Of a stretch of 53,952 nt of DNA, positions 1 through 53,952 are shown piece after piece; positions within the stretch are counted from its first letter, which is position 1; each line of letters starts with the position of its first letter. Both the position numbers and the translations under genes were made by a program. This stretch comes from a virus. The stretch lies in the IMG/VR virus record IMGVR_UViG_3300046543_000128, positions 1 through 53,952 of that record. One strand, given 5' to 3'. Below the pieces are notes generated by a model. It ran no database searches. It was not told the DNA's origin and was given only the letters and a program-made list of their open reading frames with translations.

Positions 1-53
1 ACTTCGCGCCACTAAGCCGGCTGGGCGCGTGACTGCAAGCAGTCTCGTGTTCG

Positions 54-350
54 TTAGCAGGTAATCGTGTATCCGTGACCAGCTGGAGGCCACGCTGGCG
101 TCGGTTGCGGCGGGTAGAACGTAAGATCCTTCGGCGCTCCCTCGTCAGCCAACTTTTTGTCGTACTCGCGAAAGAATCGCTGCAACTCAGTTGCGGCGTT
201 TTTTTGTTCGACACCCACAGGCGGGGTCACCTTCTTGAACACCGTTTCAAGGTGCTCGCGGATCGACTTCCACTGCTCAGGCGTCGGAGCGGCACCTTTG
301 CCAAGCTCGACGAAGCCCTGCAGCCAATAGGCGAATTGTTCTGGCGTCAT
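54..350 (-). CDS. small phage protein, unknown function
   Basis: A 98-residue soluble protein with no domain I recognise. It has an amphipathic N-terminal half (MTPEQFAYWLQGFVELG) and a proline-rich C-terminus. ATG at 350 is preceded by GAGGACGCA, a good ribosome site. It is the last complete gene of the leftward minus-strand train; the next gene in its direction lies outside the window and may belong to the terminase module. Confidence 0.7.
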   Translation of the reverse strand: MTPEQFAYWLQGFVELGKGAAPTPEQWKSIREHLETVFKKVTPPVGVEQKNAATELQRFFREYDKKLADEGAPKDLTFYPPQPTPAWPPAGHGYTITC

Positions 351-430
351 TGCGTCCTCTGCGTGTTAGGTGCGCGCATCGGCCCGTATGTGTTCCGGGT
401 GCCTGCCCTGACCGGCGCGCGCGAAAATTG

Positions 431-592
431 TTACGCCTTGTAGCGTTGCGGGATGAACTCGATCGCAGTGTTGAGCGCCACGCACGCGGCGCAGATCGAA
501 GCCAGCACGTAATTGCCCTTCGCCAGCTCGTCGAACATGCAGATGATCGTCCCGCCGAAGGCCATGTAATGGAATTTGTCTCGTTTCGTCAT
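431..592 (-). CDS. small membrane protein (53 aa)
   Basis: Translation begins MTKRDKFHYMAFGG and ends in FIPQRYKA. Two hydrophobic stretches (about residues 10-20 and 27-42) suggest a small inner-membrane protein. ATG at 592 follows AAGGGGAAGCA. Function is unknown; a holin-like role is possible but nothing specific supports it. Confidence 0.65.
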   Translation of the reverse strand: MTKRDKFHYMAFGGTIICMFDELAKGNYVLASICAACVALNTAIEFIPQRYKA

Positions 593-607
593 TGCTTCCC
601 CTTGTGG

Positions 608-826
608 TTAGTGAACTGCCCTGCTGCGCGCCAGAATGCTCATGGCCGCTTTCATGATCTCGAGTCGCACTTCTGCGGCGTCGTCGATCGCGTACAGACG
701 CGCGTTCACGGCCTCAGCTTCAGCGTCAGGCAGCGTGATCGCGTCTTCGTTGTAGAGCAGCAGGATTGCGATTGAGAGCGCATCGCAGAGTGTTTGAATG
801 TCGGCGTGCGGATCGTTGCGGCTCAT
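608..826 (-). CDS. small acidic protein, unknown function (72 aa)
   Basis: Start chosen at 826 (MSRNDPHADIQTL) because it overlaps the upstream stop as ATGA and has GAAGGTGAAG upstream; the open frame extends further but lacks support. The protein is alpha-helical, rich in Ala and acidic residues, with no recognised domain. Confidence 0.7.
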   Translation of the reverse strand: MSRNDPHADIQTLCDALSIAILLLYNEDAITLPDAEAEAVNARLYAIDDAAEVRLEIMKAAMSILARSRAVH

Positions 827-1104
827 CGCTTCACCTTCGGCGTCGTGATCTTCGCCATGTGTGCGAGCGCGTCCGATTGCTCGGCGAAGAACTGCGCGCC
901 GTTGCCTGCCGCCCATTTCTCCAGATCCACACCTAGCGTTCTGAATCCCGGCGAGCGGCGATAAACGCTGTAGCCCCACACGGTCAAAGCGCCGGATCGA
1001 CAATTGATCTTGCAGCAGAACATCGTCGGGAAGCAGTCCGGCCCGTAGATGCACCAGAGCGGCCGGTAGTGATATTGCGGATCAGTCGGATCGATTGCGC
1101 TCAT
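823..1104 (-). CDS. Cys-containing small protein, unknown function (93 aa)
   Basis: Start at 1104 (MSAIDPTDPQYHYRP) follows a GGAGG site and overlaps the upstream metallophosphoesterase stop (ATGA). The N-terminal half carries four Cys within about 20 residues (CIYGPDC, then FCCKINC), suggesting metal binding, though this is not shown. Translationally coupled to both neighbours. Confidence 0.7.
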   Translation of the reverse strand: MSAIDPTDPQYHYRPLWCIYGPDCFPTMFCCKINCRSGALTVWGYSVYRRSPGFRTLGVDLEKWAAGNGAQFFAEQSDALAHMAKITTPKVKR

Positions 1105-2273
1105 GCGGCCTCCGCGAACATATCCGGCGTGACGATCGTTCTCGCCACCTGGCCGAACTTCGAGTGATACGTGATTGCCACCGCAGCACGCTCCGATAAC
1201 CAGCCGCCGCGCGCAGCGTATGCGTCGCGAGCGGCGATCGTCGGATGCTGAATGACCGTCATTCCGCTGTGCTCTTTCTCTTCGACGTGATGGCGATGGC
1301 CCGTATGCGCGTATCGCTTCGTCGTCGCGCCCCATACTTTCGGGAACTGAGCGGCAAAGAAGATCGGCAGGGCATCGTTCTTCTTCATGTGTCCGTGATG
1401 GAACGCGACCAGCGTCTCGCCGTGCTGGTGGACGTAGTACGGAAACTCCGAATCGATCACCGTCACGCGCGGCTCGTTCTCATACAGCGCCTTGAACATC
1501 GCGCGAAGCCAGATGCTCGAGGCGAGATCGTGATTGCCTTCCGCCATCAGCACGACGACTTGCTCGTGTTTCTCCAGCGCGAAATCAACGATGCGGCGCA
1601 GAACGCGAATCGCGGCGCCAACGATCTTCGAGAATCGCCCGTCTTGGTCGAGAATGTGACCGTGCGTCGGCGTTACCGGCAGCATGCCGTCGCTATGCAG
1701 GAAGTCGCCGAGCTGCGCGATCAGGCCAGTCTTTGCGGCCGGCGCAGAATTCACCATATGCAGGAACGCAGAAACCAGCGTGCGCTCTGCAATCTTGATG
1801 TCCCAATTGGCGTCTAGCGTCTCTTTCGCGCTTGCCAACATGCCAAGGTGGCAGTCGGTCAGCGTGTAGACGTTGCACAGATCCGGCTTCGTCTCTTCCG
1901 GCGATGCGATCGGCTCAACGCGCGGCAGTTCCTTCGCCATCGCTTCGAATGCCTCACGCAGAATCGCCGCCTGGCGCTCATTGTCGACGGCGCTTTTCAC
2001 CCACTGGCCACGCGGCGCGCCGTCCTTGTCGTAGTACGTCGAAACGCCCTTGACGAGGTATCCATCCGGCACCGTGCGGCGCATGTCGTGCTCGGGGCTG
2101 TAGCCAGAGCGAGCGGCCCGCTTTCTCAGCGACGCAATAGCATTGCTGATCGTGCCGTGGCTCACCTCCAGCGCGGCAGCAGCCTTGCGCTCCGAGCCGT
2201 ACTGCTCGATGGCATCAATGAATTCGATTTGCCGGTCCGTTGCGAACTCGCGGAGCTTTGCGTCAATCGTCAC
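1101..2273 (-). CDS. HTH-metallophosphoesterase fusion protein
   Basis: A 390-residue protein. Residues 1-55 form a helix-turn-helix of the kind seen in terminase small subunits (ERKAAAALEVSHGTISNAI). From about residue 140 a calcineurin-like metallophosphoesterase follows: DCH (DxH), QLGDFLHSDG (GD), AEGNHD (GNHD), FHHGH and AHTGHRHH supply the usual dinuclear-metal ligands. Start is GTG at 2273 with GGAGGTGA immediately upstream, overlapping the previous stop as GTGA. Substrate is unknown; a DNA-processing phosphodiesterase or nuclease role is inferred from the domain pair and the likely nearness to the terminase. Confidence 0.85.
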   Translation of the reverse strand: MTIDAKLREFATDRQIEFIDAIEQYGSERKAAAALEVSHGTISNAIASLRKRAARSGYSPEHDMRRTVPDGYLVKGVSTYYDKDGAPRGQWVKSAVDNERQAAILREAFEAMAKELPRVEPIASPEETKPDLCNVYTLTDCHLGMLASAKETLDANWDIKIAERTLVSAFLHMVNSAPAAKTGLIAQLGDFLHSDGMLPVTPTHGHILDQDGRFSKIVGAAIRVLRRIVDFALEKHEQVVVLMAEGNHDLASSIWLRAMFKALYENEPRVTVIDSEFPYYVHQHGETLVAFHHGHMKKNDALPIFFAAQFPKVWGATTKRYAHTGHRHHVEEKEHSGMTVIQHPTIAARDAYAARGGWLSERAAVAITYHSKFGQVARTIVTPDMFAEAA

Positions 2274-2485
2274 TCACCACCTCCAGATTGGTCTTTCGGC
2301 AGCAAGAGCGTTACGCCGTACGATTCTTTCCCCTCTCGACACGCACGGCACATCAGCCTGCGCTTATGGCCAACGAAGTTGAACAGGCAGCCGATGCAGC
2401 GATTGACGTATTGGCCGTTCTCATGCGCGAAGTCTTCCGGCCAATTTCTGTCAGGGTGACCGAGATGGCCGAAGTTCATGCGCAT
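2270..2485 (-). CDS. putative zinc-binding small protein (up to 71 aa)
   Basis: Contains CIGC and, 15 residues later, CRAC (pattern CxxC-N-CxxC), a likely zinc knuckle. Two starts are close together: ATG at 2485 and ATG at 2479 (MNFGHLGHPDRNW). GAGAGG lies just upstream and spaces better to 2479, which gives 69 residues. It ends in GTGA overlapping the next start. Function unknown. Confidence 0.7.
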   Translation of the reverse strand: MRMNFGHLGHPDRNWPEDFAHENGQYVNRCIGCLFNFVGHKRRLMCRACREGKESYGVTLLLPKDQSGGGE

Positions 2486-2489
2486 CCTC

Positions 2490-2666
2490 TCAGCGAAGCG
2501 TTGCCGCCGCGCTCAGCAGGTTGTATGCGTCAGCGCAGGCGATTTGCTCGTGGTTGTCGGGGTTGATCGCCGTCATGCGCGGTCGCATATCGACGATCGT
2601 CATTTCGATGCCGCCGTGTTCTTCCATCACGCGGCGAGCGATTTCTAAGGCTTGCGCGAACGTCAT
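2490..2666 (-). CDS. small protein, unknown function (58 aa)
   Basis: Translation starts MTFAQALEIARRVMEEHGG and ends in LLSAAATLR. It is predicted helical and soluble. No independent ribosome site is visible; the ATG overlaps the upstream stop (ATGA), so expression is probably by translational coupling. Confidence 0.7.
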   Translation of the reverse strand: MTFAQALEIARRVMEEHGGIEMTIVDMRPRMTAINPDNHEQIACADAYNLLSAAATLR

Positions 2667-2803
2667 TCGTCGATGTAGTCCTGCATGCTCGTCAGAACAG
2701 AATCAAGCCCTTCGCAGGCATCTCCGAGCGCGTCAGCAGTGAATGCGCACACACCAAGCAAGCCAAGCAGCGGCCAGCATGCGAACCAGGTGAGCAGCTT
2801 CAT
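2663..2803 (-). CDS. small membrane or exported protein (46 aa)
   Basis: Starts MKLLTWFACWPLLGLLGVC after GGAGGGCGC. A hydrophobic N-terminal segment precedes an acidic tail (ALGDACEGLDSVL). It could be a signal-anchored protein; LGVC is only a poor match to a lipobox. It lies between two coupled genes. Confidence 0.7.
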   Translation of the reverse strand: MKLLTWFACWPLLGLLGVCAFTADALGDACEGLDSVLTSMQDYIDE

Positions 2804-3060
2804 GCGCCCTCCTTCGGAGGAATGCGCGGCACCTCGCCGAACGGCGTCCCGGCCCATGCGGCGAATGCCGCATCCCGATCGCGTTTCATGGCGGTGACGA
2901 TTAGTTGCGACTTCTCACGCTCTCGCGATGCCCGCAAATCTTCAGGCGTCGGCGTCCAGTCTTCATCGAAGCTCTCATCGAGCGAATCGAGCGCCGCACA
3001 CGCGTAGATCGCAGCAAGCGCAATCAGCGTGATACCACCACCAATCAGCCACGGAAGCAT
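2800..3060 (-). CDS. single-span membrane protein (86 aa), first gene of the minus train
   Basis: Start at 3060 follows AAGGGGATTGCA. Residues 2-25 (LPWLIGGGITLIALAAIYAC) form one transmembrane helix, followed by an acidic then basic cytoplasmic tail. A longer in-frame start at 3201 lacks a ribosome site and would run across the divergent control region. Function unknown. Confidence 0.7.
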   Translation of the reverse strand: MLPWLIGGGITLIALAAIYACAALDSLDESFDEDWTPTPEDLRASREREKSQLIVTAMKRDRDAAFAAWAGTPFGEVPRIPPKEGA

Positions 3061-3167
3061 TGCAATCCCCTTTGCAAAAGCTACTGTTAAAGATGCGTTT
3101 CTGATCGTACCAATACGCGTTTCGCCTCTACACGTATCCACGATCTCACTTAGATGCACAAATACGC

Positions 3168-3198
3168 TTGCGTCAACGCATCTATTAAAGTATCGTTT
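3168..3198 (+). promoter_or_regulatory. early promoter with operator dyad
   Basis: TTGCGT (3168-3173), a 17-base spacer and TATCGT (3191-3196). The spacer and -10 contain CAACGCA-N11-ATCGTTT, a member of the repeated dyad. It drives the 3245-4218 genes and faces the minus-strand train. Confidence 0.5.
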
Positions 3199-3244
3199 CA
3201 CCTATGCGCTGAACGAACAGCGCGAAACCTACCGGAGAGCAGAC

Positions 3245-3598
3245 ATGAGCAAGTTCGAAATCACCTTCAAGCGCGAAAACGGAAGCACCTTCGTCGTCGC
3301 CTATGTCGGCGAAACGGCTCGTCACGCAACGTTCAACGCCGCTAACGAACTCTCGACGGTCGGCGAAATCATGCTCGAAGTCGTCAGCGTCATTGAAGTG
3401 TTCCCGGCCCAACCGGAAGTGCGCATCGACAACACCAAGCTGATCAACTGGATCGAATCGCACGACGCACTCGTTACGCGCGACTTCGGAGCGAACCTTG
3501 AAGTGCGCAGCGTTGCTTGCCAGAACGGCCGCGCGTTCTACGTGTACGACACGATCCCGGCGACGCTCTCCGCAGCGCGCGACCTGCTCGGCTACTAA
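3245..3598 (+). CDS. small early protein, unknown function (117 aa)
   Basis: First gene of a short rightward operon, starting MSKFEITFKRENGS after GGAGAGCAGAC. It is mixed alpha/beta and soluble, with a predicted N-terminal beta hairpin and no recognised domain. As the first gene behind an operator-bearing promoter, a regulatory or host-takeover role is possible, but this is inference only. Confidence 0.75.
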   Translation: MSKFEITFKRENGSTFVVAYVGETARHATFNAANELSTVGEIMLEVVSVIEVFPAQPEVRIDNTKLINWIESHDALVTRDFGANLEVRSVACQNGRAFYVYDTIPATLSAARDLLGY

Positions 3599-3619
3599 TC
3601 AAACAACGCGAGGCAGACC

Positions 3620-3799
3620 ATGACTATCACGCTCGACAACATCACCAAGGCACTTGACGCACTCAAGGAAGCGCGCGAAGCACTTTGCGACTCAGATCCG
3701 GCCGTTCGCGGATCGGCTCGCGCAGCTTGCACGGTCTCGATCATCGGCATCGAAATCGCACTGAAGCGAACGCCGGTCACCGTGCTTGAGAACGCCTAA
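3620..3799 (+). CDS. small helical early protein (59 aa)
   Basis: Starts MTITLDNITKALDALKEAREAL; almost entirely helical with heptad-like hydrophobics, so it may dimerise. GAGGCAGACC precedes the ATG. It lies 21 bases after the previous stop in the same operon. Function unknown. Confidence 0.7.
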   Translation: MTITLDNITKALDALKEAREALCDSDPAVRGSARAACTVSIIGIEIALKRTPVTVLENA

Positions 3800-3909
3800 C
3801 CAGATTCGCCTTTTCGTCAGGATCGCAGCAGCGCTCGCCGTCAGCCAAGCGACGGCAGCACCACCAACACCGGCCAGTCATAGGCTTGTATCGCATACGG
3901 AGAAAAATC

Positions 3910-4218
3910 ATGAGAGCAATCGAATCCGCAGCAGACGCATACGCCAATCGATTATTAGCGGCACATTACGGCGAGCAGGATGAACACGACGCAATGCTTG
4001 AAGAAGCCGAGCGCATGGCAGACGAGCGCATCAAGAACCTTGCCGACGATGATCTCGTTGCCGGCTTTCACTCAGTCATCGGAAAAGACGCAGCGCGCAT
4101 CAGGGCCGCGTATCACGATGACGCAAAACTAGCTGCACTCGTGCGCGAGCTAGTCGAGGTAGAAATCGCGCGGGATTCGCGCGATATGGCTGAGAACGCG
4201 ATGTCTAGCAGCCACTGA
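3910..4218 (+). CDS. small helical early protein (102 aa)
   Basis: Start at 3910 (MRAIESAADAYANRLL) follows GGAGAAAAATC. The protein is acidic and helical with no domain I recognise. The 110 bases before it hold nothing I can identify. It is the last gene before the terminator at 4285-4308. Confidence 0.7.
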   Translation: MRAIESAADAYANRLLAAHYGEQDEHDAMLEEAERMADERIKNLADDDLVAGFHSVIGKDAARIRAAYHDDAKLAALVRELVEVEIARDSRDMAENAMSSSH

Positions 4219-4284
4219 GGTAAAAGCATGGTCCCGCAACGCAATCCGGTGCTCAGGTTATAGGCCGATCCGCTACGAGACGAA

Positions 4285-4308
4285 GCCAGCCGACGAGCTG
4301 GCTTTTTT
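4285..4308 (+). terminator. intrinsic terminator of the 3245-4218 operon
   Basis: GCCAGC-cgacga-GCTGGC followed by TTTTTT: a perfect 6-bp stem with a U tract, 66 bases after the last stop codon. Confidence 0.85.
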
Positions 4309-4376
4309 GTTTGGTGATACTGCACCGGTTACGTGTCCGGCGACGCGATGGCATATCGCGCCCGTGCGTAGGCCTA

Positions 4377-4661
4377 TCATTCTGCACCGCGGCTTGCCAA
4401 GCCCATAAATAAAGGCGCGGTAGCGACGTCGTTTATCACTCGTCCGCCAGCGAGTCGCAGGGTCGCGGGATTTATCGTCCGCGGTGGTTCTGCAGTTTTG
4501 TCGGGGCGCTTCACAGCGAGCCAAGTAGAGAGCGGCCAGGTAATCCCAACCCGACGCAGCGCGCGAGGATCGCCCGCGGAGCTGCGCTTGACCCTCACGA
4601 CTGGCGAATGACGACCCTTACGGGGCCAATTCGCTCCGGCGAACCGGTGGACAATCGCCAT
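4377..4661 (-). CDS. doubtful ORF, basic protein (94 aa)
   Basis: Starts MAIVHRFAGANWPRKGRH; AAGGAG lies 11 bases upstream of the ATG. The Arg-rich, low-complexity composition is what antisense or structured RNA gives in a GC-rich genome, but phage Ash/Icd-type proteins near immunity loci look similarly odd. I cannot decide between these. Confidence 0.22.
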   Translation of the reverse strand: MAIVHRFAGANWPRKGRHSPVVRVKRSSAGDPRALRRVGITWPLSTWLAVKRPDKTAEPPRTINPATLRLAGGRVINDVATAPLFMGLASRGAE

Positions 4662-4710
4662 GCGTGAGAGTGCTCCTTACGGGAGCAAGTCGGCCGGTGG
4701 GGAGCCGGCA
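4611..4710. ncRNA. candidate structured RNA with four hairpins
   Basis: Within 100 bases: CCC-TTACG-GGG, TTCGC-tccg-GCGAA, GCTCC-ttacg-GGAGC and GCCGG-tggggag-CCGGC. Two loops share the core CCTTACGGG. Strand and function are unknown. It could be an antisense immunity RNA or a leader; it could also be chance pairing in GC-rich DNA. Confidence 0.3.
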
Positions 4711-4894
4711 GGCGAAACCAGAATGCAAAAGCCGCCGCGTGATTTCTCAGGCGACGGCTGCTGTGTAAAAAACGCCACTCAATCTCGAAAGCGAGCGGCT
4801 AACGGCCCTTGCGAACCGAGGAAAGACCTACAACACGAGGACTTGACGCAAAAACGACATGATGGCTAAATCATACAAAACCGTAACGGATGCG

Positions 4895-5101
4895 TCAAGC
4901 ACTTTCTGCAACTTTTTTGGCATCGTTTCGCGCGCAGCGATCCAACAGAATCGCCAGCACCTCCGCATGACGATCTGCCGGGATCGCACTCGTCACCGCA
5001 TTGACTAGCTCGACAGCCGAAAACGATGTCGATAAGCCCCCCTCCGTAGCGGCAGGCTGGTTCGACGATGCGATCGACATCACTTGTTCTTGGACAATCA
5101 T
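4895..5101 (-). CDS. small protein beside the repressor (68 aa)
   Basis: Translation MIVQEQVMSIASSNQPAATE, then a helical region (SAVELVNAVTSAIPADRHAEVLAILLDRCA). AGGCAGGTAACC precedes the ATG; a second Met at residue 8 is an alternative. Being transcribed from its own promoter next to the repressor suggests a lysogeny-associated gene. No domain is recognised. Confidence 0.6.
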   Translation of the reverse strand: MIVQEQVMSIASSNQPAATEGGLSTSFSAVELVNAVTSAIPADRHAEVLAILLDRCARNDAKKVAESA

Positions 5102-5157
5102 TGGTTACCTGCCTTCGCTATCTATTGCGGGATCGTTTGTGGTGAAACAGTTCCAAT

Positions 5158-5186
5158 ACAATAATCCCTATCATATGGCGAAGCAA
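5158..5186 (-). promoter_or_regulatory. promoter for the 4895-5101 gene
   Basis: On the minus strand TTGCTT (5186-5181), a 17-base spacer and TATTGT (5163-5158), in an AT-rich intergenic stretch. An AAACGAT half-site (minus strand, 5138-5132) lies about 20 bases downstream and could be a repressor contact. Confidence 0.4.
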
Positions 5187-5297
5187 GTTTTTTATGTTTA
5201 ACTTTGTTGCATAAAAGTCGTTTGCGCGGGAATATTTACTTTGTTCACACTAAAAGGGACATGTTTTGTCTACTTCCTGTCAACCGAATCAAATCAG

Positions 5298-5741
5298 TCA
5301 TTTATGAACGGCCGGTCGCTTCTTCGGCTCGCTATGCACCAAGCTCTCTAGCGGCTTCCCGGTAATAAGTGCCGTCATGACTTCCAGCAGCGTATCGCGC
5401 GACGCTTCCGGATACTGGGCGTACAGCGCCATCACCGTTTCGTTGAATTTCTTGGCGGCGTCATCCTTTGCCATGAACTCGGCTGAATGATCGGTATCAA
5501 GCCATCCGCTCGGTAGCTTGAGTGCCTCTTCTACCCTGTCGCGCAGGTTCGGGCCGGCCAACTTGTGACCGCTCATGATCTGGCGAAAGTTGATGACGCT
5601 TATCCCAAGGCGTTCAGCGAACATCTTCATCATCCCGCGCTCTGGATGCTCGGGATACTGCGATCGAACCTCATCCTTGAACTGCTCGAGCAGGAACTTC
5701 AGGTTTCTCCGCCGTACCTGGTCAACGGTCTCAATGCTCAT
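5298..5741 (-). CDS. helix-turn-helix repressor-like protein
   Basis: A 147-residue protein with a Cro/CI-type HTH at about residues 40-75 (FAERLGISVINFRQIMSG, then LRDRVEEALKLPSGWLD). The C-terminal half is helical and lacks an S24/LexA-type autoprotease Ser-Lys pair, so RecA-driven self-cleavage is not expected. Start at 5741 follows GAGGATCTAAAG. It is divergent from the replication operon and is the obvious candidate to bind the AAACGAT-N11-ATCGTTT dyads. An AAACGAT half-site at 5844-5838, in its own upstream region, could mediate autoregulation. Confidence 0.85.
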   Translation of the reverse strand: MSIETVDQVRRRNLKFLLEQFKDEVRSQYPEHPERGMMKMFAERLGISVINFRQIMSGHKLAGPNLRDRVEEALKLPSGWLDTDHSAEFMAKDDAAKKFNETVMALYAQYPEASRDTLLEVMTALITGKPLESLVHSEPKKRPAVHK

Positions 5742-5939
5742 TCTTTAGATCCTCAATCTTCGAAAGGTTTTGTCTTTGACGTGTGCTGCGTCACGCGATC
5801 TTTCTTCTAGCCGCGTGCGTCGCCCCTGCGACTAGGCATCGTTTTGTGTATGTTCCGGCTTTTTGCAGCGAAAAGCAACCGCAAAAGAAGCATATTTCTA
5901 GTGTTTTCTTGCACTTAGCCCAGTTAACGCACGGCGAGA

Positions 5940-5981
5940 TAGACATCTTTTACGGCATACGCTACTATTTCGGCATCGTTT
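5940..5981 (+). promoter_or_regulatory. replication-operon promoter with operator
   Basis: TAGACA (5940-5945), 17-base spacer, TACTAT (5963-5968). The dyad ATACGCT-N11-ATCGTTT (5957-5981) overlaps the -10, so an occupied operator should block transcription of 5998-8847. Confidence 0.55.
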
Positions 5982-5997
5982 CAACTGGGGAGAAACC

Positions 5998-6138
5998 GTG
6001 ACCGCCGATCGCGAAACGAAAGCTCGCCAGATGGCGATGGCGAAGAACGTCAAGAAGCTCAAAACCAAGGAGGCGAAGCGGGCTCAGGTTCACCAGCTCT
6101 GCGAATCGCTGAAGAAGGCCATACGAGGAAAACAATGA
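5998..6138 (+). CDS. small basic protein (46 aa), first gene of the replication operon
   Basis: GTG start after GGGGAGAAACC. Lys/Arg-rich and helical (MAMAKNVKKLKTKEAKRAQ), possibly nucleic-acid binding. It overlaps the replication organizer start as ATGA. Too short for the supplied ORF threshold, but the start signal and coupling are good. Confidence 0.7.
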   Translation: MTADRETKARQMAMAKNVKKLKTKEAKRAQVHQLCESLKKAIRGKQ

Positions 6139-6977
6139 GCATTATCCGAGGGGCGCGCCCCGAATCTGGTTACTACCGCGTCAGCAACACCATCAGCGGC
6201 GACAAGCACTTATCGTGGTCCGCTCGTGGACTGCTGATTTTTCTCCTGAGTAAGCCCGATCACTGGGAAGTGTCGGTTGCTGCGCTCGTCAACGAAACCG
6301 AAGGAAGCCTGCGCGGCGCTGGCGGCCACACGAAGCGCGATGGCGTTAAGGCGATTCTCGCAGAGCTGATGCAGGCCGGGTACATCACCCGCAGCGACAA
6401 GCCGAAACACAATCCTGACGGCAGTTTCGCAGGGTACGACTACATCGTTTCCGAAGAATCGAAGCCATCGCAGGATAAACCGTCGACGGTCGCACCGTCT
6501 CCGGATGAGCCGTCGACGGTTGATCCGTCGCCGCCTAATCCGACACAAGTAATAACTGATTCTAAGAAAGAACTGAAAAGACAAGTAACGACTGAGGATC
6601 GCGCTACGCGCGCTGCTCCCGTCCAGTCAGCTTCGCCTCTTGTCTGCCCTATCGCTCAAATCGTGCAGGCATATCACGACGAGTTGCCGAACAACCCGCG
6701 CGTGAAGGTTCTGAATGACGATCGTCGTAAGTCAATATCCGCTCGCTGGAAAGAAGCAGCCCGTCTGGAATGCAAGCCTTTTGGCTACAGCACGGTGTCC
6801 GAAGGTCTGGCGGCTTGGAGGCGGTTCTTCGCTATCTGTGCTGAGTCTGACTTCCTGACGGGCAAGGCAAAACCGCAGCCGGGTAAGCCCCAGTTCATTG
6901 CAGACATTGATTTTCTATTTGCGCCGAAGAGTTTCACGAAGTGCATCGAAAACAAATATCACCGGGAGGTAGCATGA
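6135..6977 (+). CDS. phage replication organizer (winged-helix, DnaD/O-like)
   Basis: A 280-residue protein. Residues 1-110 form a winged-helix domain of the replication-organizer type (YYRVSNTISGDKHLSWSARGLLIFLLSKPDHW). A Pro/Ser/Thr linker follows (about 112-140, repeats of PSTV/SPxEPST). The C-terminal domain (about 165-265) should contact the helicase. Such proteins bind the phage origin and load DnaB. The directly downstream DnaB gene supports this. A lambda-O-style origin inside the linker-coding DNA is possible: GTCGACGGTC-type repeats occur around 6480-6530. Confidence 0.85.
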   Translation: MSIIRGARPESGYYRVSNTISGDKHLSWSARGLLIFLLSKPDHWEVSVAALVNETEGSLRGAGGHTKRDGVKAILAELMQAGYITRSDKPKHNPDGSFAGYDYIVSEESKPSQDKPSTVAPSPDEPSTVDPSPPNPTQVITDSKKELKRQVTTEDRATRAAPVQSASPLVCPIAQIVQAYHDELPNNPRVKVLNDDRRKSISARWKEAARLECKPFGYSTVSEGLAAWRRFFAICAESDFLTGKAKPQPGKPQFIADIDFLFAPKSFTKCIENKYHREVA

Positions 6978-7480
6978 AAGACGATCTGAAGCCGTGCCCG
7001 TTCTGCGGCGCGAAGCCTACTCTCAAGCGTGCCGGCGAGATCGTCGGCATCTCGTGCGGCAAGGAAACCGGGTGCGACAACACCGGCTTGTTCCTTTGCT
7101 TCGCTGCGGACAAGGAAGCTGAAGCGATCGCCGCATGGAATCGCCGCGCTCTTCTCGCATCCTCCGCGAGCGACAAGCAAGAGGCGGCGGGCCAGTGGGT
7201 TCATTGTTCACCTGCGCTGCTCAGCGCTGGCGTGAGTTGCGCCAATACTCCGCGCCGAGCATGCGCGTGCCAACCGGAGAACGGCGGTCACGATCATTTC
7301 ATTGCACACACGGCTCAGGAATGGCGCGAACGCTGGTACGGCTCTGACCCCGAGCGCGGCTGGTCGATCCTACAGGGGCGTGATGTCGTCGCGTATATCG
7401 GCGGCGACGAGAGCATGAGCGATGCCGTCAGGGCGATCGTCGATGCGCACAACGCGGTCATCGCCAAGGAGCAAAAATGA
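6974..7480 (+). CDS. Lar-like zinc protein with extra C-terminal domain
   Basis: Start at 6974 (MKDDLKPCPFCGAKP) overlaps the upstream stop as ATGA and follows GGGAGGTAGC. The N-terminus has the Lar family pattern: CPFCG, then C/C around residues 28-32, and ending AIAAWNRRA. Lar proteins relieve type I restriction. Residues 70-168 are an extra region not typical of Lar, so the protein is about twice the usual length. It may protect incoming DNA; this is inferred from the family. Confidence 0.75.
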   Translation: MKDDLKPCPFCGAKPTLKRAGEIVGISCGKETGCDNTGLFLCFAADKEAEAIAAWNRRALLASSASDKQEAAGQWVHCSPALLSAGVSCANTPRRACACQPENGGHDHFIAHTAQEWRERWYGSDPERGWSILQGRDVVAYIGGDESMSDAVRAIVDAHNAVIAKEQK

Positions 7481-8847
7481 GCGCCAACGACCTTCAGCGG
7501 TCCGTCCCGCAAGCCGTAGAAGCGGAACAATCCGTTCTCGGCGCCCTTCTGCTCGACAACGACGCCATCGACCGCATCGGCGATCTGCGCGCTGAGCACT
7601 TCTTCCGCGGTGACCATCGCGCCATCTTCGTCGAGATCGTCTCGCTGATCTCTGCCGGCACTGGCGCGGACGTCATGACCGTGTTCGAGCGCCTGCAAGC
7701 GAAAGGCCGCGCGCAAGACGTCGGCGGGCTGCCGTATCTCAACGACCTGGCGCACAGCACGCCGAGCGCATCGAACATCACGCGCTATGCCGACATCGTG
7801 CGGGACCGTGCTCAGAAGCGCGGATTGCTGGCCCTGTCGCACGAGATTCAGGATTCGGTCGGCACCACGCCGGATAGCGCTGCAGTGCTGATCGATCGCG
7901 CGTCGTCGAAGCTGGAGAAGCTTGGCGAGTCTGTCGTGAAGTCGGAGCCGGTCAAGGCTGCGCAAGCATTGGTCGACTACATAACGCACATGGAGAAGCA
8001 GGCGGAAGGCTTGATTAAGCCCGTCTCCACCGGCCTGACGGATCTCGATCGCAAGCTCGGCGGCGGCTTCTATGCGGGCGATCTGGTCGTCGTTGCCGCC
8101 CGCCCCTCGATGGGGAAAACCGCGTTTTCGCTGACGGTTTCGGCGAACGTTGCTGAGACTAAGCCGGTTCTATTTCTGTCTATGGAGATGACGAACCTCC
8201 AGCTCAATCAGCGACTTGTGTCGTCGCAGGGCCGGATCTCTATGGCGACACTGCGCAACCCGGCCGCCATGAGCAACGACGAATGGTCGCGCGTGACTGT
8301 GGCGACACAACGCATTGCCAATCTCGAACTGTATCTCGACGACCAACCGAGCCTGACCCTGCTCGAAGTGCGTAACAAGGCGCGAACTGCGAAACGCAAA
8401 TATGGCTTATCCATGCTTGTTGTCGACTATTTGGGATTGATGGCCACCGCAGACGAGGAGCGGCGTGACCTACAAATCGGCGCGATCACCAAGGGGCTGA
8501 AGAACCTCGCGAAAGAGCTCAGCATCCCTGTCGTGCTTTTGTCGCAGCTCTCGCGCAACGTCGAGCAGCGCCCGAACAAGCGCCCGATGCTGTCGGATCT
8601 GAAGGACTCCGGCGACATCGAAGCCGACGCAGACACGGTTCTGTTCCTGTACCGCGACGAGCAATACAACCCCGACACGATGGATCGTGGCGTCTGCGAA
8701 GTCATCTGCGCGAAGCAGCGTCAAGGTGAAACCGGAATCGTCGGCACTGCGTTCATCGGCGAACAGACGCGATTTGAGGACTTGGCGCACGGCCAGTCGT
8801 TCGGATCGAGAGGCGAATCGAGGCCAAAAAATAGGGGATTCGACTGA
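7477..8847 (+). CDS. dnaB: replicative DNA helicase DnaB
   Basis: A 456-residue protein of normal DnaB length. N-terminal helical domain (PQAVEAEQSVLGALL), linker, then a RecA-like motor from about residue 180: STGLTDLDRKLGG, Walker A RPSMGKT, VLFLSMEM, Walker B MLVVDYLGLM, LSQLSRNVEQRPNKRPMLSDL and an arginine-finger region. It forms the hexameric replication-fork helicase. ATGA overlap with the upstream gene; last gene of the operon. Confidence 0.95.
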   Translation: MSANDLQRSVPQAVEAEQSVLGALLLDNDAIDRIGDLRAEHFFRGDHRAIFVEIVSLISAGTGADVMTVFERLQAKGRAQDVGGLPYLNDLAHSTPSASNITRYADIVRDRAQKRGLLALSHEIQDSVGTTPDSAAVLIDRASSKLEKLGESVVKSEPVKAAQALVDYITHMEKQAEGLIKPVSTGLTDLDRKLGGGFYAGDLVVVAARPSMGKTAFSLTVSANVAETKPVLFLSMEMTNLQLNQRLVSSQGRISMATLRNPAAMSNDEWSRVTVATQRIANLELYLDDQPSLTLLEVRNKARTAKRKYGLSMLVVDYLGLMATADEERRDLQIGAITKGLKNLAKELSIPVVLLSQLSRNVEQRPNKRPMLSDLKDSGDIEADADTVLFLYRDEQYNPDTMDRGVCEVICAKQRQGETGIVGTAFIGEQTRFEDLAHGQSFGSRGESRPKNRGFD

Positions 8848-8864
8848 AAAATCGCGTGCTTTTT

Positions 8865-8897
8865 TTGCCGACATACGATACTATTTAAGCATCGCGT
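8865..8897 (+). promoter_or_regulatory. promoter/operator region after dnaB
   Basis: The dyad ATACGAT-N11-ATCGCGT (8873-8897) overlaps a TACTAT -10 (8879-8884); a weak -35 (TGCTTT or similar) lies about 16 bases upstream. It lies 26 bases after dnaB and should start the 9054-11387 transcript. The rest of 8898-9053 holds only a GGCCAAA...TTTGGCC palindrome. Confidence 0.45.
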
Positions 8898-9053
8898 ACC
8901 GCATTAGATATGTTTCTTTCTTTCTGCGTTTGGGGCCAAAAAATTTGGCCATTCGTTGCAGAAAAGCCAAAACGGCGATGTAAATGTGTGCCGAAGTGGC
9001 ATCTTAACCCATAAAGCCGTCACGGAATAATCGGCCAAACGAGGAGCCATACA

Positions 9054-9296
9054 GTGTTCAAGATCGAAAAAGACATTCCGATTCCCGAGGGCCGCAAGCG
9101 CGGTCGGCAGTCGTCCTACCCTTTCGCCAAGATGTCGAACGGCGAATCTTTCATCGTGGAAGGTGCGGAAGAGCGCATTGCGGTGATCCGTCGCGCGGCT
9201 CACTCGTTCGGCTTGCGCCACCGTAAGCAGTTCATCGTTCGCTTAGTTCCGGGCGGCGTTCGTGTTTGGTGCGCTGGCGACAAGGAGCCGGCATGA
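9054..9296 (+). CDS. small early protein, unknown function (80 aa)
   Basis: GTG start after CGAGGAGCC. Translation begins MFKIEKDIPIPEGRKRGRQS; a basic segment then a mixed alpha/beta region (YPFAKMSNGESFIVEG) resembling small phage proteins of unknown role. First gene of an ATGA-coupled string. Confidence 0.75.
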   Translation: MFKIEKDIPIPEGRKRGRQSSYPFAKMSNGESFIVEGAEERIAVIRRAAHSFGLRHRKQFIVRLVPGGVRVWCAGDKEPA

Positions 9297-9505
9297 GCGA
9301 CCTCCATCGCCAAATCATGAACCTGCGATGCGTGGCGCCGAAGGAATTCGGCATCAACGAGCGCATCGCCTACGCGCAAGGGCATCGCGACGCCCGTCAC
9401 GCCGCTGCGGGAATCGCCAGCGCATCGGCCGAATCTCCCACCGACTTCGCCGCCAATCACCTGACGCCAGAACAGGCGCTCGCCTCCGCGAAGGAGGCGA
9501 AATGA
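9293..9505 (+). CDS. small early protein, unknown function (70 aa)
   Basis: ATG at 9293 overlaps the previous stop and follows AAGGAGCCGGC. Helical, soluble (MSDLHRQIMNLRCV). Contains a Gln/His/Arg/Ala-rich middle. No recognised domain. Confidence 0.7.
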   Translation: MSDLHRQIMNLRCVAPKEFGINERIAYAQGHRDARHAAAGIASASAESPTDFAANHLTPEQALASAKEAK

Positions 9506-9648
9506 CAAAGTTCATCATCGGCGTCGCGATCTACGTGGCGATCAGCATCCTCCTCAAATCAGTCGGCTTGGACATCACCGACTGGAAATACTGGGCGATC
9601 TTCGCTCTCGTGATCGCAGCCGAATGCAACGAGAAGGTTTTTGCATGA
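9502..9648 (+). CDS. small two-span membrane protein (48 aa)
   Basis: Two hydrophobic helices (IIGVAIYVAISILL and YWAIFALVIAA) separated by a short polar turn. Overlaps both neighbours by ATGA. Function unknown. Confidence 0.7.
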   Translation: MTKFIIGVAIYVAISILLKSVGLDITDWKYWAIFALVIAAECNEKVFA

Positions 9649-9941
9649 GCGCCAAAGCCATCCTCTCCTATCTCGAAGCCAATCCTGCTGGCGCCAAGCC
9701 CGACGAAATCGCGGCGCACATCGGATCGCATGTGAACGTCGTCTGCGTGCTGCTAGACCGACTCTGGAACGACGATCAAGTGACGCGCAACGGTGGCGGC
9801 CGATCGCGACTCAAGGCCACATGGCGCATTGCCGGTGCTGAGCCGGTAGCAACGTTCGGCGCGGCTGAAGCACTCGCTGCTATGCAGGCTGCTTGCCGTG
9901 CGCGTCTGCTCGATCAACCTGCGCTGCGGAGTGCGGCATGA
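9645..9941 (+). CDS. winged-helix-like small protein (98 aa)
   Basis: Residues 1-65 resemble a winged helix-turn-helix (MSAKAILSYLEANPAGAKPDEI, then VCVLLDRLWNDDQVTRNGGG), followed by an Ala-rich helix. Possible DNA-binding regulator; targets unknown. ATGA-coupled. Confidence 0.7.
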   Translation: MSAKAILSYLEANPAGAKPDEIAAHIGSHVNVVCVLLDRLWNDDQVTRNGGGRSRLKATWRIAGAEPVATFGAAEALAAMQAACRARLLDQPALRSAA

Positions 9942-10153
9942 AGATGACGAAATGGTTTCCGGGCGATGTGAAGCCGGTTCATGTTGGCGTGTATGAAACA
10001 GCGCCGATGCACGGCATCCAGTTTTTCCAGTTCTGGAACGGCCAGTCCTGGGGCTATGCAGCCCAAGATCCTGAGATGGCCCGCGAATGGTCCGACATGC
10101 CGTCATTTCATCAGAACGATTCATGGCGCGGCCTGGCGAAGGAGGCGGAATGA
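9938..10153 (+). CDS. WFxYWxG family protein, copy 1 (71 aa)
   Basis: Pattern WFPGDVKPVHVGVYET, then FQFWNGQSWG, then SWRGL. The same architecture occurs in the next gene and at 16460-16705, so the phage carries three paralogues. Small aromatic-rich beta protein; role unknown. Confidence 0.75.
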   Translation: MKMTKWFPGDVKPVHVGVYETAPMHGIQFFQFWNGQSWGYAAQDPEMAREWSDMPSFHQNDSWRGLAKEAE

Positions 10154-10389
10154 CCAAAGTCACAGAATGGTTCCCTGCCGATGTAACTCCTGTTCGCGCG
10201 GGCGTCTACCAGACGCGAACCGATTACGAAAAGTGGCTCGATGACAAGGATGAGTGGTTCCAATATTGGGACGGCATCACTTGGCGCGCGACGGGAACAA
10301 CAGTCGATCGAGCATATGGCAACGCTCCGTTTTCCGGCGGCGATTTCGTCAGCGTCGAATGGCGCGGCCTGACGGAGCGCGCAGCATGA
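10150..10389 (+). CDS. WFxYWxG family protein, copy 2 (79 aa)
   Basis: Pattern WFPADVTPVRAGVYQTR, WFQYWDGITWR, VEWRGL. Adjacent paralogue of 9938-10153, with the start overlapping its stop (ATGA). The tandem arrangement indicates local duplication followed by divergence. Confidence 0.75.
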   Translation: MTKVTEWFPADVTPVRAGVYQTRTDYEKWLDDKDEWFQYWDGITWRATGTTVDRAYGNAPFSGGDFVSVEWRGLTERAA

Positions 10390-10475
10390 GCCCCGCCCTC
10401 GCTTGCTGGCTTTTCTGGTCAACCCTGGCGCGCGCATGGATGCCGCCGAAGATCGAGAGAAAGGAGGAAGTGTGA
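10386..10475 (+). CDS. very small protein (29 aa)
   Basis: MSPALACWLFWSTLARAW, then a charged tail. The ATG overlaps the previous stop and its own stop overlaps the next GTG start, which argues for a real coupled gene despite its size. A hydrophobic N-terminus may insert in the membrane. Confidence 0.5.
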   Translation: MSPALACWLFWSTLARAWMPPKIERKEEV

Positions 10476-10660
10476 GCGATTGGAAACCGATTGAGACGGC
10501 CCCCAAGGAAGGACAATTCTTGGTCTACATGCCGGACGAGAAGCGGTCGCCCATCCAAGTAGCAGAGTGGCATCCGAACGTGAAAATCATCGGAAATCAT
10601 TTTGCTTTCGACTTCCCGCCTGTAACGCACTGGATGCCGCTTCCAGACGCGCCGAAATGA
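10472..10660 (+). CDS. DUF551-like protein (62 aa)
   Basis: GTG start after AAGGAGGAA. Has the DUF551 pattern: WKPIETAPKEG near the start and THWMPLPDAP at the end, with a V.EWHP segment between. DUF551 proteins are common in phages and prophages; their role is unknown. Confidence 0.8.
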   Translation: MSDWKPIETAPKEGQFLVYMPDEKRSPIQVAEWHPNVKIIGNHFAFDFPPVTHWMPLPDAPK

Positions 10661-10914
10661 AGCAACCAACGAAGCACGCACCCTTAGAAACGCCGAACCT
10701 GCGGGCCAGCGAGTTCGGCGATCCACTCGAAATTTTGATAAGAAGAGAGGCGTCATCGTGCAACCATTGTGTGTGGTCGGTGGGGAAAATCCAATTTTTG
10801 GGCGACGCACTCTGCGCTCAGCTTCGACCAATGACGAAGCGATGCAACCAGTTTGCATGTTTAGAAACATGGAAGCGTGTCTCTCTTTCGCATATTCGTG
10901 GCGCGCGAAATTAG
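10657..10914 (+). CDS. Cys-containing protein, possible zinc binder (86 aa)
   Basis: ATG overlaps the DUF551 stop. Contains CNHCVW, a later C, and KRCNQFAC, a plausible four-Cys metal site. No strong ribosome site, so translation is probably coupled. Confidence 0.55.
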   Translation: MKQPTKHAPLETPNLRASEFGDPLEILIRREASSCNHCVWSVGKIQFLGDALCAQLRPMTKRCNQFACLETWKRVSLSHIRGARN

Positions 10915-10967
10915 GCGTCAAGATCGGCGAAATCAAGGAATACACGGGCAAGGAAGGCGGCACGATC

Positions 10968-11387
10968 ATGCTCTCCACGCACGAGAAGAAAGCGCAGGCG
11001 TCTTTCATCCTCGAAGTGATCGCCAGTCACCTGTCGCTCGATCAGCGCGCCATGCTTAACGCAACGTTCGGCGGTGAGAACGGCGAGCGAGCTGCTGGCA
11101 TCGAACGGCTCATGCACATGTGCGCAGGCATGCACTCCAATCGTCATCTCGTCTCCCTGCTGCTCATGCGCGAGTTCATCGACAGCAAGCGACAGGAGTT
11201 GAGCCAGGCACGCATCGCGCTCGAATGCGGCGTTAGCCCGATGACGGCCTCGCGTGTTGCGGCGAAGATCATGCACGCGATCGGGGACTTACGCGACAGC
11301 ACGTATGAGAAGCTGCGGCCAGCCTTTGAAAGGCGCGCATGGGTTGCGCGAGAGGCGTCAACAAATAGCGCACTTTCTGCTTGCTAA
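10968..11387 (+). CDS. HTH-containing protein, possible regulator (139 aa)
   Basis: Start at 10968 (MLSTHEKKAQASFIL) chosen for AAGGAAGG upstream; a longer frame from 10758 overlaps the previous gene. Near the C-terminus SQARIALECGVSPMTASRVAAKI is a good helix-turn-helix. It could be a late regulator of the antiterminator/sigma-like class, but no family is certain. Confidence 0.65.
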   Translation: MLSTHEKKAQASFILEVIASHLSLDQRAMLNATFGGENGERAAGIERLMHMCAGMHSNRHLVSLLLMREFIDSKRQELSQARIALECGVSPMTASRVAAKIMHAIGDLRDSTYEKLRPAFERRAWVAREASTNSALSAC

Positions 11388-11411
11388 AACGATGCCGTAA
11401 TAGTATCTTTG
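11381..11411 (+). promoter_or_regulatory. early promoter with operator dyad
   Basis: TTGCTA (11381-11386), 17-base spacer, TATCTT (11404-11409). Operator AAACGAT-N11-ATCTTTG (11387-11411). A second, wider inverted repeat GATGCCG...CGGCATC spans 11391-11427. Drives 11448-14607. Confidence 0.6.
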
Positions 11412-11447
11412 CATCTATTGCGGCATCACACCAACGGGAGGAAAGGA

Positions 11448-12551
11448 ATGAGCACGGAATTGACCGTCATCCAGCGCGCGGCGAAAGCGCTTGGCTCAGC
11501 AGAGAACGAAGCGGTGCTCGCGGAGATGGTGAAGAACTCCGCTGCCATCATCGAGATCAAGAATGCTGACGGCCGCACGCAATGCCACAGCGCATACATG
11601 ACGCTGAAGAACCGCCGCACCGCCATTCGAGGCGTCGGTAAGGAAGCGCGCGACGACGCGACAAAGTTCTCGAAGGCTGTGATCGCAGAAGAAGATCGAC
11701 TCGTCGCTATCATCGAGCCGGAAGAGATCCGCCTGCGTTGCCTGCGCGACAAGTGGGATGCAGACCGCGAGGCCGAGCGCGTCGCCAAGGAGCAAGCCGA
11801 GGCGAATCGCATCGCCGCTATTCGTGACCGCATCAACGACTTGCGCACGACGCCGGTCGATCTGATGAACTCCGCGCCGGATCGTCTTGAGAACGCGATC
11901 GCCGACATCGAAGAGTTTGTCGTGACGGCGGAAGTGTTCGAAGAGTTCGCCGACGCTGCGCGAGCCGCACAGGTCGAAGTTGTCGCAAAGCTGAAGGAGA
12001 TGCACGCGGCGGCCGTCCAGAAGGTCGAGCATGAAGCGCAACTGGCCCGTGAGCGCGAGGAACTGGTGCGCCTTCGTGCGGAGCAGGAAGAGCGTGAGCG
12101 TCAGGCGGCGGCAGCGCGCGCCGAAGAAGAGCGCCGGGCGCGTGAGATCCGCGAGCAGGAAGAAGCCGATCGACGCGAGGCGCAGCGACGTGCAGATGAA
12201 GCGATGCGCGCAGAACGCGAAGCGCATGAGGCAAAGATGGCGGCTGAGCGTGCGGAGATAGCCCGCCAGCAAGCCGAGATCGCGGCAGAGCGGAGCCGTC
12301 AGGAAGAAGAAGCCGAAGCGAAGCGACAAGCCGAAGAAGCCGCAGCGCGCGCAGAAGCAGACCGTATCCGTGCGGAGCAAGAGGCAAAGGTCGCAGAGGA
12401 AAATCGCCGCCGGCGCTATGAATTCCTGTTGGGCGGCCCAGCACCGTCCGAAATGATCGGCGTCATCGCGAAGCACTATGGCGTTGACGACGTGACGGCG
12501 CTTAACTGGCTGAACATCAACGATTGGGCGCTCGTCGAACTCACGGCATGA
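11448..12551 (+). CDS. long coiled-coil protein (367 aa)
   Basis: ATG at 11448 follows GGGAGGAAAGGA. Residues 1-90 are a helical head (VIQRAAKALGSAENEAV). Residues about 190-335 are an uninterrupted Glu/Arg/Ala coiled coil. The C-terminal 35 residues form a small conserved-looking domain (PSEMIGVIAKHYGVDDVTALNWL). Proteins of this shape sit beside recombination genes in many phages, sometimes described as DUF1351-like or TolA-like; the function is not known. First gene of its operon. Confidence 0.8.
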   Translation: MSTELTVIQRAAKALGSAENEAVLAEMVKNSAAIIEIKNADGRTQCHSAYMTLKNRRTAIRGVGKEARDDATKFSKAVIAEEDRLVAIIEPEEIRLRCLRDKWDADREAERVAKEQAEANRIAAIRDRINDLRTTPVDLMNSAPDRLENAIADIEEFVVTAEVFEEFADAARAAQVEVVAKLKEMHAAAVQKVEHEAQLAREREELVRLRAEQEERERQAAAARAEEERRAREIREQEEADRREAQRRADEAMRAEREAHEAKMAAERAEIARQQAEIAAERSRQEEEAEAKRQAEEAAARAEADRIRAEQEAKVAEENRRRRYEFLLGGPAPSEMIGVIAKHYGVDDVTALNWLNINDWALVELTA

Positions 12552-12661
12552 CACCCGACACGCTCTCCATCCTGATCGCATACCTGCTCGGCACATTCGC
12601 GCTCGGGCTTGCGATCGGGTTCTTATACGACCAAACGAAAAAGGATCTGAGGAAGCTATGA
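12548..12661 (+). CDS. single-span membrane peptide (37 aa)
   Basis: MTPDTLSILIAYLLGTFALG: one transmembrane helix then a lysine-rich tail. Both ends overlap neighbours by ATGA. Confidence 0.65.
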   Translation: MTPDTLSILIAYLLGTFALGLAIGFLYDQTKKDLRKL

Positions 12662-13002
12662 CCAAGGAAGTCGACGATGCGATTCATCGGGCCGCTCTCG
12701 AGGCAGGCTTGTTCGTCAGCAAGGACGACGGCTCAGACCTCACGCTGAATCCCGAAGCGCGATACGTGACCGTGATGCGCTTTGCTCGCGCCATCATGCG
12801 CAAAGCAGAACTGAAGACGATCGAAGACACGCTGCTGACGATCTCTGAGCCGGTCGGCATGGCGTGCTGCGGCCATCCTGCGGACGATCATGGCTACGTC
12901 TGCTGCGGCAATGGCGATCCGGATTTCCGCACGATGCAGGAGGTTGAGAAGGTGCTGGAGGGATGGCGCGACAAGCTGATCGGCGAGAAGGAGCCAGCAT
13001 GA
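12658..13002 (+). CDS. Cys/His small protein, unknown function (114 aa)
   Basis: Helical first half. In the middle, ACCGHPADDHGYVCCG contains two CC pairs and two His, a probable metal site. GAGGAAGCT precedes the ATG. No family recognised. Confidence 0.7.
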   Translation: MTKEVDDAIHRAALEAGLFVSKDDGSDLTLNPEARYVTVMRFARAIMRKAELKTIEDTLLTISEPVGMACCGHPADDHGYVCCGNGDPDFRTMQEVEKVLEGWRDKLIGEKEPA

Positions 13003-13403
13003 CCGAGCACGACATCAAGTGGCGCGACATACAAACGCGATTCAGCTATCAATTCCTCGTCACGGCTGACGACTCGCTCAACGAACTGTGCCCGCTCGAA
13101 GTGCTGCACGGCTCGCATATGCGCGAGTACGAAATCGAGGCGTGTCAGCAGCGCATCTTGGATCTGCCGTTCGCGCAACGCTACGCAAAGGTGCTGACGC
13201 TGTGGCGCATGCTGGAAGCGGTAGAAGCGGATAGGCCCGTCAAGCAATCGGATGCGGTCGCGGAGGCGATGGCGCTTGCGCGAAAGTGGGAAGCCAAGGG
13301 CGTCATCGTGACGATCGAGCGCGTGTCGAATCAGGAACCGGCGATGGGCAATCATCATCCGGTCGTGCGCGCATGGGCGAAGCGGTCGAAGGAGCCGAAA
13401 TGA
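12999..13403 (+). CDS. small early protein, unknown function (134 aa)
   Basis: Start at 12999 (MTEHDIKWRDIQTRFSY) overlaps the previous stop and has AAGGAGCC upstream. Mostly helical; no domain recognised. Confidence 0.7.
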   Translation: MTEHDIKWRDIQTRFSYQFLVTADDSLNELCPLEVLHGSHMREYEIEACQQRILDLPFAQRYAKVLTLWRMLEAVEADRPVKQSDAVAEAMALARKWEAKGVIVTIERVSNQEPAMGNHHPVVRAWAKRSKEPK

Positions 13404-13681
13404 TAACAACCGAACAAACGCGCGCCCTCTATCAACAAGCATGGGCCGAAGCACCGGACGGCGCCCTGATGCACTACTTCGCGCAGCTCGTAGCAAGCCA
13501 TGCGCGCGATCAGGCAGAAAGCGCCCGCCTCGACTTCATGGTCCGCCGCTCAGCAGTCGTGCAGTGGTATGGCGAGACGTGCCAGCTTCACGGCGACCAA
13601 GGCGTCATTTCCGGTGAAGGCGAGTTCTACGATTCTGCTCGAGAAGCAATCGACGCGGCGATGGCACTGGAGGCGAAATGA
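13400..13681 (+). CDS. small early protein (93 aa)
   Basis: MITTEQTRALYQQAWAEAPDG; the second half has the phage-typical pattern ARLDFMVRR...FYDSAREAIDAAM. ATGA-coupled. Similar C-terminal patterns occur in other phage proteins of unknown role, including 24456-24941 here. Confidence 0.7.
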   Translation: MITTEQTRALYQQAWAEAPDGALMHYFAQLVASHARDQAESARLDFMVRRSAVVQWYGETCQLHGDQGVISGEGEFYDSAREAIDAAMALEAK

Positions 13682-13779
13682 CCAAGCGTGACGTATTCGC
13701 CGCATGCATGTATGCGTTAGCCGCGAACGAATTCATCAAAACGACTGTCAGTGCGATCTTTCACGCGCTCGGGAGGTGA
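13678..13779 (+). CDS. very small protein (33 aa)
   Basis: MTKRDVFAACMYALAANEF. The start overlaps the previous stop and GGCGAAATG gives a site. It ends at GGGAGGTGA, which doubles as the ribosome site of the next gene. Confidence 0.5.
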   Translation: MTKRDVFAACMYALAANEFIKTTVSAIFHALGR

Positions 13780-13780
13780 C

Positions 13781-14119
13781 ATGACAGTCTACGTCGATGA
13801 CATGTATCTGTATCCGATGGGACAGTACGGCCGCATGAAAATGTCGCACATGATCGCCGACACGACCGACGAGCTGCTGGCGATGGCGGCAACGATCGGC
13901 GTACAGGTGAAATGGCTTCAGAAGGCCGGCACGCACGGCGAGCACTTCGACATTGCGCAGAACAAACGCGAGCTCGCGCTGAAGAACGGAGCCGTCGCGA
14001 TCACCTTGCGCCAGTGCTCGTCGATGTGCGCACGACGCCGCGCCGAGAATGTGCTTGGCAAGCCGGAAGACGCCGAGGCATGGCGCAACAACTACGCAAT
14101 GAGGAAGGAGACAGCATGA
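13781..14119 (+). CDS. DUF4031 family protein (112 aa)
   Basis: Shows the DUF4031 layout: MTVYVDDMYLYP, HMIADTTDELLAMA, a W near residue 46, HFDIAQNKRELALKNGAVAI. The family is widespread in bacteria and phages with unknown function. Start chosen at 13781 behind GGGAGGTGAC. Confidence 0.85.
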   Translation: MTVYVDDMYLYPMGQYGRMKMSHMIADTTDELLAMAATIGVQVKWLQKAGTHGEHFDIAQNKRELALKNGAVAITLRQCSSMCARRRAENVLGKPEDAEAWRNNYAMRKETA

Positions 14120-14607
14120 GCATCGCATACCGCGCCATGATGTTCGCGCGTGAAGCGCACAAGACACAGGTTCGAAAGTACACGGCGAACCCGTATGTCG
14201 ATCACATCGCCGAAGTCGCCGGCATCGTTGCGACCGTCTCGCAGAACGAAACCATGATCGCCGTTTCCTGGATGCACGACACGATCGAAGACACTGCGGC
14301 GACAGAGGCCGATCTACTCGCGCAATTCAGCCCACTGATCGTCCGCGGTGTCATGCTGCTATCGGATCTTGAGACAGGCAACAGGGCCGAACGAAAAGCG
14401 GCATCACGCGCCCGACTGGCGGCGGCGCCAGGCTGGGTCCAGACGATCAAATGCGCCGACCTCATCAGCAACACGTCGAGCATCGTCAAGCACGATCCAA
14501 AGTTCGCCGTGACGTATCTCGAAGAAAAGCGCCTGCTACTCGACGTTCTGACGCACGCCGACCCTCGCCTGCTGCAGCTCGCGCGTGCGCAATCCGAAAC
14601 AATGTGA
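14116..14607 (+). CDS. HD-domain phosphohydrolase, SpoT/MESH1-like
   Basis: A 163-residue single-domain protein. HD signature: DHIAEVAGIVA followed by AVSWMHDTIEDT, and a later KCADLISNTSSI. This matches small ppGpp hydrolases (MESH1 type) and related nucleotide hydrolases. It may remove (p)ppGpp and lower the host stringent response, or act on nucleotides; the substrate is not proved. It ends the operon. Confidence 0.8.
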   Translation: MSIAYRAMMFAREAHKTQVRKYTANPYVDHIAEVAGIVATVSQNETMIAVSWMHDTIEDTAATEADLLAQFSPLIVRGVMLLSDLETGNRAERKAASRARLAAAPGWVQTIKCADLISNTSSIVKHDPKFAVTYLEEKRLLLDVLTHADPRLLQLARAQSETM

Positions 14608-14637
14608 ACTCACGCGCAGAAACGTATCTTTTTCCGC

Positions 14638-14668
14638 TTGCTTTAACGTCGCTCTTTTAGTATCGTTA
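14638..14668 (+). promoter_or_regulatory. early promoter with operator dyad
   Basis: TTGCTT (14638-14643), 17-base spacer, TATCGT (14661-14666); operator TAACGTC-N11-ATCGTTA (14644-14668). Starts the recombination operon 14713-17312. Confidence 0.6.
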
Positions 14669-14712
14669 CATCAACGCAGCAAACACAACAACAACCAAGG
14701 AAAGGACCAACC

Positions 14713-14985
14713 ATGAAGCTCCAGCACCACGTACACAACGGCTTATTACGCCTCGCATCTGGCTTTTCCCTGCAACCGTCAGACGTTGCGGGAAAAATTT
14801 TGCCCGCAAGCGACACTGTAAAAGTATCGTTTCAGCAATTTCCGAAGAACATGGACGTGAAGCATATCCGTCCGTCGCTTTCGGACAGGATCGACCTCGC
14901 GCTGTTGGAGTTTCCGGGCCGGACAGCGTTGCTGTTTGCGGCTCTGGCGGCGCTGGTTGTGATCGTTGCAAGCGTGGTGACGTGA
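14713..14985 (+). CDS. single-span membrane protein (up to 90 aa)
   Basis: ATG at 14713 follows AAGGAAAGGACC. A C-terminal transmembrane helix is clear (ALLFAALAALVVIVASVV). An internal ATG at 14851 (MDVKHIRPSLSDR) would give 44 residues and would place the dyad at 14808-14832 outside the gene, so the start is uncertain. Confidence 0.6.
   Translation: MKLQHHVHNGLLRLASGFSLQPSDVAGKILPASDTVKVSFQQFPKNMDVKHIRPSLSDRIDLALLEFPGRTALLFAALAALVVIVASVVT
14808..14832 (+). promoter_or_regulatory. extra operator-like dyad
   Basis: AAGCGAC-N11-ATCGTTT with TATCGT as a possible -10 and TTGCCC 19 bases upstream. It lies inside the longest reading of the 14713 gene. It could be a second promoter/operator for the recombination genes. 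Confidence 0.35.
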
Positions 14986-15167
14986 TGAGCGATGGCGCCG
15001 AGTGGTGGCAGCAGCAGCAACAAGACGAACAGCAAATTTTCGAGCAAGAGCGAACCGGAGAAACAAATGAGCGTAGCAACCTTGATTTTGGGCGAGAGCG
15101 GAACCGGCAAGAGCACTTCCATGCGCAATCTCGACCCGGCGCAGACCCTTTTGATTCAAGCGATTAA
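14985..15167 (+). CDS. doubtful Gln-rich ORF (60 aa) overlapping the ATPase
   Basis: MSDGAEWWQQQQQDEQQIFE. The start couples to the previous stop (TGATG), but the last 101 bases overlap the P-loop ATPase in another frame. The shared segment is better explained by the ATPase; the 5' half may only be a coupling leader. Confidence 0.3.
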   Translation: MSDGAEWWQQQQQDEQQIFEQERTGETNERSNLDFGRERNRQEHFHAQSRPGADPFDSSD

Positions 15168-15723
15168 GAAGCCCCTGCCCTTCCGGGCTAAAGGCTGGTC
15201 GTATCGCACGAAAGAAAACCCGTCTGGAAACATCTTCGTCACCGACAAGGCGGATCAGATCATCGCGTTGATGAGCAAGACGCAGCGCAAGGTCATCTTG
15301 TTCGATGACTGGAATCTGATGATGACCAACGAATTCATGCGCCGCAGCTCAGAGACTGGTTTCCAGAAGTTCAGCGAGATCGGCAAGAGCGCGTGGGACG
15401 TGATGATGTCCGCCTCTGTTCTGCCGGATGACGTTCGCGTGTATTTCCTAGGCCACGTATCGACTGACGAGCTCGGGCATATCCGGGCTCGCACGATCGG
15501 CAAGATGCTCGACGAAAAATGCCCGGTCGAATCACTTTTCACGATCGTCCTTCGTGCTGCGCTCATCAATGGCCGACACATCTTCAGCACGCAAAACAAC
15601 GGCTCCGACACCTGCAAGTCGCCGATCGACATGTTTGCCGAACACCACATCGACAACGACATTGCGGCAGTCGACGCAGCAATCACCGACTTTTACGGCA
15701 TTACCCAACCGGCTACGGCCTAA
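15067..15723 (+). CDS. P-loop ATPase, Sak4-like recombinase
   Basis: A 218-residue protein with Walker A GESGTGKS at residues 9-16 and Walker B KVILFDDW near residue 75. This is a RecA-core, AAA-type fold of Sak4 size. Sak4 proteins help phage DNA recombination together with an SSB; the next gene is an SSB, which is the usual pairing. ATG at 15067 follows CCGGAGAAACAA. Confidence 0.75.
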   Translation: MSVATLILGESGTGKSTSMRNLDPAQTLLIQAIKKPLPFRAKGWSYRTKENPSGNIFVTDKADQIIALMSKTQRKVILFDDWNLMMTNEFMRRSSETGFQKFSEIGKSAWDVMMSASVLPDDVRVYFLGHVSTDELGHIRARTIGKMLDEKCPVESLFTIVLRAALINGRHIFSTQNNGSDTCKSPIDMFAEHHIDNDIAAVDAAITDFYGITQPATA

Positions 15724-15746
15724 CCCCGCGAACCAAAGGAACGCAC

Positions 15747-16403
15747 ATGTACGCACTCAACAACGAATCCGCACAAGCCGCACGCAAGGCCGAGCAGCGA
15801 ACCAGCTTCATCGACGAGAAAGGCAAGTACGTCGGCAAGTTCACGCGCGCCGAGGACATCACCGCTGCGAGCGGCACGCGCGGCATCGCCTTCACGTTCG
15901 AAACATTCGACGGCCAAAAGTCGAACTTCTCGATCTACACCATCAAGAAAGACGGCGAGAAACTCGGCGACTACGGCACGCTGATGGCGATCATGACCTG
16001 CCTCGGCATCAAGGACATCAAGCCAGCTCAAGCCGCATCGATGGTATGGGATCGCGAGCAAGGCGCCAACGTCAACAAGATGCTTACGCAGTTTCCTGAA
16101 CTGCTCAACAAGCCGATCGGCGTCCTCTTTGCGATGGAGGAATACGCCAAGAAGCAAAACGGCGTCGAGACCGGCGAAACCGGATGGAGCGTGCGCTTGA
16201 ATGCCGTGTTCCAAGCGGACACCGAACTGACGGCCGCCGAGATCCTCGACCGCAAAACAGTTCCGGCAAAGCTTCCGCTACTCGTCGCCGCACTCCGCGA
16301 CCGTCCGCTGAAGAAGGCTGTCTCGCGCGGCGCGTCGGCCGGATCATCGCATCCGATGGAAGGCGGCGGCTTCGACGACATGGACGATTCGATCCCGTTC
16401 TAA
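15747..16403 (+). CDS. ssb: single-stranded DNA-binding protein
   Basis: A 218-residue protein with an OB-fold-like N-terminal half, a Gly/Ser linker and the acidic tail DDMDDSIPF at the extreme C-terminus, the standard SSB protein-interaction tip. Start at 15747 follows AAAGGAACGCAC. It binds ssDNA in replication and recombination and probably works with the Sak4-like ATPase just upstream. Confidence 0.75.
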   Translation: MYALNNESAQAARKAEQRTSFIDEKGKYVGKFTRAEDITAASGTRGIAFTFETFDGQKSNFSIYTIKKDGEKLGDYGTLMAIMTCLGIKDIKPAQAASMVWDREQGANVNKMLTQFPELLNKPIGVLFAMEEYAKKQNGVETGETGWSVRLNAVFQADTELTAAEILDRKTVPAKLPLLVAALRDRPLKKAVSRGASAGSSHPMEGGGFDDMDDSIPF

Positions 16404-16459
16404 AAACCTAAACCGCACCGCGTCGCCGGCAAGCGCTGGCGGCGCACCAGGGGGATGCA

Positions 16460-16705
16460 ATGGAGAACTACAGTGCATGGTTTGCGAGAAGCATTAAGCC
16501 CGTCCATCACGGCGTGTACGAAGTCCGCACAAAGGCGACTGGCAGGCTGACGAGATGGTTTAGCTGCTGGTCTGGCGAATACTGGGGCCGATCGGCTCAG
16601 ACGCCAGAGGATGCAGCGGAGTACTGCGACACACGAAGCGACGCAGCAGAGCATGCTGGCGGGTTTGAGTGGCGCGGACTAACGACACGAGGGGAAGAGG
16701 AATGA
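16460..16705 (+). CDS. WFxYWxG family protein, copy 3 (81 aa)
   Basis: Pattern AWFARSIKPVHHGVYEVR, WFSCWSGEYWG, FEWRGL; a third paralogue of 9938-10153 and 10150-10389, placed 6 kb away. AGGGGGATGCA precedes the ATG. Confidence 0.75.
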   Translation: MENYSAWFARSIKPVHHGVYEVRTKATGRLTRWFSCWSGEYWGRSAQTPEDAAEYCDTRSDAAEHAGGFEWRGLTTRGEEE

Positions 16706-17079
16706 GCAGCACTGTACGCCAATACGGCTTCATCGCCGCCCTGCTGAAGCCGCTCACGTCGGATGAGCGCGAGGAGGTCAACGAGAACCTGTGGAGCGAG
16801 AAGAGCAACCTTTCCGTGACCTATGACGGTGCCCTGCTCTATCTCGACTACAACGCGAACAAGTCTATGCGTATCCGCGAAGACTTCTACGGCCTGACGC
16901 TCGGCAACCAGAATTTCGATGAAACCGAGTTTGTCGAGGAAGCGATTCGCCGCGGTCTGGACGTCGATGGCAACACGATAACGACCTACAACTGCATCTA
17001 CTACAACGGCGGCGACAGCCCGCTCGACATGCTGACGAAGGACGATTTCCTGAGCGGCAAGACCGGAGAGCAAGCATGA
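16702..17079 (+). CDS. small early protein, unknown function (125 aa)
   Basis: Start at 16702 (MSSTVRQYGFIAALL) overlaps the previous stop and follows GGGGAAGAGGA. Acidic alpha/beta protein with a long C-terminal Tyr/Asn/Gly patch (NCIYYNGGDS). No domain recognised. Confidence 0.7.
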   Translation: MSSTVRQYGFIAALLKPLTSDEREEVNENLWSEKSNLSVTYDGALLYLDYNANKSMRIREDFYGLTLGNQNFDETEFVEEAIRRGLDVDGNTITTYNCIYYNGGDSPLDMLTKDDFLSGKTGEQA

Positions 17080-17312
17080 ACAAGACCGCATTATTCGCCG
17101 ACATCGACAGCGCAGCAGCTCGGCAGCAAGCATTCCAACACCTTCCCATGATCGACCACCCGACAAGCGACGTTCGCCAGCAGTTGAAAGACGCCGAAAT
17201 CGCCATCCTCGAAGCGACGATGCGCCGCGACATGCTGCGCTTGATCGTCGAGATGCGCGATGCTCAGGAGCTTCGCCGCACACGTTCGATCCTGCAAAAA
17301 ATTTGTGCTTAA
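17076..17312 (+). CDS. helical early protein (78 aa)
   Basis: MNKTALFADIDSAAARQQ followed by a long amphipathic helix rich in Arg/Glu (ATMRRDMLRLIVEMRDAQ), probably a coiled-coil dimer. Last gene of the operon; the next promoter/operator overlaps its 3' end. Confidence 0.7.
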   Translation: MNKTALFADIDSAAARQQAFQHLPMIDHPTSDVRQQLKDAEIAILEATMRRDMLRLIVEMRDAQELRRTRSILQKICA

Positions 17313-17359
17313 ACGATGCCCTATTGGGATCGTTTCGCGGTATGATTGGTTGAAACGAT
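17305..17359 (+). promoter_or_regulatory. promoter with the best operator dyad and a third half-site
   Basis: AAACGAT-N11-ATCGTTT (17311-17335) is a perfect 7+7 inverted repeat; a third AAACGAT follows at 17353-17359. By analogy with the others the -35 is GTGCTT (17305-17310) and the -10 GATCGT, both weak, so the start may need help or be poorly active. Precedes 17396-21738. Confidence 0.55.
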
Positions 17360-17395
17360 CCTCAAACAGCAGCCTACAACCAAAAGGAAAGAGCG

Positions 17396-17890
17396 ATGAA
17401 CTTGTTCGAGATCGCGGCCGAATACCGCGCTGATGTGGCGAAGCTGGAAGACCTGGATCTGGATGAGCAGACGTTGCTTGACACGCTGGAAGCGATCGGC
17501 GGCGAACTCGAAACCAAGGCCATGAATACCGCGTTCGTTGCGCGAAATCTGGAGTCGACCGCCGAGCAGATCAAGGCGCACGCAAAGCAGATGACAGAGC
17601 GCGCGAAGGCGATGGAAAACCGCGCAGAGCGGATCCGTAAGTACCTGCTCGACGGACTGAAGCTGGCGAACGTGTCGAAGATCGATACGCCCTACTTCCG
17701 GATCAAGCTCGCGCTCAATCCGCCGAGCGTGAAGATCGACGACGAATCTCTTATCCCGGATGCCTACAAGACAGAACCGGAGCCGCCGAAGCCGATGCCC
17801 GATAAAAAGTTGATCGCGGCCGCGCTGAAAGATGGATTCGAAGTGCCCGGATGTTCGCTGGTTCGCGGCGAGCGCGTAGACATCAAGTAA
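17396..17890 (+). CDS. Gp157-like (siphovirus Gp157 family) protein
   Basis: A 164-residue protein: helical coiled-coil first half (NTAFVARNLESTAEQIKAHA), then the family signature segment KIDTPYFRIKLALNPPSVKI and a Lys/Pro-rich tail. Gp157 proteins occur beside phage recombination genes and have been linked to phage resistance in streptococci; their action is unclear. AAAGGAAAGAGCG precedes the ATG. Confidence 0.85.
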   Translation: MNLFEIAAEYRADVAKLEDLDLDEQTLLDTLEAIGGELETKAMNTAFVARNLESTAEQIKAHAKQMTERAKAMENRAERIRKYLLDGLKLANVSKIDTPYFRIKLALNPPSVKIDDESLIPDAYKTEPEPPKPMPDKKLIAAALKDGFEVPGCSLVRGERVDIK

Positions 17891-17902
17891 CCGACCATCA
17901 CC

Positions 17903-18016
17903 ATGCACACCGTCATCCTGCCGCACTTAGCCAGTTACACCGAGTACAGCCGCGTCGATGGCGGGGCGTGGTTCCTTCGTCGCGTCGTGCCTCTCTCATG
18001 TGTGTGCTGGTGCTGA
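17903..18016 (+). CDS. doubtful small protein (37 aa)
   Basis: MHTVILPHLASYTEYSRVDGG, ending in Cys-rich VCWC. No clear ribosome site. Listed because 17891-18062 is otherwise empty and the N-terminal part reads like a real protein. Confidence 0.3.
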   Translation: MHTVILPHLASYTEYSRVDGGAWFLRRVVPLSCVCWC

Positions 18017-18062
18017 ACCGAGCAACAACTTTCGCGCGTCAAGCGCACTAACAAAGGAAATC

Positions 18063-18914
18063 ATGGGCCAGATCGTCATCATCATCCTCGTGTCGTTAAT
18101 CCTTGCCGGAGCCGCGACATACTTCCTCAACTGGATCGTCGGCGCAGCGGCGGGTGCCGCAACGCTCGTCGTCGGCATCCTGTTCGCCTGCTTCACGCAA
18201 GTCGCGCCGTCGCACATCGCCATCGTGACCACGTTCGGCCACGTCGAGACTGAAACGCTAGGCGAAGGCCCGCATCTCGTGAACCCCGCATCTCGCGTGC
18301 ATGAGGTATTCACCGGCCTCGACGTCGCCAAGATCCAATCAGCGCAAGCGGCATCGAAGGATCTGCAATCGGTTCATACCGATCTGACGATGAACTACAA
18401 GGTTGATCCGGCGAAGGTGCATGCGCTTTATACGATGTCGCCTGCACTCGACTACGAAGATTCGTATGTTGCGCCTGCAATGTTCGAAGTCTTCAAATCC
18501 GTCGCTGCCAGATATACCGCCGAGGAACTGGTGACGAAACGCCAGCAAGTATCCGACGCGATCCTCACTGCCCTCCGCACGAAGTTGCAAGGGTACGGCC
18601 TGATCATCCAAGACATCAACATCACGAACTTCAAGTTTAGCGCTGCGTTCGATGCAGCGATCGAAGCGAAGGTGACGGCCAGCCAGCGCGCCGAGCAAGC
18701 AGAACGCGAACTCGCCCGCGTGAAGTTTGAAGCTGATCAGCAAGTCGCGAAGGCGCGAGGCGAAGCGGAGTCGATCGCTATTCAGGCGCAGGCAGTCAAG
18801 ACGAACGGCGGTCAGGAATATCTGCAACTGCAAGCCATCAACAAATGGAACGGCCAGCTTCCGACCTATCTCGGCGCAGGCGCACCGGTTCCGTTCCTGA
18901 ACGTCGCCAAGTGA
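18063..18914 (+). CDS. SPFH/prohibitin-family membrane protein
   Basis: A 283-residue protein. N-terminal hydrophobic segment (residues 1-45, two helices), then the PHB/SPFH domain (ACFTQVAPSHIAIVTTFGHV, DLTMNYKVDP, ELVTKRQQVSDAI, GLIIQDINITNFKF), then a charged coiled coil (ASQRAEQAERELARVKFEADQQVAKARGEAES). This is the stomatin/prohibitin/HflKC architecture, which assembles membrane microdomains and in E. coli HflKC modulates FtsH. Start at 18063 follows AAAGGAAATC. Possible roles: tuning host FtsH (lysis-lysogeny decision) or membrane protection. Unusual in a phage. Confidence 0.85.
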   Translation: MGQIVIIILVSLILAGAATYFLNWIVGAAAGAATLVVGILFACFTQVAPSHIAIVTTFGHVETETLGEGPHLVNPASRVHEVFTGLDVAKIQSAQAASKDLQSVHTDLTMNYKVDPAKVHALYTMSPALDYEDSYVAPAMFEVFKSVAARYTAEELVTKRQQVSDAILTALRTKLQGYGLIIQDINITNFKFSAAFDAAIEAKVTASQRAEQAERELARVKFEADQQVAKARGEAESIAIQAQAVKTNGGQEYLQLQAINKWNGQLPTYLGAGAPVPFLNVAK

Positions 18915-19090
18915 CACGCGAGGAATGTTTCGCACGGTTCATGCGAGCCGTGCGAGACGGTCGCCGAGGCGAATACGCCAACGCTAAGGCGCTAGTCGAG
19001 AACGTGCGTGGCAGGTGCGGAGACGATGCCGCGGAGCGAGCCAAGCGCGAGATCTGGAACTACGTACGCAGCGACAAAAACACAAAATGA
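18911..19090 (+). CDS. small basic protein (59 aa)
   Basis: GTG start overlapping the SPFH stop (GTGA). MTREECFARFMRAVRDGRRG; strongly basic and helical. Function unknown; the pairing with RusA downstream is common for small basic phage proteins. Confidence 0.65.
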   Translation: MTREECFARFMRAVRDGRRGEYANAKALVENVRGRCGDDAAERAKREIWNYVRSDKNTK

Positions 19091-19482
19091 CAGGCCAAAA
19101 CGAGTTATACGGCGTCAGCCAGTTCCTGACGCTTCCGCTTCCGCCTTCCGTGAACATCTACTGGCGCAAGTCGCCAAAAGGCATGTACATCACCAAGGAA
19201 GGCAAGGACTTCCGCCAACGTGTCGCAGAGATCGTCGCCGAGCACAACGCGATCAAATTCGGCTCTGCTCGCCTGTTCATGGCGGTACGGATCTGCATGC
19301 GCGACCGTCGCGGCTCTGACCTCGACAATCGCATGAAGGCGCTGTGCGACGCGCTAGAGCACGCCGGCGTATTCGACGATGACGAGCAGATCGACGAGCT
19401 GCTGGTGACGCGCGGCGAGATCGTCAAGGGCGGCGAGTGCCGCGTGATGGTGGTGTCAACAACAGGAAAGGAACCGGCATGA
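19087..19482 (+). CDS. rusA: RusA-family Holliday junction resolvase
   Basis: 131 residues, the usual size. Shows the family motifs PLPPSVNIYWR near the N-terminus, RGSDLDNRMKALCDAL in the middle (catalytic Asp residues) and DDDEQIDELLVTRG. Dimeric metal-dependent resolvase that cuts four-way junctions. Start at 19087 overlaps the previous stop. Confidence 0.92.
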   Translation: MTGQNELYGVSQFLTLPLPPSVNIYWRKSPKGMYITKEGKDFRQRVAEIVAEHNAIKFGSARLFMAVRICMRDRRGSDLDNRMKALCDALEHAGVFDDDEQIDELLVTRGEIVKGGECRVMVVSTTGKEPA

Positions 19483-19700
19483 GCCAGTCGCGAAAAGGAT
19501 CGATCGCGGAAGCCCTGATGAACACGGCCATAGGCTTCGGCATCAACTACGCCGCCAACCTGCTGATATTCCCGTTGTTCGGCATGCACATCAGCCTGGC
19601 GAACAATTTCCTGATGGGGATCATCTACACCGGCATTTCAATCGCGCGCTCGTATGTGCTGCGTCGCGTGTTTAACGGCTTCACGACGAGGAAGGCATGA
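19479..19700 (+). CDS. DUF7220-type small membrane protein (73 aa)
   Basis: MSQSRKGSIAEALMNTAIGFG, two transmembrane helices, and ISIARSYVLRRVFN at the end: the arrangement of the small phage membrane family called DUF7220. Function unknown. ATGA-coupled to rusA and the next gene. Confidence 0.8.
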   Translation: MSQSRKGSIAEALMNTAIGFGINYAANLLIFPLFGMHISLANNFLMGIIYTGISIARSYVLRRVFNGFTTRKA

Positions 19701-20125
19701 CCAGCAAATCGACGAACCCGAAAGACGCCGTTGGCATCCGCAAGGCGCCGATGTCTACCGTATCTGCGGCGGTCATGGCCGAGATTGGCGTCGCCATGCT
19801 CGAAGGTGCCGCCAAGTACGGCCGACATAACTATCGCGCCGTGGGCGTGCGTGCATCGGTCTACTACGACGCGACGCTTCGACATTTGTTCTCTTGGTGG
19901 GAAGGTGAAGACATCGACCCTGATTCGGGCATGTCGCACATCACGAAGGCCATCACGTCGCTCGTAGTGCTCCGCGACGCGATGCTCCAGAGCAAGGTGA
20001 CTGACGATCGCGCGCCCGTCTCCGCACCTTTCTATCCGGCCTTAAATGCCGCGGCCGGCGCGATCCTTGATCGTCATGCCGACAAAGATCCGCGCCATTA
20101 CACCATCGAAGACAGCGCGGCATGA
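19697..20125 (+). CDS. dATP/dGTP diphosphohydrolase-type protein
   Basis: A 142-residue protein with the signature GAAKYGRHNYRAVGV, YDATLRHLFSWWEGED, DPDSGMSHITKA, VLRDAM. This is the domain annotated in phages as dATP/dGTP diphosphohydrolase, N-terminal (DUF5664-like). Such enzymes cut dNTPs to dNMP and pyrophosphate; a relative (MazZ) serves 2-aminoadenine phages. No PurZ or special polymerase is visible here, so the purpose is open. Confidence 0.8.
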   Translation: MTSKSTNPKDAVGIRKAPMSTVSAAVMAEIGVAMLEGAAKYGRHNYRAVGVRASVYYDATLRHLFSWWEGEDIDPDSGMSHITKAITSLVVLRDAMLQSKVTDDRAPVSAPFYPALNAAAGAILDRHADKDPRHYTIEDSAA

Positions 20126-20571
20126 GCGACAAGCAACTTTACCGGCTCGTGCACTCGACGGCGCGCCAGATGGCAAGTCGAGCCTGCATACAAGCGCCTG
20201 ACGGTTTCATCGTCGAGATCAAACCGCCGACCAAAACGCGCGATCAGGAGGCCATGTATCACAGCATCTTCTCGGCGGTCGCCAAGCAAGTCCCGTTCAT
20301 GGGCGCGATGCGTGACCGCGAGACGTGGAAACGTCTGCTGGTCGACTCCTTCGCTCGAGTCAAGGCGGCCGAAGGCGATCCAGTTCAAGGCGTCGGCTCG
20401 ATCATCCCGAATCTCGACGGCACTGGCTTCGTGCAGCTCGGCGTGCAGACGCGCAAGTTCAGCAAAAGGCATGCGTCGGAGTTCATCGAATTCCTGCTCG
20501 CATGGACAACAGAAAAAGGGGTCGCGCTCAAGGATGCGCCGCCAAGAGGCTACGAGGATCTACAGCAATGA
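20122..20571 (+). CDS. ninB: NinB-family recombination protein
   Basis: 149 residues. Shows the NinB (Orf-like) pattern: KTRDQEAMYHSIFSAVAKQ, ETWKRLLVDSFARV, QTRKFSKRHASEFIEFLLAW. Lambda NinB/Orf binds ssDNA and replaces RecFOR mediators. Fits with the SSB, Sak4-like protein and RusA in the same region. Confidence 0.9.
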   Translation: MSDKQLYRLVHSTARQMASRACIQAPDGFIVEIKPPTKTRDQEAMYHSIFSAVAKQVPFMGAMRDRETWKRLLVDSFARVKAAEGDPVQGVGSIIPNLDGTGFVQLGVQTRKFSKRHASEFIEFLLAWTTEKGVALKDAPPRGYEDLQQ

Positions 20572-20963
20572 CTACACCACGACGCACCTTAGGTTTTGAT
20601 TCTAAGCGATACGACACCCGCCGAGCGATGCTTGCGCTCATCGACAAGGGCATGACGAGCATTGAAGTCGCCGACACGATGGGGATTCACCAAGACACAG
20701 CGCGCAAGGCAATGCGCGCAATGCATGCAGACGGCTTGATTCATATTGCTGGCTGGCAGCACAAGATCAACGAGCCGGGCCGCGTGATGGCGCTCTGGAA
20801 GGCGGGCGAAGGCAAGGACCGGTCTAAGCCTTCGAAAAGGACATGCGCGAAGATGCGCCACGCACGCTACTACGCGAAGAACAAGGCCATCGAGAAGGCT
20901 AGGCGCGCCGCGAAGTCGATGGCCGGCAATCCGTTTGCGCAACTTGTCTGGAGCGCGCAATGA
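20568..20963 (+). CDS. HTH DNA-binding protein (131 aa)
   Basis: Residues 15-65 form a winged or MarR-like helix-turn-helix (DKGMTSIEVADTMGIHQDTARKAMRAM). The C-terminal third is Lys/Arg-rich. Possible regulator or DNA-structuring protein; start at 20568 overlaps the NinB stop. Confidence 0.75.
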   Translation: MTTPRRTLGFDSKRYDTRRAMLALIDKGMTSIEVADTMGIHQDTARKAMRAMHADGLIHIAGWQHKINEPGRVMALWKAGEGKDRSKPSKRTCAKMRHARYYAKNKAIEKARRAAKSMAGNPFAQLVWSAQ

Positions 20964-21385
20964 AACGCTCCGCCCCACTCCGCCGCACTGGCTTCAAGCG
21001 CCCTGAGCCGAAGCCGTTTGCTCTGGCAGATCGGCAGACGACGCTCAAGCGCACGGCGATGAAGTCGCGCATCAAGAAGCCGACCGTCGAGCAGGGATCG
21101 AAGTATCTGGCCGCTTGCCGCGGCGAACGATGCTTTCTCGGCGTCATATGCGGCGGCGACGCGTCGCCAGACATCGTTATGCCCTGCCACAGCAATCAAG
21201 CGCGAGACGGCAAGGGTATGGGAAAGAAGGCACTGCACGAAAAGACCGTGCCCGGCTGCCACTGGTGCCATCAATGGCTAGACGCCGGCAAGGCAAGCAG
21301 AGAAGAAAAGTTCGCAACGTGGGATCGCGCATACGCCGAATGGCAGTTCGTGCGCGACGGAAAAATGGAAGCAGACGCAGCATGA
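20960..21385 (+). CDS. YbcO/DUF1364-family nuclease-like protein
   Basis: 141 residues: MKRSAPLRRTGFKR at the start, then KYLAACRGERCFLGVICGGD, MPCHSNQARDGKGMGKKA, and GCHWCHQWLDAGK. This is the DUF1364 (YbcO) zinc-binding HNH-like layout, a structure-specific nuclease family found next to ninB/rusA. Conserved Cys and His residues are present. Confidence 0.88.
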   Translation: MKRSAPLRRTGFKRPEPKPFALADRQTTLKRTAMKSRIKKPTVEQGSKYLAACRGERCFLGVICGGDASPDIVMPCHSNQARDGKGMGKKALHEKTVPGCHWCHQWLDAGKASREEKFATWDRAYAEWQFVRDGKMEADAA

Positions 21386-21738
21386 GAACAACAATCAGCG
21401 CCAACCGCCAGCCGGAAACCGTATCGCCGCACGAGCTCGCCCAAGTGATGAAGCCGGGCGTTGCATATAGCCAAGACGCCGTGCTCGACATGCTTCCCGG
21501 CCGCCCTCGTTCGTGTGTGCGCGAAACGTTGCATCTGATGGTCAGCAAGGGCCAGGTGTGGCGCAACAACCAGCGCGGCGCGGTGACATTTCAACTTCTC
21601 GAAGGCGACGAGTTACGGAACGCCGTCGACAAAGCGACAACGGTTCTCGAGCCGCCAGTGTGGATGCGCAGAAATCTCACCGGCTACAGCGCAGAGCAAG
21701 ACCTCTTCCGATCGCTCTGTATGGTGACGCGCAAATAG
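21382..21738 (+). CDS. small HTH-like early protein (118 aa)
   Basis: MRTTISANRQPETVSPHELAQ; the middle (AVLDMLPGRPRSCVRETLHLMVSKGQVW) resembles a winged helix. As last gene of the early operon it could be a regulator, but no family is recognised. Confidence 0.7.
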   Translation: MRTTISANRQPETVSPHELAQVMKPGVAYSQDAVLDMLPGRPRSCVRETLHLMVSKGQVWRNNQRGAVTFQLLEGDELRNAVDKATTVLEPPVWMRRNLTGYSAEQDLFRSLCMVTRK

Positions 21739-21749
21739 CGATTTATCGC

Positions 21750-21780
21750 TTGCGGAAACGATGCCGTATTAGTACTATAG
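21750..21780 (+). promoter_or_regulatory. early promoter with operator half-site
   Basis: TTGCGG (21750-21755), 17-base spacer beginning AAACGAT (21756-21762), TACTAT (21773-21778). The right arm of the dyad is degenerate (ACTATAG). An outer GATGCCG...CGGCATT pair is shared with 11391-11427. Confidence 0.6.
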
Positions 21781-21865
21781 TCACCAATGCGGCATTGCTT
21801 TAGCGCTAACCAAATGCCTACCGACACCCCCGGCCCTGCGCCGGATAACGATTAAAGAGGACAGC

Positions 21866-22060
21866 ATGAGCGCGATGAAAGATCGCAAGTGGCGAATCGA
21901 GCGCGACATTGCGCCGGGCCATCCTAATGGTGACGACTGGGTTATCCGCTCTTACAAGGACGGACGGTTGAAGCTCGAAGCCAAGTGGTACGGCTCGCGA
22001 TCGGATGCGCTGAAAGACCTGAAACGCCGATTCAACGGTCGCTCAGGAAAGATCCTGTGA
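21866..22060 (+). CDS. small early protein (64 aa)
   Basis: MSAMKDRKWRIERDIAPGHPNG, then WVIRSYKDGRLKLEAKWYGSRSDALKDL; a small alpha/beta protein behind AGAGGACAGC. Unknown function. First gene of the last early operon; 21739-21865 is otherwise promoter only. Confidence 0.7.
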   Translation: MSAMKDRKWRIERDIAPGHPNGDDWVIRSYKDGRLKLEAKWYGSRSDALKDLKRRFNGRSGKIL

Positions 22061-22245
22061 TCCGCCACCTTCGCCCCTACCTCGCGCTGCTCGAAGCACT
22101 CGACAAACTCGGCCGCGCGAAGAAAGCCACTGACGCCCTCATCCACGCCGCGTGCGTGGCCTTCGTGGAAGTGCTCTCCCACATAACCGGGCAGAGAGTC
22201 AGCGTCATTGTCGGGAATGCTGTTATTGCACGAGGTGAGAAATGA
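22057..22245 (+). CDS. small helical protein (62 aa)
   Basis: GTG start overlapping the previous stop (GTGA). Helical, with LALLEALDKLGRAKKATDALI. No recognised domain. Confidence 0.65.
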   Translation: MIRHLRPYLALLEALDKLGRAKKATDALIHAACVAFVEVLSHITGQRVSVIVGNAVIARGEK

Positions 22246-22436
22246 GCGAACAAAAGCAAACCGTAACCGTCGATGCCAATGCTCTGCGTGAGGTGCTCGT
22301 CGCGCTGAACGGTCCCGGCCATTACATCAGAGAGCTTCAGGTGACGCGCGGTGCGCTGTTCAATAACCCGATCGACAAGCTCATCGAGGAATTCAACGCG
22401 CAGGTATCAGGAGGCGGCGATGCCGATCAAGGCTGA
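22242..22436 (+). CDS. small early protein (64 aa)
   Basis: MSEQKQTVTVDANALREVLVALNGPGHYI. The pattern valine-alternating strand then helix ending in NPIDKLIEEFN is common in phage proteins of unknown role. It overlaps the HNH gene by 17 bases. Confidence 0.7.
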   Translation: MSEQKQTVTVDANALREVLVALNGPGHYIRELQVTRGALFNNPIDKLIEEFNAQVSGGGDADQG

Positions 22437-22842
22437 GAATCGCGCCCGCTATCCGGCCAACTGGAAGGAGATTCGCGCATCGATTCTCGAGCGCGCTGGC
22501 AACTGCTGCGAGCAATGCCGCGTTGCGAACGGCGACATGATCGTGCGCGGCATCGATAGCTGCGCCGGCACGTTTCAGCGGTACGAAGGCGACGGCGAGG
22601 TATACGACGCGGAAACTGGCCGGCTGCTTGGTCGGCGGAAAGCGTCGGAGTATCTCGGCAATCGATGGACGCGCATCGTGCTGACGATTGCGCACCTCGA
22701 CCACGTGCCTGAGAACTGTGACCCGTCGAACCTGAAGGCGCTTTGCCAGCGTTGCCATCTCGCGTACGACGCCGAGCATCACGCAGAGACGGCGCGCGAG
22801 ACGCGGCGAGCACGCAAGGCCATCGCGGACCTGTTCGCCTAA
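22420..22842 (+). CDS. HNH endonuclease
   Basis: 140 residues. CEQC near residue 28, TIAHLDHVPENCDPSNLKALCQRCH: the HNH/zinc arrangement with catalytic His and Asn. Start at 22420 is preceded by GGAGGCG. It may be a recombination or homing enzyme; domain placement in an early operon is typical of phages. Confidence 0.88.
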   Translation: MPIKAENRARYPANWKEIRASILERAGNCCEQCRVANGDMIVRGIDSCAGTFQRYEGDGEVYDAETGRLLGRRKASEYLGNRWTRIVLTIAHLDHVPENCDPSNLKALCQRCHLAYDAEHHAETARETRRARKAIADLFA

Positions 22843-22880
22843 CCTCCCCGCCCTTTAGCGATTAACTTTGGAAGACTGAG

Positions 22881-23498
22881 ATGACTGACGCAGAGATTCT
22901 TGAGCACTTCAATATCCCCGGCCTGAATGTCGAGGCCAGTTTCGAGCCGCGCGAGTTGGAGCTTTTCCTGACTGGCGTGCGCGGCATCGCGAGCGTGTTC
23001 GCAACCGACGCTCTCGCCACCCCCGCCCCTCTCTCAGATGAACCGGTGGCAAGCATGTTTCCGGTCGTTGGAGCAGGCGCAACAGATATGCAAGGCAATC
23101 TCGGCGTAACTATCGCCACCCCTCCCGTCAATCCGAGCGACAAGCAAGAGGCGGTGGCGAGGGTGGTCTATCAACGCGACGTGGACGGCGATACGCGGGC
23201 TTTCGCGGCTTGGTATGGCAATCCTCCTGAGCAAGGGACTGCGCTATATGCGGTTCGCGAAACACTTCTGGACAAGAGCATCACACCAGAACGCGCGATC
23301 AATCGTGTCGTGAAGATGATCGACACTGCCCCTCTCGCCCAGTCCGCAGAGCAAGACAGGATTGATTCAGAGCGGTCCTCGAAGATTGCTAAGGAATTGC
23401 GCAAGCTCGAACGCTATCCGAGTAGCTTTAATCAAACCGAACGCTCGGTCGTTCTCAAGCTCGCAGCAGATCAACTGGACAAGGGAGCGAGCAAATGA
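22881..23498 (+). CDS. early protein, unknown function (205 aa)
   Basis: MTDAEILEHFNIPGLNVEAS. The central part (LATPAPLSDEPVASM, IATPPVNPSDKQEAVARVVY) is a Pro-rich linker; the C-terminal half is helical and charged. No domain recognised; the linker style matches several other ORFans in this region. Confidence 0.7.
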   Translation: MTDAEILEHFNIPGLNVEASFEPRELELFLTGVRGIASVFATDALATPAPLSDEPVASMFPVVGAGATDMQGNLGVTIATPPVNPSDKQEAVARVVYQRDVDGDTRAFAAWYGNPPEQGTALYAVRETLLDKSITPERAINRVVKMIDTAPLAQSAEQDRIDSERSSKIAKELRKLERYPSSFNQTERSVVLKLAADQLDKGASK

Positions 23499-23770
23499 AT
23501 GAACGTGAAAAGTTCGAAGCTGCGCGCAGGGCGATAGCGGCAAAACTCGCGCATTCGACTCACTTCGATATTGAGTACGAGATTTGGCAAGCCGCCCTCG
23601 AATCCCGCGTATTGGCTATGACGTGCGACGACATTCAAGTGAAAGCGCTTGAGTATGGCTTCAAGTATTGGCGCGCGTCGGACGCACACGGCATTACGGG
23701 CACCGTCAAGCAAGCCGAAGATTTGATTGCTCAGTTGGTAGGCGTTGAAGTGGAGATAAAAAATGACTGA
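23495..23770 (+). CDS. early protein with ESRVLA motif, copy 1 (91 aa)
   Basis: Helical N-terminus, then YEIWQAALESRVLAM. The ALESRVLA segment is encoded by a near-identical DNA block in two other genes. ATGA-coupled to 22881-23498. Confidence 0.7.
   Translation: MNEREKFEAARRAIAAKLAHSTHFDIEYEIWQAALESRVLAMTCDDIQVKALEYGFKYWRASDAHGITGTVKQAEDLIAQLVGVEVEIKND
23594..23616 (+). repeat. short coding repeat, copy 1
   Basis: Core TCGAATCCCGCGTATTGGC, reading frame ESRVLA. Identical core at 23848-23866 and 24595-24613. Confidence 0.75.
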
Positions 23771-24254
23771 CGACGATCTCGGAAAACTTTGGAATGTGGC
23801 GCGCTACCAAGGGTCGTGGGATGCGTTCGTGGAGACTTCCCGCGCCCTCGAATCCCGCGTATTGGCGGAGGGGAAGCGAGAGGCGGTGGCCGATTGCAAA
23901 TGCCGCCGTACCGGGGATTGGAAGGGTTTTCATCATCCGCTATGTGATGCGAATTGGAGCGACGAGCAAGAGCCGAAACTATGGGTCGCTTTTTCTCAGA
24001 GCGGTCAAGTGATGGCGTATTCAAGCGTTGAGCCACATCAAAGTGATGTGATGATGTACGAACCGCTCTACGCCGCGCGATGCCCTGCTCCTAAGAGTGC
24101 AAACGACGTTGCCCGAGCGATATTCTCGGTTCTCCATGGTTCCACCATGCGCCTCCCGAACTGGGATAGCGGAGCGATCCTTGGCCCGGATAACGTAGTG
24201 CGCGAGGAATTCCTCGATGCGGCTCAAGCCGTTCTAGAGATCATCTACAAATGA
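23763..24254 (+). CDS. early protein with ESRVLA motif, copy 2 (163 aa)
   Basis: MTDDDLGKLWNVARYQGSWD, then TSRALESRVLAEGKREAV, a Cys/His pocket (DCKCRRTGDWKGFHHPLC) and a C-terminal domain ending LDAAQAVLEIIYK. Unknown function. Overlaps the previous gene by 8 bases. Confidence 0.7.
   Translation: MTDDDLGKLWNVARYQGSWDAFVETSRALESRVLAEGKREAVADCKCRRTGDWKGFHHPLCDANWSDEQEPKLWVAFSQSGQVMAYSSVEPHQSDVMMYEPLYAARCPAPKSANDVARAIFSVLHGSTMRLPNWDSGAILGPDNVVREEFLDAAQAVLEIIYK
23844..23866 (+). repeat. short coding repeat, copy 2
   Basis: Core TCGAATCCCGCGTATTGGC in the same reading frame as copy 1, followed by GGAG as in copy 3. Confidence 0.75.
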
Positions 24255-24463
24255 TTCACTTCGAACGTGACGGCAGTTTCACAATCGTTCACAGAGACTG
24301 TTCCGAGTCATCCATTCAATGGAATCACGTTGACGGGCCGCTGCTAATTCGATGCGATGGTCAGCCCCATTGGCTGACGTGGCGCGAACGCCTGTTTCTG
24401 TGGCTCGGATTTACTGATGCAAGACGCCTAGACCCCTCATACCCCGGAGAACAAAATGGCTGA
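24251..24463 (+). CDS. small early protein (70 aa)
   Basis: MIHFERDGSFTIVHRDCSES, then a Trp-rich beta segment (HWLTWRERLFLWLG). ATGA-coupled to its upstream neighbour. Function unknown. Confidence 0.65.
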   Translation: MIHFERDGSFTIVHRDCSESSIQWNHVDGPLLIRCDGQPHWLTWRERLFLWLGFTDARRLDPSYPGEQNG

Positions 24464-24941
24464 TACCGTGATGCTGCCCAAAGAACTGATCGAGCGCCTT
24501 ACCAAATGGCGTCTCTGCATGTCTTACAACGACAGCTATTTCGGTGAACCCGCTGGCGAATTGAAACGAATCACTCATGAGATCGAACGCGCCATCGAAT
24601 CCCGCGTATTGGCGGAGAGGAAGGATCCAGTAGCGTGGGCAGACAGGCACGACCTTGAAAGGATGCGCGACGGGACGCTGACTATTGCAGGCGCTGGCGC
24701 GAAGCAGCATCCCGACAACGTGCCATTGTTCACCCACCCCACGCCGGATGATGCAAGCGGTCCCGCGATCACTGCTGATGTTCATGCGGACGCAGCGCGG
24801 TATCGGTGGCTGCGCGGCGAAGGATTCGACCGACCGGCGCACATGTGGGTAACGACACTGTCGGACCAAAAGCCGATCGTCCACACGGACCTCGACGCCG
24901 CCATCGACCGAGCAAGGCAATCCGGGGAGGAAGGGAAATAA
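24456..24941 (+). CDS. early protein with ESRVLA motif, copy 3 (161 aa)
   Basis: MADTVMLPKELIERLTKWRL, IERAIESRVLAERKDPVAW, Pro-rich linker, and the C-terminal module DAARYRWLRGEG...DLDAAIDRAR that occurs in many phage proteins. Unknown function; looks like a modular ORFan. Confidence 0.75.
   Translation: MADTVMLPKELIERLTKWRLCMSYNDSYFGEPAGELKRITHEIERAIESRVLAERKDPVAWADRHDLERMRDGTLTIAGAGAKQHPDNVPLFTHPTPDDASGPAITADVHADAARYRWLRGEGFDRPAHMWVTTLSDQKPIVHTDLDAAIDRARQSGEEGK
24591..24613 (+). repeat. short coding repeat, copy 3
   Basis: Core TCGAATCCCGCGTATTGGC again in frame ESRVLA, with one difference in the upstream four bases. Confidence 0.75.
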
Positions 24942-25330
24942 TGGGCTGGAGCATCGGATTCGACAGCAACTGGAAGCGCGACGTCGGCTACGGCGTCCCG
25001 GCCTACTGCGATCACCCGGAGTGCAGTGAGGTGATCGACCGCGGCTTTACCTATGTGTGCGGCAGCGACATCTATGGCGGTGAGCGCGGCTGCGGCCTGT
25101 ATTTCTGCGCACGGCACATGTATCTGCCGATGCGCCGCCCCCAGATGTGCGAGCGCTGCGAGAAGCGCCGCAAGCCGTTCGACGCGAAGCCCGACCACCC
25201 GGACTGGATCAATTGGAAGCTGACCGACGAAAGTTGGCGGCAGTGGCGCGACGAAAACCCGGAGCTGGTTTCGGCATTGAAGGCAGTACTGCAAGACGCC
25301 CAGAGCGGCGAGGAGAAGCGCGGTGACTGA
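24941..25330 (+). CDS. Cys-rich probable zinc protein (129 aa)
   Basis: Start at 24941 shares one base with the previous TAA and follows GGGAGGAAGGG. Cys/His residues: YCDHPEC, VCGSD, CGLYFCARH, MCERC, a treble-clef-like pattern. C-terminal half helical with Trp. Unknown function. Confidence 0.75.
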   Translation: MGWSIGFDSNWKRDVGYGVPAYCDHPECSEVIDRGFTYVCGSDIYGGERGCGLYFCARHMYLPMRRPQMCERCEKRRKPFDAKPDHPDWINWKLTDESWRQWRDENPELVSALKAVLQDAQSGEEKRGD

Positions 25331-25418
25331 CAAAAGAAAACTGACCGCGTTCGAGTGGGCCTGCCTTGCGGTTCCAGTCGCGGCGGGAATTGCGTACCTG
25401 ATCGCTGAGATTTTTTGA
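25323..25418 (+). CDS. single-span membrane peptide (31 aa)
   Basis: GTG start, MTDKRKLTAFEWACLAVPVA, one transmembrane helix. Overlaps the previous stop by 8 bases. Weakly supported because of its size. Confidence 0.45.
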   Translation: MTDKRKLTAFEWACLAVPVAAGIAYLIAEIF

Positions 25419-25475
25419 AGTGACCACAACAATCGAATCAATTTTGCGCACAACTCGCGCAGCATGGGGAATGTA

Positions 25476-26000
25476 ATGAGGAAGCGAACGAACCGCAAGC
25501 CGCGACTTGTCAAAAACAACATCGTCAGCAATTTATTCAACGCTGACGATCCGATGCCGGAGCACGATCGCGTTGCCGTGCTGACCGAGCTGCACTCAGC
25601 CGTCTTCGCCCTCTCCCGTGGATTTGGCGACGCGCATCATTGGGATACGCTGATCGTGGGCATGAACATCGCCGTCAACGTCTGCGCAATGGCACAGAAC
25701 GCGCACATCGGCCTCAACGCCGTGAACGAAGCCCGCAACGCGCTCATCAGCGTTCGCGAGCGCGCACACGATATGGGCCGATTCGTGTTCACTGGCGACG
25801 AGCTCGGCGCGGTAAATGGCGGCGTTCACGTGTACGAGCAGATCATCGAGACTGTCGGCCGTCGCCAGTATGTGGCAGCCTGCAAGCGTTACACCCGCGA
25901 CGTTGATGCTGGCAAGGCGATGAAGATCAAGGCCGGCCAAGAGAACAGACGCTTCAAGATGAAGGGAGCAGACGGAAATGAAAGGAGACTCGCAGCATGA
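25476..26000 (+). CDS. early protein, unknown function (174 aa)
   Basis: ATG at 25476 preferred over 25464 because GGGGAATGTA gives it a site. Basic N-terminus (MRKRTNRKPRLVKNN), then an all-helical domain rich in Ala/Asn/His (HHWDTLIVGMNIAVNVCAMAQ). No recognised family. Confidence 0.7.
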   Translation: MRKRTNRKPRLVKNNIVSNLFNADDPMPEHDRVAVLTELHSAVFALSRGFGDAHHWDTLIVGMNIAVNVCAMAQNAHIGLNAVNEARNALISVRERAHDMGRFVFTGDELGAVNGGVHVYEQIIETVGRRQYVAACKRYTRDVDAGKAMKIKAGQENRRFKMKGADGNERRLAA

Positions 26001-26232
26001 ATGCCCGTTGAGGGATCGGTGCGACGCGATATTCGACCAGTCGGTCGAGGCTCGCGTAGAGTATGTGCGAGAGTTGGAGGACGTGACGCGGGCGCGGGAC
26101 TATTGGTGCGACCAGGCAACGAAAGCCCTGCGCGCGCTCGCGGAGATAGCTGAGATGGTGGACTACGACGCGGATGATGGGCTGCCGCTGCATGCGGGCG
26201 TACCCGAGGCGGTGCGGCAGTCGTTGGAGTGA
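25978..26232 (+). CDS. small coiled-coil protein (84 aa)
   Basis: MKGDSQHECPLRDRCDAIFD; Cys residues at the N-terminus then a charged helix (ARVEYVRELEDVTRARDYW). Overlaps the previous gene by 23 bases; GGGAGCAGACGG precedes. Last gene before the partition region. Confidence 0.65.
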   Translation: MKGDSQHECPLRDRCDAIFDQSVEARVEYVRELEDVTRARDYWCDQATKALRALAEIAEMVDYDADDGLPLHAGVPEAVRQSLE

Positions 26233-26255
26233 AGATTGTTTTCTTTCTTGATTGA

Positions 26256-26362
26256 AATCTTGGTTTCTTGGTTGGTTCCAAGATTGAAAGAATGATTTAA
26301 CTCTGGCATTCCTTCAAGAATGGTTTATTCTTTGCAATCAATCATTCAAGACACCATTCTTG
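26256..26362. promoter_or_regulatory. candidate partition centromere/operator
   Basis: AT-rich stretch directly upstream of parA with two inverted repeats, AATCTTGG (26256-26263)/CCAAGATT (26278-26285) and CAAGAATGG (26315-26323)/CCATTCTTG (26354-26362), and further TTTCTTGG and ATTCAAG copies between. In small ParA systems the binding partner contacts such repeats both as centromere and as operator. Confidence 0.55.
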
Positions 26363-26371
26363 GAGTAAAAC

Positions 26372-27019
26372 TTGAGAACAATCGTGATCTCCAGCCTGAA
26401 GGGCGGCGTCGGCAAAACGCTGCACGCAGCTCATCTTTCGGTGGCCCTTGAGGCAATGGGGCAGGGGCCGGTCGTCGCAATGGATCTCGACCCGCAGGGC
26501 ACATTTTCAAGCTGGTGGAACGACCGGAAAGCCGACACGCCAGCATTCGCCCAAGTCGAAAATCACGCTCAGATCAAGGCGAAGCACGCGCAGTTGGAGG
26601 CGGCCGGGTTCAAGTGGCTGATTATCGACACCCCTCCGCAGACGGCCGAAATCAACCGCGCGGCGATCCGCCTTGCTGACCTGGTGATCATTCCCTGCAA
26701 GCATGGGAAGGGAGACATCGAGGCGTCGCTTGATACCGTGGAACTCTGCGAGCAGGAAGGCCGCAAGTTCTTCTACCTTCTGAACGAGACGAACGGGGCA
26801 TCGGTGGCGGGAAAGACGGTCAAGAAGCTTGCGGCGATCGGGCCGGTAATCCCGCAGACGATTCCGAAGCTGAACGGTTATTGGCAGTCGATGTACACCG
26901 GCAAGACGATCACCGAAATTTCGAAGGGAACCGGGGCGATCCTCATTCACGACCTAGCCGACTTCATCGTCAGCAAATTCGAGAAGCCGAAAGCAGCGGA
27001 GGAAAAGGCGTATGTCTAA
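26372..27019 (+). CDS. parA: ParA-family partition ATPase
   Basis: A 215-residue small-type (Ib) ParA: deviant Walker A KGGVGKT at residues 10-16, ALDLDP-type switch (VAMDLDPQGTFSSW), LIIDTPP Walker B. TTG start preceded by GGAG at the end of the centromere-like repeats. It lacks the N-terminal HTH of large ParA, so autoregulation would rest with its partner. Segregates low-copy plasmids. Strong evidence for plasmid-style maintenance. Confidence 0.92.
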   Translation: MRTIVISSLKGGVGKTLHAAHLSVALEAMGQGPVVAMDLDPQGTFSSWWNDRKADTPAFAQVENHAQIKAKHAQLEAAGFKWLIIDTPPQTAEINRAAIRLADLVIIPCKHGKGDIEASLDTVELCEQEGRKFFYLLNETNGASVAGKTVKKLAAIGPVIPQTIPKLNGYWQSMYTGKTITEISKGTGAILIHDLADFIVSKFEKPKAAEEKAYV

Positions 27020-27335
27020 GAACGATTGGGATTCGGTCGTCATCACGAAGAAGGGCGCGGCGACGCCGGCCGCAACGACGCAGCTTGTGGACGAACCAAG
27101 AAAGCAAGAAGCGAAGGAACCAAGAAAAGAAGAACCGGCGATGAAGCGGAAGAGGGTGTGGGAAGGGCAGGACGAATGGATCAAGGTGAACTACGAGGTG
27201 CAGAAGCGCGTTCACAGCAAGATCAAGACGCTGAAGACGTGGGAGCGCATCGACAGCATCAGGGATTTCGTGTCGCACGCGCTGGAGGCAGCCGTTGATC
27301 GAGAGATCGCAAAGGCCGAGAAGGAGGGGTTCTAG
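27012..27335 (+). CDS. ParG-like partner of ParA (107 aa)
   Basis: Basic, disordered N-terminal half (KQEAKEPRKEEPAMKRKRV) and a C-terminal helix-rich part (NYEVQKRVHSKIKTLKTWERIDSIRDF) that could be a ribbon-helix-helix-type dimer. The start overlaps the parA stop by 8 bases. By position it is the centromere-binding protein; the fold is inferred. Confidence 0.7.
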   Translation: MSKNDWDSVVITKKGAATPAATTQLVDEPRKQEAKEPRKEEPAMKRKRVWEGQDEWIKVNYEVQKRVHSKIKTLKTWERIDSIRDFVSHALEAAVDREIAKAEKEGF

Positions 27336-27438
27336 GTTCTATCTCTCAAAGCAGTCAGAGATTTAAGAAAGATTTAACCTTGTTTTTAAACTGCTTTCGC
27401 TCGTGTAAGTCGGTGATTCTACGAGAGAAATGTGGGTG

Positions 27439-27547
27439 TATTGGGGCAGTCAGCCGGGTTCTATTGGGGCAACTGATCGGGTTATTGGAGCAGTCAGCCT
27501 GGTAACTAGGGCAGTCAGCCGGGTTTATTGGTGCAATTGACCGGGCA
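27439..27547 (+). repeat. five direct iterons
   Basis: Consensus TATTGGGGCAGTCAGCCGGG, starting near 27439, 27462, 27483, 27504 and 27526, i.e. every 21-23 bases (two helical turns). Copies 1 and 4 are nearest the consensus; copies 2, 3 and 5 vary in the centre. These should be Rep binding sites. Confidence 0.88.
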
Positions 27548-27548
27548 G

Positions 27549-27557
27549 TTATCCACA
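27549..27557 (+). promoter_or_regulatory. DnaA box
   Basis: TTATCCACA, a perfect consensus DnaA-binding site, 2 bases after the last iteron. Confidence 0.85.
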
Positions 27558-27586
27558 AAGTGCAATTATCGGACCAACTTTTGCCT

Positions 27587-27615
27587 TTGCACTAGTGCAG
27601 AAGCGGTGCTACTCT
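27587..27615 (+). promoter_or_regulatory. rep promoter
   Basis: TTGCAC (27587-27592), 17-base spacer, TACTCT (27610-27615), 42 bases before the rep start. A further inverted iteron lies between -10 and the start codon, so Rep should repress its own gene. Confidence 0.55.
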
Positions 27616-27630
27616 AGAATCAGCCCTAAT

Positions 27631-27652
27631 AACCCGGTTCATTGCCCCAATA
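27631..27652 (-). repeat. inverted iteron at the rep start
   Basis: Reverse-strand copy of the iteron (TATTGGGGCAATGAACCGGG), ending 4 bases before the rep ATG. Typical of Rep autoregulation. Confidence 0.8.
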
Positions 27653-27656
27653 GACG

Positions 27657-28412
27657 ATGAGCGACGTTTTCGCGCAGCCACAGCAGATCAAGCGAGCTAA
27701 CCTTGGTGACAAGTGGGTGACGTTCGCCAATGACCTTACGCGCGCCGCGCACAAGCTAACACTCGGAGAGAAGAGGTTGGTTGCGGCCTGCATCGCACAG
27801 GTGAAATCGGATTCTCCGGTGCCAACCATCGACGAGCGCGATCGAAAGACATACACGGTCACGGCCCGCGAGTACTCGGATCTATACGGCATCGACATCG
27901 AGTCGGCATACGAGCAGATGAAGAAATACCAGTCTTCACTCTACGAGAAGGAGATCCAGACGTACAAGCCGAATGGAAAAGAAGGGCGAAAGGTGCGATG
28001 GGTGCAGGAAATCCAATACAACGACGGTGAGGCAAGTGTCACGCTCATGTGGAGCGATGCGATCTGCATGGCGCTGTTCAACCTGAAGGATCAGTTCACG
28101 ACCTACAAGTTGCGGTACGCCGCGAACCTCACGAACAAGTACACATGGGACGTGTTCGAGATGCTTGCGATGTGGCGGCGGGCTGGAAAATGTACGATGA
28201 ACGTAGAGCACATCAAGGACAAGCTCGATGTGAAGCCATCGCAACGCGCGAACTACAAGGAACTGCGCACCAGAGTCATCGAGCCATCGTTAGACGAGAT
28301 CAAGAAAAAGTGTGGGCTCGTAGTGACAGTGAACGAGGTCAAGAAGGGGCGGAAAGTCACAGACCTGCACTTCACATGGGAGCCAGACCCGCAAGGCACG
28401 CTTCACTTCTGA
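27657..28412 (+). CDS. rep: Rep_3-family plasmid replication initiator
   Basis: A 251-residue protein with two winged-helix domains of the Rep_3/RepB type: NDLTRAAHKLTLGEKRLVAACIA, TVTAREYSDLYGIDIESAYEQM, SLYEKEI, and second domain FTTYKLRYAANLTNKYTWDVFEML, DVKPSQRANYKELRTRVIEPSLDEI. It binds the upstream iterons to open the origin. Start at 27657 follows the inverted iteron. Together with parA it defines a low-copy plasmid replicon. Confidence 0.92.
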   Translation: MSDVFAQPQQIKRANLGDKWVTFANDLTRAAHKLTLGEKRLVAACIAQVKSDSPVPTIDERDRKTYTVTAREYSDLYGIDIESAYEQMKKYQSSLYEKEIQTYKPNGKEGRKVRWVQEIQYNDGEASVTLMWSDAICMALFNLKDQFTTYKLRYAANLTNKYTWDVFEMLAMWRRAGKCTMNVEHIKDKLDVKPSQRANYKELRTRVIEPSLDEIKKKCGLVVTVNEVKKGRKVTDLHFTWEPDPQGTLHF

Positions 28413-28498
28413 CGAAACGATGCAACTAATCATCTATCTCAACCACGCACGCGTTTTTCCACAGAAAACGTGGATAAGCCTGTTGAAAACGAGCCATC
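28413..28498. promoter_or_regulatory. post-rep region with DnaA-like boxes and operator half-site
   Basis: AAACGAT at 28415-28421 with ATCTAT as a possible -10, and two near-DnaA boxes, TTTTCCACA (28455-28463) and, on the minus strand, TTATCCACG (28477-28469), facing each other. May serve as promoter for 28499-29173 and as extra origin elements. Confidence 0.4.
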
Positions 28499-28768
28499 AT
28501 GAGGAAGCCGGGAGCCGTTGCGCTGGGAGACGTGGCCGTTCGCGCGAGTCACCTTGAGGTCGCGTGTTCGCGATGCGATCGGCGCGGTCACTATCAGCTT
28601 GCGCGGCTTGTCGAGCGGTTCGGGCCTGAGTTCGCAATGACCGATCTAGGCGACAAGCTCGCGAACTGCCCGAGGCGTAACGCGACCGGCTTTGACGAGC
28701 GGTGCGACGTTCACTTTCCGGGCCTGGCTGCGCTGATGAACCCTGACACCGACAAGGAAGAGCCGTGA
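28499..28768 (+). CDS. zinc-ribbon-like protein (89 aa)
   Basis: Translation begins MRKPGAVALGDVAVRASHLE, then CSRCDRRGHYQLARLVERFG, a C-x13-C pair and a closing DVHFPG. The Cys pairs suggest zinc. No known function; it follows the rep gene. Confidence 0.7.
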   Translation: MRKPGAVALGDVAVRASHLEVACSRCDRRGHYQLARLVERFGPEFAMTDLGDKLANCPRRNATGFDERCDVHFPGLAALMNPDTDKEEP

Positions 28769-28926
28769 GCTTCAATCTCGACGACGCACACGAAGGCATG
28801 AACTGGTGGAACAGTTTGCCCGAAGAGTTACGGCGATTCTGGATGGATCAGGCCGGCAATACAGGCGTTGTCGCCGATGCTTGGGAGGCGTTCAAGCGCG
28901 GCGAATGCGATCCTCCAGACGAATAA
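28765..28926 (+). CDS. small acidic protein (53 aa)
   Basis: GTG start overlapping the previous stop (GTGA). MSFNLDDAHEGMNWWNSLPEE; acidic with a short Trp-rich helix. Not in the supplied ORF list because of length. Confidence 0.6.
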   Translation: MSFNLDDAHEGMNWWNSLPEELRRFWMDQAGNTGVVADAWEAFKRGECDPPDE

Positions 28927-28981
28927 CAAAAAGTTTGATCATCAACGTTATGTCAACAACTACAAATACAAGAGGCCAAAT

Positions 28982-29173
28982 ATGGGCGCGATCCTGCTTC
29001 TGATCGTTTCGATCCTGATTTACCTGATCCCGACGTTCGTTGCGCGAGCTCGTCGGCATCACAACTATGGCGCGATCGTCGCGCTGAATCTGTTTCTCGG
29101 ATGGACATTTCTTGGATGGGTCGGCGCGCTTGTGTGGGCGCTGACCGCCACGAGGACGGCCAGCACGGCATAA
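28982..29173 (+). CDS. imm: superinfection immunity membrane protein
   Basis: 63 residues with two transmembrane helices: MGAILLLIVSILIYLIPTFV, a basic turn RARRHHNYGA, and VALNLFLGWTFLGWVGALVWAL. The pattern PTFVA-R-R-HHNYGAIVALNLFLGWTFLGWV is the superinfection-immunity family (T4 Imm relatives). It blocks DNA entry of related phages. GAGGCCAAAT precedes the ATG; its stop abuts the DUF1353 stop. Confidence 0.85.
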   Translation: MGAILLLIVSILIYLIPTFVARARRHHNYGAIVALNLFLGWTFLGWVGALVWALTATRTASTA

Positions 29174-29563
29174 TCACGCGGCAGTCGCCGGGCCGCTCCA
29201 GTGCGAGCCGCCGCCACCGATGCGCACGCCTAGCCACATGATCTGTCGGCGCAGCCACGACATGCCATTGACGGCAGACGCCTCGCGCAACACGGCATCA
29301 GCGACATTGCGCGGCACGACATGCGTTGTGTAGATCCAATCGTGGATCACGCTCGCCATGTTTGCGACGCCGCCGCCAATCTCGTAGACGAACGGGATGC
29401 GCGGCGTGCTCGCAAGATCGGTGACGAAGCCAGCCGGCACGGTGAACGTCTGCCCCGCCACATCGGACTGATAGACGAGCGGCTCAAGCAAGCGCCACGT
29501 CGCCGGCTCGTCTTTGATCAACTCAGCGTTCAGCGTGTCGTGCGGCTTCACGAAAGCGCTCAT
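29174..29563 (-). CDS. DUF1353 family protein
   Basis: 129 residues: FTVPAGFVTDLASTPR...DWIYTTH...ADAVLREA, the DUF1353 signature found near lysis and tail-fibre genes of many phages. Function unknown. Coupled to the upstream lipoprotein gene (ATGA). Last gene of the late block. Confidence 0.9.
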   Translation of the reverse strand: MSAFVKPHDTLNAELIKDEPATWRLLEPLVYQSDVAGQTFTVPAGFVTDLASTPRIPFVYEIGGGVANMASVIHDWIYTTHVVPRNVADAVLREASAVNGMSWLRRQIMWLGVRIGGGGSHWSGPATAA

Positions 29564-30003
29564 TGCGCCGCCTTCGCGGCCGCCGCAGCGCTCGACACGA
29601 CCGCCTGGACGATCGGTTGCGCAAGTTGCAGACCGAGCAAGACGGCGGGCTGATTCGGAATGGCCGGGACCGCCGACACGATCGCAATCAGCGCGGGGAA
29701 TGCGTCGGCATTGAACGACTGCAGATCAGCGAGATCGACCGCCGCAGCCGTCAAGCATGCCGCGCTGAACTTCGGCTGAATCGATGCGCTGATCGTGTTC
29801 TGTTGCGCCGGCGTCAGTAGCGCGAGGCCCGCGGCACTCGTCAGGACGTCGAGATCCGCCTTGACGATCGGACAAACCTGCTGCGCGAGCTGAGCAGGCG
29901 GGACGACCGGAATCGACACCGGCTTGAGTTGTACAGACCCGCATCCAGACAGAAGGAACACGGCGACGCCTGCCGCGATCAGCAGCATAAGAAAACGCTT
30001 CAT
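29560..30003 (-). CDS. phage lipoprotein (147 aa)
   Basis: Signal peptide MKRFLMLLIAAGVAVFLLSGC: lipobox LSGC at residues 18-21. The mature part is Ala/Val/Gln rich with little charge. It could be an outer spanin or a superinfection-exclusion lipoprotein; no adjacent inner spanin is recognised with certainty. Confidence 0.8.
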   Translation of the reverse strand: MKRFLMLLIAAGVAVFLLSGCGSVQLKPVSIPVVPPAQLAQQVCPIVKADLDVLTSAAGLALLTPAQQNTISASIQPKFSAACLTAAAVDLADLQSFNADAFPALIAIVSAVPAIPNQPAVLLGLQLAQPIVQAVVSSAAAAAKAAQ

Positions 30004-30024
30004 GGTTGATTCCAGATTAGAAAG

Positions 30025-30336
30025 TTAGGCGGAGACGCCGAGGATGGTGCGAGTGCCGACTTGGACGACGATCGTGCGGCTGTCGGTGCGGAGATTGGTC
30101 GTGACGGTCACGGTGACGTTGTACGTCTTGCCGCTCGTACCGCCGCCTAGCCAGAACGTGACGATGCCGCCGCTAGTGCTAGTCGTCTTCCCTGCCGGGT
30201 TGACGTCGATGCCGACATCAGCGGTGACATTGGCCGAACTGATGGTTTCGCCGGCCGCCAGCCATGCGGTCCAGTCCATCACGTAATCGAGGATCGCTGC
30301 CGGCGCTTTAGGCGGAAGCGGAACAAGAAAAGCCAT
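30025..30336 (-). CDS. small beta-rich fibre-associated protein (103 aa)
   Basis: MAFLVPLPPKAPAAILDYVMDW then beta-strand repeats rich in Thr/Val (YNVTVTVTTNLRTDSRTIVV). Resembles small virion proteins with an Ig-like or BACON-like fold found near fibre genes; the fold is inferred. Confidence 0.65.
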   Translation of the reverse strand: MAFLVPLPPKAPAAILDYVMDWTAWLAAGETISSANVTADVGIDVNPAGKTTSTSGGIVTFWLGGGTSGKTYNVTVTVTTNLRTDSRTIVVQVGTRTILGVSA

Positions 30337-30344
30337 GTGGTTCC

Positions 30345-31883
30345 CTATGTTGTGACAGCGATGTGCCGCGATTCAGCGGCCACGACGAAGCGCCGCGACT
30401 CTGATGCGACATAGACTCGGCGAGATTCAACCTGAACATCGGCGCGCCGCTGCTCTGCATCGACAGACACAGATCGCGATTCGGGATTGATCGGGAAGCG
30501 GATGGAGTTCGATGCAGTTGCGATGATGACTGCTGCCGCAAACGCACCGGCCACACCATCTAGCGACGCTGACAGCGATGCCGATACGCTCGGACCGGTC
30601 TGAACCTGAGCCGAAAACGAACCGGATAGACCGTTCAGCAAGCCAGCAACCGACGAGCTCATGCGCTCGGATGCCAAGACCGCGCCCGACACGCCAGCCA
30701 GCGCACCAGTTACGGACCCAGGCAGGCTGATGGACGCAGAGAACGATCCGGCCACACCAGCCATCGCGCCGAATAGCTCAGCCCCGGCGCCATCGATCGC
30801 ATGGGCCGCGAAACTCCCAGAGGCACCGGTAAGAACGCCAGATAGCGAGCCGCCGAGCGATTCGGAAGCGGCGGCCGATCCGCCTACGCTAGCAAGCGCA
30901 CCGCTCATTGCAGCGGGCATTGATTCGGCCGCTTGCAATGCGCCGCTGACGCCAGCCATTGCGCCGGATACAGTCGATGACACGGCTTCAGACGCCGACA
31001 TCGAGCCAGTAACGCCGGCAAGAGCGCCGGAGATGGCCGCTCCGATCGTCTGCGCCGCAGATGCCGAGCCTGTCACGCCAGAAAGAGACGCAGAAATCGC
31101 CGCAGGCAACGTTTCAGCGCCAGAGATCGCCCCGCCAATGCCGACAAGCGCGCCCGCAAACGACGCCTGCATGCTCTGCGAGCCAGACACCGAACCAGTA
31201 ACGCCAGCCAACGCCCCGGCAGCCGAACCCGAAATGCTTTCGGCCGCAGAAACAGCGCCAGAGACGCCAGACAACGAGCCTGAGATCGTGCCCGTAATGC
31301 TCGACGCTGACGCCAGATACTTGACCGCGTGCAACATGACGTTGAACGAAGAACCAACGTTCGTCGTGATCGTCGCTTTAATCGTCAGCGTCTGCGATGC
31401 AGAGTTCGCAGCCCAAGTTATCGTCGTGCTGTAGAACTTCTGGTTGCCGCTGCCGGTTGTGCCGGGCGAGACGGTGTAGGCGGTCGCACTGCCGTCAGAT
31501 AGGGTCGCGGTGAGCGTGCAGGCGCTTGAGTACGCCGCCCAATAGATCGTCGCCGTTCGGCTCGTCGTATCGGCAGGCAGAACGATTTGATAGCCCTGCC
31601 CGGTCGCGGTCGTGTTGTCGACGTAGATGCCGCCAGCAAGCGCCGTTGCCGATGCCGTGGGCGTGCCGTCCGTCCACGTCATTTTCGGGCCGTCTGTGTA
31701 GCCCGTCCATGTCACGCCTGAGCCAATTAGCGTCGGCAATCCGATCGTCGAGCCGCCGCCGGACTTGCGGTTGACGGCCGTCGCCGACTGCGGAAACTGA
31801 ATCCAGTCCGTTTGAGCCGGTGAAGAGAGGTTGAATGTCTCAGTGCCGGCTAAGACTGTGTTGGAGCCGGTGAGAGTACCCAC
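30345..31883 (-). CDS. repeat-rich fibre-like adhesin (512 aa)
   Basis: Residues 1-195 are a beta-rich N-terminal domain. From about 201 to 455 there are roughly 12 tandem units of about 21 residues, typified by SGALAGVTGSMSASEAVSSTV. The last 45 residues carry an 8-residue repeat (ESRRVYVA, ESRRFVVA, ESRHIAVT), a pattern seen at the ends of phage fibre proteins. Low charge and high Ala/Ser/Gly suggest a beta-helical or beta-prism stalk. Possibly a receptor-binding or surface-adhesion fibre. Confidence 0.75.
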   Translation of the reverse strand: MGTLTGSNTVLAGTETFNLSSPAQTDWIQFPQSATAVNRKSGGGSTIGLPTLIGSGVTWTGYTDGPKMTWTDGTPTASATALAGGIYVDNTTATGQGYQIVLPADTTSRTATIYWAAYSSACTLTATLSDGSATAYTVSPGTTGSGNQKFYSTTITWAANSASQTLTIKATITTNVGSSFNVMLHAVKYLASASSITGTISGSLSGVSGAVSAAESISGSAAGALAGVTGSVSGSQSMQASFAGALVGIGGAISGAETLPAAISASLSGVTGSASAAQTIGAAISGALAGVTGSMSASEAVSSTVSGAMAGVSGALQAAESMPAAMSGALASVGGSAAASESLGGSLSGVLTGASGSFAAHAIDGAGAELFGAMAGVAGSFSASISLPGSVTGALAGVSGAVLASERMSSSVAGLLNGLSGSFSAQVQTGPSVSASLSASLDGVAGAFAAAVIIATASNSIRFPINPESRSVSVDAEQRRADVQVESRRVYVASESRRFVVAAESRHIAVTT

Positions 31884-31892
31884 GCTTCACCC

Positions 31893-32285
31893 TTATGCGT
31901 TACCTTCCGTGAGACTGCCTGAGCTGATGGTGACGGTCGCGCTCGAGACGATCGAGGTCGTTGCCATCTGAACTTCACCAGCGCCGCCAGTCGTGCTGAT
32001 GTCCATGTCGAGGATGAACGTTCCGCCCGACGTAGTGAGACGCGCCCATGTCGCCGTGCCGGTGTTCGACGCCGTTGCGTTGCCGATCGCGCCGAACGTC
32101 AGCACGCCACTCGCCACTGTGCCGAGCGTCGCCGCACAGGTATGCGCAGAAAGCGCCGTCGTCGCAGTGCCTCCCGTTGCCGGTCGCGTGCCGCTATAAA
32201 GCGTGAGAATCGCGCTTGCGCCGGCCGCAGTCACGATTGCGGAGAGACGGGAATTGCGCACGGTCGATGAAAGGCCGATCGTCAT
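31893..32285 (-). CDS. small Thr/Ala-rich virion protein (130 aa)
   Basis: MTIGLSSTVRNSRLSAIVTA. Beta-rich, Ala/Thr/Gly heavy, with a C-terminal EVQMATTSIVSSATVTI. Looks like a head-decoration or fibre-tip-associated protein; placed next to the adhesin. Confidence 0.7.
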   Translation of the reverse strand: MTIGLSSTVRNSRLSAIVTAAGASAILTLYSGTRPATGGTATTALSAHTCAATLGTVASGVLTFGAIGNATASNTGTATWARLTTSGGTFILDMDISTTGGAGEVQMATTSIVSSATVTISSGSLTEGNA

Positions 32286-32301
32286 AGATGCTCCAGAAGA
32301 G

Positions 32302-32323
32302 AAAAAGCCCGCACGAGGCGGGC
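32302..32323 (-). terminator. intrinsic terminator after the holin-like gene
   Basis: Minus strand GCCCGC-ctcgt-GCGGGC followed by TTTTT. Confidence 0.8.
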
Positions 32324-32345
32324 GATTGACTGCGGTGATGTGGGA

Positions 32346-32549
32346 TTACTTGCCGAGCTTTGCGGAGATGCCGAGTCCGCCGAGAAGCGCCGCAGCGCCG
32401 ATGCCGTACGCCTGCAGGTCGAAGGGCTTGCCGTAGATGGTCGAGTAGACCTGCAAGCAAAGGCCGACGACGATCACGAGCGTGGACATCGCGTAGGCGG
32501 GTTCAAGCGCCTTGCCGTCGTCTCCGGTTATGAGGTCGGATAGCTTCAT
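32346..32549 (-). CDS. holin-like membrane protein (67 aa)
   Basis: MKLSDLITGDDGKALEPAYAM then two hydrophobic helices (STLVIVVGLCLQVY and GIGAAALLGGLGISAKL). Size and two-span topology fit a holin. Near the lysozyme, but not directly next to it. Confidence 0.65.
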   Translation of the reverse strand: MKLSDLITGDDGKALEPAYAMSTLVIVVGLCLQVYSTIYGKPFDLQAYGIGAAALLGGLGISAKLGK

Positions 32550-32552
32550 TGA

Positions 32553-32912
32553 TTACTCCACGTCGACCAAAGGCCGGTGAGAAATCTTGTCGTTCCAATG
32601 CGCCGCGTCCGCGACGACATCGACGTTGAAACTTTTGAAATTGCCGAGATGTCCGAATGCGAGATGGCAGTTGACGCCGCCCTTGTTCGCTTCGCAGAGC
32701 GTCACTAGGTTGTTCGGGTCGAGCTCCAAGTCGGGATGCAGATGGAACGGCCTGATGTGATGCACTTCGAGCTTTTCATCCCCACCGCAGACGGCGCACG
32801 TCGGATGCGCCGCGATGTGATGCTTTCGCACGGTCGGCCAATGCGATGAGCGTTTCGATGCGATCGGATGCTTGCCCTGCGCGGCATCGACGAGGTGTTT
32901 GATGATTGGCAT
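32553..32912 (-). CDS. HNH endonuclease
   Basis: 119 residues: CAVCGGDEKLEVHHIRPFHL, then NNLVTLCEANKGGVNCHLAFGH: a compact HNH with two CxxC-like zinc ligands. Close to HNH proteins that act with terminases or as homing enzymes. It lies between the holin-like gene and the lysozyme. Confidence 0.85.
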   Translation of the reverse strand: MPIIKHLVDAAQGKHPIASKRSSHWPTVRKHHIAAHPTCAVCGGDEKLEVHHIRPFHLHPDLELDPNNLVTLCEANKGGVNCHLAFGHLGNFKSFNVDVVADAAHWNDKISHRPLVDVE

Positions 32913-32918
32913 GGACGT

Positions 32919-32940
32919 AAAAAAACCGCCCGAAGGCGGC
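32919..32940 (-). terminator. intrinsic terminator after the lysozyme gene
   Basis: Minus strand CCGCC-TTCG-GGCGG followed by a run of seven T. Confidence 0.8.
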
Positions 32941-32960
32941 TTGCGTGATTTTCGAGAGGA

Positions 32961-33419
32961 TTAGGCGGCGTCCGGCTTCATGAACAGTTGACGTTCAGCG
33001 ATGCGCCGCTTGACGAGGCCCGGAAGCACTCGCCCGGCAGCCAGGTTCCACCGGTCGAACTGAACGGAAGCGCCGGCGTAGTTGCCAGCGTTCAGCAGGC
33101 GCAGAAGCGTTGACGCGACGAAGTTGCCTGCGCCCACGTTGAAGCAGAAGTCGGCGAGAGCGTCGAACTGGTTCTGTGTTAGCGGCACCTTGACATTGGC
33201 GTTCACGCACGCGGCAGCTTTCGCAAGGTCGCTACGCAACCATGCATCGGCTTGCGCCTGCGTGATCTTCATGCCCTTCGTTACTTCCTTTCCCGTATGC
33301 CCGTAGCCGATCGTGAACGGCTCGGCCCGCGTGCCTGGGTCTGGATACGACTCGAGATCACAGCCCTCGAACCGCATCGTCAGCGCAACGCCGTTTTCGG
33401 AGACTGTTCTCTGGCTCAT
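32961..33419 (-). CDS. GH24 lysozyme (endolysin)
   Basis: 152 residues, T4/P22-lysozyme family: RFEGCDLESYPDPG (catalytic Glu in FEG), TIGYGHTGKEV, a Thr ligand in the GYGHT motif, LTQNQFDALADFCFNVG. No signal peptide, so export depends on a holin. Start at 33419 overlaps the upstream stop (ATGA). Confidence 0.92.
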   Translation of the reverse strand: MSQRTVSENGVALTMRFEGCDLESYPDPGTRAEPFTIGYGHTGKEVTKGMKITQAQADAWLRSDLAKAAACVNANVKVPLTQNQFDALADFCFNVGAGNFVASTLLRLLNAGNYAGASVQFDRWNLAAGRVLPGLVKRRIAERQLFMKPDAA

Positions 33420-33703
33420 GTGCGGTCGGCCTTGTTGGCGAGTTTTTCGTCGATGCGCTCGAGCTTTGCGAAAACCAGCTTGATCGTGTCGTTCAGGTTG
33501 TCTAGCGCCTTCTCGAGAGCGCTTGACGTGACATACGTCTTCGCCGCTTCGAGCTTGAATGCGTCGAGAGCTGATTCTGTTTTCTCTGCCCGAGCGTGCG
33601 CAGCCTCGATGCGGGAATAGGCGGTACGGAACAGCCACCAGAGAACGGCGGCCGCAGCGGTCGCAGCCGCAAGCAGCCAGCCGTTGAGAATGTCGAGGTT
33701 CAT
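33416..33703 (-). CDS. lysis-cassette membrane protein with coiled coil
   Basis: 95 residues. N-terminal transmembrane helix (WLLAAATAAAAVLWWLF), then a helical coiled coil to the end. Start at 33703 (MNLDILNG), with a longer in-frame start at 33727. Topology fits an inner-membrane spanin or a holin; ATGA-coupled to the lysozyme. Confidence 0.7.
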   Translation of the reverse strand: MNLDILNGWLLAAATAAAAVLWWLFRTAYSRIEAAHARAEKTESALDAFKLEAAKTYVTSSALEKALDNLNDTIKLVFAKLERIDEKLANKADRT

Positions 33704-33716
33704 CGAGCGTCCAAAA

Positions 33717-33740
33717 GAAAAGGCCACCCGAAGGTGGCCT
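33717..33740 (-). terminator. intrinsic terminator upstream of the lysis genes
   Basis: Minus strand AGGCCACC-TTCG-GGTGGCCT followed by TTTTCTTTT. It ends just before the start of the membrane gene. Confidence 0.7.
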
Positions 33741-33843
33741 GTTTGCGAGGATATAATCCAGAATATTGCGGCCTGCGCCCACGGCTAGCCGTCAGCACGC
33801 GGGAAGCACCGCTACTCGCCCAAACTTAAAGATGGTGAAGTTC

Positions 33844-34818
33844 ATGATTTCAAAAGATAAAAAAGTGCTTGAGGCGCTGCCCTTTTTGGCGGCCCCGCCG
33901 GAGACGCTGGATGTCTCCGAGCAACTGTTTCGCGATCAACTCGACTGGCTTAACAAACTGCCAGGCGATTTCGGCTCCATTCTCGATGTTGGAGCTGGGG
34001 CCGGCTACCACTCCAAGTACTTCGAAGTAATGGGGCACGACGTCACTGCATGCGACATGCGCGATCGGTTCATCTTCAAGGACTCATCGATCGAGTTCCA
34101 CGAGTCAACGCTGGAAGGCCTTCCGGCCAACAAGAGATACGACGCCATTTTTGCTTCGCACATCATGGAGCACATCATGGATCTGGGCGGCTTCATCGCT
34201 AAGTTGAAGAGCCTGTTGAACGATGGCGGCTACCTTTTCGTGTTCGTGCCAAACACGCACTACACGGAAAGCGGCCATTGGCTTGAGGGTTGGTCGATCC
34301 CACAGTTGGCCGTCATGCTGTGTTCGCTCGGCTTCGACTGTCGAGACAGCTTTTTCACGACCTTCGGATACCACACGCTTGGATTTGGCAGGAAGACCGA
34401 TCGACCGAACTGCGATTTCTTGATCGAGGAATGCTTGCCATTCCTCCCCGCCAAGTTCTCCGAGTTAAAAACTGTCGGCATATATCCAGCCTTGCAGCGG
34501 AACGTCTCTTTCGTCGATAACGAGAAGATCGTCAGAACGCCCGCCCCTCACGAACTGGTGGAGTTGTCAGCGTTAAACGACACACAGTTTCGGCTTGATG
34601 AAACGTCGGCGAGATTGATCCTCGCGGAAGCTAAGCTGTCAGATTCTGAAGCAATGGTGAGCCACTACAAGGCAGAAGCCTCGAAGATCCGAGACGAGTT
34701 GAGTCGTTCCGAGGCGGAAGCCGCGAGGCTTCAAGACGAACTGGCAAATGTCTATGCCTCGCGATCATGGACATTAACAGGCCCCCTGCGCCGGATCGTA
34801 AGCGCCATTAAACACTAG
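33844..34818 (+). CDS. SAM-dependent methyltransferase (moron-like)
   Basis: 324 residues from MISKDKKVLEAL; earlier in-frame starts at 33832 and 33766 are possible. Class I methyltransferase: SILDVGAGAGYHSKYF (motif I), TACDMRD (motif II), YDAIFASHIMEHI (motif IV), and a late coiled coil ending SRSWTLTGPLRRIV, a tail often seen on sugar-modifying enzymes. It is opposite to all late genes and convergent with the fibre-assembly gene, so it is likely expressed separately; TATAAT sits at 33752-33757. Possible lysogenic-conversion function on surface glycans. Confidence 0.82.
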   Translation: MISKDKKVLEALPFLAAPPETLDVSEQLFRDQLDWLNKLPGDFGSILDVGAGAGYHSKYFEVMGHDVTACDMRDRFIFKDSSIEFHESTLEGLPANKRYDAIFASHIMEHIMDLGGFIAKLKSLLNDGGYLFVFVPNTHYTESGHWLEGWSIPQLAVMLCSLGFDCRDSFFTTFGYHTLGFGRKTDRPNCDFLIEECLPFLPAKFSELKTVGIYPALQRNVSFVDNEKIVRTPAPHELVELSALNDTQFRLDETSARLILAEAKLSDSEAMVSHYKAEASKIRDELSRSEAEAARLQDELANVYASRSWTLTGPLRRIVSAIKH

Positions 34819-34824
34819 GCGACA

Positions 34825-35334
34825 CTACCAGCTTATCGCCTGAACGGCGGCGACAGTCGTCGCGGCATCGATTTCCGCCTTCAGTGCAGCGCGCTTCTGA
34901 AACGCGCTCCACCCTTGCGCGAGCATGGCGAGATACAGCCCCTCAAGATCGGCCAGCGTGAAGGCGACGAGCGAGTTGTCCGCCGCTTTCCAGAAGAAGT
35001 TCGCTGGCACAGCGCCAGCGATCCCGTATCCTTGCGTAGCTTGGGAAAGAATCGTCTGACTGCCGGTGTCGGCCTGAAACGTCTGTGAGACGCCCGCGGC
35101 AGTTTTGAACGCGATGCTCTGCTGAATCGCGTCAGAATATGCCGCGTCGATCGCCGCTTTTTGAGCGGCTTGAGCGCCCGCAAGCGTAGAGGCCGGATTC
35201 ACAAATGCCTGATAGCGCGCATCACTCGAATCGATCGTCGCCTGATTAGGGAACGACGCCGGATCTTGAGGGCAGCCGAAAGACGCGACGATCGTCGTGT
35301 CGGTTGCGTCACCGAATTGGACGTAAACGTTCAT
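34825..35334 (-). CDS. tail fibre assembly protein (DUF4376 type)
   Basis: 169 residues: QQSIAFKTAAGVSQTFQAD, FFWKAADNSLVAFTLADLEG, and AALKAEIDAATTVAAVQAISW at the end. This is the DUF4376 layout linked to fibre assembly. It is the last gene on its side of the methyltransferase. Confidence 0.85.
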   Translation of the reverse strand: MNVYVQFGDATDTTIVASFGCPQDPASFPNQATIDSSDARYQAFVNPASTLAGAQAAQKAAIDAAYSDAIQQSIAFKTAAGVSQTFQADTGSQTILSQATQGYGIAGAVPANFFWKAADNSLVAFTLADLEGLYLAMLAQGWSAFQKRAALKAEIDAATTVAAVQAISW

Positions 35335-35343
35335 TCACAATCC

Positions 35344-36744
35344 TTATATCGTGTAGCCAGTGATGAAGATATTAAACGTGACCGCACCGCCGCCCGATGT
35401 CGTGCTATAGCCGATGGATTGAGATTTCACAACAGCATTTTCAAACACCATCGTGGATGCCGCATTCGCGAGTACGTACATGCCCATGGGGTGCGTTATG
35501 ACGCCGCCGGCGGCGCCCGTCGTCCACAGGTTGAGCGTCATCAACACCGTCGATGTCGACAGCAGGGAGCAATAGCCTCCATATCGCTTCGCGTTGAGCG
35601 GGACTGCCGACGCAATGCTCAGCGCCGTCTGTGACTGCGCGGTAGTTGTATTCAGAACTTGGACAGGGGCGTATCGAAAACTGCGGTCCCACAGCTCACC
35701 TGATACGAACTGGCCGCTCCCGTTGGTCGGCCATACCGAAACGAGCGCGGACGCCGTATAGCCGGATGGCATGTTGGCGCCACCGTAGACATTCGGTGCA
35801 AGCGTGCTCGTCGCATTCGTTGCCAGTAGCGCGCTCACCCCGGTCGTCGGGTTGTAGATCGCATACAGCGCGACATATCCGCTCGTCGGTGCGCTACCGG
35901 TGTCCATCCCGCCCGCGCCCGTCGTCGCGAGATTGATCGTTTTGCTGAAGCTCGCCAGTTTGAACATTTGCCCGCCGAGCGCCGTGCCGACGATGATTTC
36001 GTCAGCCGTCAGCGTGGCCGTGGCCGATGCCGCTGTGACGCTCATCGCAAGGTTGCGGACCTGACCCACAACGCCATTTGGCGCGGTCTGGATTTGGCTG
36101 AGCAGCGACGCATTGAGGAACGGTGCGCCGTTATACGCGCTGATGTTGCCCGACGTGATCGTCGACGCGCCATACGGCACGGTGATGACCCACAGGCCGT
36201 TGAAGCCAGCGTCTGGCGTCGGCGTGACTTGCGAGCCGGTCGTCGCGGCAGTGCCGGCCTTCAACGACAATTGAACCGTGTTGTCGCGATACGTCGTGTT
36301 CGACGTGCCGGTGTTGTTAGGTCCAGAGTAGGCGGAGGCCGGATTACTTGCGTTGTAATAGGGTAAAATCGTGCTGCCAGCATCTACCTCTTGGAATGCA
36401 CCCTGAATGAGATAGTTTATGGAAAACCCGGCTGTGCCAGGCGCTGGACAGGAGAAGTTCACTGCATCCAGCAAGATCCCTTGCTTGACCACCTGCCTCG
36501 AATCGGCAGAGAGATCAGAGTAAGCGCCAGCGTCGGTCGATTGAAGCGAGTAAGCGCGGCCCGGATTTACGTTCACCGTCATGCCGGCCGGCGACGTTGG
36601 AACGCAGCCGAGCCCGGAGAACAGCGTCGATGTGCCGATCATGTCTTGCAAGACATGGCCGATGGAGATCATCGTCGACTTATTCGTTTCGAGTAGATCC
36701 GTGGACTGCGGGATCGCGCCAGTGTAGACAATTCTGCGCCGCAT
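35344..36744 (-). CDS. tail fibre protein (466 aa)
   Basis: Starts MRRRIVYTGAIPQSTDLLET, a common fibre attachment start, then long Ser/Thr/Gly/Ala beta-rich stretches. C-terminal region ends FNIFITGYTI. The assembly gene follows it, as usual for fibres. Receptor unknown. Confidence 0.85.
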   Translation of the reverse strand: MRRRIVYTGAIPQSTDLLETNKSTMISIGHVLQDMIGTSTLFSGLGCVPTSPAGMTVNVNPGRAYSLQSTDAGAYSDLSADSRQVVKQGILLDAVNFSCPAPGTAGFSINYLIQGAFQEVDAGSTILPYYNASNPASAYSGPNNTGTSNTTYRDNTVQLSLKAGTAATTGSQVTPTPDAGFNGLWVITVPYGASTITSGNISAYNGAPFLNASLLSQIQTAPNGVVGQVRNLAMSVTAASATATLTADEIIVGTALGGQMFKLASFSKTINLATTGAGGMDTGSAPTSGYVALYAIYNPTTGVSALLATNATSTLAPNVYGGANMPSGYTASALVSVWPTNGSGQFVSGELWDRSFRYAPVQVLNTTTAQSQTALSIASAVPLNAKRYGGYCSLLSTSTVLMTLNLWTTGAAGGVITHPMGMYVLANAASTMVFENAVVKSQSIGYSTTSGGGAVTFNIFITGYTI

Positions 36745-36760
36745 GTATGACCCTATAAAT

Positions 36761-36782
36761 GAAAAAGCCGCCAGGAGGCGGC
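36761..36782 (-). terminator. intrinsic terminator after the homing endonuclease
   Basis: Minus strand GCCGCC-TCCT-GGCGGC followed by TTTTTC. Confidence 0.75.
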
Positions 36783-36806
36783 CGTTTGATAACGTTTCGT
36801 AAAACC

Positions 36807-37451
36807 TTAGCCAGCGGTTCGGGACGTTTTGCGAGGCGCAGTCGTCAACGATTCTTCAGCAGACCATCCTCGCTTAAGTCTCGCGTAAATCGCGTTGGCG
36901 TTAAGCCCCACCTCTGCCGCCCATTGCGATACGGTCATTCGCCTGCCGTCGTGATCAAGATAAACGTTGGATCGCGTGTTGTTCGACTGCTCGCGATCCG
37001 TTGCCCATCTGCAATTTCCGGGCTCGTAATTGCCATTAACGTTTATTCGGTCTAGCGACATCCGACTTGGACGTTCACCCATATCCGCAAAGAAGTTCGC
37101 GAACTCCAGCCAGCGATTGCAAACCTTGATTCCGCGACCGCCGTAGTTGTCGTAGCCGGGCTCATTCTGATTTAGGCAGCGAGCCAACATGGATCGCCAC
37201 GAGAGATGAGCGCCGGTCCCGTATTTTCCGTGCGTAGTATTACGCTTGAGAAGCATGTCCCGATGTTCGCACCCACACGACGACGTGTAGCCCTTTACGA
37301 TGTTGTAGCACTGAACGATTTTCTCGCTGCCGCAGTCGCACTTGCATAACACATGATAGTGATGCTGCTTACCCTCCTTCTTGAAGGGCGCGCCTGAAAC
37401 GGTGAGGCGCCCGAATCGGGCTCCGATTGGGGTAGAATCTGTGACAGCCAT
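36807..37451 (-). CDS. HNH homing-type endonuclease
   Basis: 214 residues. Start at 37451 follows AGAGG. N-terminal CKCDCGSE and SCGCEH zinc ligands, then YDNYGGRGIKVCNRW, MSLDRINVNGNYEPGNCRWAT and a C-terminal DNA-recognition helix region. This is the free-standing homing nuclease class common in phages. It sits between the fibre gene and the baseplate gene, breaking an otherwise standard tail order. Confidence 0.85.
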   Translation of the reverse strand: MAVTDSTPIGARFGRLTVSGAPFKKEGKQHHYHVLCKCDCGSEKIVQCYNIVKGYTSSCGCEHRDMLLKRNTTHGKYGTGAHLSWRSMLARCLNQNEPGYDNYGGRGIKVCNRWLEFANFFADMGERPSRMSLDRINVNGNYEPGNCRWATDREQSNNTRSNVYLDHDGRRMTVSQWAAEVGLNANAIYARLKRGWSAEESLTTAPRKTSRTAG

Positions 37452-37558
37452 GTTCGACCTCTGCGATAGGTTGACTGTGTAAGGAAGCCCCGTTCGTGTA
37501 TCCAGCACGGCGGGGTTTCCGCCATTCTACAAGAAAACGTCCTTTATCGGATGCGTTT

Positions 37559-38221
37559 CTACGATGAGATCCTCATCCATGCGATCACGCCTGCCGGAAT
37601 CACAGAGGCGACGGCAGCGTACAAATCCGCATCAGTGACGGCCTGCTGAACCATGCTCAGGCTCGCATATTCGCCGCGCGATGCGATGCTGTAGCCTGAT
37701 GGCGAACTGCCGTAGCCGGCGACATACGGTATGCCGGTGCCTAGCGGCCGGTATGCGGTGATGAAGGCTTGATACGGATGCACGAGCGAGCCATATGCGC
37801 CAGCGACGCCATAGCCGCATGCGACGCCATATCCGCCCGTATCCGCCGGACGGCTAGGCTCGACGATGAGCGGCGCTCGACCAGTCAGCGTCGTGAGAAC
37901 CTGCGTGACCGCCTTGCGGGTTGCGCGCTCACGAAACAGGTTGATGATGATCCGGTTGCGAAACGCGGCGTCTGACTCGTTCGTCTTTCGCGGCAACGTC
38001 GCGCCGAAGAAGTCTGCACTGATGACGTCCAAAAATCCGTCGCTGGCGGTAGCGATACGAAGCTGCTGCTTGGCATACGCCAGCACCGAATAGACGTTCG
38101 CGAAGATCGCCGCGAAGCCGCCAAGAAGCGCCGTCAGTATCGTTGGTGAGTCGCCGAACCAGCCGCGCGGTAGGAGCGCTTGCAAGCGCCCGAGCATATC
38201 CGTCTTGTCACCCGTCGCCAT
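37559..38221 (-). CDS. baseplate protein I-like (P2 gpI/DUF2612-like)
   Basis: 220 residues from 38221 (MATGDKTDMLGRLQALLP). N-terminal helical domain, Ala-rich, then a Gly/Tyr-rich segment (GGYGVACGYGVAGAYGS) and a C-terminal helix. Position after gpJ and before the fibre fits gpI, which joins the baseplate to the fibres. Confidence 0.8.
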   Translation of the reverse strand: MATGDKTDMLGRLQALLPRGWFGDSPTILTALLGGFAAIFANVYSVLAYAKQQLRIATASDGFLDVISADFFGATLPRKTNESDAAFRNRIIINLFRERATRKAVTQVLTTLTGRAPLIVEPSRPADTGGYGVACGYGVAGAYGSLVHPYQAFITAYRPLGTGIPYVAGYGSSPSGYSIASRGEYASLSMVQQAVTDADLYAAVASVIPAGVIAWMRISS

Positions 38222-39351
38222 TAGTTCACCACCACTGAAGTCCACTTCACGACTTGTTTTGACGTCGCCGCCAGATCAGACGTGCCGCCGTTGAGCGTGA
38301 CGCCCGTCACGTTCGTGACAGCAGGCGACGCGTCATACGCCACCTGAGCAAGCCTCGAATACGCAAGCGAGGTGCCAAGCGGCAGTGCGTTGATATACGA
38401 CTGCAGCGCGGCCGTGACGGTTGCAACAATGACGCTGTGCGTGTAGCCGGATGCGGTTGTGATCGTCATGACCACAGTCGCATTCACGACGACCGGCTTG
38501 TGAACGTCAAAGGTGATCGTGAAACCACGAACCGTATCGATCGCGTTGGATACCGTGTTGAGCAGCGCATCAGATGGCGCGCCAGATCCATCGTCGAAGA
38601 CCACAACGAAATTACCGGGCTGATACGCGCCGGCGTAGTTCGCGTTTTCGGTGATCGTGTACGTCAGCCCTTGCTGAATCGACGTGATTGCATTGCCGAT
38701 CGCGGCCTTAGTCGCCTTCGATAAACTTTGCAGCCACGTTTGAAACCGGGCCAGCGCGTTCGCGTCACTTTCTGCGTCTGCGCCGTTCGTGAAAGCAGCC
38801 GCATTCGTCACCGTGTCGACGCCGGGCACCGATTGCGAAAGCTGGCTTATCGTTCCGGCAAGCACGTTGCCGCCAGTGCCGGCCGTTACAGCCGTCACCG
38901 TAACGCTTACGCTTGCCGTTGCCGCCGCCAGCACGTAGCCGCCTAGCGTCGCGCTGTATGCGGGATTCGACGTGTCGAGATTCACCGTGAACTGCTGCGA
39001 TCCGTCCGTCGTCTGCACCACCGTCCCGACTGGCACGACGGCCTGAGCCGTGGGCGTGAATCGAGAGAACGTCACCGTACCGGTTGCGGCCACCGCAGCG
39101 AGGCGAGAGAAGCCGAAGTCAGCGAGCCACGAATCGAGATCGGCGTCGGTCGACGTAGATGCGCGCGTCTTTGCGAGCAGGATCAGGATTTGACCCTGCA
39201 GCCAAAGCGCGATACCCGACACCGCCTCACCAAGCGCGCGCAGGACCGTGCCGATGTTGAAGTTCAGGATCGCGGACGTGACCGAACCCTGAACCGTAGA
39301 CGCGAAGTTTTGAAGCATCTGCGTCAGCGATTGCGTCTGTACTTGTGCCAT
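38221..39351 (-). CDS. baseplate J-like protein
   Basis: 376 residues with the J/gp47-like layout: STDADLDSWLADFGFSRL, VPVGTVVQTTDGSQQF, TISQLSQSVPGVDTVTNAAAF, GADAESDANALARFQTWL, QPGNFVVVFDDGSG. It forms the baseplate wedge. Stop and start are adjacent to the neighbours (TAA at the gp25 stop side, shared base with 37559-38221). Confidence 0.92.
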   Translation of the reverse strand: MAQVQTQSLTQMLQNFASTVQGSVTSAILNFNIGTVLRALGEAVSGIALWLQGQILILLAKTRASTSTDADLDSWLADFGFSRLAAVAATGTVTFSRFTPTAQAVVPVGTVVQTTDGSQQFTVNLDTSNPAYSATLGGYVLAAATASVSVTVTAVTAGTGGNVLAGTISQLSQSVPGVDTVTNAAAFTNGADAESDANALARFQTWLQSLSKATKAAIGNAITSIQQGLTYTITENANYAGAYQPGNFVVVFDDGSGAPSDALLNTVSNAIDTVRGFTITFDVHKPVVVNATVVMTITTASGYTHSVIVATVTAALQSYINALPLGTSLAYSRLAQVAYDASPAVTNVTGVTLNGGTSDLAATSKQVVKWTSVVVN

Positions 39352-39753
39352 TTATTGAGTGATGTCGAATGAGAGTGTTGCGACCTGGCCGGTCACAGCG
39401 TCGGCGTACTGGATCGTCACCGCGGCGCCGTTGTTGAACGGCGTCACCGTCACAACCGGAGCGGGAGAAGCGGCGATGCCGGCAATCGTCTTGATCGTCT
39501 TCTGGATCGCGCCGCGCAGCTCGGAGACGTTGAGCGTCTTGCCGATGCGATACGGGATGCCGGCGCCAAAATCCGCATGCCAGGTGTAGTCAGGCGATGC
39601 GAGCGGGTTGCCGGCTGAGTCCGTCCATCGCGGATTGGTCATCAGCGCGCGAAGCAGTTCCTGCTGTGCGAGCGTGTCGTCGGTTGAGACGGCGAGATCA
39701 CCGTTTGCAGCGATGGAAAGATCGTTTCCCCAGAAATGCCCTAAATCGCTCAT
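39352..39753 (-). CDS. baseplate wedge protein, gp25-like
   Basis: 133 residues with the W/gp25 fold: NPRWTDSAGNPLASPDYTW, GIPYRIGKTL, ELRGAIQKTIKTIA, ALKV-type final strands. Next to J and V genes as in P2/T4-type phages. Confidence 0.88.
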   Translation of the reverse strand: MSDLGHFWGNDLSIAANGDLAVSTDDTLAQQELLRALMTNPRWTDSAGNPLASPDYTWHADFGAGIPYRIGKTLNVSELRGAIQKTIKTIAGIAASPAPVVTVTPFNNGAAVTIQYADAVTGQVATLSFDITQ

Positions 39754-40415
39754 ACCGGCGCTCCAGTGTTGCTAGAACCGGATTGAACGCCGCTGTGTGC
39801 GTGCGTGCTGCCGATGTTCTTGCCGTTGTTTGTGATCGTGCCGGTCGTGTTCAGGTTGCCGGTGATGGTCGACGTGTTGCCGCTGCCGTTGTCTCCAGAC
39901 ACGGCCATGCCGCCCTGCCCTGTGAGCGTCTGCTTGACGAGAACCGTGTTATTCATCGTCACCGGCCCGGTGAAGGTGTGTGATTGCGCCGTGTAGGTCG
40001 CGCCGGCTGCAGCATTGACTTCGATTGAGCCGTCAGCGTGAAACTTCATGAATGAGCCCGACTTGTGGACGATCCACGTTTCACCGGCCGGCACCGCAGG
40101 CGGCACATTCACGTTCGAGAAAAACCGCCCTACCACCTTCGGCGCAGCGTTCGACCCGTCCGTGAACGCGATCATCACCATGTCGCCTATGTTCGGTGCG
40201 GTCATCACGCCGAATCCGTTACCGACGCCCACAGCGCCGAGCGGCAGCCAGCCCGTTTCGATCACGTCCGAGTCGCCCACGCCCTGAAACGTTACCTTCA
40301 CCGAATGCGTCGACGGGTTGTAGCTGCTCACTGTCGCCATGCGCGGCTTAGGCACACGGCCAGCCGCCGCGTCCGCGTGCCCTCGCATCGCGTTTGCAAG
40401 TTCGTGATAGTTCAT
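39750..40415 (-). CDS. baseplate spike protein V-like
   Basis: 221 residues: OB-fold N-terminal domain (KPRMATVSSYNPSTHSVKVTF, GWLPLG, MVMIAFTDGS), a repeat-rich beta-helix, and the C-terminal tip THAHSGVQ with the HxH iron-binding motif of contractile tail spikes. Confidence 0.9.
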   Translation of the reverse strand: MNYHELANAMRGHADAAAGRVPKPRMATVSSYNPSTHSVKVTFQGVGDSDVIETGWLPLGAVGVGNGFGVMTAPNIGDMVMIAFTDGSNAAPKVVGRFFSNVNVPPAVPAGETWIVHKSGSFMKFHADGSIEVNAAAGATYTAQSHTFTGPVTMNNTVLVKQTLTGQGGMAVSGDNGSGNTSTITGNLNTTGTITNNGKNIGSTHAHSGVQSGSSNTGAPV

Positions 40416-41827
40416 CAGAGAGAGGCTGCTTCAGAGGTTGCGGCGTGGTTCTTGCCGTGGACGGTCATCTCGAAACCGCCTTCGAACGACATGCGGCGCA
40501 CAATCGATGCGGGGTAATACTTCTGATCCCACGCGGTCTGCGTGCCACTTACAGAGATGACAGACTGTGTATCTAGCGCGGTATCGCCTGGCAGCCTGCA
40601 TTCGAATTTCATCTCATGCTTTACGATCAGGTCATACTTTTGTTTGGCGATCTGAAGCGCGCGCTGCTTGTCGATATTTGGATAGAAGAAGGTGAACACC
40701 TGCCCACCTGTAGCTATGCTCGATGCGCCAGGCTTGATGCTGCCAACTTTGCTTTGCGGATATACAGCGTTGAACCCGTACTGCTGTTTGTCGCTCCACG
40801 ACCGAACGACTACCGTCACGCCACGCGATACCGTCAGGGTGCGCTGAAAGCGCATGCTCTCGACGTTTGCCGAGAAAGCTCGCCACTGCGATGTGTGCGG
40901 GCTGACCGGAACCCATTTGATTTGATAGGTTCCTGCCGCTTGCGCCGCCTCCAGTTTCTTTCTGGCCTCGATTTGGTACGGAACCATCACGAACGAAACG
41001 CGAGAAGCTAGCTGCGTGTATTGCTCATCTACTGCCGCAGCCCCGGCCTTGTCGCCGCTTGCGACAAGCGCTTGAGACTGTTTGTCGAGAGTGGCAAGTT
41101 GCTGTTTTGCGCTGTCGATCTCGGCTGTCCTTTTCGCTAGATCCGCCTCAAGCGCAGACGTATCTTGCTTTACCTCAGACGGCGGAGGGCCAAAATACAG
41201 AGTTCGATCCTTGACATAAACCTGAAATCCCTCTTGCTGAGCGAGAAAGCAGAGAATGTCCCACTCTGTGCGCTCATCCATCAGGTTGACGTGCTCGATG
41301 TCGTAATACGCCCCCGCCTTCGTTTTTGTAGCGATGACGGCGGCCGACAGGCCACGGCGACGCGCCAGCGTCTCAGCGATTTGACTCGACGTCTGATTTG
41401 GAAACTTCTCCGTCGTCTTCGCATCAATAAAAACGCGCGTCAAGTCGCGTCCGTGAACCGTTACGACGTCTTCAGCCATGTCGTAATCGATCGTATCAAC
41501 CTGGCCGTAGATGAGTTTTGTCAGTTCGTCGTGCGTATACTCTTCAATATCACTTGGAAAGCCAGCGAAAATCTCGATGAACATATCCGTTTGGCTGCTA
41601 AACCAATTCACATCGGTTCCAGCAGGAAGCGCCGCACCGGCAAACCTAACAGAGAATGTGTCTGCCGCAGAAAGAGCGTTGTTTTCGACTTCCCAATCCA
41701 GCCAGGCAGGCGCTTCCGTGCCATTGACGAGCACCACGCCGCGGGATGCATTGACAGAGCTTGATGTGTATGGCCCCATTTGGGCTGGCGTGCTTTGTGT
41801 CGAGGCGATTCGGTCGGCTGATGGCAT
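40415..41827 (-). CDS. baseplate hub protein (gpD/gp27-like)
   Basis: 470 residues from 41827 (MPSADRIASTQS); longer starts exist but lack support, and the ribosome site is weak. Layout of a late-control D / hub protein: DVTVHGRDLTRVF, FLAQQEGFQVYVK, NAVYPQSKVGSI, then a C-terminal domain. A coiled-coil insertion (ALEADLAKRTAEIDSAKQQL) at about residues 220-275 is unusual. Confidence 0.85.
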   Translation of the reverse strand: MPSADRIASTQSTPAQMGPYTSSSVNASRGVVLVNGTEAPAWLDWEVENNALSAADTFSVRFAGAALPAGTDVNWFSSQTDMFIEIFAGFPSDIEEYTHDELTKLIYGQVDTIDYDMAEDVVTVHGRDLTRVFIDAKTTEKFPNQTSSQIAETLARRRGLSAAVIATKTKAGAYYDIEHVNLMDERTEWDILCFLAQQEGFQVYVKDRTLYFGPPPSEVKQDTSALEADLAKRTAEIDSAKQQLATLDKQSQALVASGDKAGAAAVDEQYTQLASRVSFVMVPYQIEARKKLEAAQAAGTYQIKWVPVSPHTSQWRAFSANVESMRFQRTLTVSRGVTVVVRSWSDKQQYGFNAVYPQSKVGSIKPGASSIATGGQVFTFFYPNIDKQRALQIAKQKYDLIVKHEMKFECRLPGDTALDTQSVISVSGTQTAWDQKYYPASIVRRMSFEGGFEMTVHGKNHAATSEAASL

Positions 41828-41841
41828 CGGATAGGAATGTT

Positions 41842-42933
41842 TTAATCGAAACTTATGCCCTTTGCGTAGTACTGGGCGCCAGTGGGCGTTTGGTTCAGAT
41901 ACCAATCGCCGTTTTGATTTGCCTCATCTCGTTGCGCCGCTAGATCCTGCGGCGGGGGAGATGGCGGAGCGGCGACCTCAGTAACGACCGGAGCCGTAGG
42001 CGTTGACGAACTAGGATCGACGTCCTTTTGAGTCGAAGGAATAAATGGATCGCCACCAAGCGACGGATTCGCTCGCGTGAGCGCGTTGAACCCCGCTTCT
42101 GCGTTGCCGTAGAGCTTCGCGCCCATGTCGTACAGATTGCCGCCGATCGTGCTGATCGCCTTCGATGCCGAACCGATCTGGCCGATGTTCCCGCCCATGC
42201 GCGAAAGCACGCCCTGAAGTTGCAGCAATTGCGGCTGCTGCGTCATGGCATTGACCTGCGAACTGAGTTTCGACACTTGCTGAGCGATTGGATTGTTCGG
42301 CAGCAAGCCCCCAACCGTTGAAACACTCTGAAGCGTGTTTTCTGTCGATGCGATCAGCGTCTTCACTTGCGCCTGAGCGGTAGCGAGCGGAGCCAGGACC
42401 GTCTGCAAAGTGCTTTGCGCGGCTTTTGCGAAGCTCGAAACAGTCGAGACGGCCGAGTTCAGCACGCCAACAGCGGACGACAGACCGGAATCGCCTATCG
42501 AATCGGCCAGCGAATTCGCCGTCGACATGTCCGCCCCAATTTGAGCGTCGATACCTGACGAGCTCGACGATTTCTGCGCCGCGTTGTCGGCGACGACTTC
42601 GAGACGGATGCGATAGTAAATCTCGTATTCGCGCTGAAAGTCTTCGACGAACTCGCAGATTACGACCGAATAGCTGTACTCACTGAACGTGAGACTCAGC
42701 ATCTTCTGCGCAAGCGCCATCTGCTTGAGTGTTCGCGCGCGCTGCAAGGCGTTTTCGCCTAGCAACATGCCGGACCACTCAAGCGGCTGCGGGTCGTAGC
42801 CCATCATGTTGACGTTACGCGCCCCGCCGACCATCTTGCGCACGACAGCGCGAATCGCTGTCACCATCGTGATCCGCTCGGGGATTTCATACTCGGAGAA
42901 CGTGAAGTCTCCGAGCTGTAGCGTTACAGCCAT
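41842..42933 (-). CDS. tail/baseplate hub-associated protein (363 aa)
   Basis: N-terminal 115 residues resemble a GpU-like tail end domain (MAVTLQLGDFTFSEYEIPER, EWSGMLLGE, YRIRLEVV). The middle is long and helical; the C-terminal 50 residues are Pro-rich with GDWYLNQTPTGAQ. Between the tape measure and hub genes, so likely tail terminator-baseplate junction. Assignment of the N-terminal similarity is inference. Confidence 0.75.
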   Translation of the reverse strand: MAVTLQLGDFTFSEYEIPERITMVTAIRAVVRKMVGGARNVNMMGYDPQPLEWSGMLLGENALQRARTLKQMALAQKMLSLTFSEYSYSVVICEFVEDFQREYEIYYRIRLEVVADNAAQKSSSSSGIDAQIGADMSTANSLADSIGDSGLSSAVGVLNSAVSTVSSFAKAAQSTLQTVLAPLATAQAQVKTLIASTENTLQSVSTVGGLLPNNPIAQQVSKLSSQVNAMTQQPQLLQLQGVLSRMGGNIGQIGSASKAISTIGGNLYDMGAKLYGNAEAGFNALTRANPSLGGDPFIPSTQKDVDPSSSTPTAPVVTEVAAPPSPPPQDLAAQRDEANQNGDWYLNQTPTGAQYYAKGISFD

Positions 42934-42934
42934 A

Positions 42935-44920
42935 TCAATGCCCCGTTGCGAGTTGAGTAGGTGCCGATGCGTTCAGGTCATAAAAGCCGGAGCCAAGCCG
43001 CGTCGACGTCTTGCGAACGATGGTGTCGACGACCTTCGTATGGATCGGCGTGCCGTCCATCAAGGCATGCACCGTCACATTCATCGAGCCAGATCCGCCG
43101 CTTGCAACGGCCGCATCGCGCTTCGGCGCCACGCCACCCATGCCCGGCTCCCAATCGAAAGCGCGCTTGATGCGCCCCCATATGCCGCCACCACCGTTCA
43201 CATACGCCTGCTCGTCGCGCATGTTGGTGTCAGCGTTTCCGAGCATCTTCAGAAGAGACGTGCCCTGCTTGAGCATGTCAGTGACTGCTGGAAGCGCGCT
43301 CGTGCCGAACGTCACCTTGAAGTCAGACCACGACTGATCGAACTTCTCCATGTTTCCGACGAACGTCTGATCAGCTTCCTTGCTGCCCTTATCCGCGCCC
43401 GGCGTGATGCGGTACGTGTTGACGCCCTGCATGATGGTGTGCATTTGCTGCTCGAACAGCGAGAAGATCCGCGCGCCGGTGTTTCCGTACAGGATATTGT
43501 TCTCGCGGTCGCGCTCGGCCTGCGTGAGCTTCAGCGAATCGTATTGCGGCATGACGTGCTGCATGTGCCATTCGAATGGGTTCTTCGCCCGATCTTCGGA
43601 CCACTTCAGCGGGTTGCCAAGGTAGTGATCTACGCCACCAGCCTTGTTCATGACGACCTTGCTCATATCCCACAGGCCGAGCTTCTGATACTCGTGCAAC
43701 TGCGCTTTCGTGAGCTTGTTGATACCGTTCATGCGGTTATACGACGTCATCATGCCCGTCGCGAACTTGCCGCCAGTCAATTCACCAATCAACGGCTCCG
43801 ACCACGCAAAAAACGCCTCGTCGGACATGTTCTTGACCGAGATGCCGCCGTTTGCACGCGCCTGCCGCATCGATTCCCAATTGACGTTGCCGCCAGAGGA
43901 GACCGTCGTCCTGTAGCCAAGGTCCGCAAGCTCAGCCGCGCGCTTCGGATCAGCCAAGCCGCCGCTGGTTTCGATGAATCGCAGCATTGCGAGCTCTTGA
44001 TGCTCGTCAAGCGGCTTGCCAGTTATCAGACTGGCATAGTGCAGGCGCGACAAGATCGGCGTCATGAGCTTCGACGCCTTCAGCGCCTCTTCGCCAGCCA
44101 TGCCCGACTCGCGAAACACGCCTTGCGCTTCCGTGAAGTAGCGCAGCTTCTGGATCATGCTCGCGCCCGACATATCCGTTTGCTCGACGTATCGGAACGC
44201 TTCAGCGTTTTGCGCCGGCGTCATGCCGAGCATCTTGAAAAGCGCCTTCTGACGCTCGTATTCGGCCGCCTCTTTGACAGAAGCACTGCCGAGTGCATAG
44301 GCGCCATATCCGGCCGCCAGCGGCACGATCGAGTTGGCACCAAGACCGAAGCCAACCGAACTCAGGCCCACGCCACCCGGACCGATGTGCATGCGGCCAC
44401 CGTGCGAGCCGCCGGCATTGTGGCCGCCGCGCCCACCGTTTCGACCGCCGCTTCCGCCGCCGGCACCCGGAACGATAGGGACGTTCGGTATGTGGCTCGA
44501 CGGAATAGCGCCCATCGCGTGAATCGAGCGGATCTGATGCGCGAGCATAGCGGCATTGCTCGACGATGTACGCAAGCCGTCAGAAAGCGACTTGGTAGCG
44601 CGCGCCAACTCCCGCATCTCGGGATTGAACGCCGTGATCTTGGCGAGATGGCCAGATAGGCGACCGGCAGCGCCGTCAGCCTTGTTCATCTCAGCAAGCA
44701 TCATGTTGACGCCGCCGATCGCCTTGGCATCGAACGCCGACAGCTTGCCGAACGTCTTCACGAGGATCTTGGCGTGCTGATCGGTCTTGCCGATCGCCTT
44801 GTCGAGTGCGTGCGCGTAGTTCGTCGCCTGCTTGATGCCGCCGTTTGCCTTGCCGATCTGCTTGAATTGCCGATCGAGCGCGGCGACTTGCATCTCGACC
44901 TTCAGCATCTGCTTCGACAT
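42935..44920 (-). CDS. tape measure protein
   Basis: At least 661 residues, the longest gene here. Coiled-coil N-terminal part, Gly-rich linker (GAGGGSGGRNGGRGGHNAGG), then a long helical region and a Gly-rich end. Sets tail length. The first ATG is at 44920, but 23 in-frame codons upstream read as a natural N-terminus (EAYKIGVGLHLTDLITPKLLE); the only plausible start there is ATT at 44989 behind AGGGGG, so the true start is probably 44989. Confidence 0.9.
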   Translation of the reverse strand: MSKQMLKVEMQVAALDRQFKQIGKANGGIKQATNYAHALDKAIGKTDQHAKILVKTFGKLSAFDAKAIGGVNMMLAEMNKADGAAGRLSGHLAKITAFNPEMRELARATKSLSDGLRTSSSNAAMLAHQIRSIHAMGAIPSSHIPNVPIVPGAGGGSGGRNGGRGGHNAGGSHGGRMHIGPGGVGLSSVGFGLGANSIVPLAAGYGAYALGSASVKEAAEYERQKALFKMLGMTPAQNAEAFRYVEQTDMSGASMIQKLRYFTEAQGVFRESGMAGEEALKASKLMTPILSRLHYASLITGKPLDEHQELAMLRFIETSGGLADPKRAAELADLGYRTTVSSGGNVNWESMRQARANGGISVKNMSDEAFFAWSEPLIGELTGGKFATGMMTSYNRMNGINKLTKAQLHEYQKLGLWDMSKVVMNKAGGVDHYLGNPLKWSEDRAKNPFEWHMQHVMPQYDSLKLTQAERDRENNILYGNTGARIFSLFEQQMHTIMQGVNTYRITPGADKGSKEADQTFVGNMEKFDQSWSDFKVTFGTSALPAVTDMLKQGTSLLKMLGNADTNMRDEQAYVNGGGGIWGRIKRAFDWEPGMGGVAPKRDAAVASGGSGSMNVTVHALMDGTPIHTKVVDTIVRKTSTRLGSGFYDLNASAPTQLATGH

Positions 44921-44990
44921 TTCGAGCAGTTTCGGCGTGATAAGGTCTGTTAAGTGGAGGCCGACTCCGATTTTGTATGCTTCGAGAATT

Positions 44991-45476
44991 TTAGCCCCCT
45001 ACTGGCGTTTTCTTCGGAACGACTGCTTTCTTCGGAGTTCCGGCGACCCATGCGGCAGCGGATGCAGCGGCCATATGCACGACGCGAGGCGCGCTGTGAA
45101 CGCCTGCCGGCCCCATGACCGGACGCGGCGGCATTCTGTCTGTGCCGAGCTCGTGCCAGACCAATTTCTGATCGTCAGAGCCGATCGTCGCGCTGTTGCC
45201 GTCCGTGCTGATGATGTGGTTGATGCTGTCGCGCATCTCTCCGGTGCGCAGCAATGGCGCATCCGGCTCAAATCCGGCCCTCACCTTCGCCGCCTCGTAT
45301 TCGGGCGACAGTTCGGGCCATTTCGGGTCTTCGTGATAGAAGCCGATCATGCCGCGCGCCGTGTCCTGTACTTCCTGCGCGCCGGCTTCGACGATGCCGC
45401 GCTTCACAACCTTGCCCTCAATGGCGAGAAGTTGAAGATGCGTTGCGAATGCGGCGAAGCTCTTGAACTCTTTCAT
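44991..45476 (-). CDS. virion morphogenesis/HK97 gp10-like tail protein
   Basis: 161 residues from 45476 (MKEFKSFAAFATHL), which overlaps the stop of the frameshifted chaperone (ATGA); the longer 45506 start is not needed. Pattern KWPELSPEYEAAKVR, LLRTGEMRDSI, WHELGTDRMPPRPVMGPA matches head-tail or tail completion proteins (gp10/gpS type). Confidence 0.8.
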   Translation of the reverse strand: MKEFKSFAAFATHLQLLAIEGKVVKRGIVEAGAQEVQDTARGMIGFYHEDPKWPELSPEYEAAKVRAGFEPDAPLLRTGEMRDSINHIISTDGNSATIGSDDQKLVWHELGTDRMPPRPVMGPAGVHSAPRVVHMAAASAAAWVAGTPKKAVVPKKTPVGG

Positions 45477-46047
45477 GTCGGATCGACGAACTCTTTCTTG
45501 TTCCAATCGAATTCGCGACCGCTCTGCTGTTCAGACACGATGATCGCGAAGGCGAATCGAATCGTGTCATCGAGCGAGAACGCCACATCGAAAGGCGTGT
45601 TGTTCTGCACAAGCCACATCGCCTCACGAACAGCGGCGTTGTTGACTATTTTTTTGCGGCCTCTTCGTCGACCTCCGTTTTCACGAGACCGAGAAGTTCG
45701 CTTACGCCTTCGCTTGCTGCTTCCAAGCCGTGATCGTCCAGTCGCTGAAACAGCGCCTCGATCTCACGCTTGGTAGTCGGCACATTGACCACCTCGCCGT
45801 CGATCGCTCCGATGTACATCAGAGGAGCCACCATCGAATACCAGAGGCGATTCGACGAATCCTCGCCCATCGCTGCGGCGAACCGGAGGCGCTGGAGCGG
45901 CTTCGGCGTGCGCAGCGTGATTGTGCGGCCGGTTTCGTCGGTGACGACGAGTTGCTGAGCGGCTTGCTTCACGATCATGTCGCTCGGGCGTTCGAATCCT
46001 TCGTTTTCCGGCGTCGCGCCGGGCTGCTTGACAGTGAGTTTTGCCAT
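45473..46047 (-). CDS. tail assembly chaperone, frameshifted long form
   Basis: Join of the zero-frame 46047-45649 with a -1 frame reading from 45649 to 45473. After A-AAA-AAA the -1 frame runs IVNNAAVREAMWLVQNNTPF and ends KKEFVDPT before TGA, adding 58 codons before the stop, 192 residues in total. The long form is the gpG-T-like fusion that coats the tape measure during assembly. Not visible as an ordinary ORF. Confidence 0.85.
45646..46047 (-). CDS. tail assembly chaperone, short form
   Basis: 133 residues (MAKLTVKQPGATPENEGFER), ending LVKTEVDEEAAKK just after the slippery run. Helical acidic C-terminus. Located between tail tube and tape measure, as in other tailed phages. Short and long forms are normally made at a set ratio. 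Confidence 0.88.
   Translation of the reverse strand: MAKLTVKQPGATPENEGFERPSDMIVKQAAQQLVVTDETGRTITLRTPKPLQRLRFAAAMGEDSSNRLWYSMVAPLMYIGAIDGEVVNVPTTKREIEALFQRLDDHGLEAASEGVSELLGLVKTEVDEEAAKK
45649..45655 (-). promoter_or_regulatory. -1 programmed frameshift slippery site
   Basis: Zero-frame codons GCA AAA AAA TAG on the minus strand give the canonical A-AAA-AAA heptamer, directly before the stop codon. Confidence 0.88.
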
Positions 46048-46102
46048 GACTTTTTGGTGAGGTTATTCAGGAGGCGGCCGGAATCAACCGGCCGCGCGTG
46101 CT

Positions 46103-46534
46103 TTACGCCAGCTTGACGCGGCGTTCGGCCATCCAGTCGATCGACATCTGAACCGTGTCGTCGCCGGATGCCGTGCCGCCGTCCGCGAGTTTCAGGATGA
46201 CGTTCACATACTGGTATTGCGTGATGCCGCCGTTCACTTCCTGAATCGTTTCGACGATCGACGCCGGCAGCATGTTCTGGCCGGCGTAGTACGCCGCCTC
46301 CTGCTCCGCGAAGAAGTCTTCCGGCGTGCTGTCCTGACGCTCAAGCTGGAACGAACCAGTCCAGCCGTCGTAGAACGTGACGTGACGCGTGCGACCGTCC
46401 AAGCCCTTGATCTTCTTGTCGATCATGTCGGGCTTCTTGGTGAACTTCGTCACGAGGTTGAGCTGCAGCGGGCCGCTCGGCCCCTGCACGTTGATCGCAT
46501 AGTCGCGGCCAACGGAAAAGCCATTTACAGGCAT
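46103..46534 (-). CDS. tail tube protein
   Basis: 143 residues from 46534 (MPVNGFSVGRDYAINVQG). Beta-rich; shows KLADGGTASGDDTVQMSIDW, typical for tube proteins. Directly after the sheath gene. Confidence 0.85.
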   Translation of the reverse strand: MPVNGFSVGRDYAINVQGPSGPLQLNLVTKFTKKPDMIDKKIKGLDGRTRHVTFYDGWTGSFQLERQDSTPEDFFAEQEAAYYAGQNMLPASIVETIQEVNGGITQYQYVNVILKLADGGTASGDDTVQMSIDWMAERRVKLA

Positions 46535-46552
46535 GAGTCGCACCTATCAAAT

Positions 46553-46574
46553 GAAAAAAGCGCCCGGAGGCGCT
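46553..46574 (-). terminator. intrinsic terminator after the sheath gene
   Basis: Minus strand AGCGCC-TCCG-GGCGCT followed by TTTTTT; it lies just before the tube start. Confidence 0.75.
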
Positions 46575-46598
46575 TCGTGTGCTATGGGAAAGTGCGGC

Positions 46599-48158
46599 TT
46601 AGCCTGCCGACACGCTGCTCGACGACTTGATCGTTACCGTCTGACCGCCTTGCAGGTTGATGACGAAGTAGAAAACGATGCTGAGATACTTCACAGCGAC
46701 GTTCGCCGTCATGTAACCGTTGGCGACTGCCGAATCCGAGTTGTTCGTGCTGTCGATGACGACCGTGAACGGCACCGCTTGCGGGTTGTTCACGTCGCCG
46801 ATCATTCCGACCTTCCACAGATTCGTGAGGTAGTCGTACATGGCCGCCTTCGCTTCATTGCGCAGATCGGTCGTCTGCGGCTTGCCGATCACATAGCCGA
46901 ACGCCGACGAGAGCGTCACGGCCAAGTAGTTCGTCATCCGCGTGTAGTTGTCGCCACACGTCGCCGCGTTGCTCGATGCGTTGCGGCCGGTCTGACACGC
47001 GAAGTAGTTGCCGCCCGGCGACGGATTCGTGATGACGTCCAGACGCGCGGTTGCGATCTGGCCGATTTCCGCCATGCTGTAGGCGTTCTTCTGCGCGACG
47101 CGCTGCGTGCTCGAGATGCCGAAGATCGCATCGTTCAGGCTCGACAGGTGCGGCGAGAGCATCGCTTGCTTGGCCGCCCAAAACGTCGTCGGGCCGAGCA
47201 GACGCTGCACCTTGTTCGTGCCGTCCTGCCAGTAGATCCAGTCGCCGACCATGCACTTGATGCCGTAGCCATCGGCGCCGGCCGTGTTGAGCGCGGTGGA
47301 TACGGTCGAGTACGACGCTCCGGACGCGCCTTGCAGGCCGAAGTAGATGCCTTCGGACAGAGCGAACGCGAGAACCGTGCTGGCAGCCGTCAAATCGCTG
47401 TGATCGACGAGCGCGGCAACCTGAACGCCAGAGCTGCGCAGCGCATACATGCCCTTGCGCGTCGTGCTGGTGCCATCCACGCCGACGAGCGTAGCGTCCG
47501 TCATCGAGCCAGTGCCGTCCGTGCCGCCCGTAGCGGTGAACGTTGCCGACGTGCTCGGCGCTGCGGTGGACGTGCCGACCGTGGCGACAAACAGTTGCGA
47601 CGGGCCGCGCTGATCGGACAAGCCGTTATTCACGGCATTGACGAAGTTCGCCCAGAGCGCGCCAGCCGAGCCGGTCACGTTGTCGAAGACTTCCGGCGTG
47701 AAGCCGGGGCGCGTCAGCGTGAGTTTGAAGCTCGACGGTGCGGTGCCGGCCGTGATGGCTGCCGTCAGCGTGTTGCCGATCGTGCCGGTGTAGATCGCCG
47801 TCAGCGTCAGGCCGGTGACCGTGCCCGCGGTGTCTTTGACGAGGCAGGATGCAGCCGCGTCGGTGCCGTCAGTGACGCGCACGTACTGGATCGCGTTGGC
47901 GCCAGCGGCGAGCGCCACCTGAACAGCCGTCGACAGGTCGTACTTGCGAACCTGCGGCGAGCCGAGCCAGTTGGCTTGATCGTTGCCAGAGCCGATCAGC
48001 GTTGCGCTGTTGACCGGACCCCACGAACCCACGCCGACATAGCCGAGCAGGTTGGTTGCGACGCCGTTAATGATCGGCGGCGGCGGTTGAATTTGCAGGT
48101 AGACGCCCGGCGCATTCAACGCGCTTACGTTTAACTGACCATTTTGATAAATGGGCAT
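46599..48158 (-). CDS. contractile tail sheath protein
   Basis: 519 residues from 48158 (MPIYQNGQLNVSALNAPGVYLQI), the start being supported by GGAGCACC. N-terminal sheath pattern (APGVYLQIQPPPP), an insertion domain, then KCMVGDWIYWQDG, MTNYLAVTLSSAFGYVIGKP, and a C-terminal beta domain (YFVINLQGGQTVTIKS). Defines a myovirus-type tail. DUF3383-like family. Confidence 0.92.
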   Translation of the reverse strand: MPIYQNGQLNVSALNAPGVYLQIQPPPPIINGVATNLLGYVGVGSWGPVNSATLIGSGNDQANWLGSPQVRKYDLSTAVQVALAAGANAIQYVRVTDGTDAAASCLVKDTAGTVTGLTLTAIYTGTIGNTLTAAITAGTAPSSFKLTLTRPGFTPEVFDNVTGSAGALWANFVNAVNNGLSDQRGPSQLFVATVGTSTAAPSTSATFTATGGTDGTGSMTDATLVGVDGTSTTRKGMYALRSSGVQVAALVDHSDLTAASTVLAFALSEGIYFGLQGASGASYSTVSTALNTAGADGYGIKCMVGDWIYWQDGTNKVQRLLGPTTFWAAKQAMLSPHLSSLNDAIFGISSTQRVAQKNAYSMAEIGQIATARLDVITNPSPGGNYFACQTGRNASSNAATCGDNYTRMTNYLAVTLSSAFGYVIGKPQTTDLRNEAKAAMYDYLTNLWKVGMIGDVNNPQAVPFTVVIDSTNNSDSAVANGYMTANVAVKYLSIVFYFVINLQGGQTVTIKSSSSVSAG

Positions 48159-48171
48159 AAAGCGGTGCTCC

Positions 48172-48197
48172 AAAAGAAAAGCCGCCCGTAGGCGGCT
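48172..48197 (-). terminator. intrinsic terminator before the sheath gene
   Basis: Minus strand AGCCGCC-TACG-GGCGGCT followed by TTTTCTTTT, ending just upstream of the sheath ribosome site. Confidence 0.75.
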
Positions 48198-48217
48198 CTT
48201 TCAGCGTTGAGTGGTGG

Positions 48218-48379
48218 TTACTGCGCAGCGACGCGGTTCACGTGCGAGGCGTTTTCGCCGGCCAGCACCGCGGCAACCTTGTCGGCGTCTTCGATGCGCG
48301 CGCCACGCTCGTAATCACCGAACGGATGGATCACGACGAGCGCGAAATCTGCCTTCGCGGCAGCCTTGTTGTCAGCCAT
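48218..48379 (-). CDS. small virion-region protein (53 aa)
   Basis: MADNKAAAKADFALVVIHPF, then YERGARIEDADKVAAVLAG. Found between connector and sheath genes; start at 48379 with GGAGCC upstream. Too short for the ORF list. Function unknown. Confidence 0.75.
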   Translation of the reverse strand: MADNKAAAKADFALVVIHPFGDYERGARIEDADKVAAVLAGENASHVNRVAAQ

Positions 48380-48387
48380 GACGGCTC

Positions 48388-49236
48388 CTAGTAGATGATT
48401 TGCTTGATGGTCGCGCCGCTTGTCGGCTCAACCAGGTTCGTGACCGTCACCGTGACGTCGGTCGCTTGCTGCGTGACTGTCGTCGGGAATTCGACCGAGT
48501 AGCATAGATCGCGGCGATACAGGTTCGCTTTCTCCTGCAGGTCAACGAGATCCGAGTGGTGATATAGCAGCCGCCCGCCGAATCCGTCAGGCAGCGTCAA
48601 GAATTCGATTTGCGCGAGGAACGCATCGAGCAGGCTTGCCACCTTGTCTCGCAGCGCGGGCGTCGGCGACCAGATGACGATCCGCACGACGCGCGATTGG
48701 CGCTTCACTTCTTTTGCGACAGTCGCATAGCCCCCGGTGCGTAGCGTTGGCTGCGGCGTGCCAACGGGCAGCGTGATGACTGCGCCCGTCGAGCTCGCGC
48801 CCGGATATTGCACGGCAATCAGCGCGGCGAGCGCACTGGCGACTGTTGCGAGCGTGTCGCTTGCCTGCACGGCATACGTGTACGCATGGCCGCCGATCAG
48901 TACGGCCGTGTTCTGCGCGTGAAATGGCGCCGAGATCGTGCCGCCTACCGTTATCGACCCGTCGATATCGCTCGTGAGCGTCACAGTCGGCGGGAATCGG
49001 TTGATTTCCTGCCAGTGCGGCATGTAGCGCGATGTCTTGCGCTCGATCGACGTCGGATAGACCGACACGTTGACGATGCCATGCGCCAGATCGGGGTCAA
49101 GCTGCGCATTCGTGGGCCATCCAGAGCCGACGCGGCACTGTGCGCCGACTGCTGACGCTTGCCCTGTTCCATTCGGATAGAGCGCGCCGGCAATAATGCC
49201 GACGAGCGTCGTCTGCACTTCGCTTATGTCGGCCAT
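48388..49236 (-). CDS. tail/head-tail completion protein (282 aa)
   Basis: Start 49236 (MADISEVQTTLVGII). Repeats of beta segments (PPTVTLTSDIDGSITVGGT) and a C-terminal FPTTVTQQATDVTVTVTN. Located before the sheath, the place of a tail terminator. Function inferred from position. Confidence 0.75.
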   Translation of the reverse strand: MADISEVQTTLVGIIAGALYPNGTGQASAVGAQCRVGSGWPTNAQLDPDLAHGIVNVSVYPTSIERKTSRYMPHWQEINRFPPTVTLTSDIDGSITVGGTISAPFHAQNTAVLIGGHAYTYAVQASDTLATVASALAALIAVQYPGASSTGAVITLPVGTPQPTLRTGGYATVAKEVKRQSRVVRIVIWSPTPALRDKVASLLDAFLAQIEFLTLPDGFGGRLLYHHSDLVDLQEKANLYRRDLCYSVEFPTTVTQQATDVTVTVTNLVEPTSGATIKQIIY

Positions 49237-49237
49237 G

Positions 49238-49882
49238 TTATGTCTGCGCCTGCTGTGCGGTGCACCGATACCCCAGATCCGTAAGCTCAACGCTTGAGAG
49301 CACGTATCGACGGTCGATGTCGTCTGTCACAAGGTCGCCAGATTGCAGGATCACACCCGGAATCGCCGGCAGCAGGATCGCCCACCATGCGTTTCGCACG
49401 TCACCCGGCAAGCCGACGTCGTTTTTCTCGCCCTTCGTGCCTTGCAGCACCGATGCGTGCCAGCCAGCAGCAAGCGGCGTCTGCGTATCAGGCGTGTTGC
49501 CCTCGTAATTCGTCACCGCGCCGAACTGCGCCTGCGTCTGCGGTCGCGCGAACGACAGCACGCGATTGCATTCCACCGCGAGGATCGGCAGAAGCGGCTG
49601 TTGCGCTGCGATGAAGAACGTGCCGGCCGCGCCGATCAGGTAATCGCCGACTTGCGTCTGCGTGCCGTCGACCAGCGCGTACCAAGTCGGCTTGGCGTAC
49701 TTGTTCGGCCTGCTGTACGTCATGTCTTCAGAGTTGAAGCTTGCGAGCAGTGACGTCGAGATTGGCGCGAGGCCGGTTAGATCGGCAGATACGGGGCGAT
49801 ATTGCGTGTATGCGGTGCCGATCTTGGATGCGGCTATCGAATAGCCGCGGTACACCTTGGCTTGTGCTTTGGTCCCGTCCAT
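49238..49882 (-). CDS. head-tail connector protein (214 aa)
   Basis: MDGTKAQAKVYRGYSIAASKIG; beta-rich middle (WYALVDGTQTQVGDYLIGAAG), C-terminal RYVLSSVELTDLGYRC. Similar proteins lie downstream of phage capsid genes as head completion or neck proteins. Inferred. Confidence 0.78.
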   Translation of the reverse strand: MDGTKAQAKVYRGYSIAASKIGTAYTQYRPVSADLTGLAPISTSLLASFNSEDMTYSRPNKYAKPTWYALVDGTQTQVGDYLIGAAGTFFIAAQQPLLPILAVECNRVLSFARPQTQAQFGAVTNYEGNTPDTQTPLAAGWHASVLQGTKGEKNDVGLPGDVRNAWWAILLPAIPGVILQSGDLVTDDIDRRYVLSSVELTDLGYRCTAQQAQT

Positions 49883-49885
49883 CCG

Positions 49886-50281
49886 CTACCCCCGGATGAT
49901 CGTGCCGCCGCCATTGCCGAGGTACGGGCCTGGCGGTACGCCGATGAATTGGCACATGCGGCGCCGCCAACCGTCGAAAAGCTTCGTGCGATCGGAGACT
50001 TCCGTCTTGTTTCTAGTCCACACGGCAGCCTGGTCGGTGTCCAGGTTGTCTCCAGCGCCAACGACAGCAGTCTCGAGCGAGTAAAGCGGCGTCAGATACG
50101 TGGTGATGAGGATGCTTTCCTCTTCTGGCCGCATATTGGTGAGCCGGTGCTGCATCGTCTGCCACACGCCGGGCGAAACCCAGCCGTATGCGAAGTCGCG
50201 CGAGTCATCGGCCACCGTATCGCCCAGCATCGGATAACCGGCGAAGCGCCGAATGTCGGCCATCTGCTGAGCGGTCAGCAT
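49886..50281 (-). CDS. head completion/adaptor protein (131 aa)
   Basis: MLTAQQMADIRRFAGYPMLG, a mostly helical adaptor, and a GGGTIIRG tail. The position between coat gene and connector, with RFAGYP start, fits phage head-closure adaptors. Confidence 0.8.
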   Translation of the reverse strand: MLTAQQMADIRRFAGYPMLGDTVADDSRDFAYGWVSPGVWQTMQHRLTNMRPEEESILITTYLTPLYSLETAVVGAGDNLDTDQAAVWTRNKTEVSDRTKLFDGWRRRMCQFIGVPPGPYLGNGGGTIIRG

Positions 50282-50443
50282 TTATGCAATCTCCCAGCCG
50301 CCGGGGCGGTAGTTTTCCACTTCGTCGGGATGGACTTGCGCGGTGTGCGGCTCTGGATAGAGCTCAGCGTCGCGCGTCATCGTGACGTATGCGATTTCAC
50401 CGTCGTTTTGCGGCGTTTCTGCTTCTTTCTTGGGTCGTGCCAT
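50282..50443 (-). CDS. small capsid-region protein (53 aa)
   Basis: MARPKKEAETPQNDGEIAYV; acidic with Pro and a final GGWEIA. Between coat and adaptor; stop and next start are close (TAA then ATG). Function unknown, perhaps a decoration or spacer protein. Confidence 0.75.
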   Translation of the reverse strand: MARPKKEAETPQNDGEIAYVTMTRDAELYPEPHTAQVHPDEVENYRPGGWEIA

Positions 50444-50456
50444 GCGTTCTCCAATG

Positions 50457-50498
50457 AAAAACGGCCTGTCAGCCGGATTTGCCGCTTCTGACAGGCCG
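50457..50498 (-). terminator. intrinsic terminator after the coat gene
   Basis: A long stem, CGGCCTGTCAG paired with CTGACAGGCCG, followed on the minus strand by TTTTT. The strongest terminator in the late block, placed after the most expressed gene. Confidence 0.85.
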
Positions 50499-50509
50499 CT
50501 TCAGCGCTC

Positions 50510-51640
50510 TTAGCCGAGCAGGATGCCGCTGTGCTCGCTCTTGATGTTCGCCTTGCCCCAGGCAAGCGCGATTTCGTAGCGGATACGGCGGTATTGCGCG
50601 TACATCGACACTTCGAACGCGAGGCCCGAACGCTCGTCGACAATGGTCGTGCGATCGACGGCCGCATCGCCTTCTTCCGGCAGCGCCGGCAGGCGGGTCG
50701 CGAGCACGAAGGCGTTACGCGAGAAGAACGCGTTGCCGGTGTAGGCTGCGCCAACGGTCACAGCTGCGCCGGTGAGCAGCGCTTGCTGCAGGCCAGGCGC
50801 GGCGATCGTGAACGAGCCAGCCGACAGAGCCGACGTCACGACGTACTTGCGCGTATCGCCGTTGAACGTCACGACGTCACCGGCGACGACCGTGCCGGAG
50901 CCGGTCTGCACGTTGATGGTCGTCGCGCCCTTGGCGTGCGCACCGTTCAGCACGTAGCTCGCGCCGGTGCCAGCGGTATGAACCGCGACGCCAGCCGACT
51001 CGCGAACTTGGAAGCCATGCAGTTCGAGCAGCGTTCCTTGTGCGCGCAGCTCGGTCGTGCCGGCTTCGTTCGCCTTCGTCAACTGTGCGAGCGTGCGCAG
51101 GTTCGCACCTGCGGTCGTGTCGATCACGCACTGGAGATCGCTGAGCGGCGCGCCGTTGTCCGACAGGATCTTGCGAGCTTGCGCGGTGGCACTGAGGTCC
51201 GATGCGAACGGCGTGGTGCCTGCGGTGCCGGTTGCGCGCGACGCTTGATACACGAGCGAGCCGATGTCGGATTCCATCTCGTTGACCAGCGTACGCATCG
51301 CCTGCGTGATCTGGTTCGTGCGGATGGCCGCGTAGCCGGCGCCGTGATTCACGCCCTTCTGTTCTTCACCGGTCCAGCGGAACGGCACCATCCGCGACTT
51401 CGAGATGGTGATCACTTGGTTCCCGATGTTCTGGTCACCGTCGTCGGGCGGAAGTTGGCCCGGCGTCACGTCTTCTGCGGTCGATGCCGGAGCGACGAAC
51501 GAGCGGACGTTCTCGTTGAGTGCTGCGCGCGCGACTTGCGCATCGAGCGTGACAGCGGGGATGAAGCCGACCAGTTCGCGCGACACGACGTCGAGCGATG
51601 CATACAGGTCGGGGATAAGATTCGAGAGCGTGTTAGCCAA
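50510..51640 (-). CDS. P22-coat-like major capsid protein
   Basis: 376 residues (MANTLSNLIPDLYASLDVVS). P22 coat family features: VSRELVGFIPAV, PGQLPPDDGDQNIG, RMVPFRWTGEEQKG, LEIHGFQVRESAGV-type region (LLELHGFQVRESAGV), ATRLPALPEEGD and FEVSMYAQYRRIRYEI. HK97-fold shell with an inserted domain. The pairing with a scaffold upstream is normal for P22-like coats, unusual with a contractile tail. Confidence 0.9.
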   Translation of the reverse strand: MANTLSNLIPDLYASLDVVSRELVGFIPAVTLDAQVARAALNENVRSFVAPASTAEDVTPGQLPPDDGDQNIGNQVITISKSRMVPFRWTGEEQKGVNHGAGYAAIRTNQITQAMRTLVNEMESDIGSLVYQASRATGTAGTTPFASDLSATAQARKILSDNGAPLSDLQCVIDTTAGANLRTLAQLTKANEAGTTELRAQGTLLELHGFQVRESAGVAVHTAGTGASYVLNGAHAKGATTINVQTGSGTVVAGDVVTFNGDTRKYVVTSALSAGSFTIAAPGLQQALLTGAAVTVGAAYTGNAFFSRNAFVLATRLPALPEEGDAAVDRTTIVDERSGLAFEVSMYAQYRRIRYEIALAWGKANIKSEHSGILLG

Positions 51641-51655
51641 AGAAGGCTCCTAAAT

Positions 51656-52411
51656 TTAGTCGGCGATCTTCACGCCGCCACGAATCGTCTGGGCCTGCTT
51701 GAATGGGTCCAGAGCGTCGTAAGCCGCGCGAGTGATGGTTTTGCTGCCAGAGCCGCCACCCGATCCGCCCGTTGCGCCGCCGCCAGATGCGCCGGTGCTC
51801 TTGAGGATCGAATCGCGATACGGGTACTGATCGATGAGGATTTCGAGCGCTTCGTCGAACTTGGCGACTTCGCCCGGATTGCTGCGGCTGAAGAGCTTGT
51901 TGCCCGACTTGTCGTAGGCCACGACGTCGCTGCCCTCGACCTTGAAGGCGTCACCGAAGCGCGCCTGCACGAGATCGGCGGGAATTGCGAGCTTGTCGGC
52001 GATCATCTTCGAGCGGGCGAAGCTGCCGCCAACCTTCTCGTCGACGAGCGACTTGAGCAGGCTGTCGCGCTCCGCAACGACCGGCGAGTACTTGTCTTCG
52101 ACGGCCTTGATCGCTTCGGCGCGGATCTTGTCCACTTCGCCAGCGTCGACAAGCTTCTTCGCGTCGAGATTGGCGACTGTGGCGAGCGCCTTGCGTGCGG
52201 CTTCTGCGTCGGTGATGCCTTCGAATGCCTTTGCGGCTTTCTCTGCGGCTTCTGCGCGTTCGCGATTCGTCTTGGCTTCGGAGTTCAGTCGAGAGATCGT
52301 CGAGACCGTGCCCACGGCGTCGAAGGCCACTTCCCGGCCATCGTCATGCACATAGACCGGCTTGCCGTCTTGCACTACCGCGAATCCGTCATCGTTCAGT
52401 TTGAGTTTCAT
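51656..52411 (-). CDS. scaffolding protein
   Basis: 251 residues. Coiled-coil N-terminal two-thirds (RERAEAAEKAAKAFEGITDAEAARKALA) and a Gly/Ser-rich linker (GASGGGATGGSGGGSGS) before a small C-terminal tail. Position directly before the coat gene and low complexity fit a scaffold (DUF6651-like). Confidence 0.8.
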   Translation of the reverse strand: MKLKLNDDGFAVVQDGKPVYVHDDGREVAFDAVGTVSTISRLNSEAKTNRERAEAAEKAAKAFEGITDAEAARKALATVANLDAKKLVDAGEVDKIRAEAIKAVEDKYSPVVAERDSLLKSLVDEKVGGSFARSKMIADKLAIPADLVQARFGDAFKVEGSDVVAYDKSGNKLFSRSNPGEVAKFDEALEILIDQYPYRDSILKSTGASGGGATGGSGGGSGSKTITRAAYDALDPFKQAQTIRGGVKIAD

Positions 52412-52484
52412 AGGTCATCCAACCCGAGCTGTTAGGCCATCCGGCCGTGATTTGCACCGACCCTCATCCGAGGAACCGGCAAAG

Positions 52485-52508
52485 AAAAAGCCGCCCGGAT
52501 AGGCGGCT
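52485..52508 (-). terminator. intrinsic terminator after the portal gene
   Basis: Minus strand AGCCGCC-TATCCG-GGCGGCT followed by TTTTTC. Confidence 0.75.
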
Positions 52509-52534
52509 TCGTTTGATGCTGAAAACTTGTGGCG

Positions 52535-53923
52535 TCAGTCTGCGATAGCGACCGTGCCGGGCTTGACTGCGTTCTGCGCGATGCGCGTCTTCTCGCCTTC
52601 CCAATCGGTTTCGGGAGCGATCACGCCGCGGCGCTTGGCTTCGTTGAACAGGCTCTCATCCGAGAACGTGCCGTCAACGTTCATATCGCGCAGCAGTTCG
52701 AGCGAGGCTTCCGCCAGCGATGCGACGCCGAAGTCATTGAACAGACGCACGTTGCCGGCAGGCTTCTCGCCGACCCATTCGCACGTCAGCGCGATTGCCT
52801 GGTCAAGCGCATCCTCGACGTCTTCGACGATGCGCTGCAGCGCGCACATGCCGGCTTCGTTTTCGGCCACAGTCTGAGCGACGGTCGTCTTGCCCGGCTT
52901 TATGACGAGCAGTTCTGCGCCGACTTGGCGCATACGGTCTTCGAGATCGAGCAGCGAGAGGCGGCCGGCTTCGATTGCTGCGCCGGAGTGCTCGACGTAC
53001 TTGAGATCAGAATGCTCGTGATCGGCATTGACCAGCGAGCCAGCGCCCACTGTCACCGTCGTTTCGCCGAGGTTCTTGCCGAACAGGATCGGCACGCGAG
53101 CGACGTGCAGAATCGTCTGCTGATCGCTCTTGCTCTGCCAGTGCTCGACGTTCATGTGGGCGAGCTCGAGCAGCGGCGGAACGGCCGTCATGAAGCCCGT
53201 CCTGCGCCCGTAGACCGGCACGAACGGAATCTTCTGCAGGCTCGTTGTGCCAGATTCGTGCAGCACCCATTCCTTCTTTTTGTCGGGCGTCTCTTTGTCC
53301 GACTCGCGGTAAGTCGCCCACGCGCCCGGATAGAGCACGCGCACCTGCTCGATGATCTTCTCGCCGAACTCGCCGTCATTCTCGACGGCTTGCTCGAGCA
53401 GTCGTAGCTGAGTCAGCGTTTCGGCGCCGTTGATGCGCTGCGACTTCCAGCCGAGGATATTGCCGGCGTGGATCTGCACCCAGTACGGGCGAATCCCTGC
53501 GGCTTGCTCCTCAGCCTTCGTCCGAACGTTCTGCGCTTTCGGGTAGTCAACGAGAATGCCCTGAATGCCGTGCGACAGCGCTGATTCCGTGATCGCCGCG
53601 GCGAACGCATGCAGGTTGCGCCCTTGCAGGTCGATGTCCTCGCACCATTCGGCAATGCGCGCAGGCACGTCTTCCGTCGTCGTAACAGGCTTGCTGAACG
53701 GTTTGCCTGCCAGCACCTCGACAGTGCGAGGGAACGCCGGAAAGAGTGTCGCAGTCTCGACGCGCGCCTTGTACGCATCGCTTGTTTCGCCCGGCCATTG
53801 CGGCAGATATGTCGTTCTCGCCTTGCGCATGGCAGGCGTGCCGCCAAGCAGTGCGTCGACGATCGGCCAGTTCTCGGCCATCGCTTCCACTGCGGCGGAC
53901 GGGTCGCGCACTGTTGTCGTCAT
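52535..53923 (-). CDS. portal protein (DUF4055 family)
   Basis: 462 residues: MTTTVRDPSAAVEAMAENW, TYLPQWPGETSDAYKAR, VEVLAGKPFSKPVTT, ILVDYPKAQ, RPYWVQIHAGNILGW, FVPVYGRRTGFM, and the C-terminal adaptor domain. DUF4055 proteins are portals that form the dodecameric DNA channel. The start overlaps the upstream stop (ATGA). Confidence 0.88.
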   Translation of the reverse strand: MTTTVRDPSAAVEAMAENWPIVDALLGGTPAMRKARTTYLPQWPGETSDAYKARVETATLFPAFPRTVEVLAGKPFSKPVTTTEDVPARIAEWCEDIDLQGRNLHAFAAAITESALSHGIQGILVDYPKAQNVRTKAEEQAAGIRPYWVQIHAGNILGWKSQRINGAETLTQLRLLEQAVENDGEFGEKIIEQVRVLYPGAWATYRESDKETPDKKKEWVLHESGTTSLQKIPFVPVYGRRTGFMTAVPPLLELAHMNVEHWQSKSDQQTILHVARVPILFGKNLGETTVTVGAGSLVNADHEHSDLKYVEHSGAAIEAGRLSLLDLEDRMRQVGAELLVIKPGKTTVAQTVAENEAGMCALQRIVEDVEDALDQAIALTCEWVGEKPAGNVRLFNDFGVASLAEASLELLRDMNVDGTFSDESLFNEAKRRGVIAPETDWEGEKTRIAQNAVKPGTVAIAD

Positions 53924-53952
53924 GTGTGATGTTCGGTTACATGTGGAGCGGC
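53920..53952 (-). CDS. partial upstream gene, probably large terminase (C-terminus only)
   Basis: The last ten codons and stop of a minus-strand gene read AAPHVTEHHT and overlap the portal ATG as ATGA. By position this should be the terminase large subunit; nothing in the fragment itself proves it. Confidence 0.45.
   Translation of the reverse strand, partial: AAPHVTEHHT

Follow-up and report, generated by a model that had tools for sequence, protein, structure and literature searches.

A ParA–Rep_3 replicon in the integrase slot of a contractile-tailed phage lineage suggests a switch from integration to plasmid lysogeny

Integrases are typically absent from phage-plasmids (PMC12977533). Transitions between this way of life and that of an integrative prophage have been described for P1-like elements, from which the shift of a phage lineage from integrating to plasmid life has so far mostly been inferred (PMC10879196). 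The nearest proven phage-plasmid to the element described here is the P2-like Burkholderia phage KS14 (Kisquattuordecimvirus), whose prophage was recovered from its lysogens in the form of plasmid DNA (PMC3091744); FLC10 is likely to be a plasmid prophage too. Here we analyze a whole IMG/VR virus record of 53,952 bases (IMGVR_UViG_3300046543_000128; hereafter the window), which lacks end repeats and which very likely represents almost the entire genome of a temperate phage with a contractile tail, one that would persist in its lysogen as a low-copy circular plasmid, a par-rep replicon having replaced the tyrosine integrase of its lineage. The original prediction of a phage-plasmid that combines Rep_3/iteron replication with an O-like/DnaB module, the latter presumably lytic, is the best reading of the sequence.

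The replicon was said to lie inside a phage genome, and the genes around it bear this out. PHROG profiles name an O-like replication initiator (6135–6977, plus strand) and a DnaB-like helicase (7477–8847, plus), both presumed to serve lytic replication, as well as a Sak4-like annealing protein, an SSB and an endolysin. On the minus strand they name a tail sheath, as of a contractile tail (46599–48158), a major head protein whose PLSDB homologues are named as the P22 major capsid family (50510–51640) and a portal protein (52535–53923); the par-rep block sits between plus-strand early genes and minus-strand lysis and structural genes. A superinfection immunity gene (28877–29173, plus; Pfam Imm_superinfect, 7.7e-17), together with a weakly matched transcriptional regulator that is a candidate lysogeny repressor (5298–5741, minus; phrog_5736, 1.2e-6), points to a temperate phage. 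No near DNA match to named phages was found for 14.0–39.0 kb of the window, and a search for Rfam families and tRNAs returned nothing. A methyltransferase gene (33832–34818, plus) stands within the minus-strand tail/lysis block as possible cargo, and is unchanged in another record (L095). In L005, positions 1–9161 are 88–97% identical to window 2–9161 over most of the early region and the portal is only 82% identical, a disparity that points to strong mosaicism within the group.

The two ends of the window are bridged by a second IMG/VR contig of 26,394 bases (L003), whose first 127 bases are identical to window positions 127 to 1 and which is identical, from its base 2454 onwards, to the window from 53952 downwards. 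The 2.3 kb between the window ends hold a short gene, TerS and TerL, which closes the map at ~56.3 kb, adds the terminase subunits to the portal, coat, sheath and endolysin genes among the packaging and particle genes of a phage-plasmid, and largely excludes an integrase or attP beyond the window. A closed map is as expected for a plasmid, but can also arise from permuted or circularised virion DNA and is thus no proof of the lysogen state. The same caution follows from an Aquitalea relative, a circular record of 54,370 bp that carries an integrase; we considered this Aquitalea plasmid as a second phage-plasmid, and rejected it given its integrase and its lack of an annotated ParA or Rep.

The first gene of the block is parA (26372–27019, plus), which starts at a TTG that aligns with the ATG starts of two homologues (L113 and L114). 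As anticipated from its KGGVGKT motif (SLKGGVGKT in full), it encodes a ParA-type ATPase (Pfam AAA_31, 2.5e-13; PHROG ParA-like partition, 6e-31), which at 215 residues, with a match to ParF (4dzz) over residues 3–187, is a small ParA without an N-terminal DNA-binding domain. The parA stop codon is overlapped by 8 bases by a small, parB-like partner gene (27012–27335, plus), homologues of which come after ParA in L113, L114 and a Burkholderiaceae phage contig described below (G301:C7). While the predicted overlap stood, the proposed ParG-like, ribbon-helix-helix nature of the partner was not confirmed: the protein has no match in Pfam, PHROGs, the PDB or PLSDB, and its AlphaFold model (mean pLDDT 62, helices only) is too weak for a fold search. 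Upstream of parA, the expected inverted repeats form a CAAGA/TCTTG array (26232–26371) with arms at 26232–26255 and 26338–26361. These motifs occur seven times in 26226–26371, the densest such stretch in the window, as compared with 0.9 expected from Markov shuffles, none of 5000 of which contained as many. By their position and the repeats, the small gene is a candidate partition partner and the array a candidate partition site and operator.

Downstream of the partner gene lies the arrangement of a Rep_3 iteron replicon, ~20-bp direct repeats adjoining a DnaA box and an AT-rich box. The box, a candidate unwinding element with repeated GATTTAA (27353–27392; 75% AT), ties for the most AT-rich 40-mer in the window. 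It is followed by the five predicted iterons, 21-nt direct repeats on the plus strand with the consensus TATTGGGGCAGTCAGCCGGGT and a spacing of 21–23 (27439–27546), which score 26–32 bits against a position weight matrix built from them. The DnaA box TTATCCACA (27549–27557, plus) is indeed perfect, and occurs once in the window (0.14 expected). The same matrix revealed a sixth, inverted copy missed by the original prediction (27632–27652, minus), the next best site in the 54 kb scoring 11.9. This copy lies just 5' of rep, at the same place as in G301:C7, in an arrangement like that of self-regulating iteron replicons, and is a candidate autoregulatory operator at the presumed rep promoter. The rep gene (27657–28412, plus) encodes a Rep_3 initiator, as proposed, with both winged-helix domains (Rep3_N, 4.6e-34; Rep3_C, 3.6e-14), and all three reading frames of the block (3/3) are open and complete.

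These features suggest a model in which Rep would bind the five iterons by the DnaA box, open the AT-rich box and start plasmid replication, and at the inverted iteron would repress its own gene; copy control, too, may reside in this block. ParA and its small partner would act on the repeats 5' of parA and distribute the copies, and the O-like initiator and DnaB would carry lytic replication. The existence of this separate O-like/DnaB module bears on a different assignment, in which Rep and its iterons would replicate the phage DNA early or during lytic growth or, as iteron replicons cause incompatibility, exclude plasmids, and the lysogen would be maintained by other means, such as an integration system of an unrecognised type. 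A recombinase of an unrecognised kind is conceivable, but it is hard to see what lytic growth would gain from a partition system, and we regard this assignment as very unlikely.

Known kinds of recombinase were sought directly. Consistent with the predicted lack of an integrase, neither a tyrosine integrase (PF00589, E<=1) nor a resolvase-type serine recombinase (PF00239) was detected in the window or L003, and an HMM of the integrases of its relatives was negative on the window, with a working positive control. This HMM was built from ten ORFs, two of which (L085 and L087) were wrong-strand picks, and it missed the integrases of L102, L107 and L109–L111, which were found by Pfam. By contrast with the window, tyrosine integrases are frequent in its relatives: a portal search recovered 76 IMG/VR loci, and in the 28 longer records screened an integrase was present in 16, including 12 of the 13 that are 50 kb or longer, whereas Rep_3 or ParA was present in none (0/28). 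One portal relative, at 62%, lies on a scaffold of the planctomycete Zavarzinella formosa (L091), either an odd host or contamination.

The position of these integrases could be compared with that of the par-rep block, which in the window is flanked on one side by a gene at 25978–26232 (plus), followed outwards by another at 25464–26000 (plus), and on the other by the immunity gene and a DUF1353 gene (29174–29563, minus). The slot was readable in only eight or nine records, since the HMM misses some of the integrases; in two of these (L103 and L106) the integrase occupies the exact slot of the par-rep block, with the counterpart of 25978–26232 on one side and the immunity or DUF1353 gene on the other, and in six (L096 to L101) it is displaced by one gene and stands between the counterparts of 25978–26232 and 25464–26000. 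TerL is 94–96% identical to that of four relatives (L013, L020, L023 and L035), every one an integrase bearer, which suggests that the mode of lysogeny was swapped recently. A portal tree groups the window with integrase bearers in a supported clade, and requires two changes of state, namely those of the window and of the Rhodovastum atsumiense plasmid RHOApg. Portal relatives were also found in 9 of 399 sampled Burkholderiaceae genomes, on contigs that range in length from 190 kb to 5.4 Mb, which fits integrated prophages. The simplest history would be that the lineage of the window lost its integrase and acquired the replicon, although we infer this direction from a single lineage.

Relatives that integrate are also what would be expected if the phage were an integrating prophage that had lost its integrase and gained a plasmid fragment as an unused passenger, being now effectively lytic or defective. 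Module mosaicism is common in the group, with portal, TerL and coat identities that disagree between relatives, and this, too, favours such a reading. Against it, the three genes of the block are intact. Where parA can be compared with its counterpart in a contig from another sample (L112, in which the junction on the parA side recurs at 97% identity, together with different early genes), all seven substitutions over 142 codons are synonymous (7/7), with no amino-acid change. The repressor-like and immunity genes likewise count against it, as does the conservation of the origin in two other phages, and a passenger is thus an unlikely explanation.

These two phages emerged from a search for the closest Reps in Burkholderiaceae genomes, which are encoded on contigs of 62,070 bp (G254:C40; 69% identity) and 79,569 bp (G301:C7; 67%). 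G301:C7 carries the entire block with its order kept (ParA 74%, partner 41%, Rep 67%), and also encodes a virion RNA polymerase like that of N4 (3793 residues), a portal and a terminase; the polymerase sets it apart from the window, as do its portal and terminase, which differ from those of the window. This contig (loci L150–L152, L154 and L155; 59480–61505 and 11728–23109) is of note in itself, as an N4-like phage in which the ParA-partner-iteron-Rep_3 module is intact; phages of this type are generally regarded as strictly lytic. G254:C40 (L147–L149 and L153), a phage-like contig that encodes a DarB-like protein of ~4,490 residues and a further kind of portal, has six iterons and a DnaA box along with its Rep. 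Both contigs retain rep, the iterons and the AT-rich box, as well as the DnaA box, which is invariant, and in an alignment of the three origins GATTTAA.AAAGATTTAA, CCTTGTTT, most TATTGG.GCA cores and GTTATCCACA are invariant. That non-coding DNA is conserved to this extent in three phages that are otherwise unrelated is, at the sequence level, the best evidence for a working origin.

Two further loci were considered as Rep carriers and rejected, since they lack Rep_3 and encode an HTH_36 protein after ParA and the partner (L114, 10001–11729, and L113, 10001–11515; ParA 62–63%, partner 44–45%). L114 resembles the same N4-like phage type as G301:C7, and L113 has a tyrosine recombinase. A Rep scan of viral contigs recovered a single locus, which was spurious.

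Burkholderiaceae phages may thus share a transferable lysogeny cassette in the ParA-partner-iteron-Rep_3 block, one that has reached at least three unrelated particle types, an N4-like one included, and that can convert an integrating phage into a plasmid phage by one recombination at the integrase slot; in our estimate this is an evenly balanced proposition. The occurrence of the same ParA-partner-Rep module within the G301:C7 phage genome also argues, with the junction in a different sample and with flank genes that are those of the integrase in relatives, against a misassembly of a phage contig with a plasmid contig, which we consider the least probable explanation of all, even though the rep-side junction (28.4–29.2 kb) is present in the window contig alone and L003 ends near window 30,012, short of it.

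Since close relatives, with TerL at ~95% identity, differ at one slot in having integrase or replicon, the proposed switch from integration to plasmid lysogeny is directly testable by a one-locus exchange. The phage-plasmid type described here is probably missing from typing schemes built on known groups, and the replicon could be used as a search tag for further phage-plasmids.

When set against known systems, the replicon proteins of the window match by sequence those of classical plasmids, namely RepE of F (1rep) and RepA of pPS10 (1hkq), both Rep_3 proteins, and the small ParA ParF of TP228; F, pPS10 and TP228 are plasmids without phage genes. Like the window, KS14 has a Rep_3 initiator (251 residues, 41% identical, the nearest phage Rep) with direct repeats upstream that have TATTGGGGCAA, half of the iteron, in common with those of the window, and it has a ParA and no tyrosine integrase. 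Unlike the window, KS14 has an unrelated, P2-like particle and a genome of 32 kb, its ParA is just 26% identical, and its rep and parA lie apart on opposite strands. P2-like structural genes (KS14-like, Peduoviridae) were not found in the window, whose portal and coat families differ, and KS14 is absent among the portal matches listed.

The claim that this would be an unusual type of phage-plasmid has to be softened, for a parallel exists in RHOApg (NZ_OW485608.1; 55,472 bp), whose portal (61%), coat (52%), scaffold (68%) and baseplate genes are related to those of the window, and in which ParA (37%) and a Rep lie at the corresponding place, between early and lysis/structural genes. Its initiator, however, is a RepA_C protein (PF04796) rather than Rep_3 and is encoded on the other strand, its host is an alphaproteobacterium, and no match to the tail sheath was found within the 50 kb read, differences that together suggest that its replicon was probably gained independently. 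A short unannotated frame after the RHOApg ParA (L116, 34717–35082) reads like a ribbon-helix-helix partner. The integrase-bearing relatives (L010–L073, for example L023 and L026) share with the window the portal (63–80%), TerL (up to 96%) and the same flank genes, and differ from it in having neither ParA nor Rep_3 but a tyrosine integrase, which lies within the slot or adjacent to it. Against this background, the plasmid lifestyle and the kind of replicon would be known ones, and what appears to be new is this particle lineage, for which we found no description, and the exchange of integrase and replicon at one slot.
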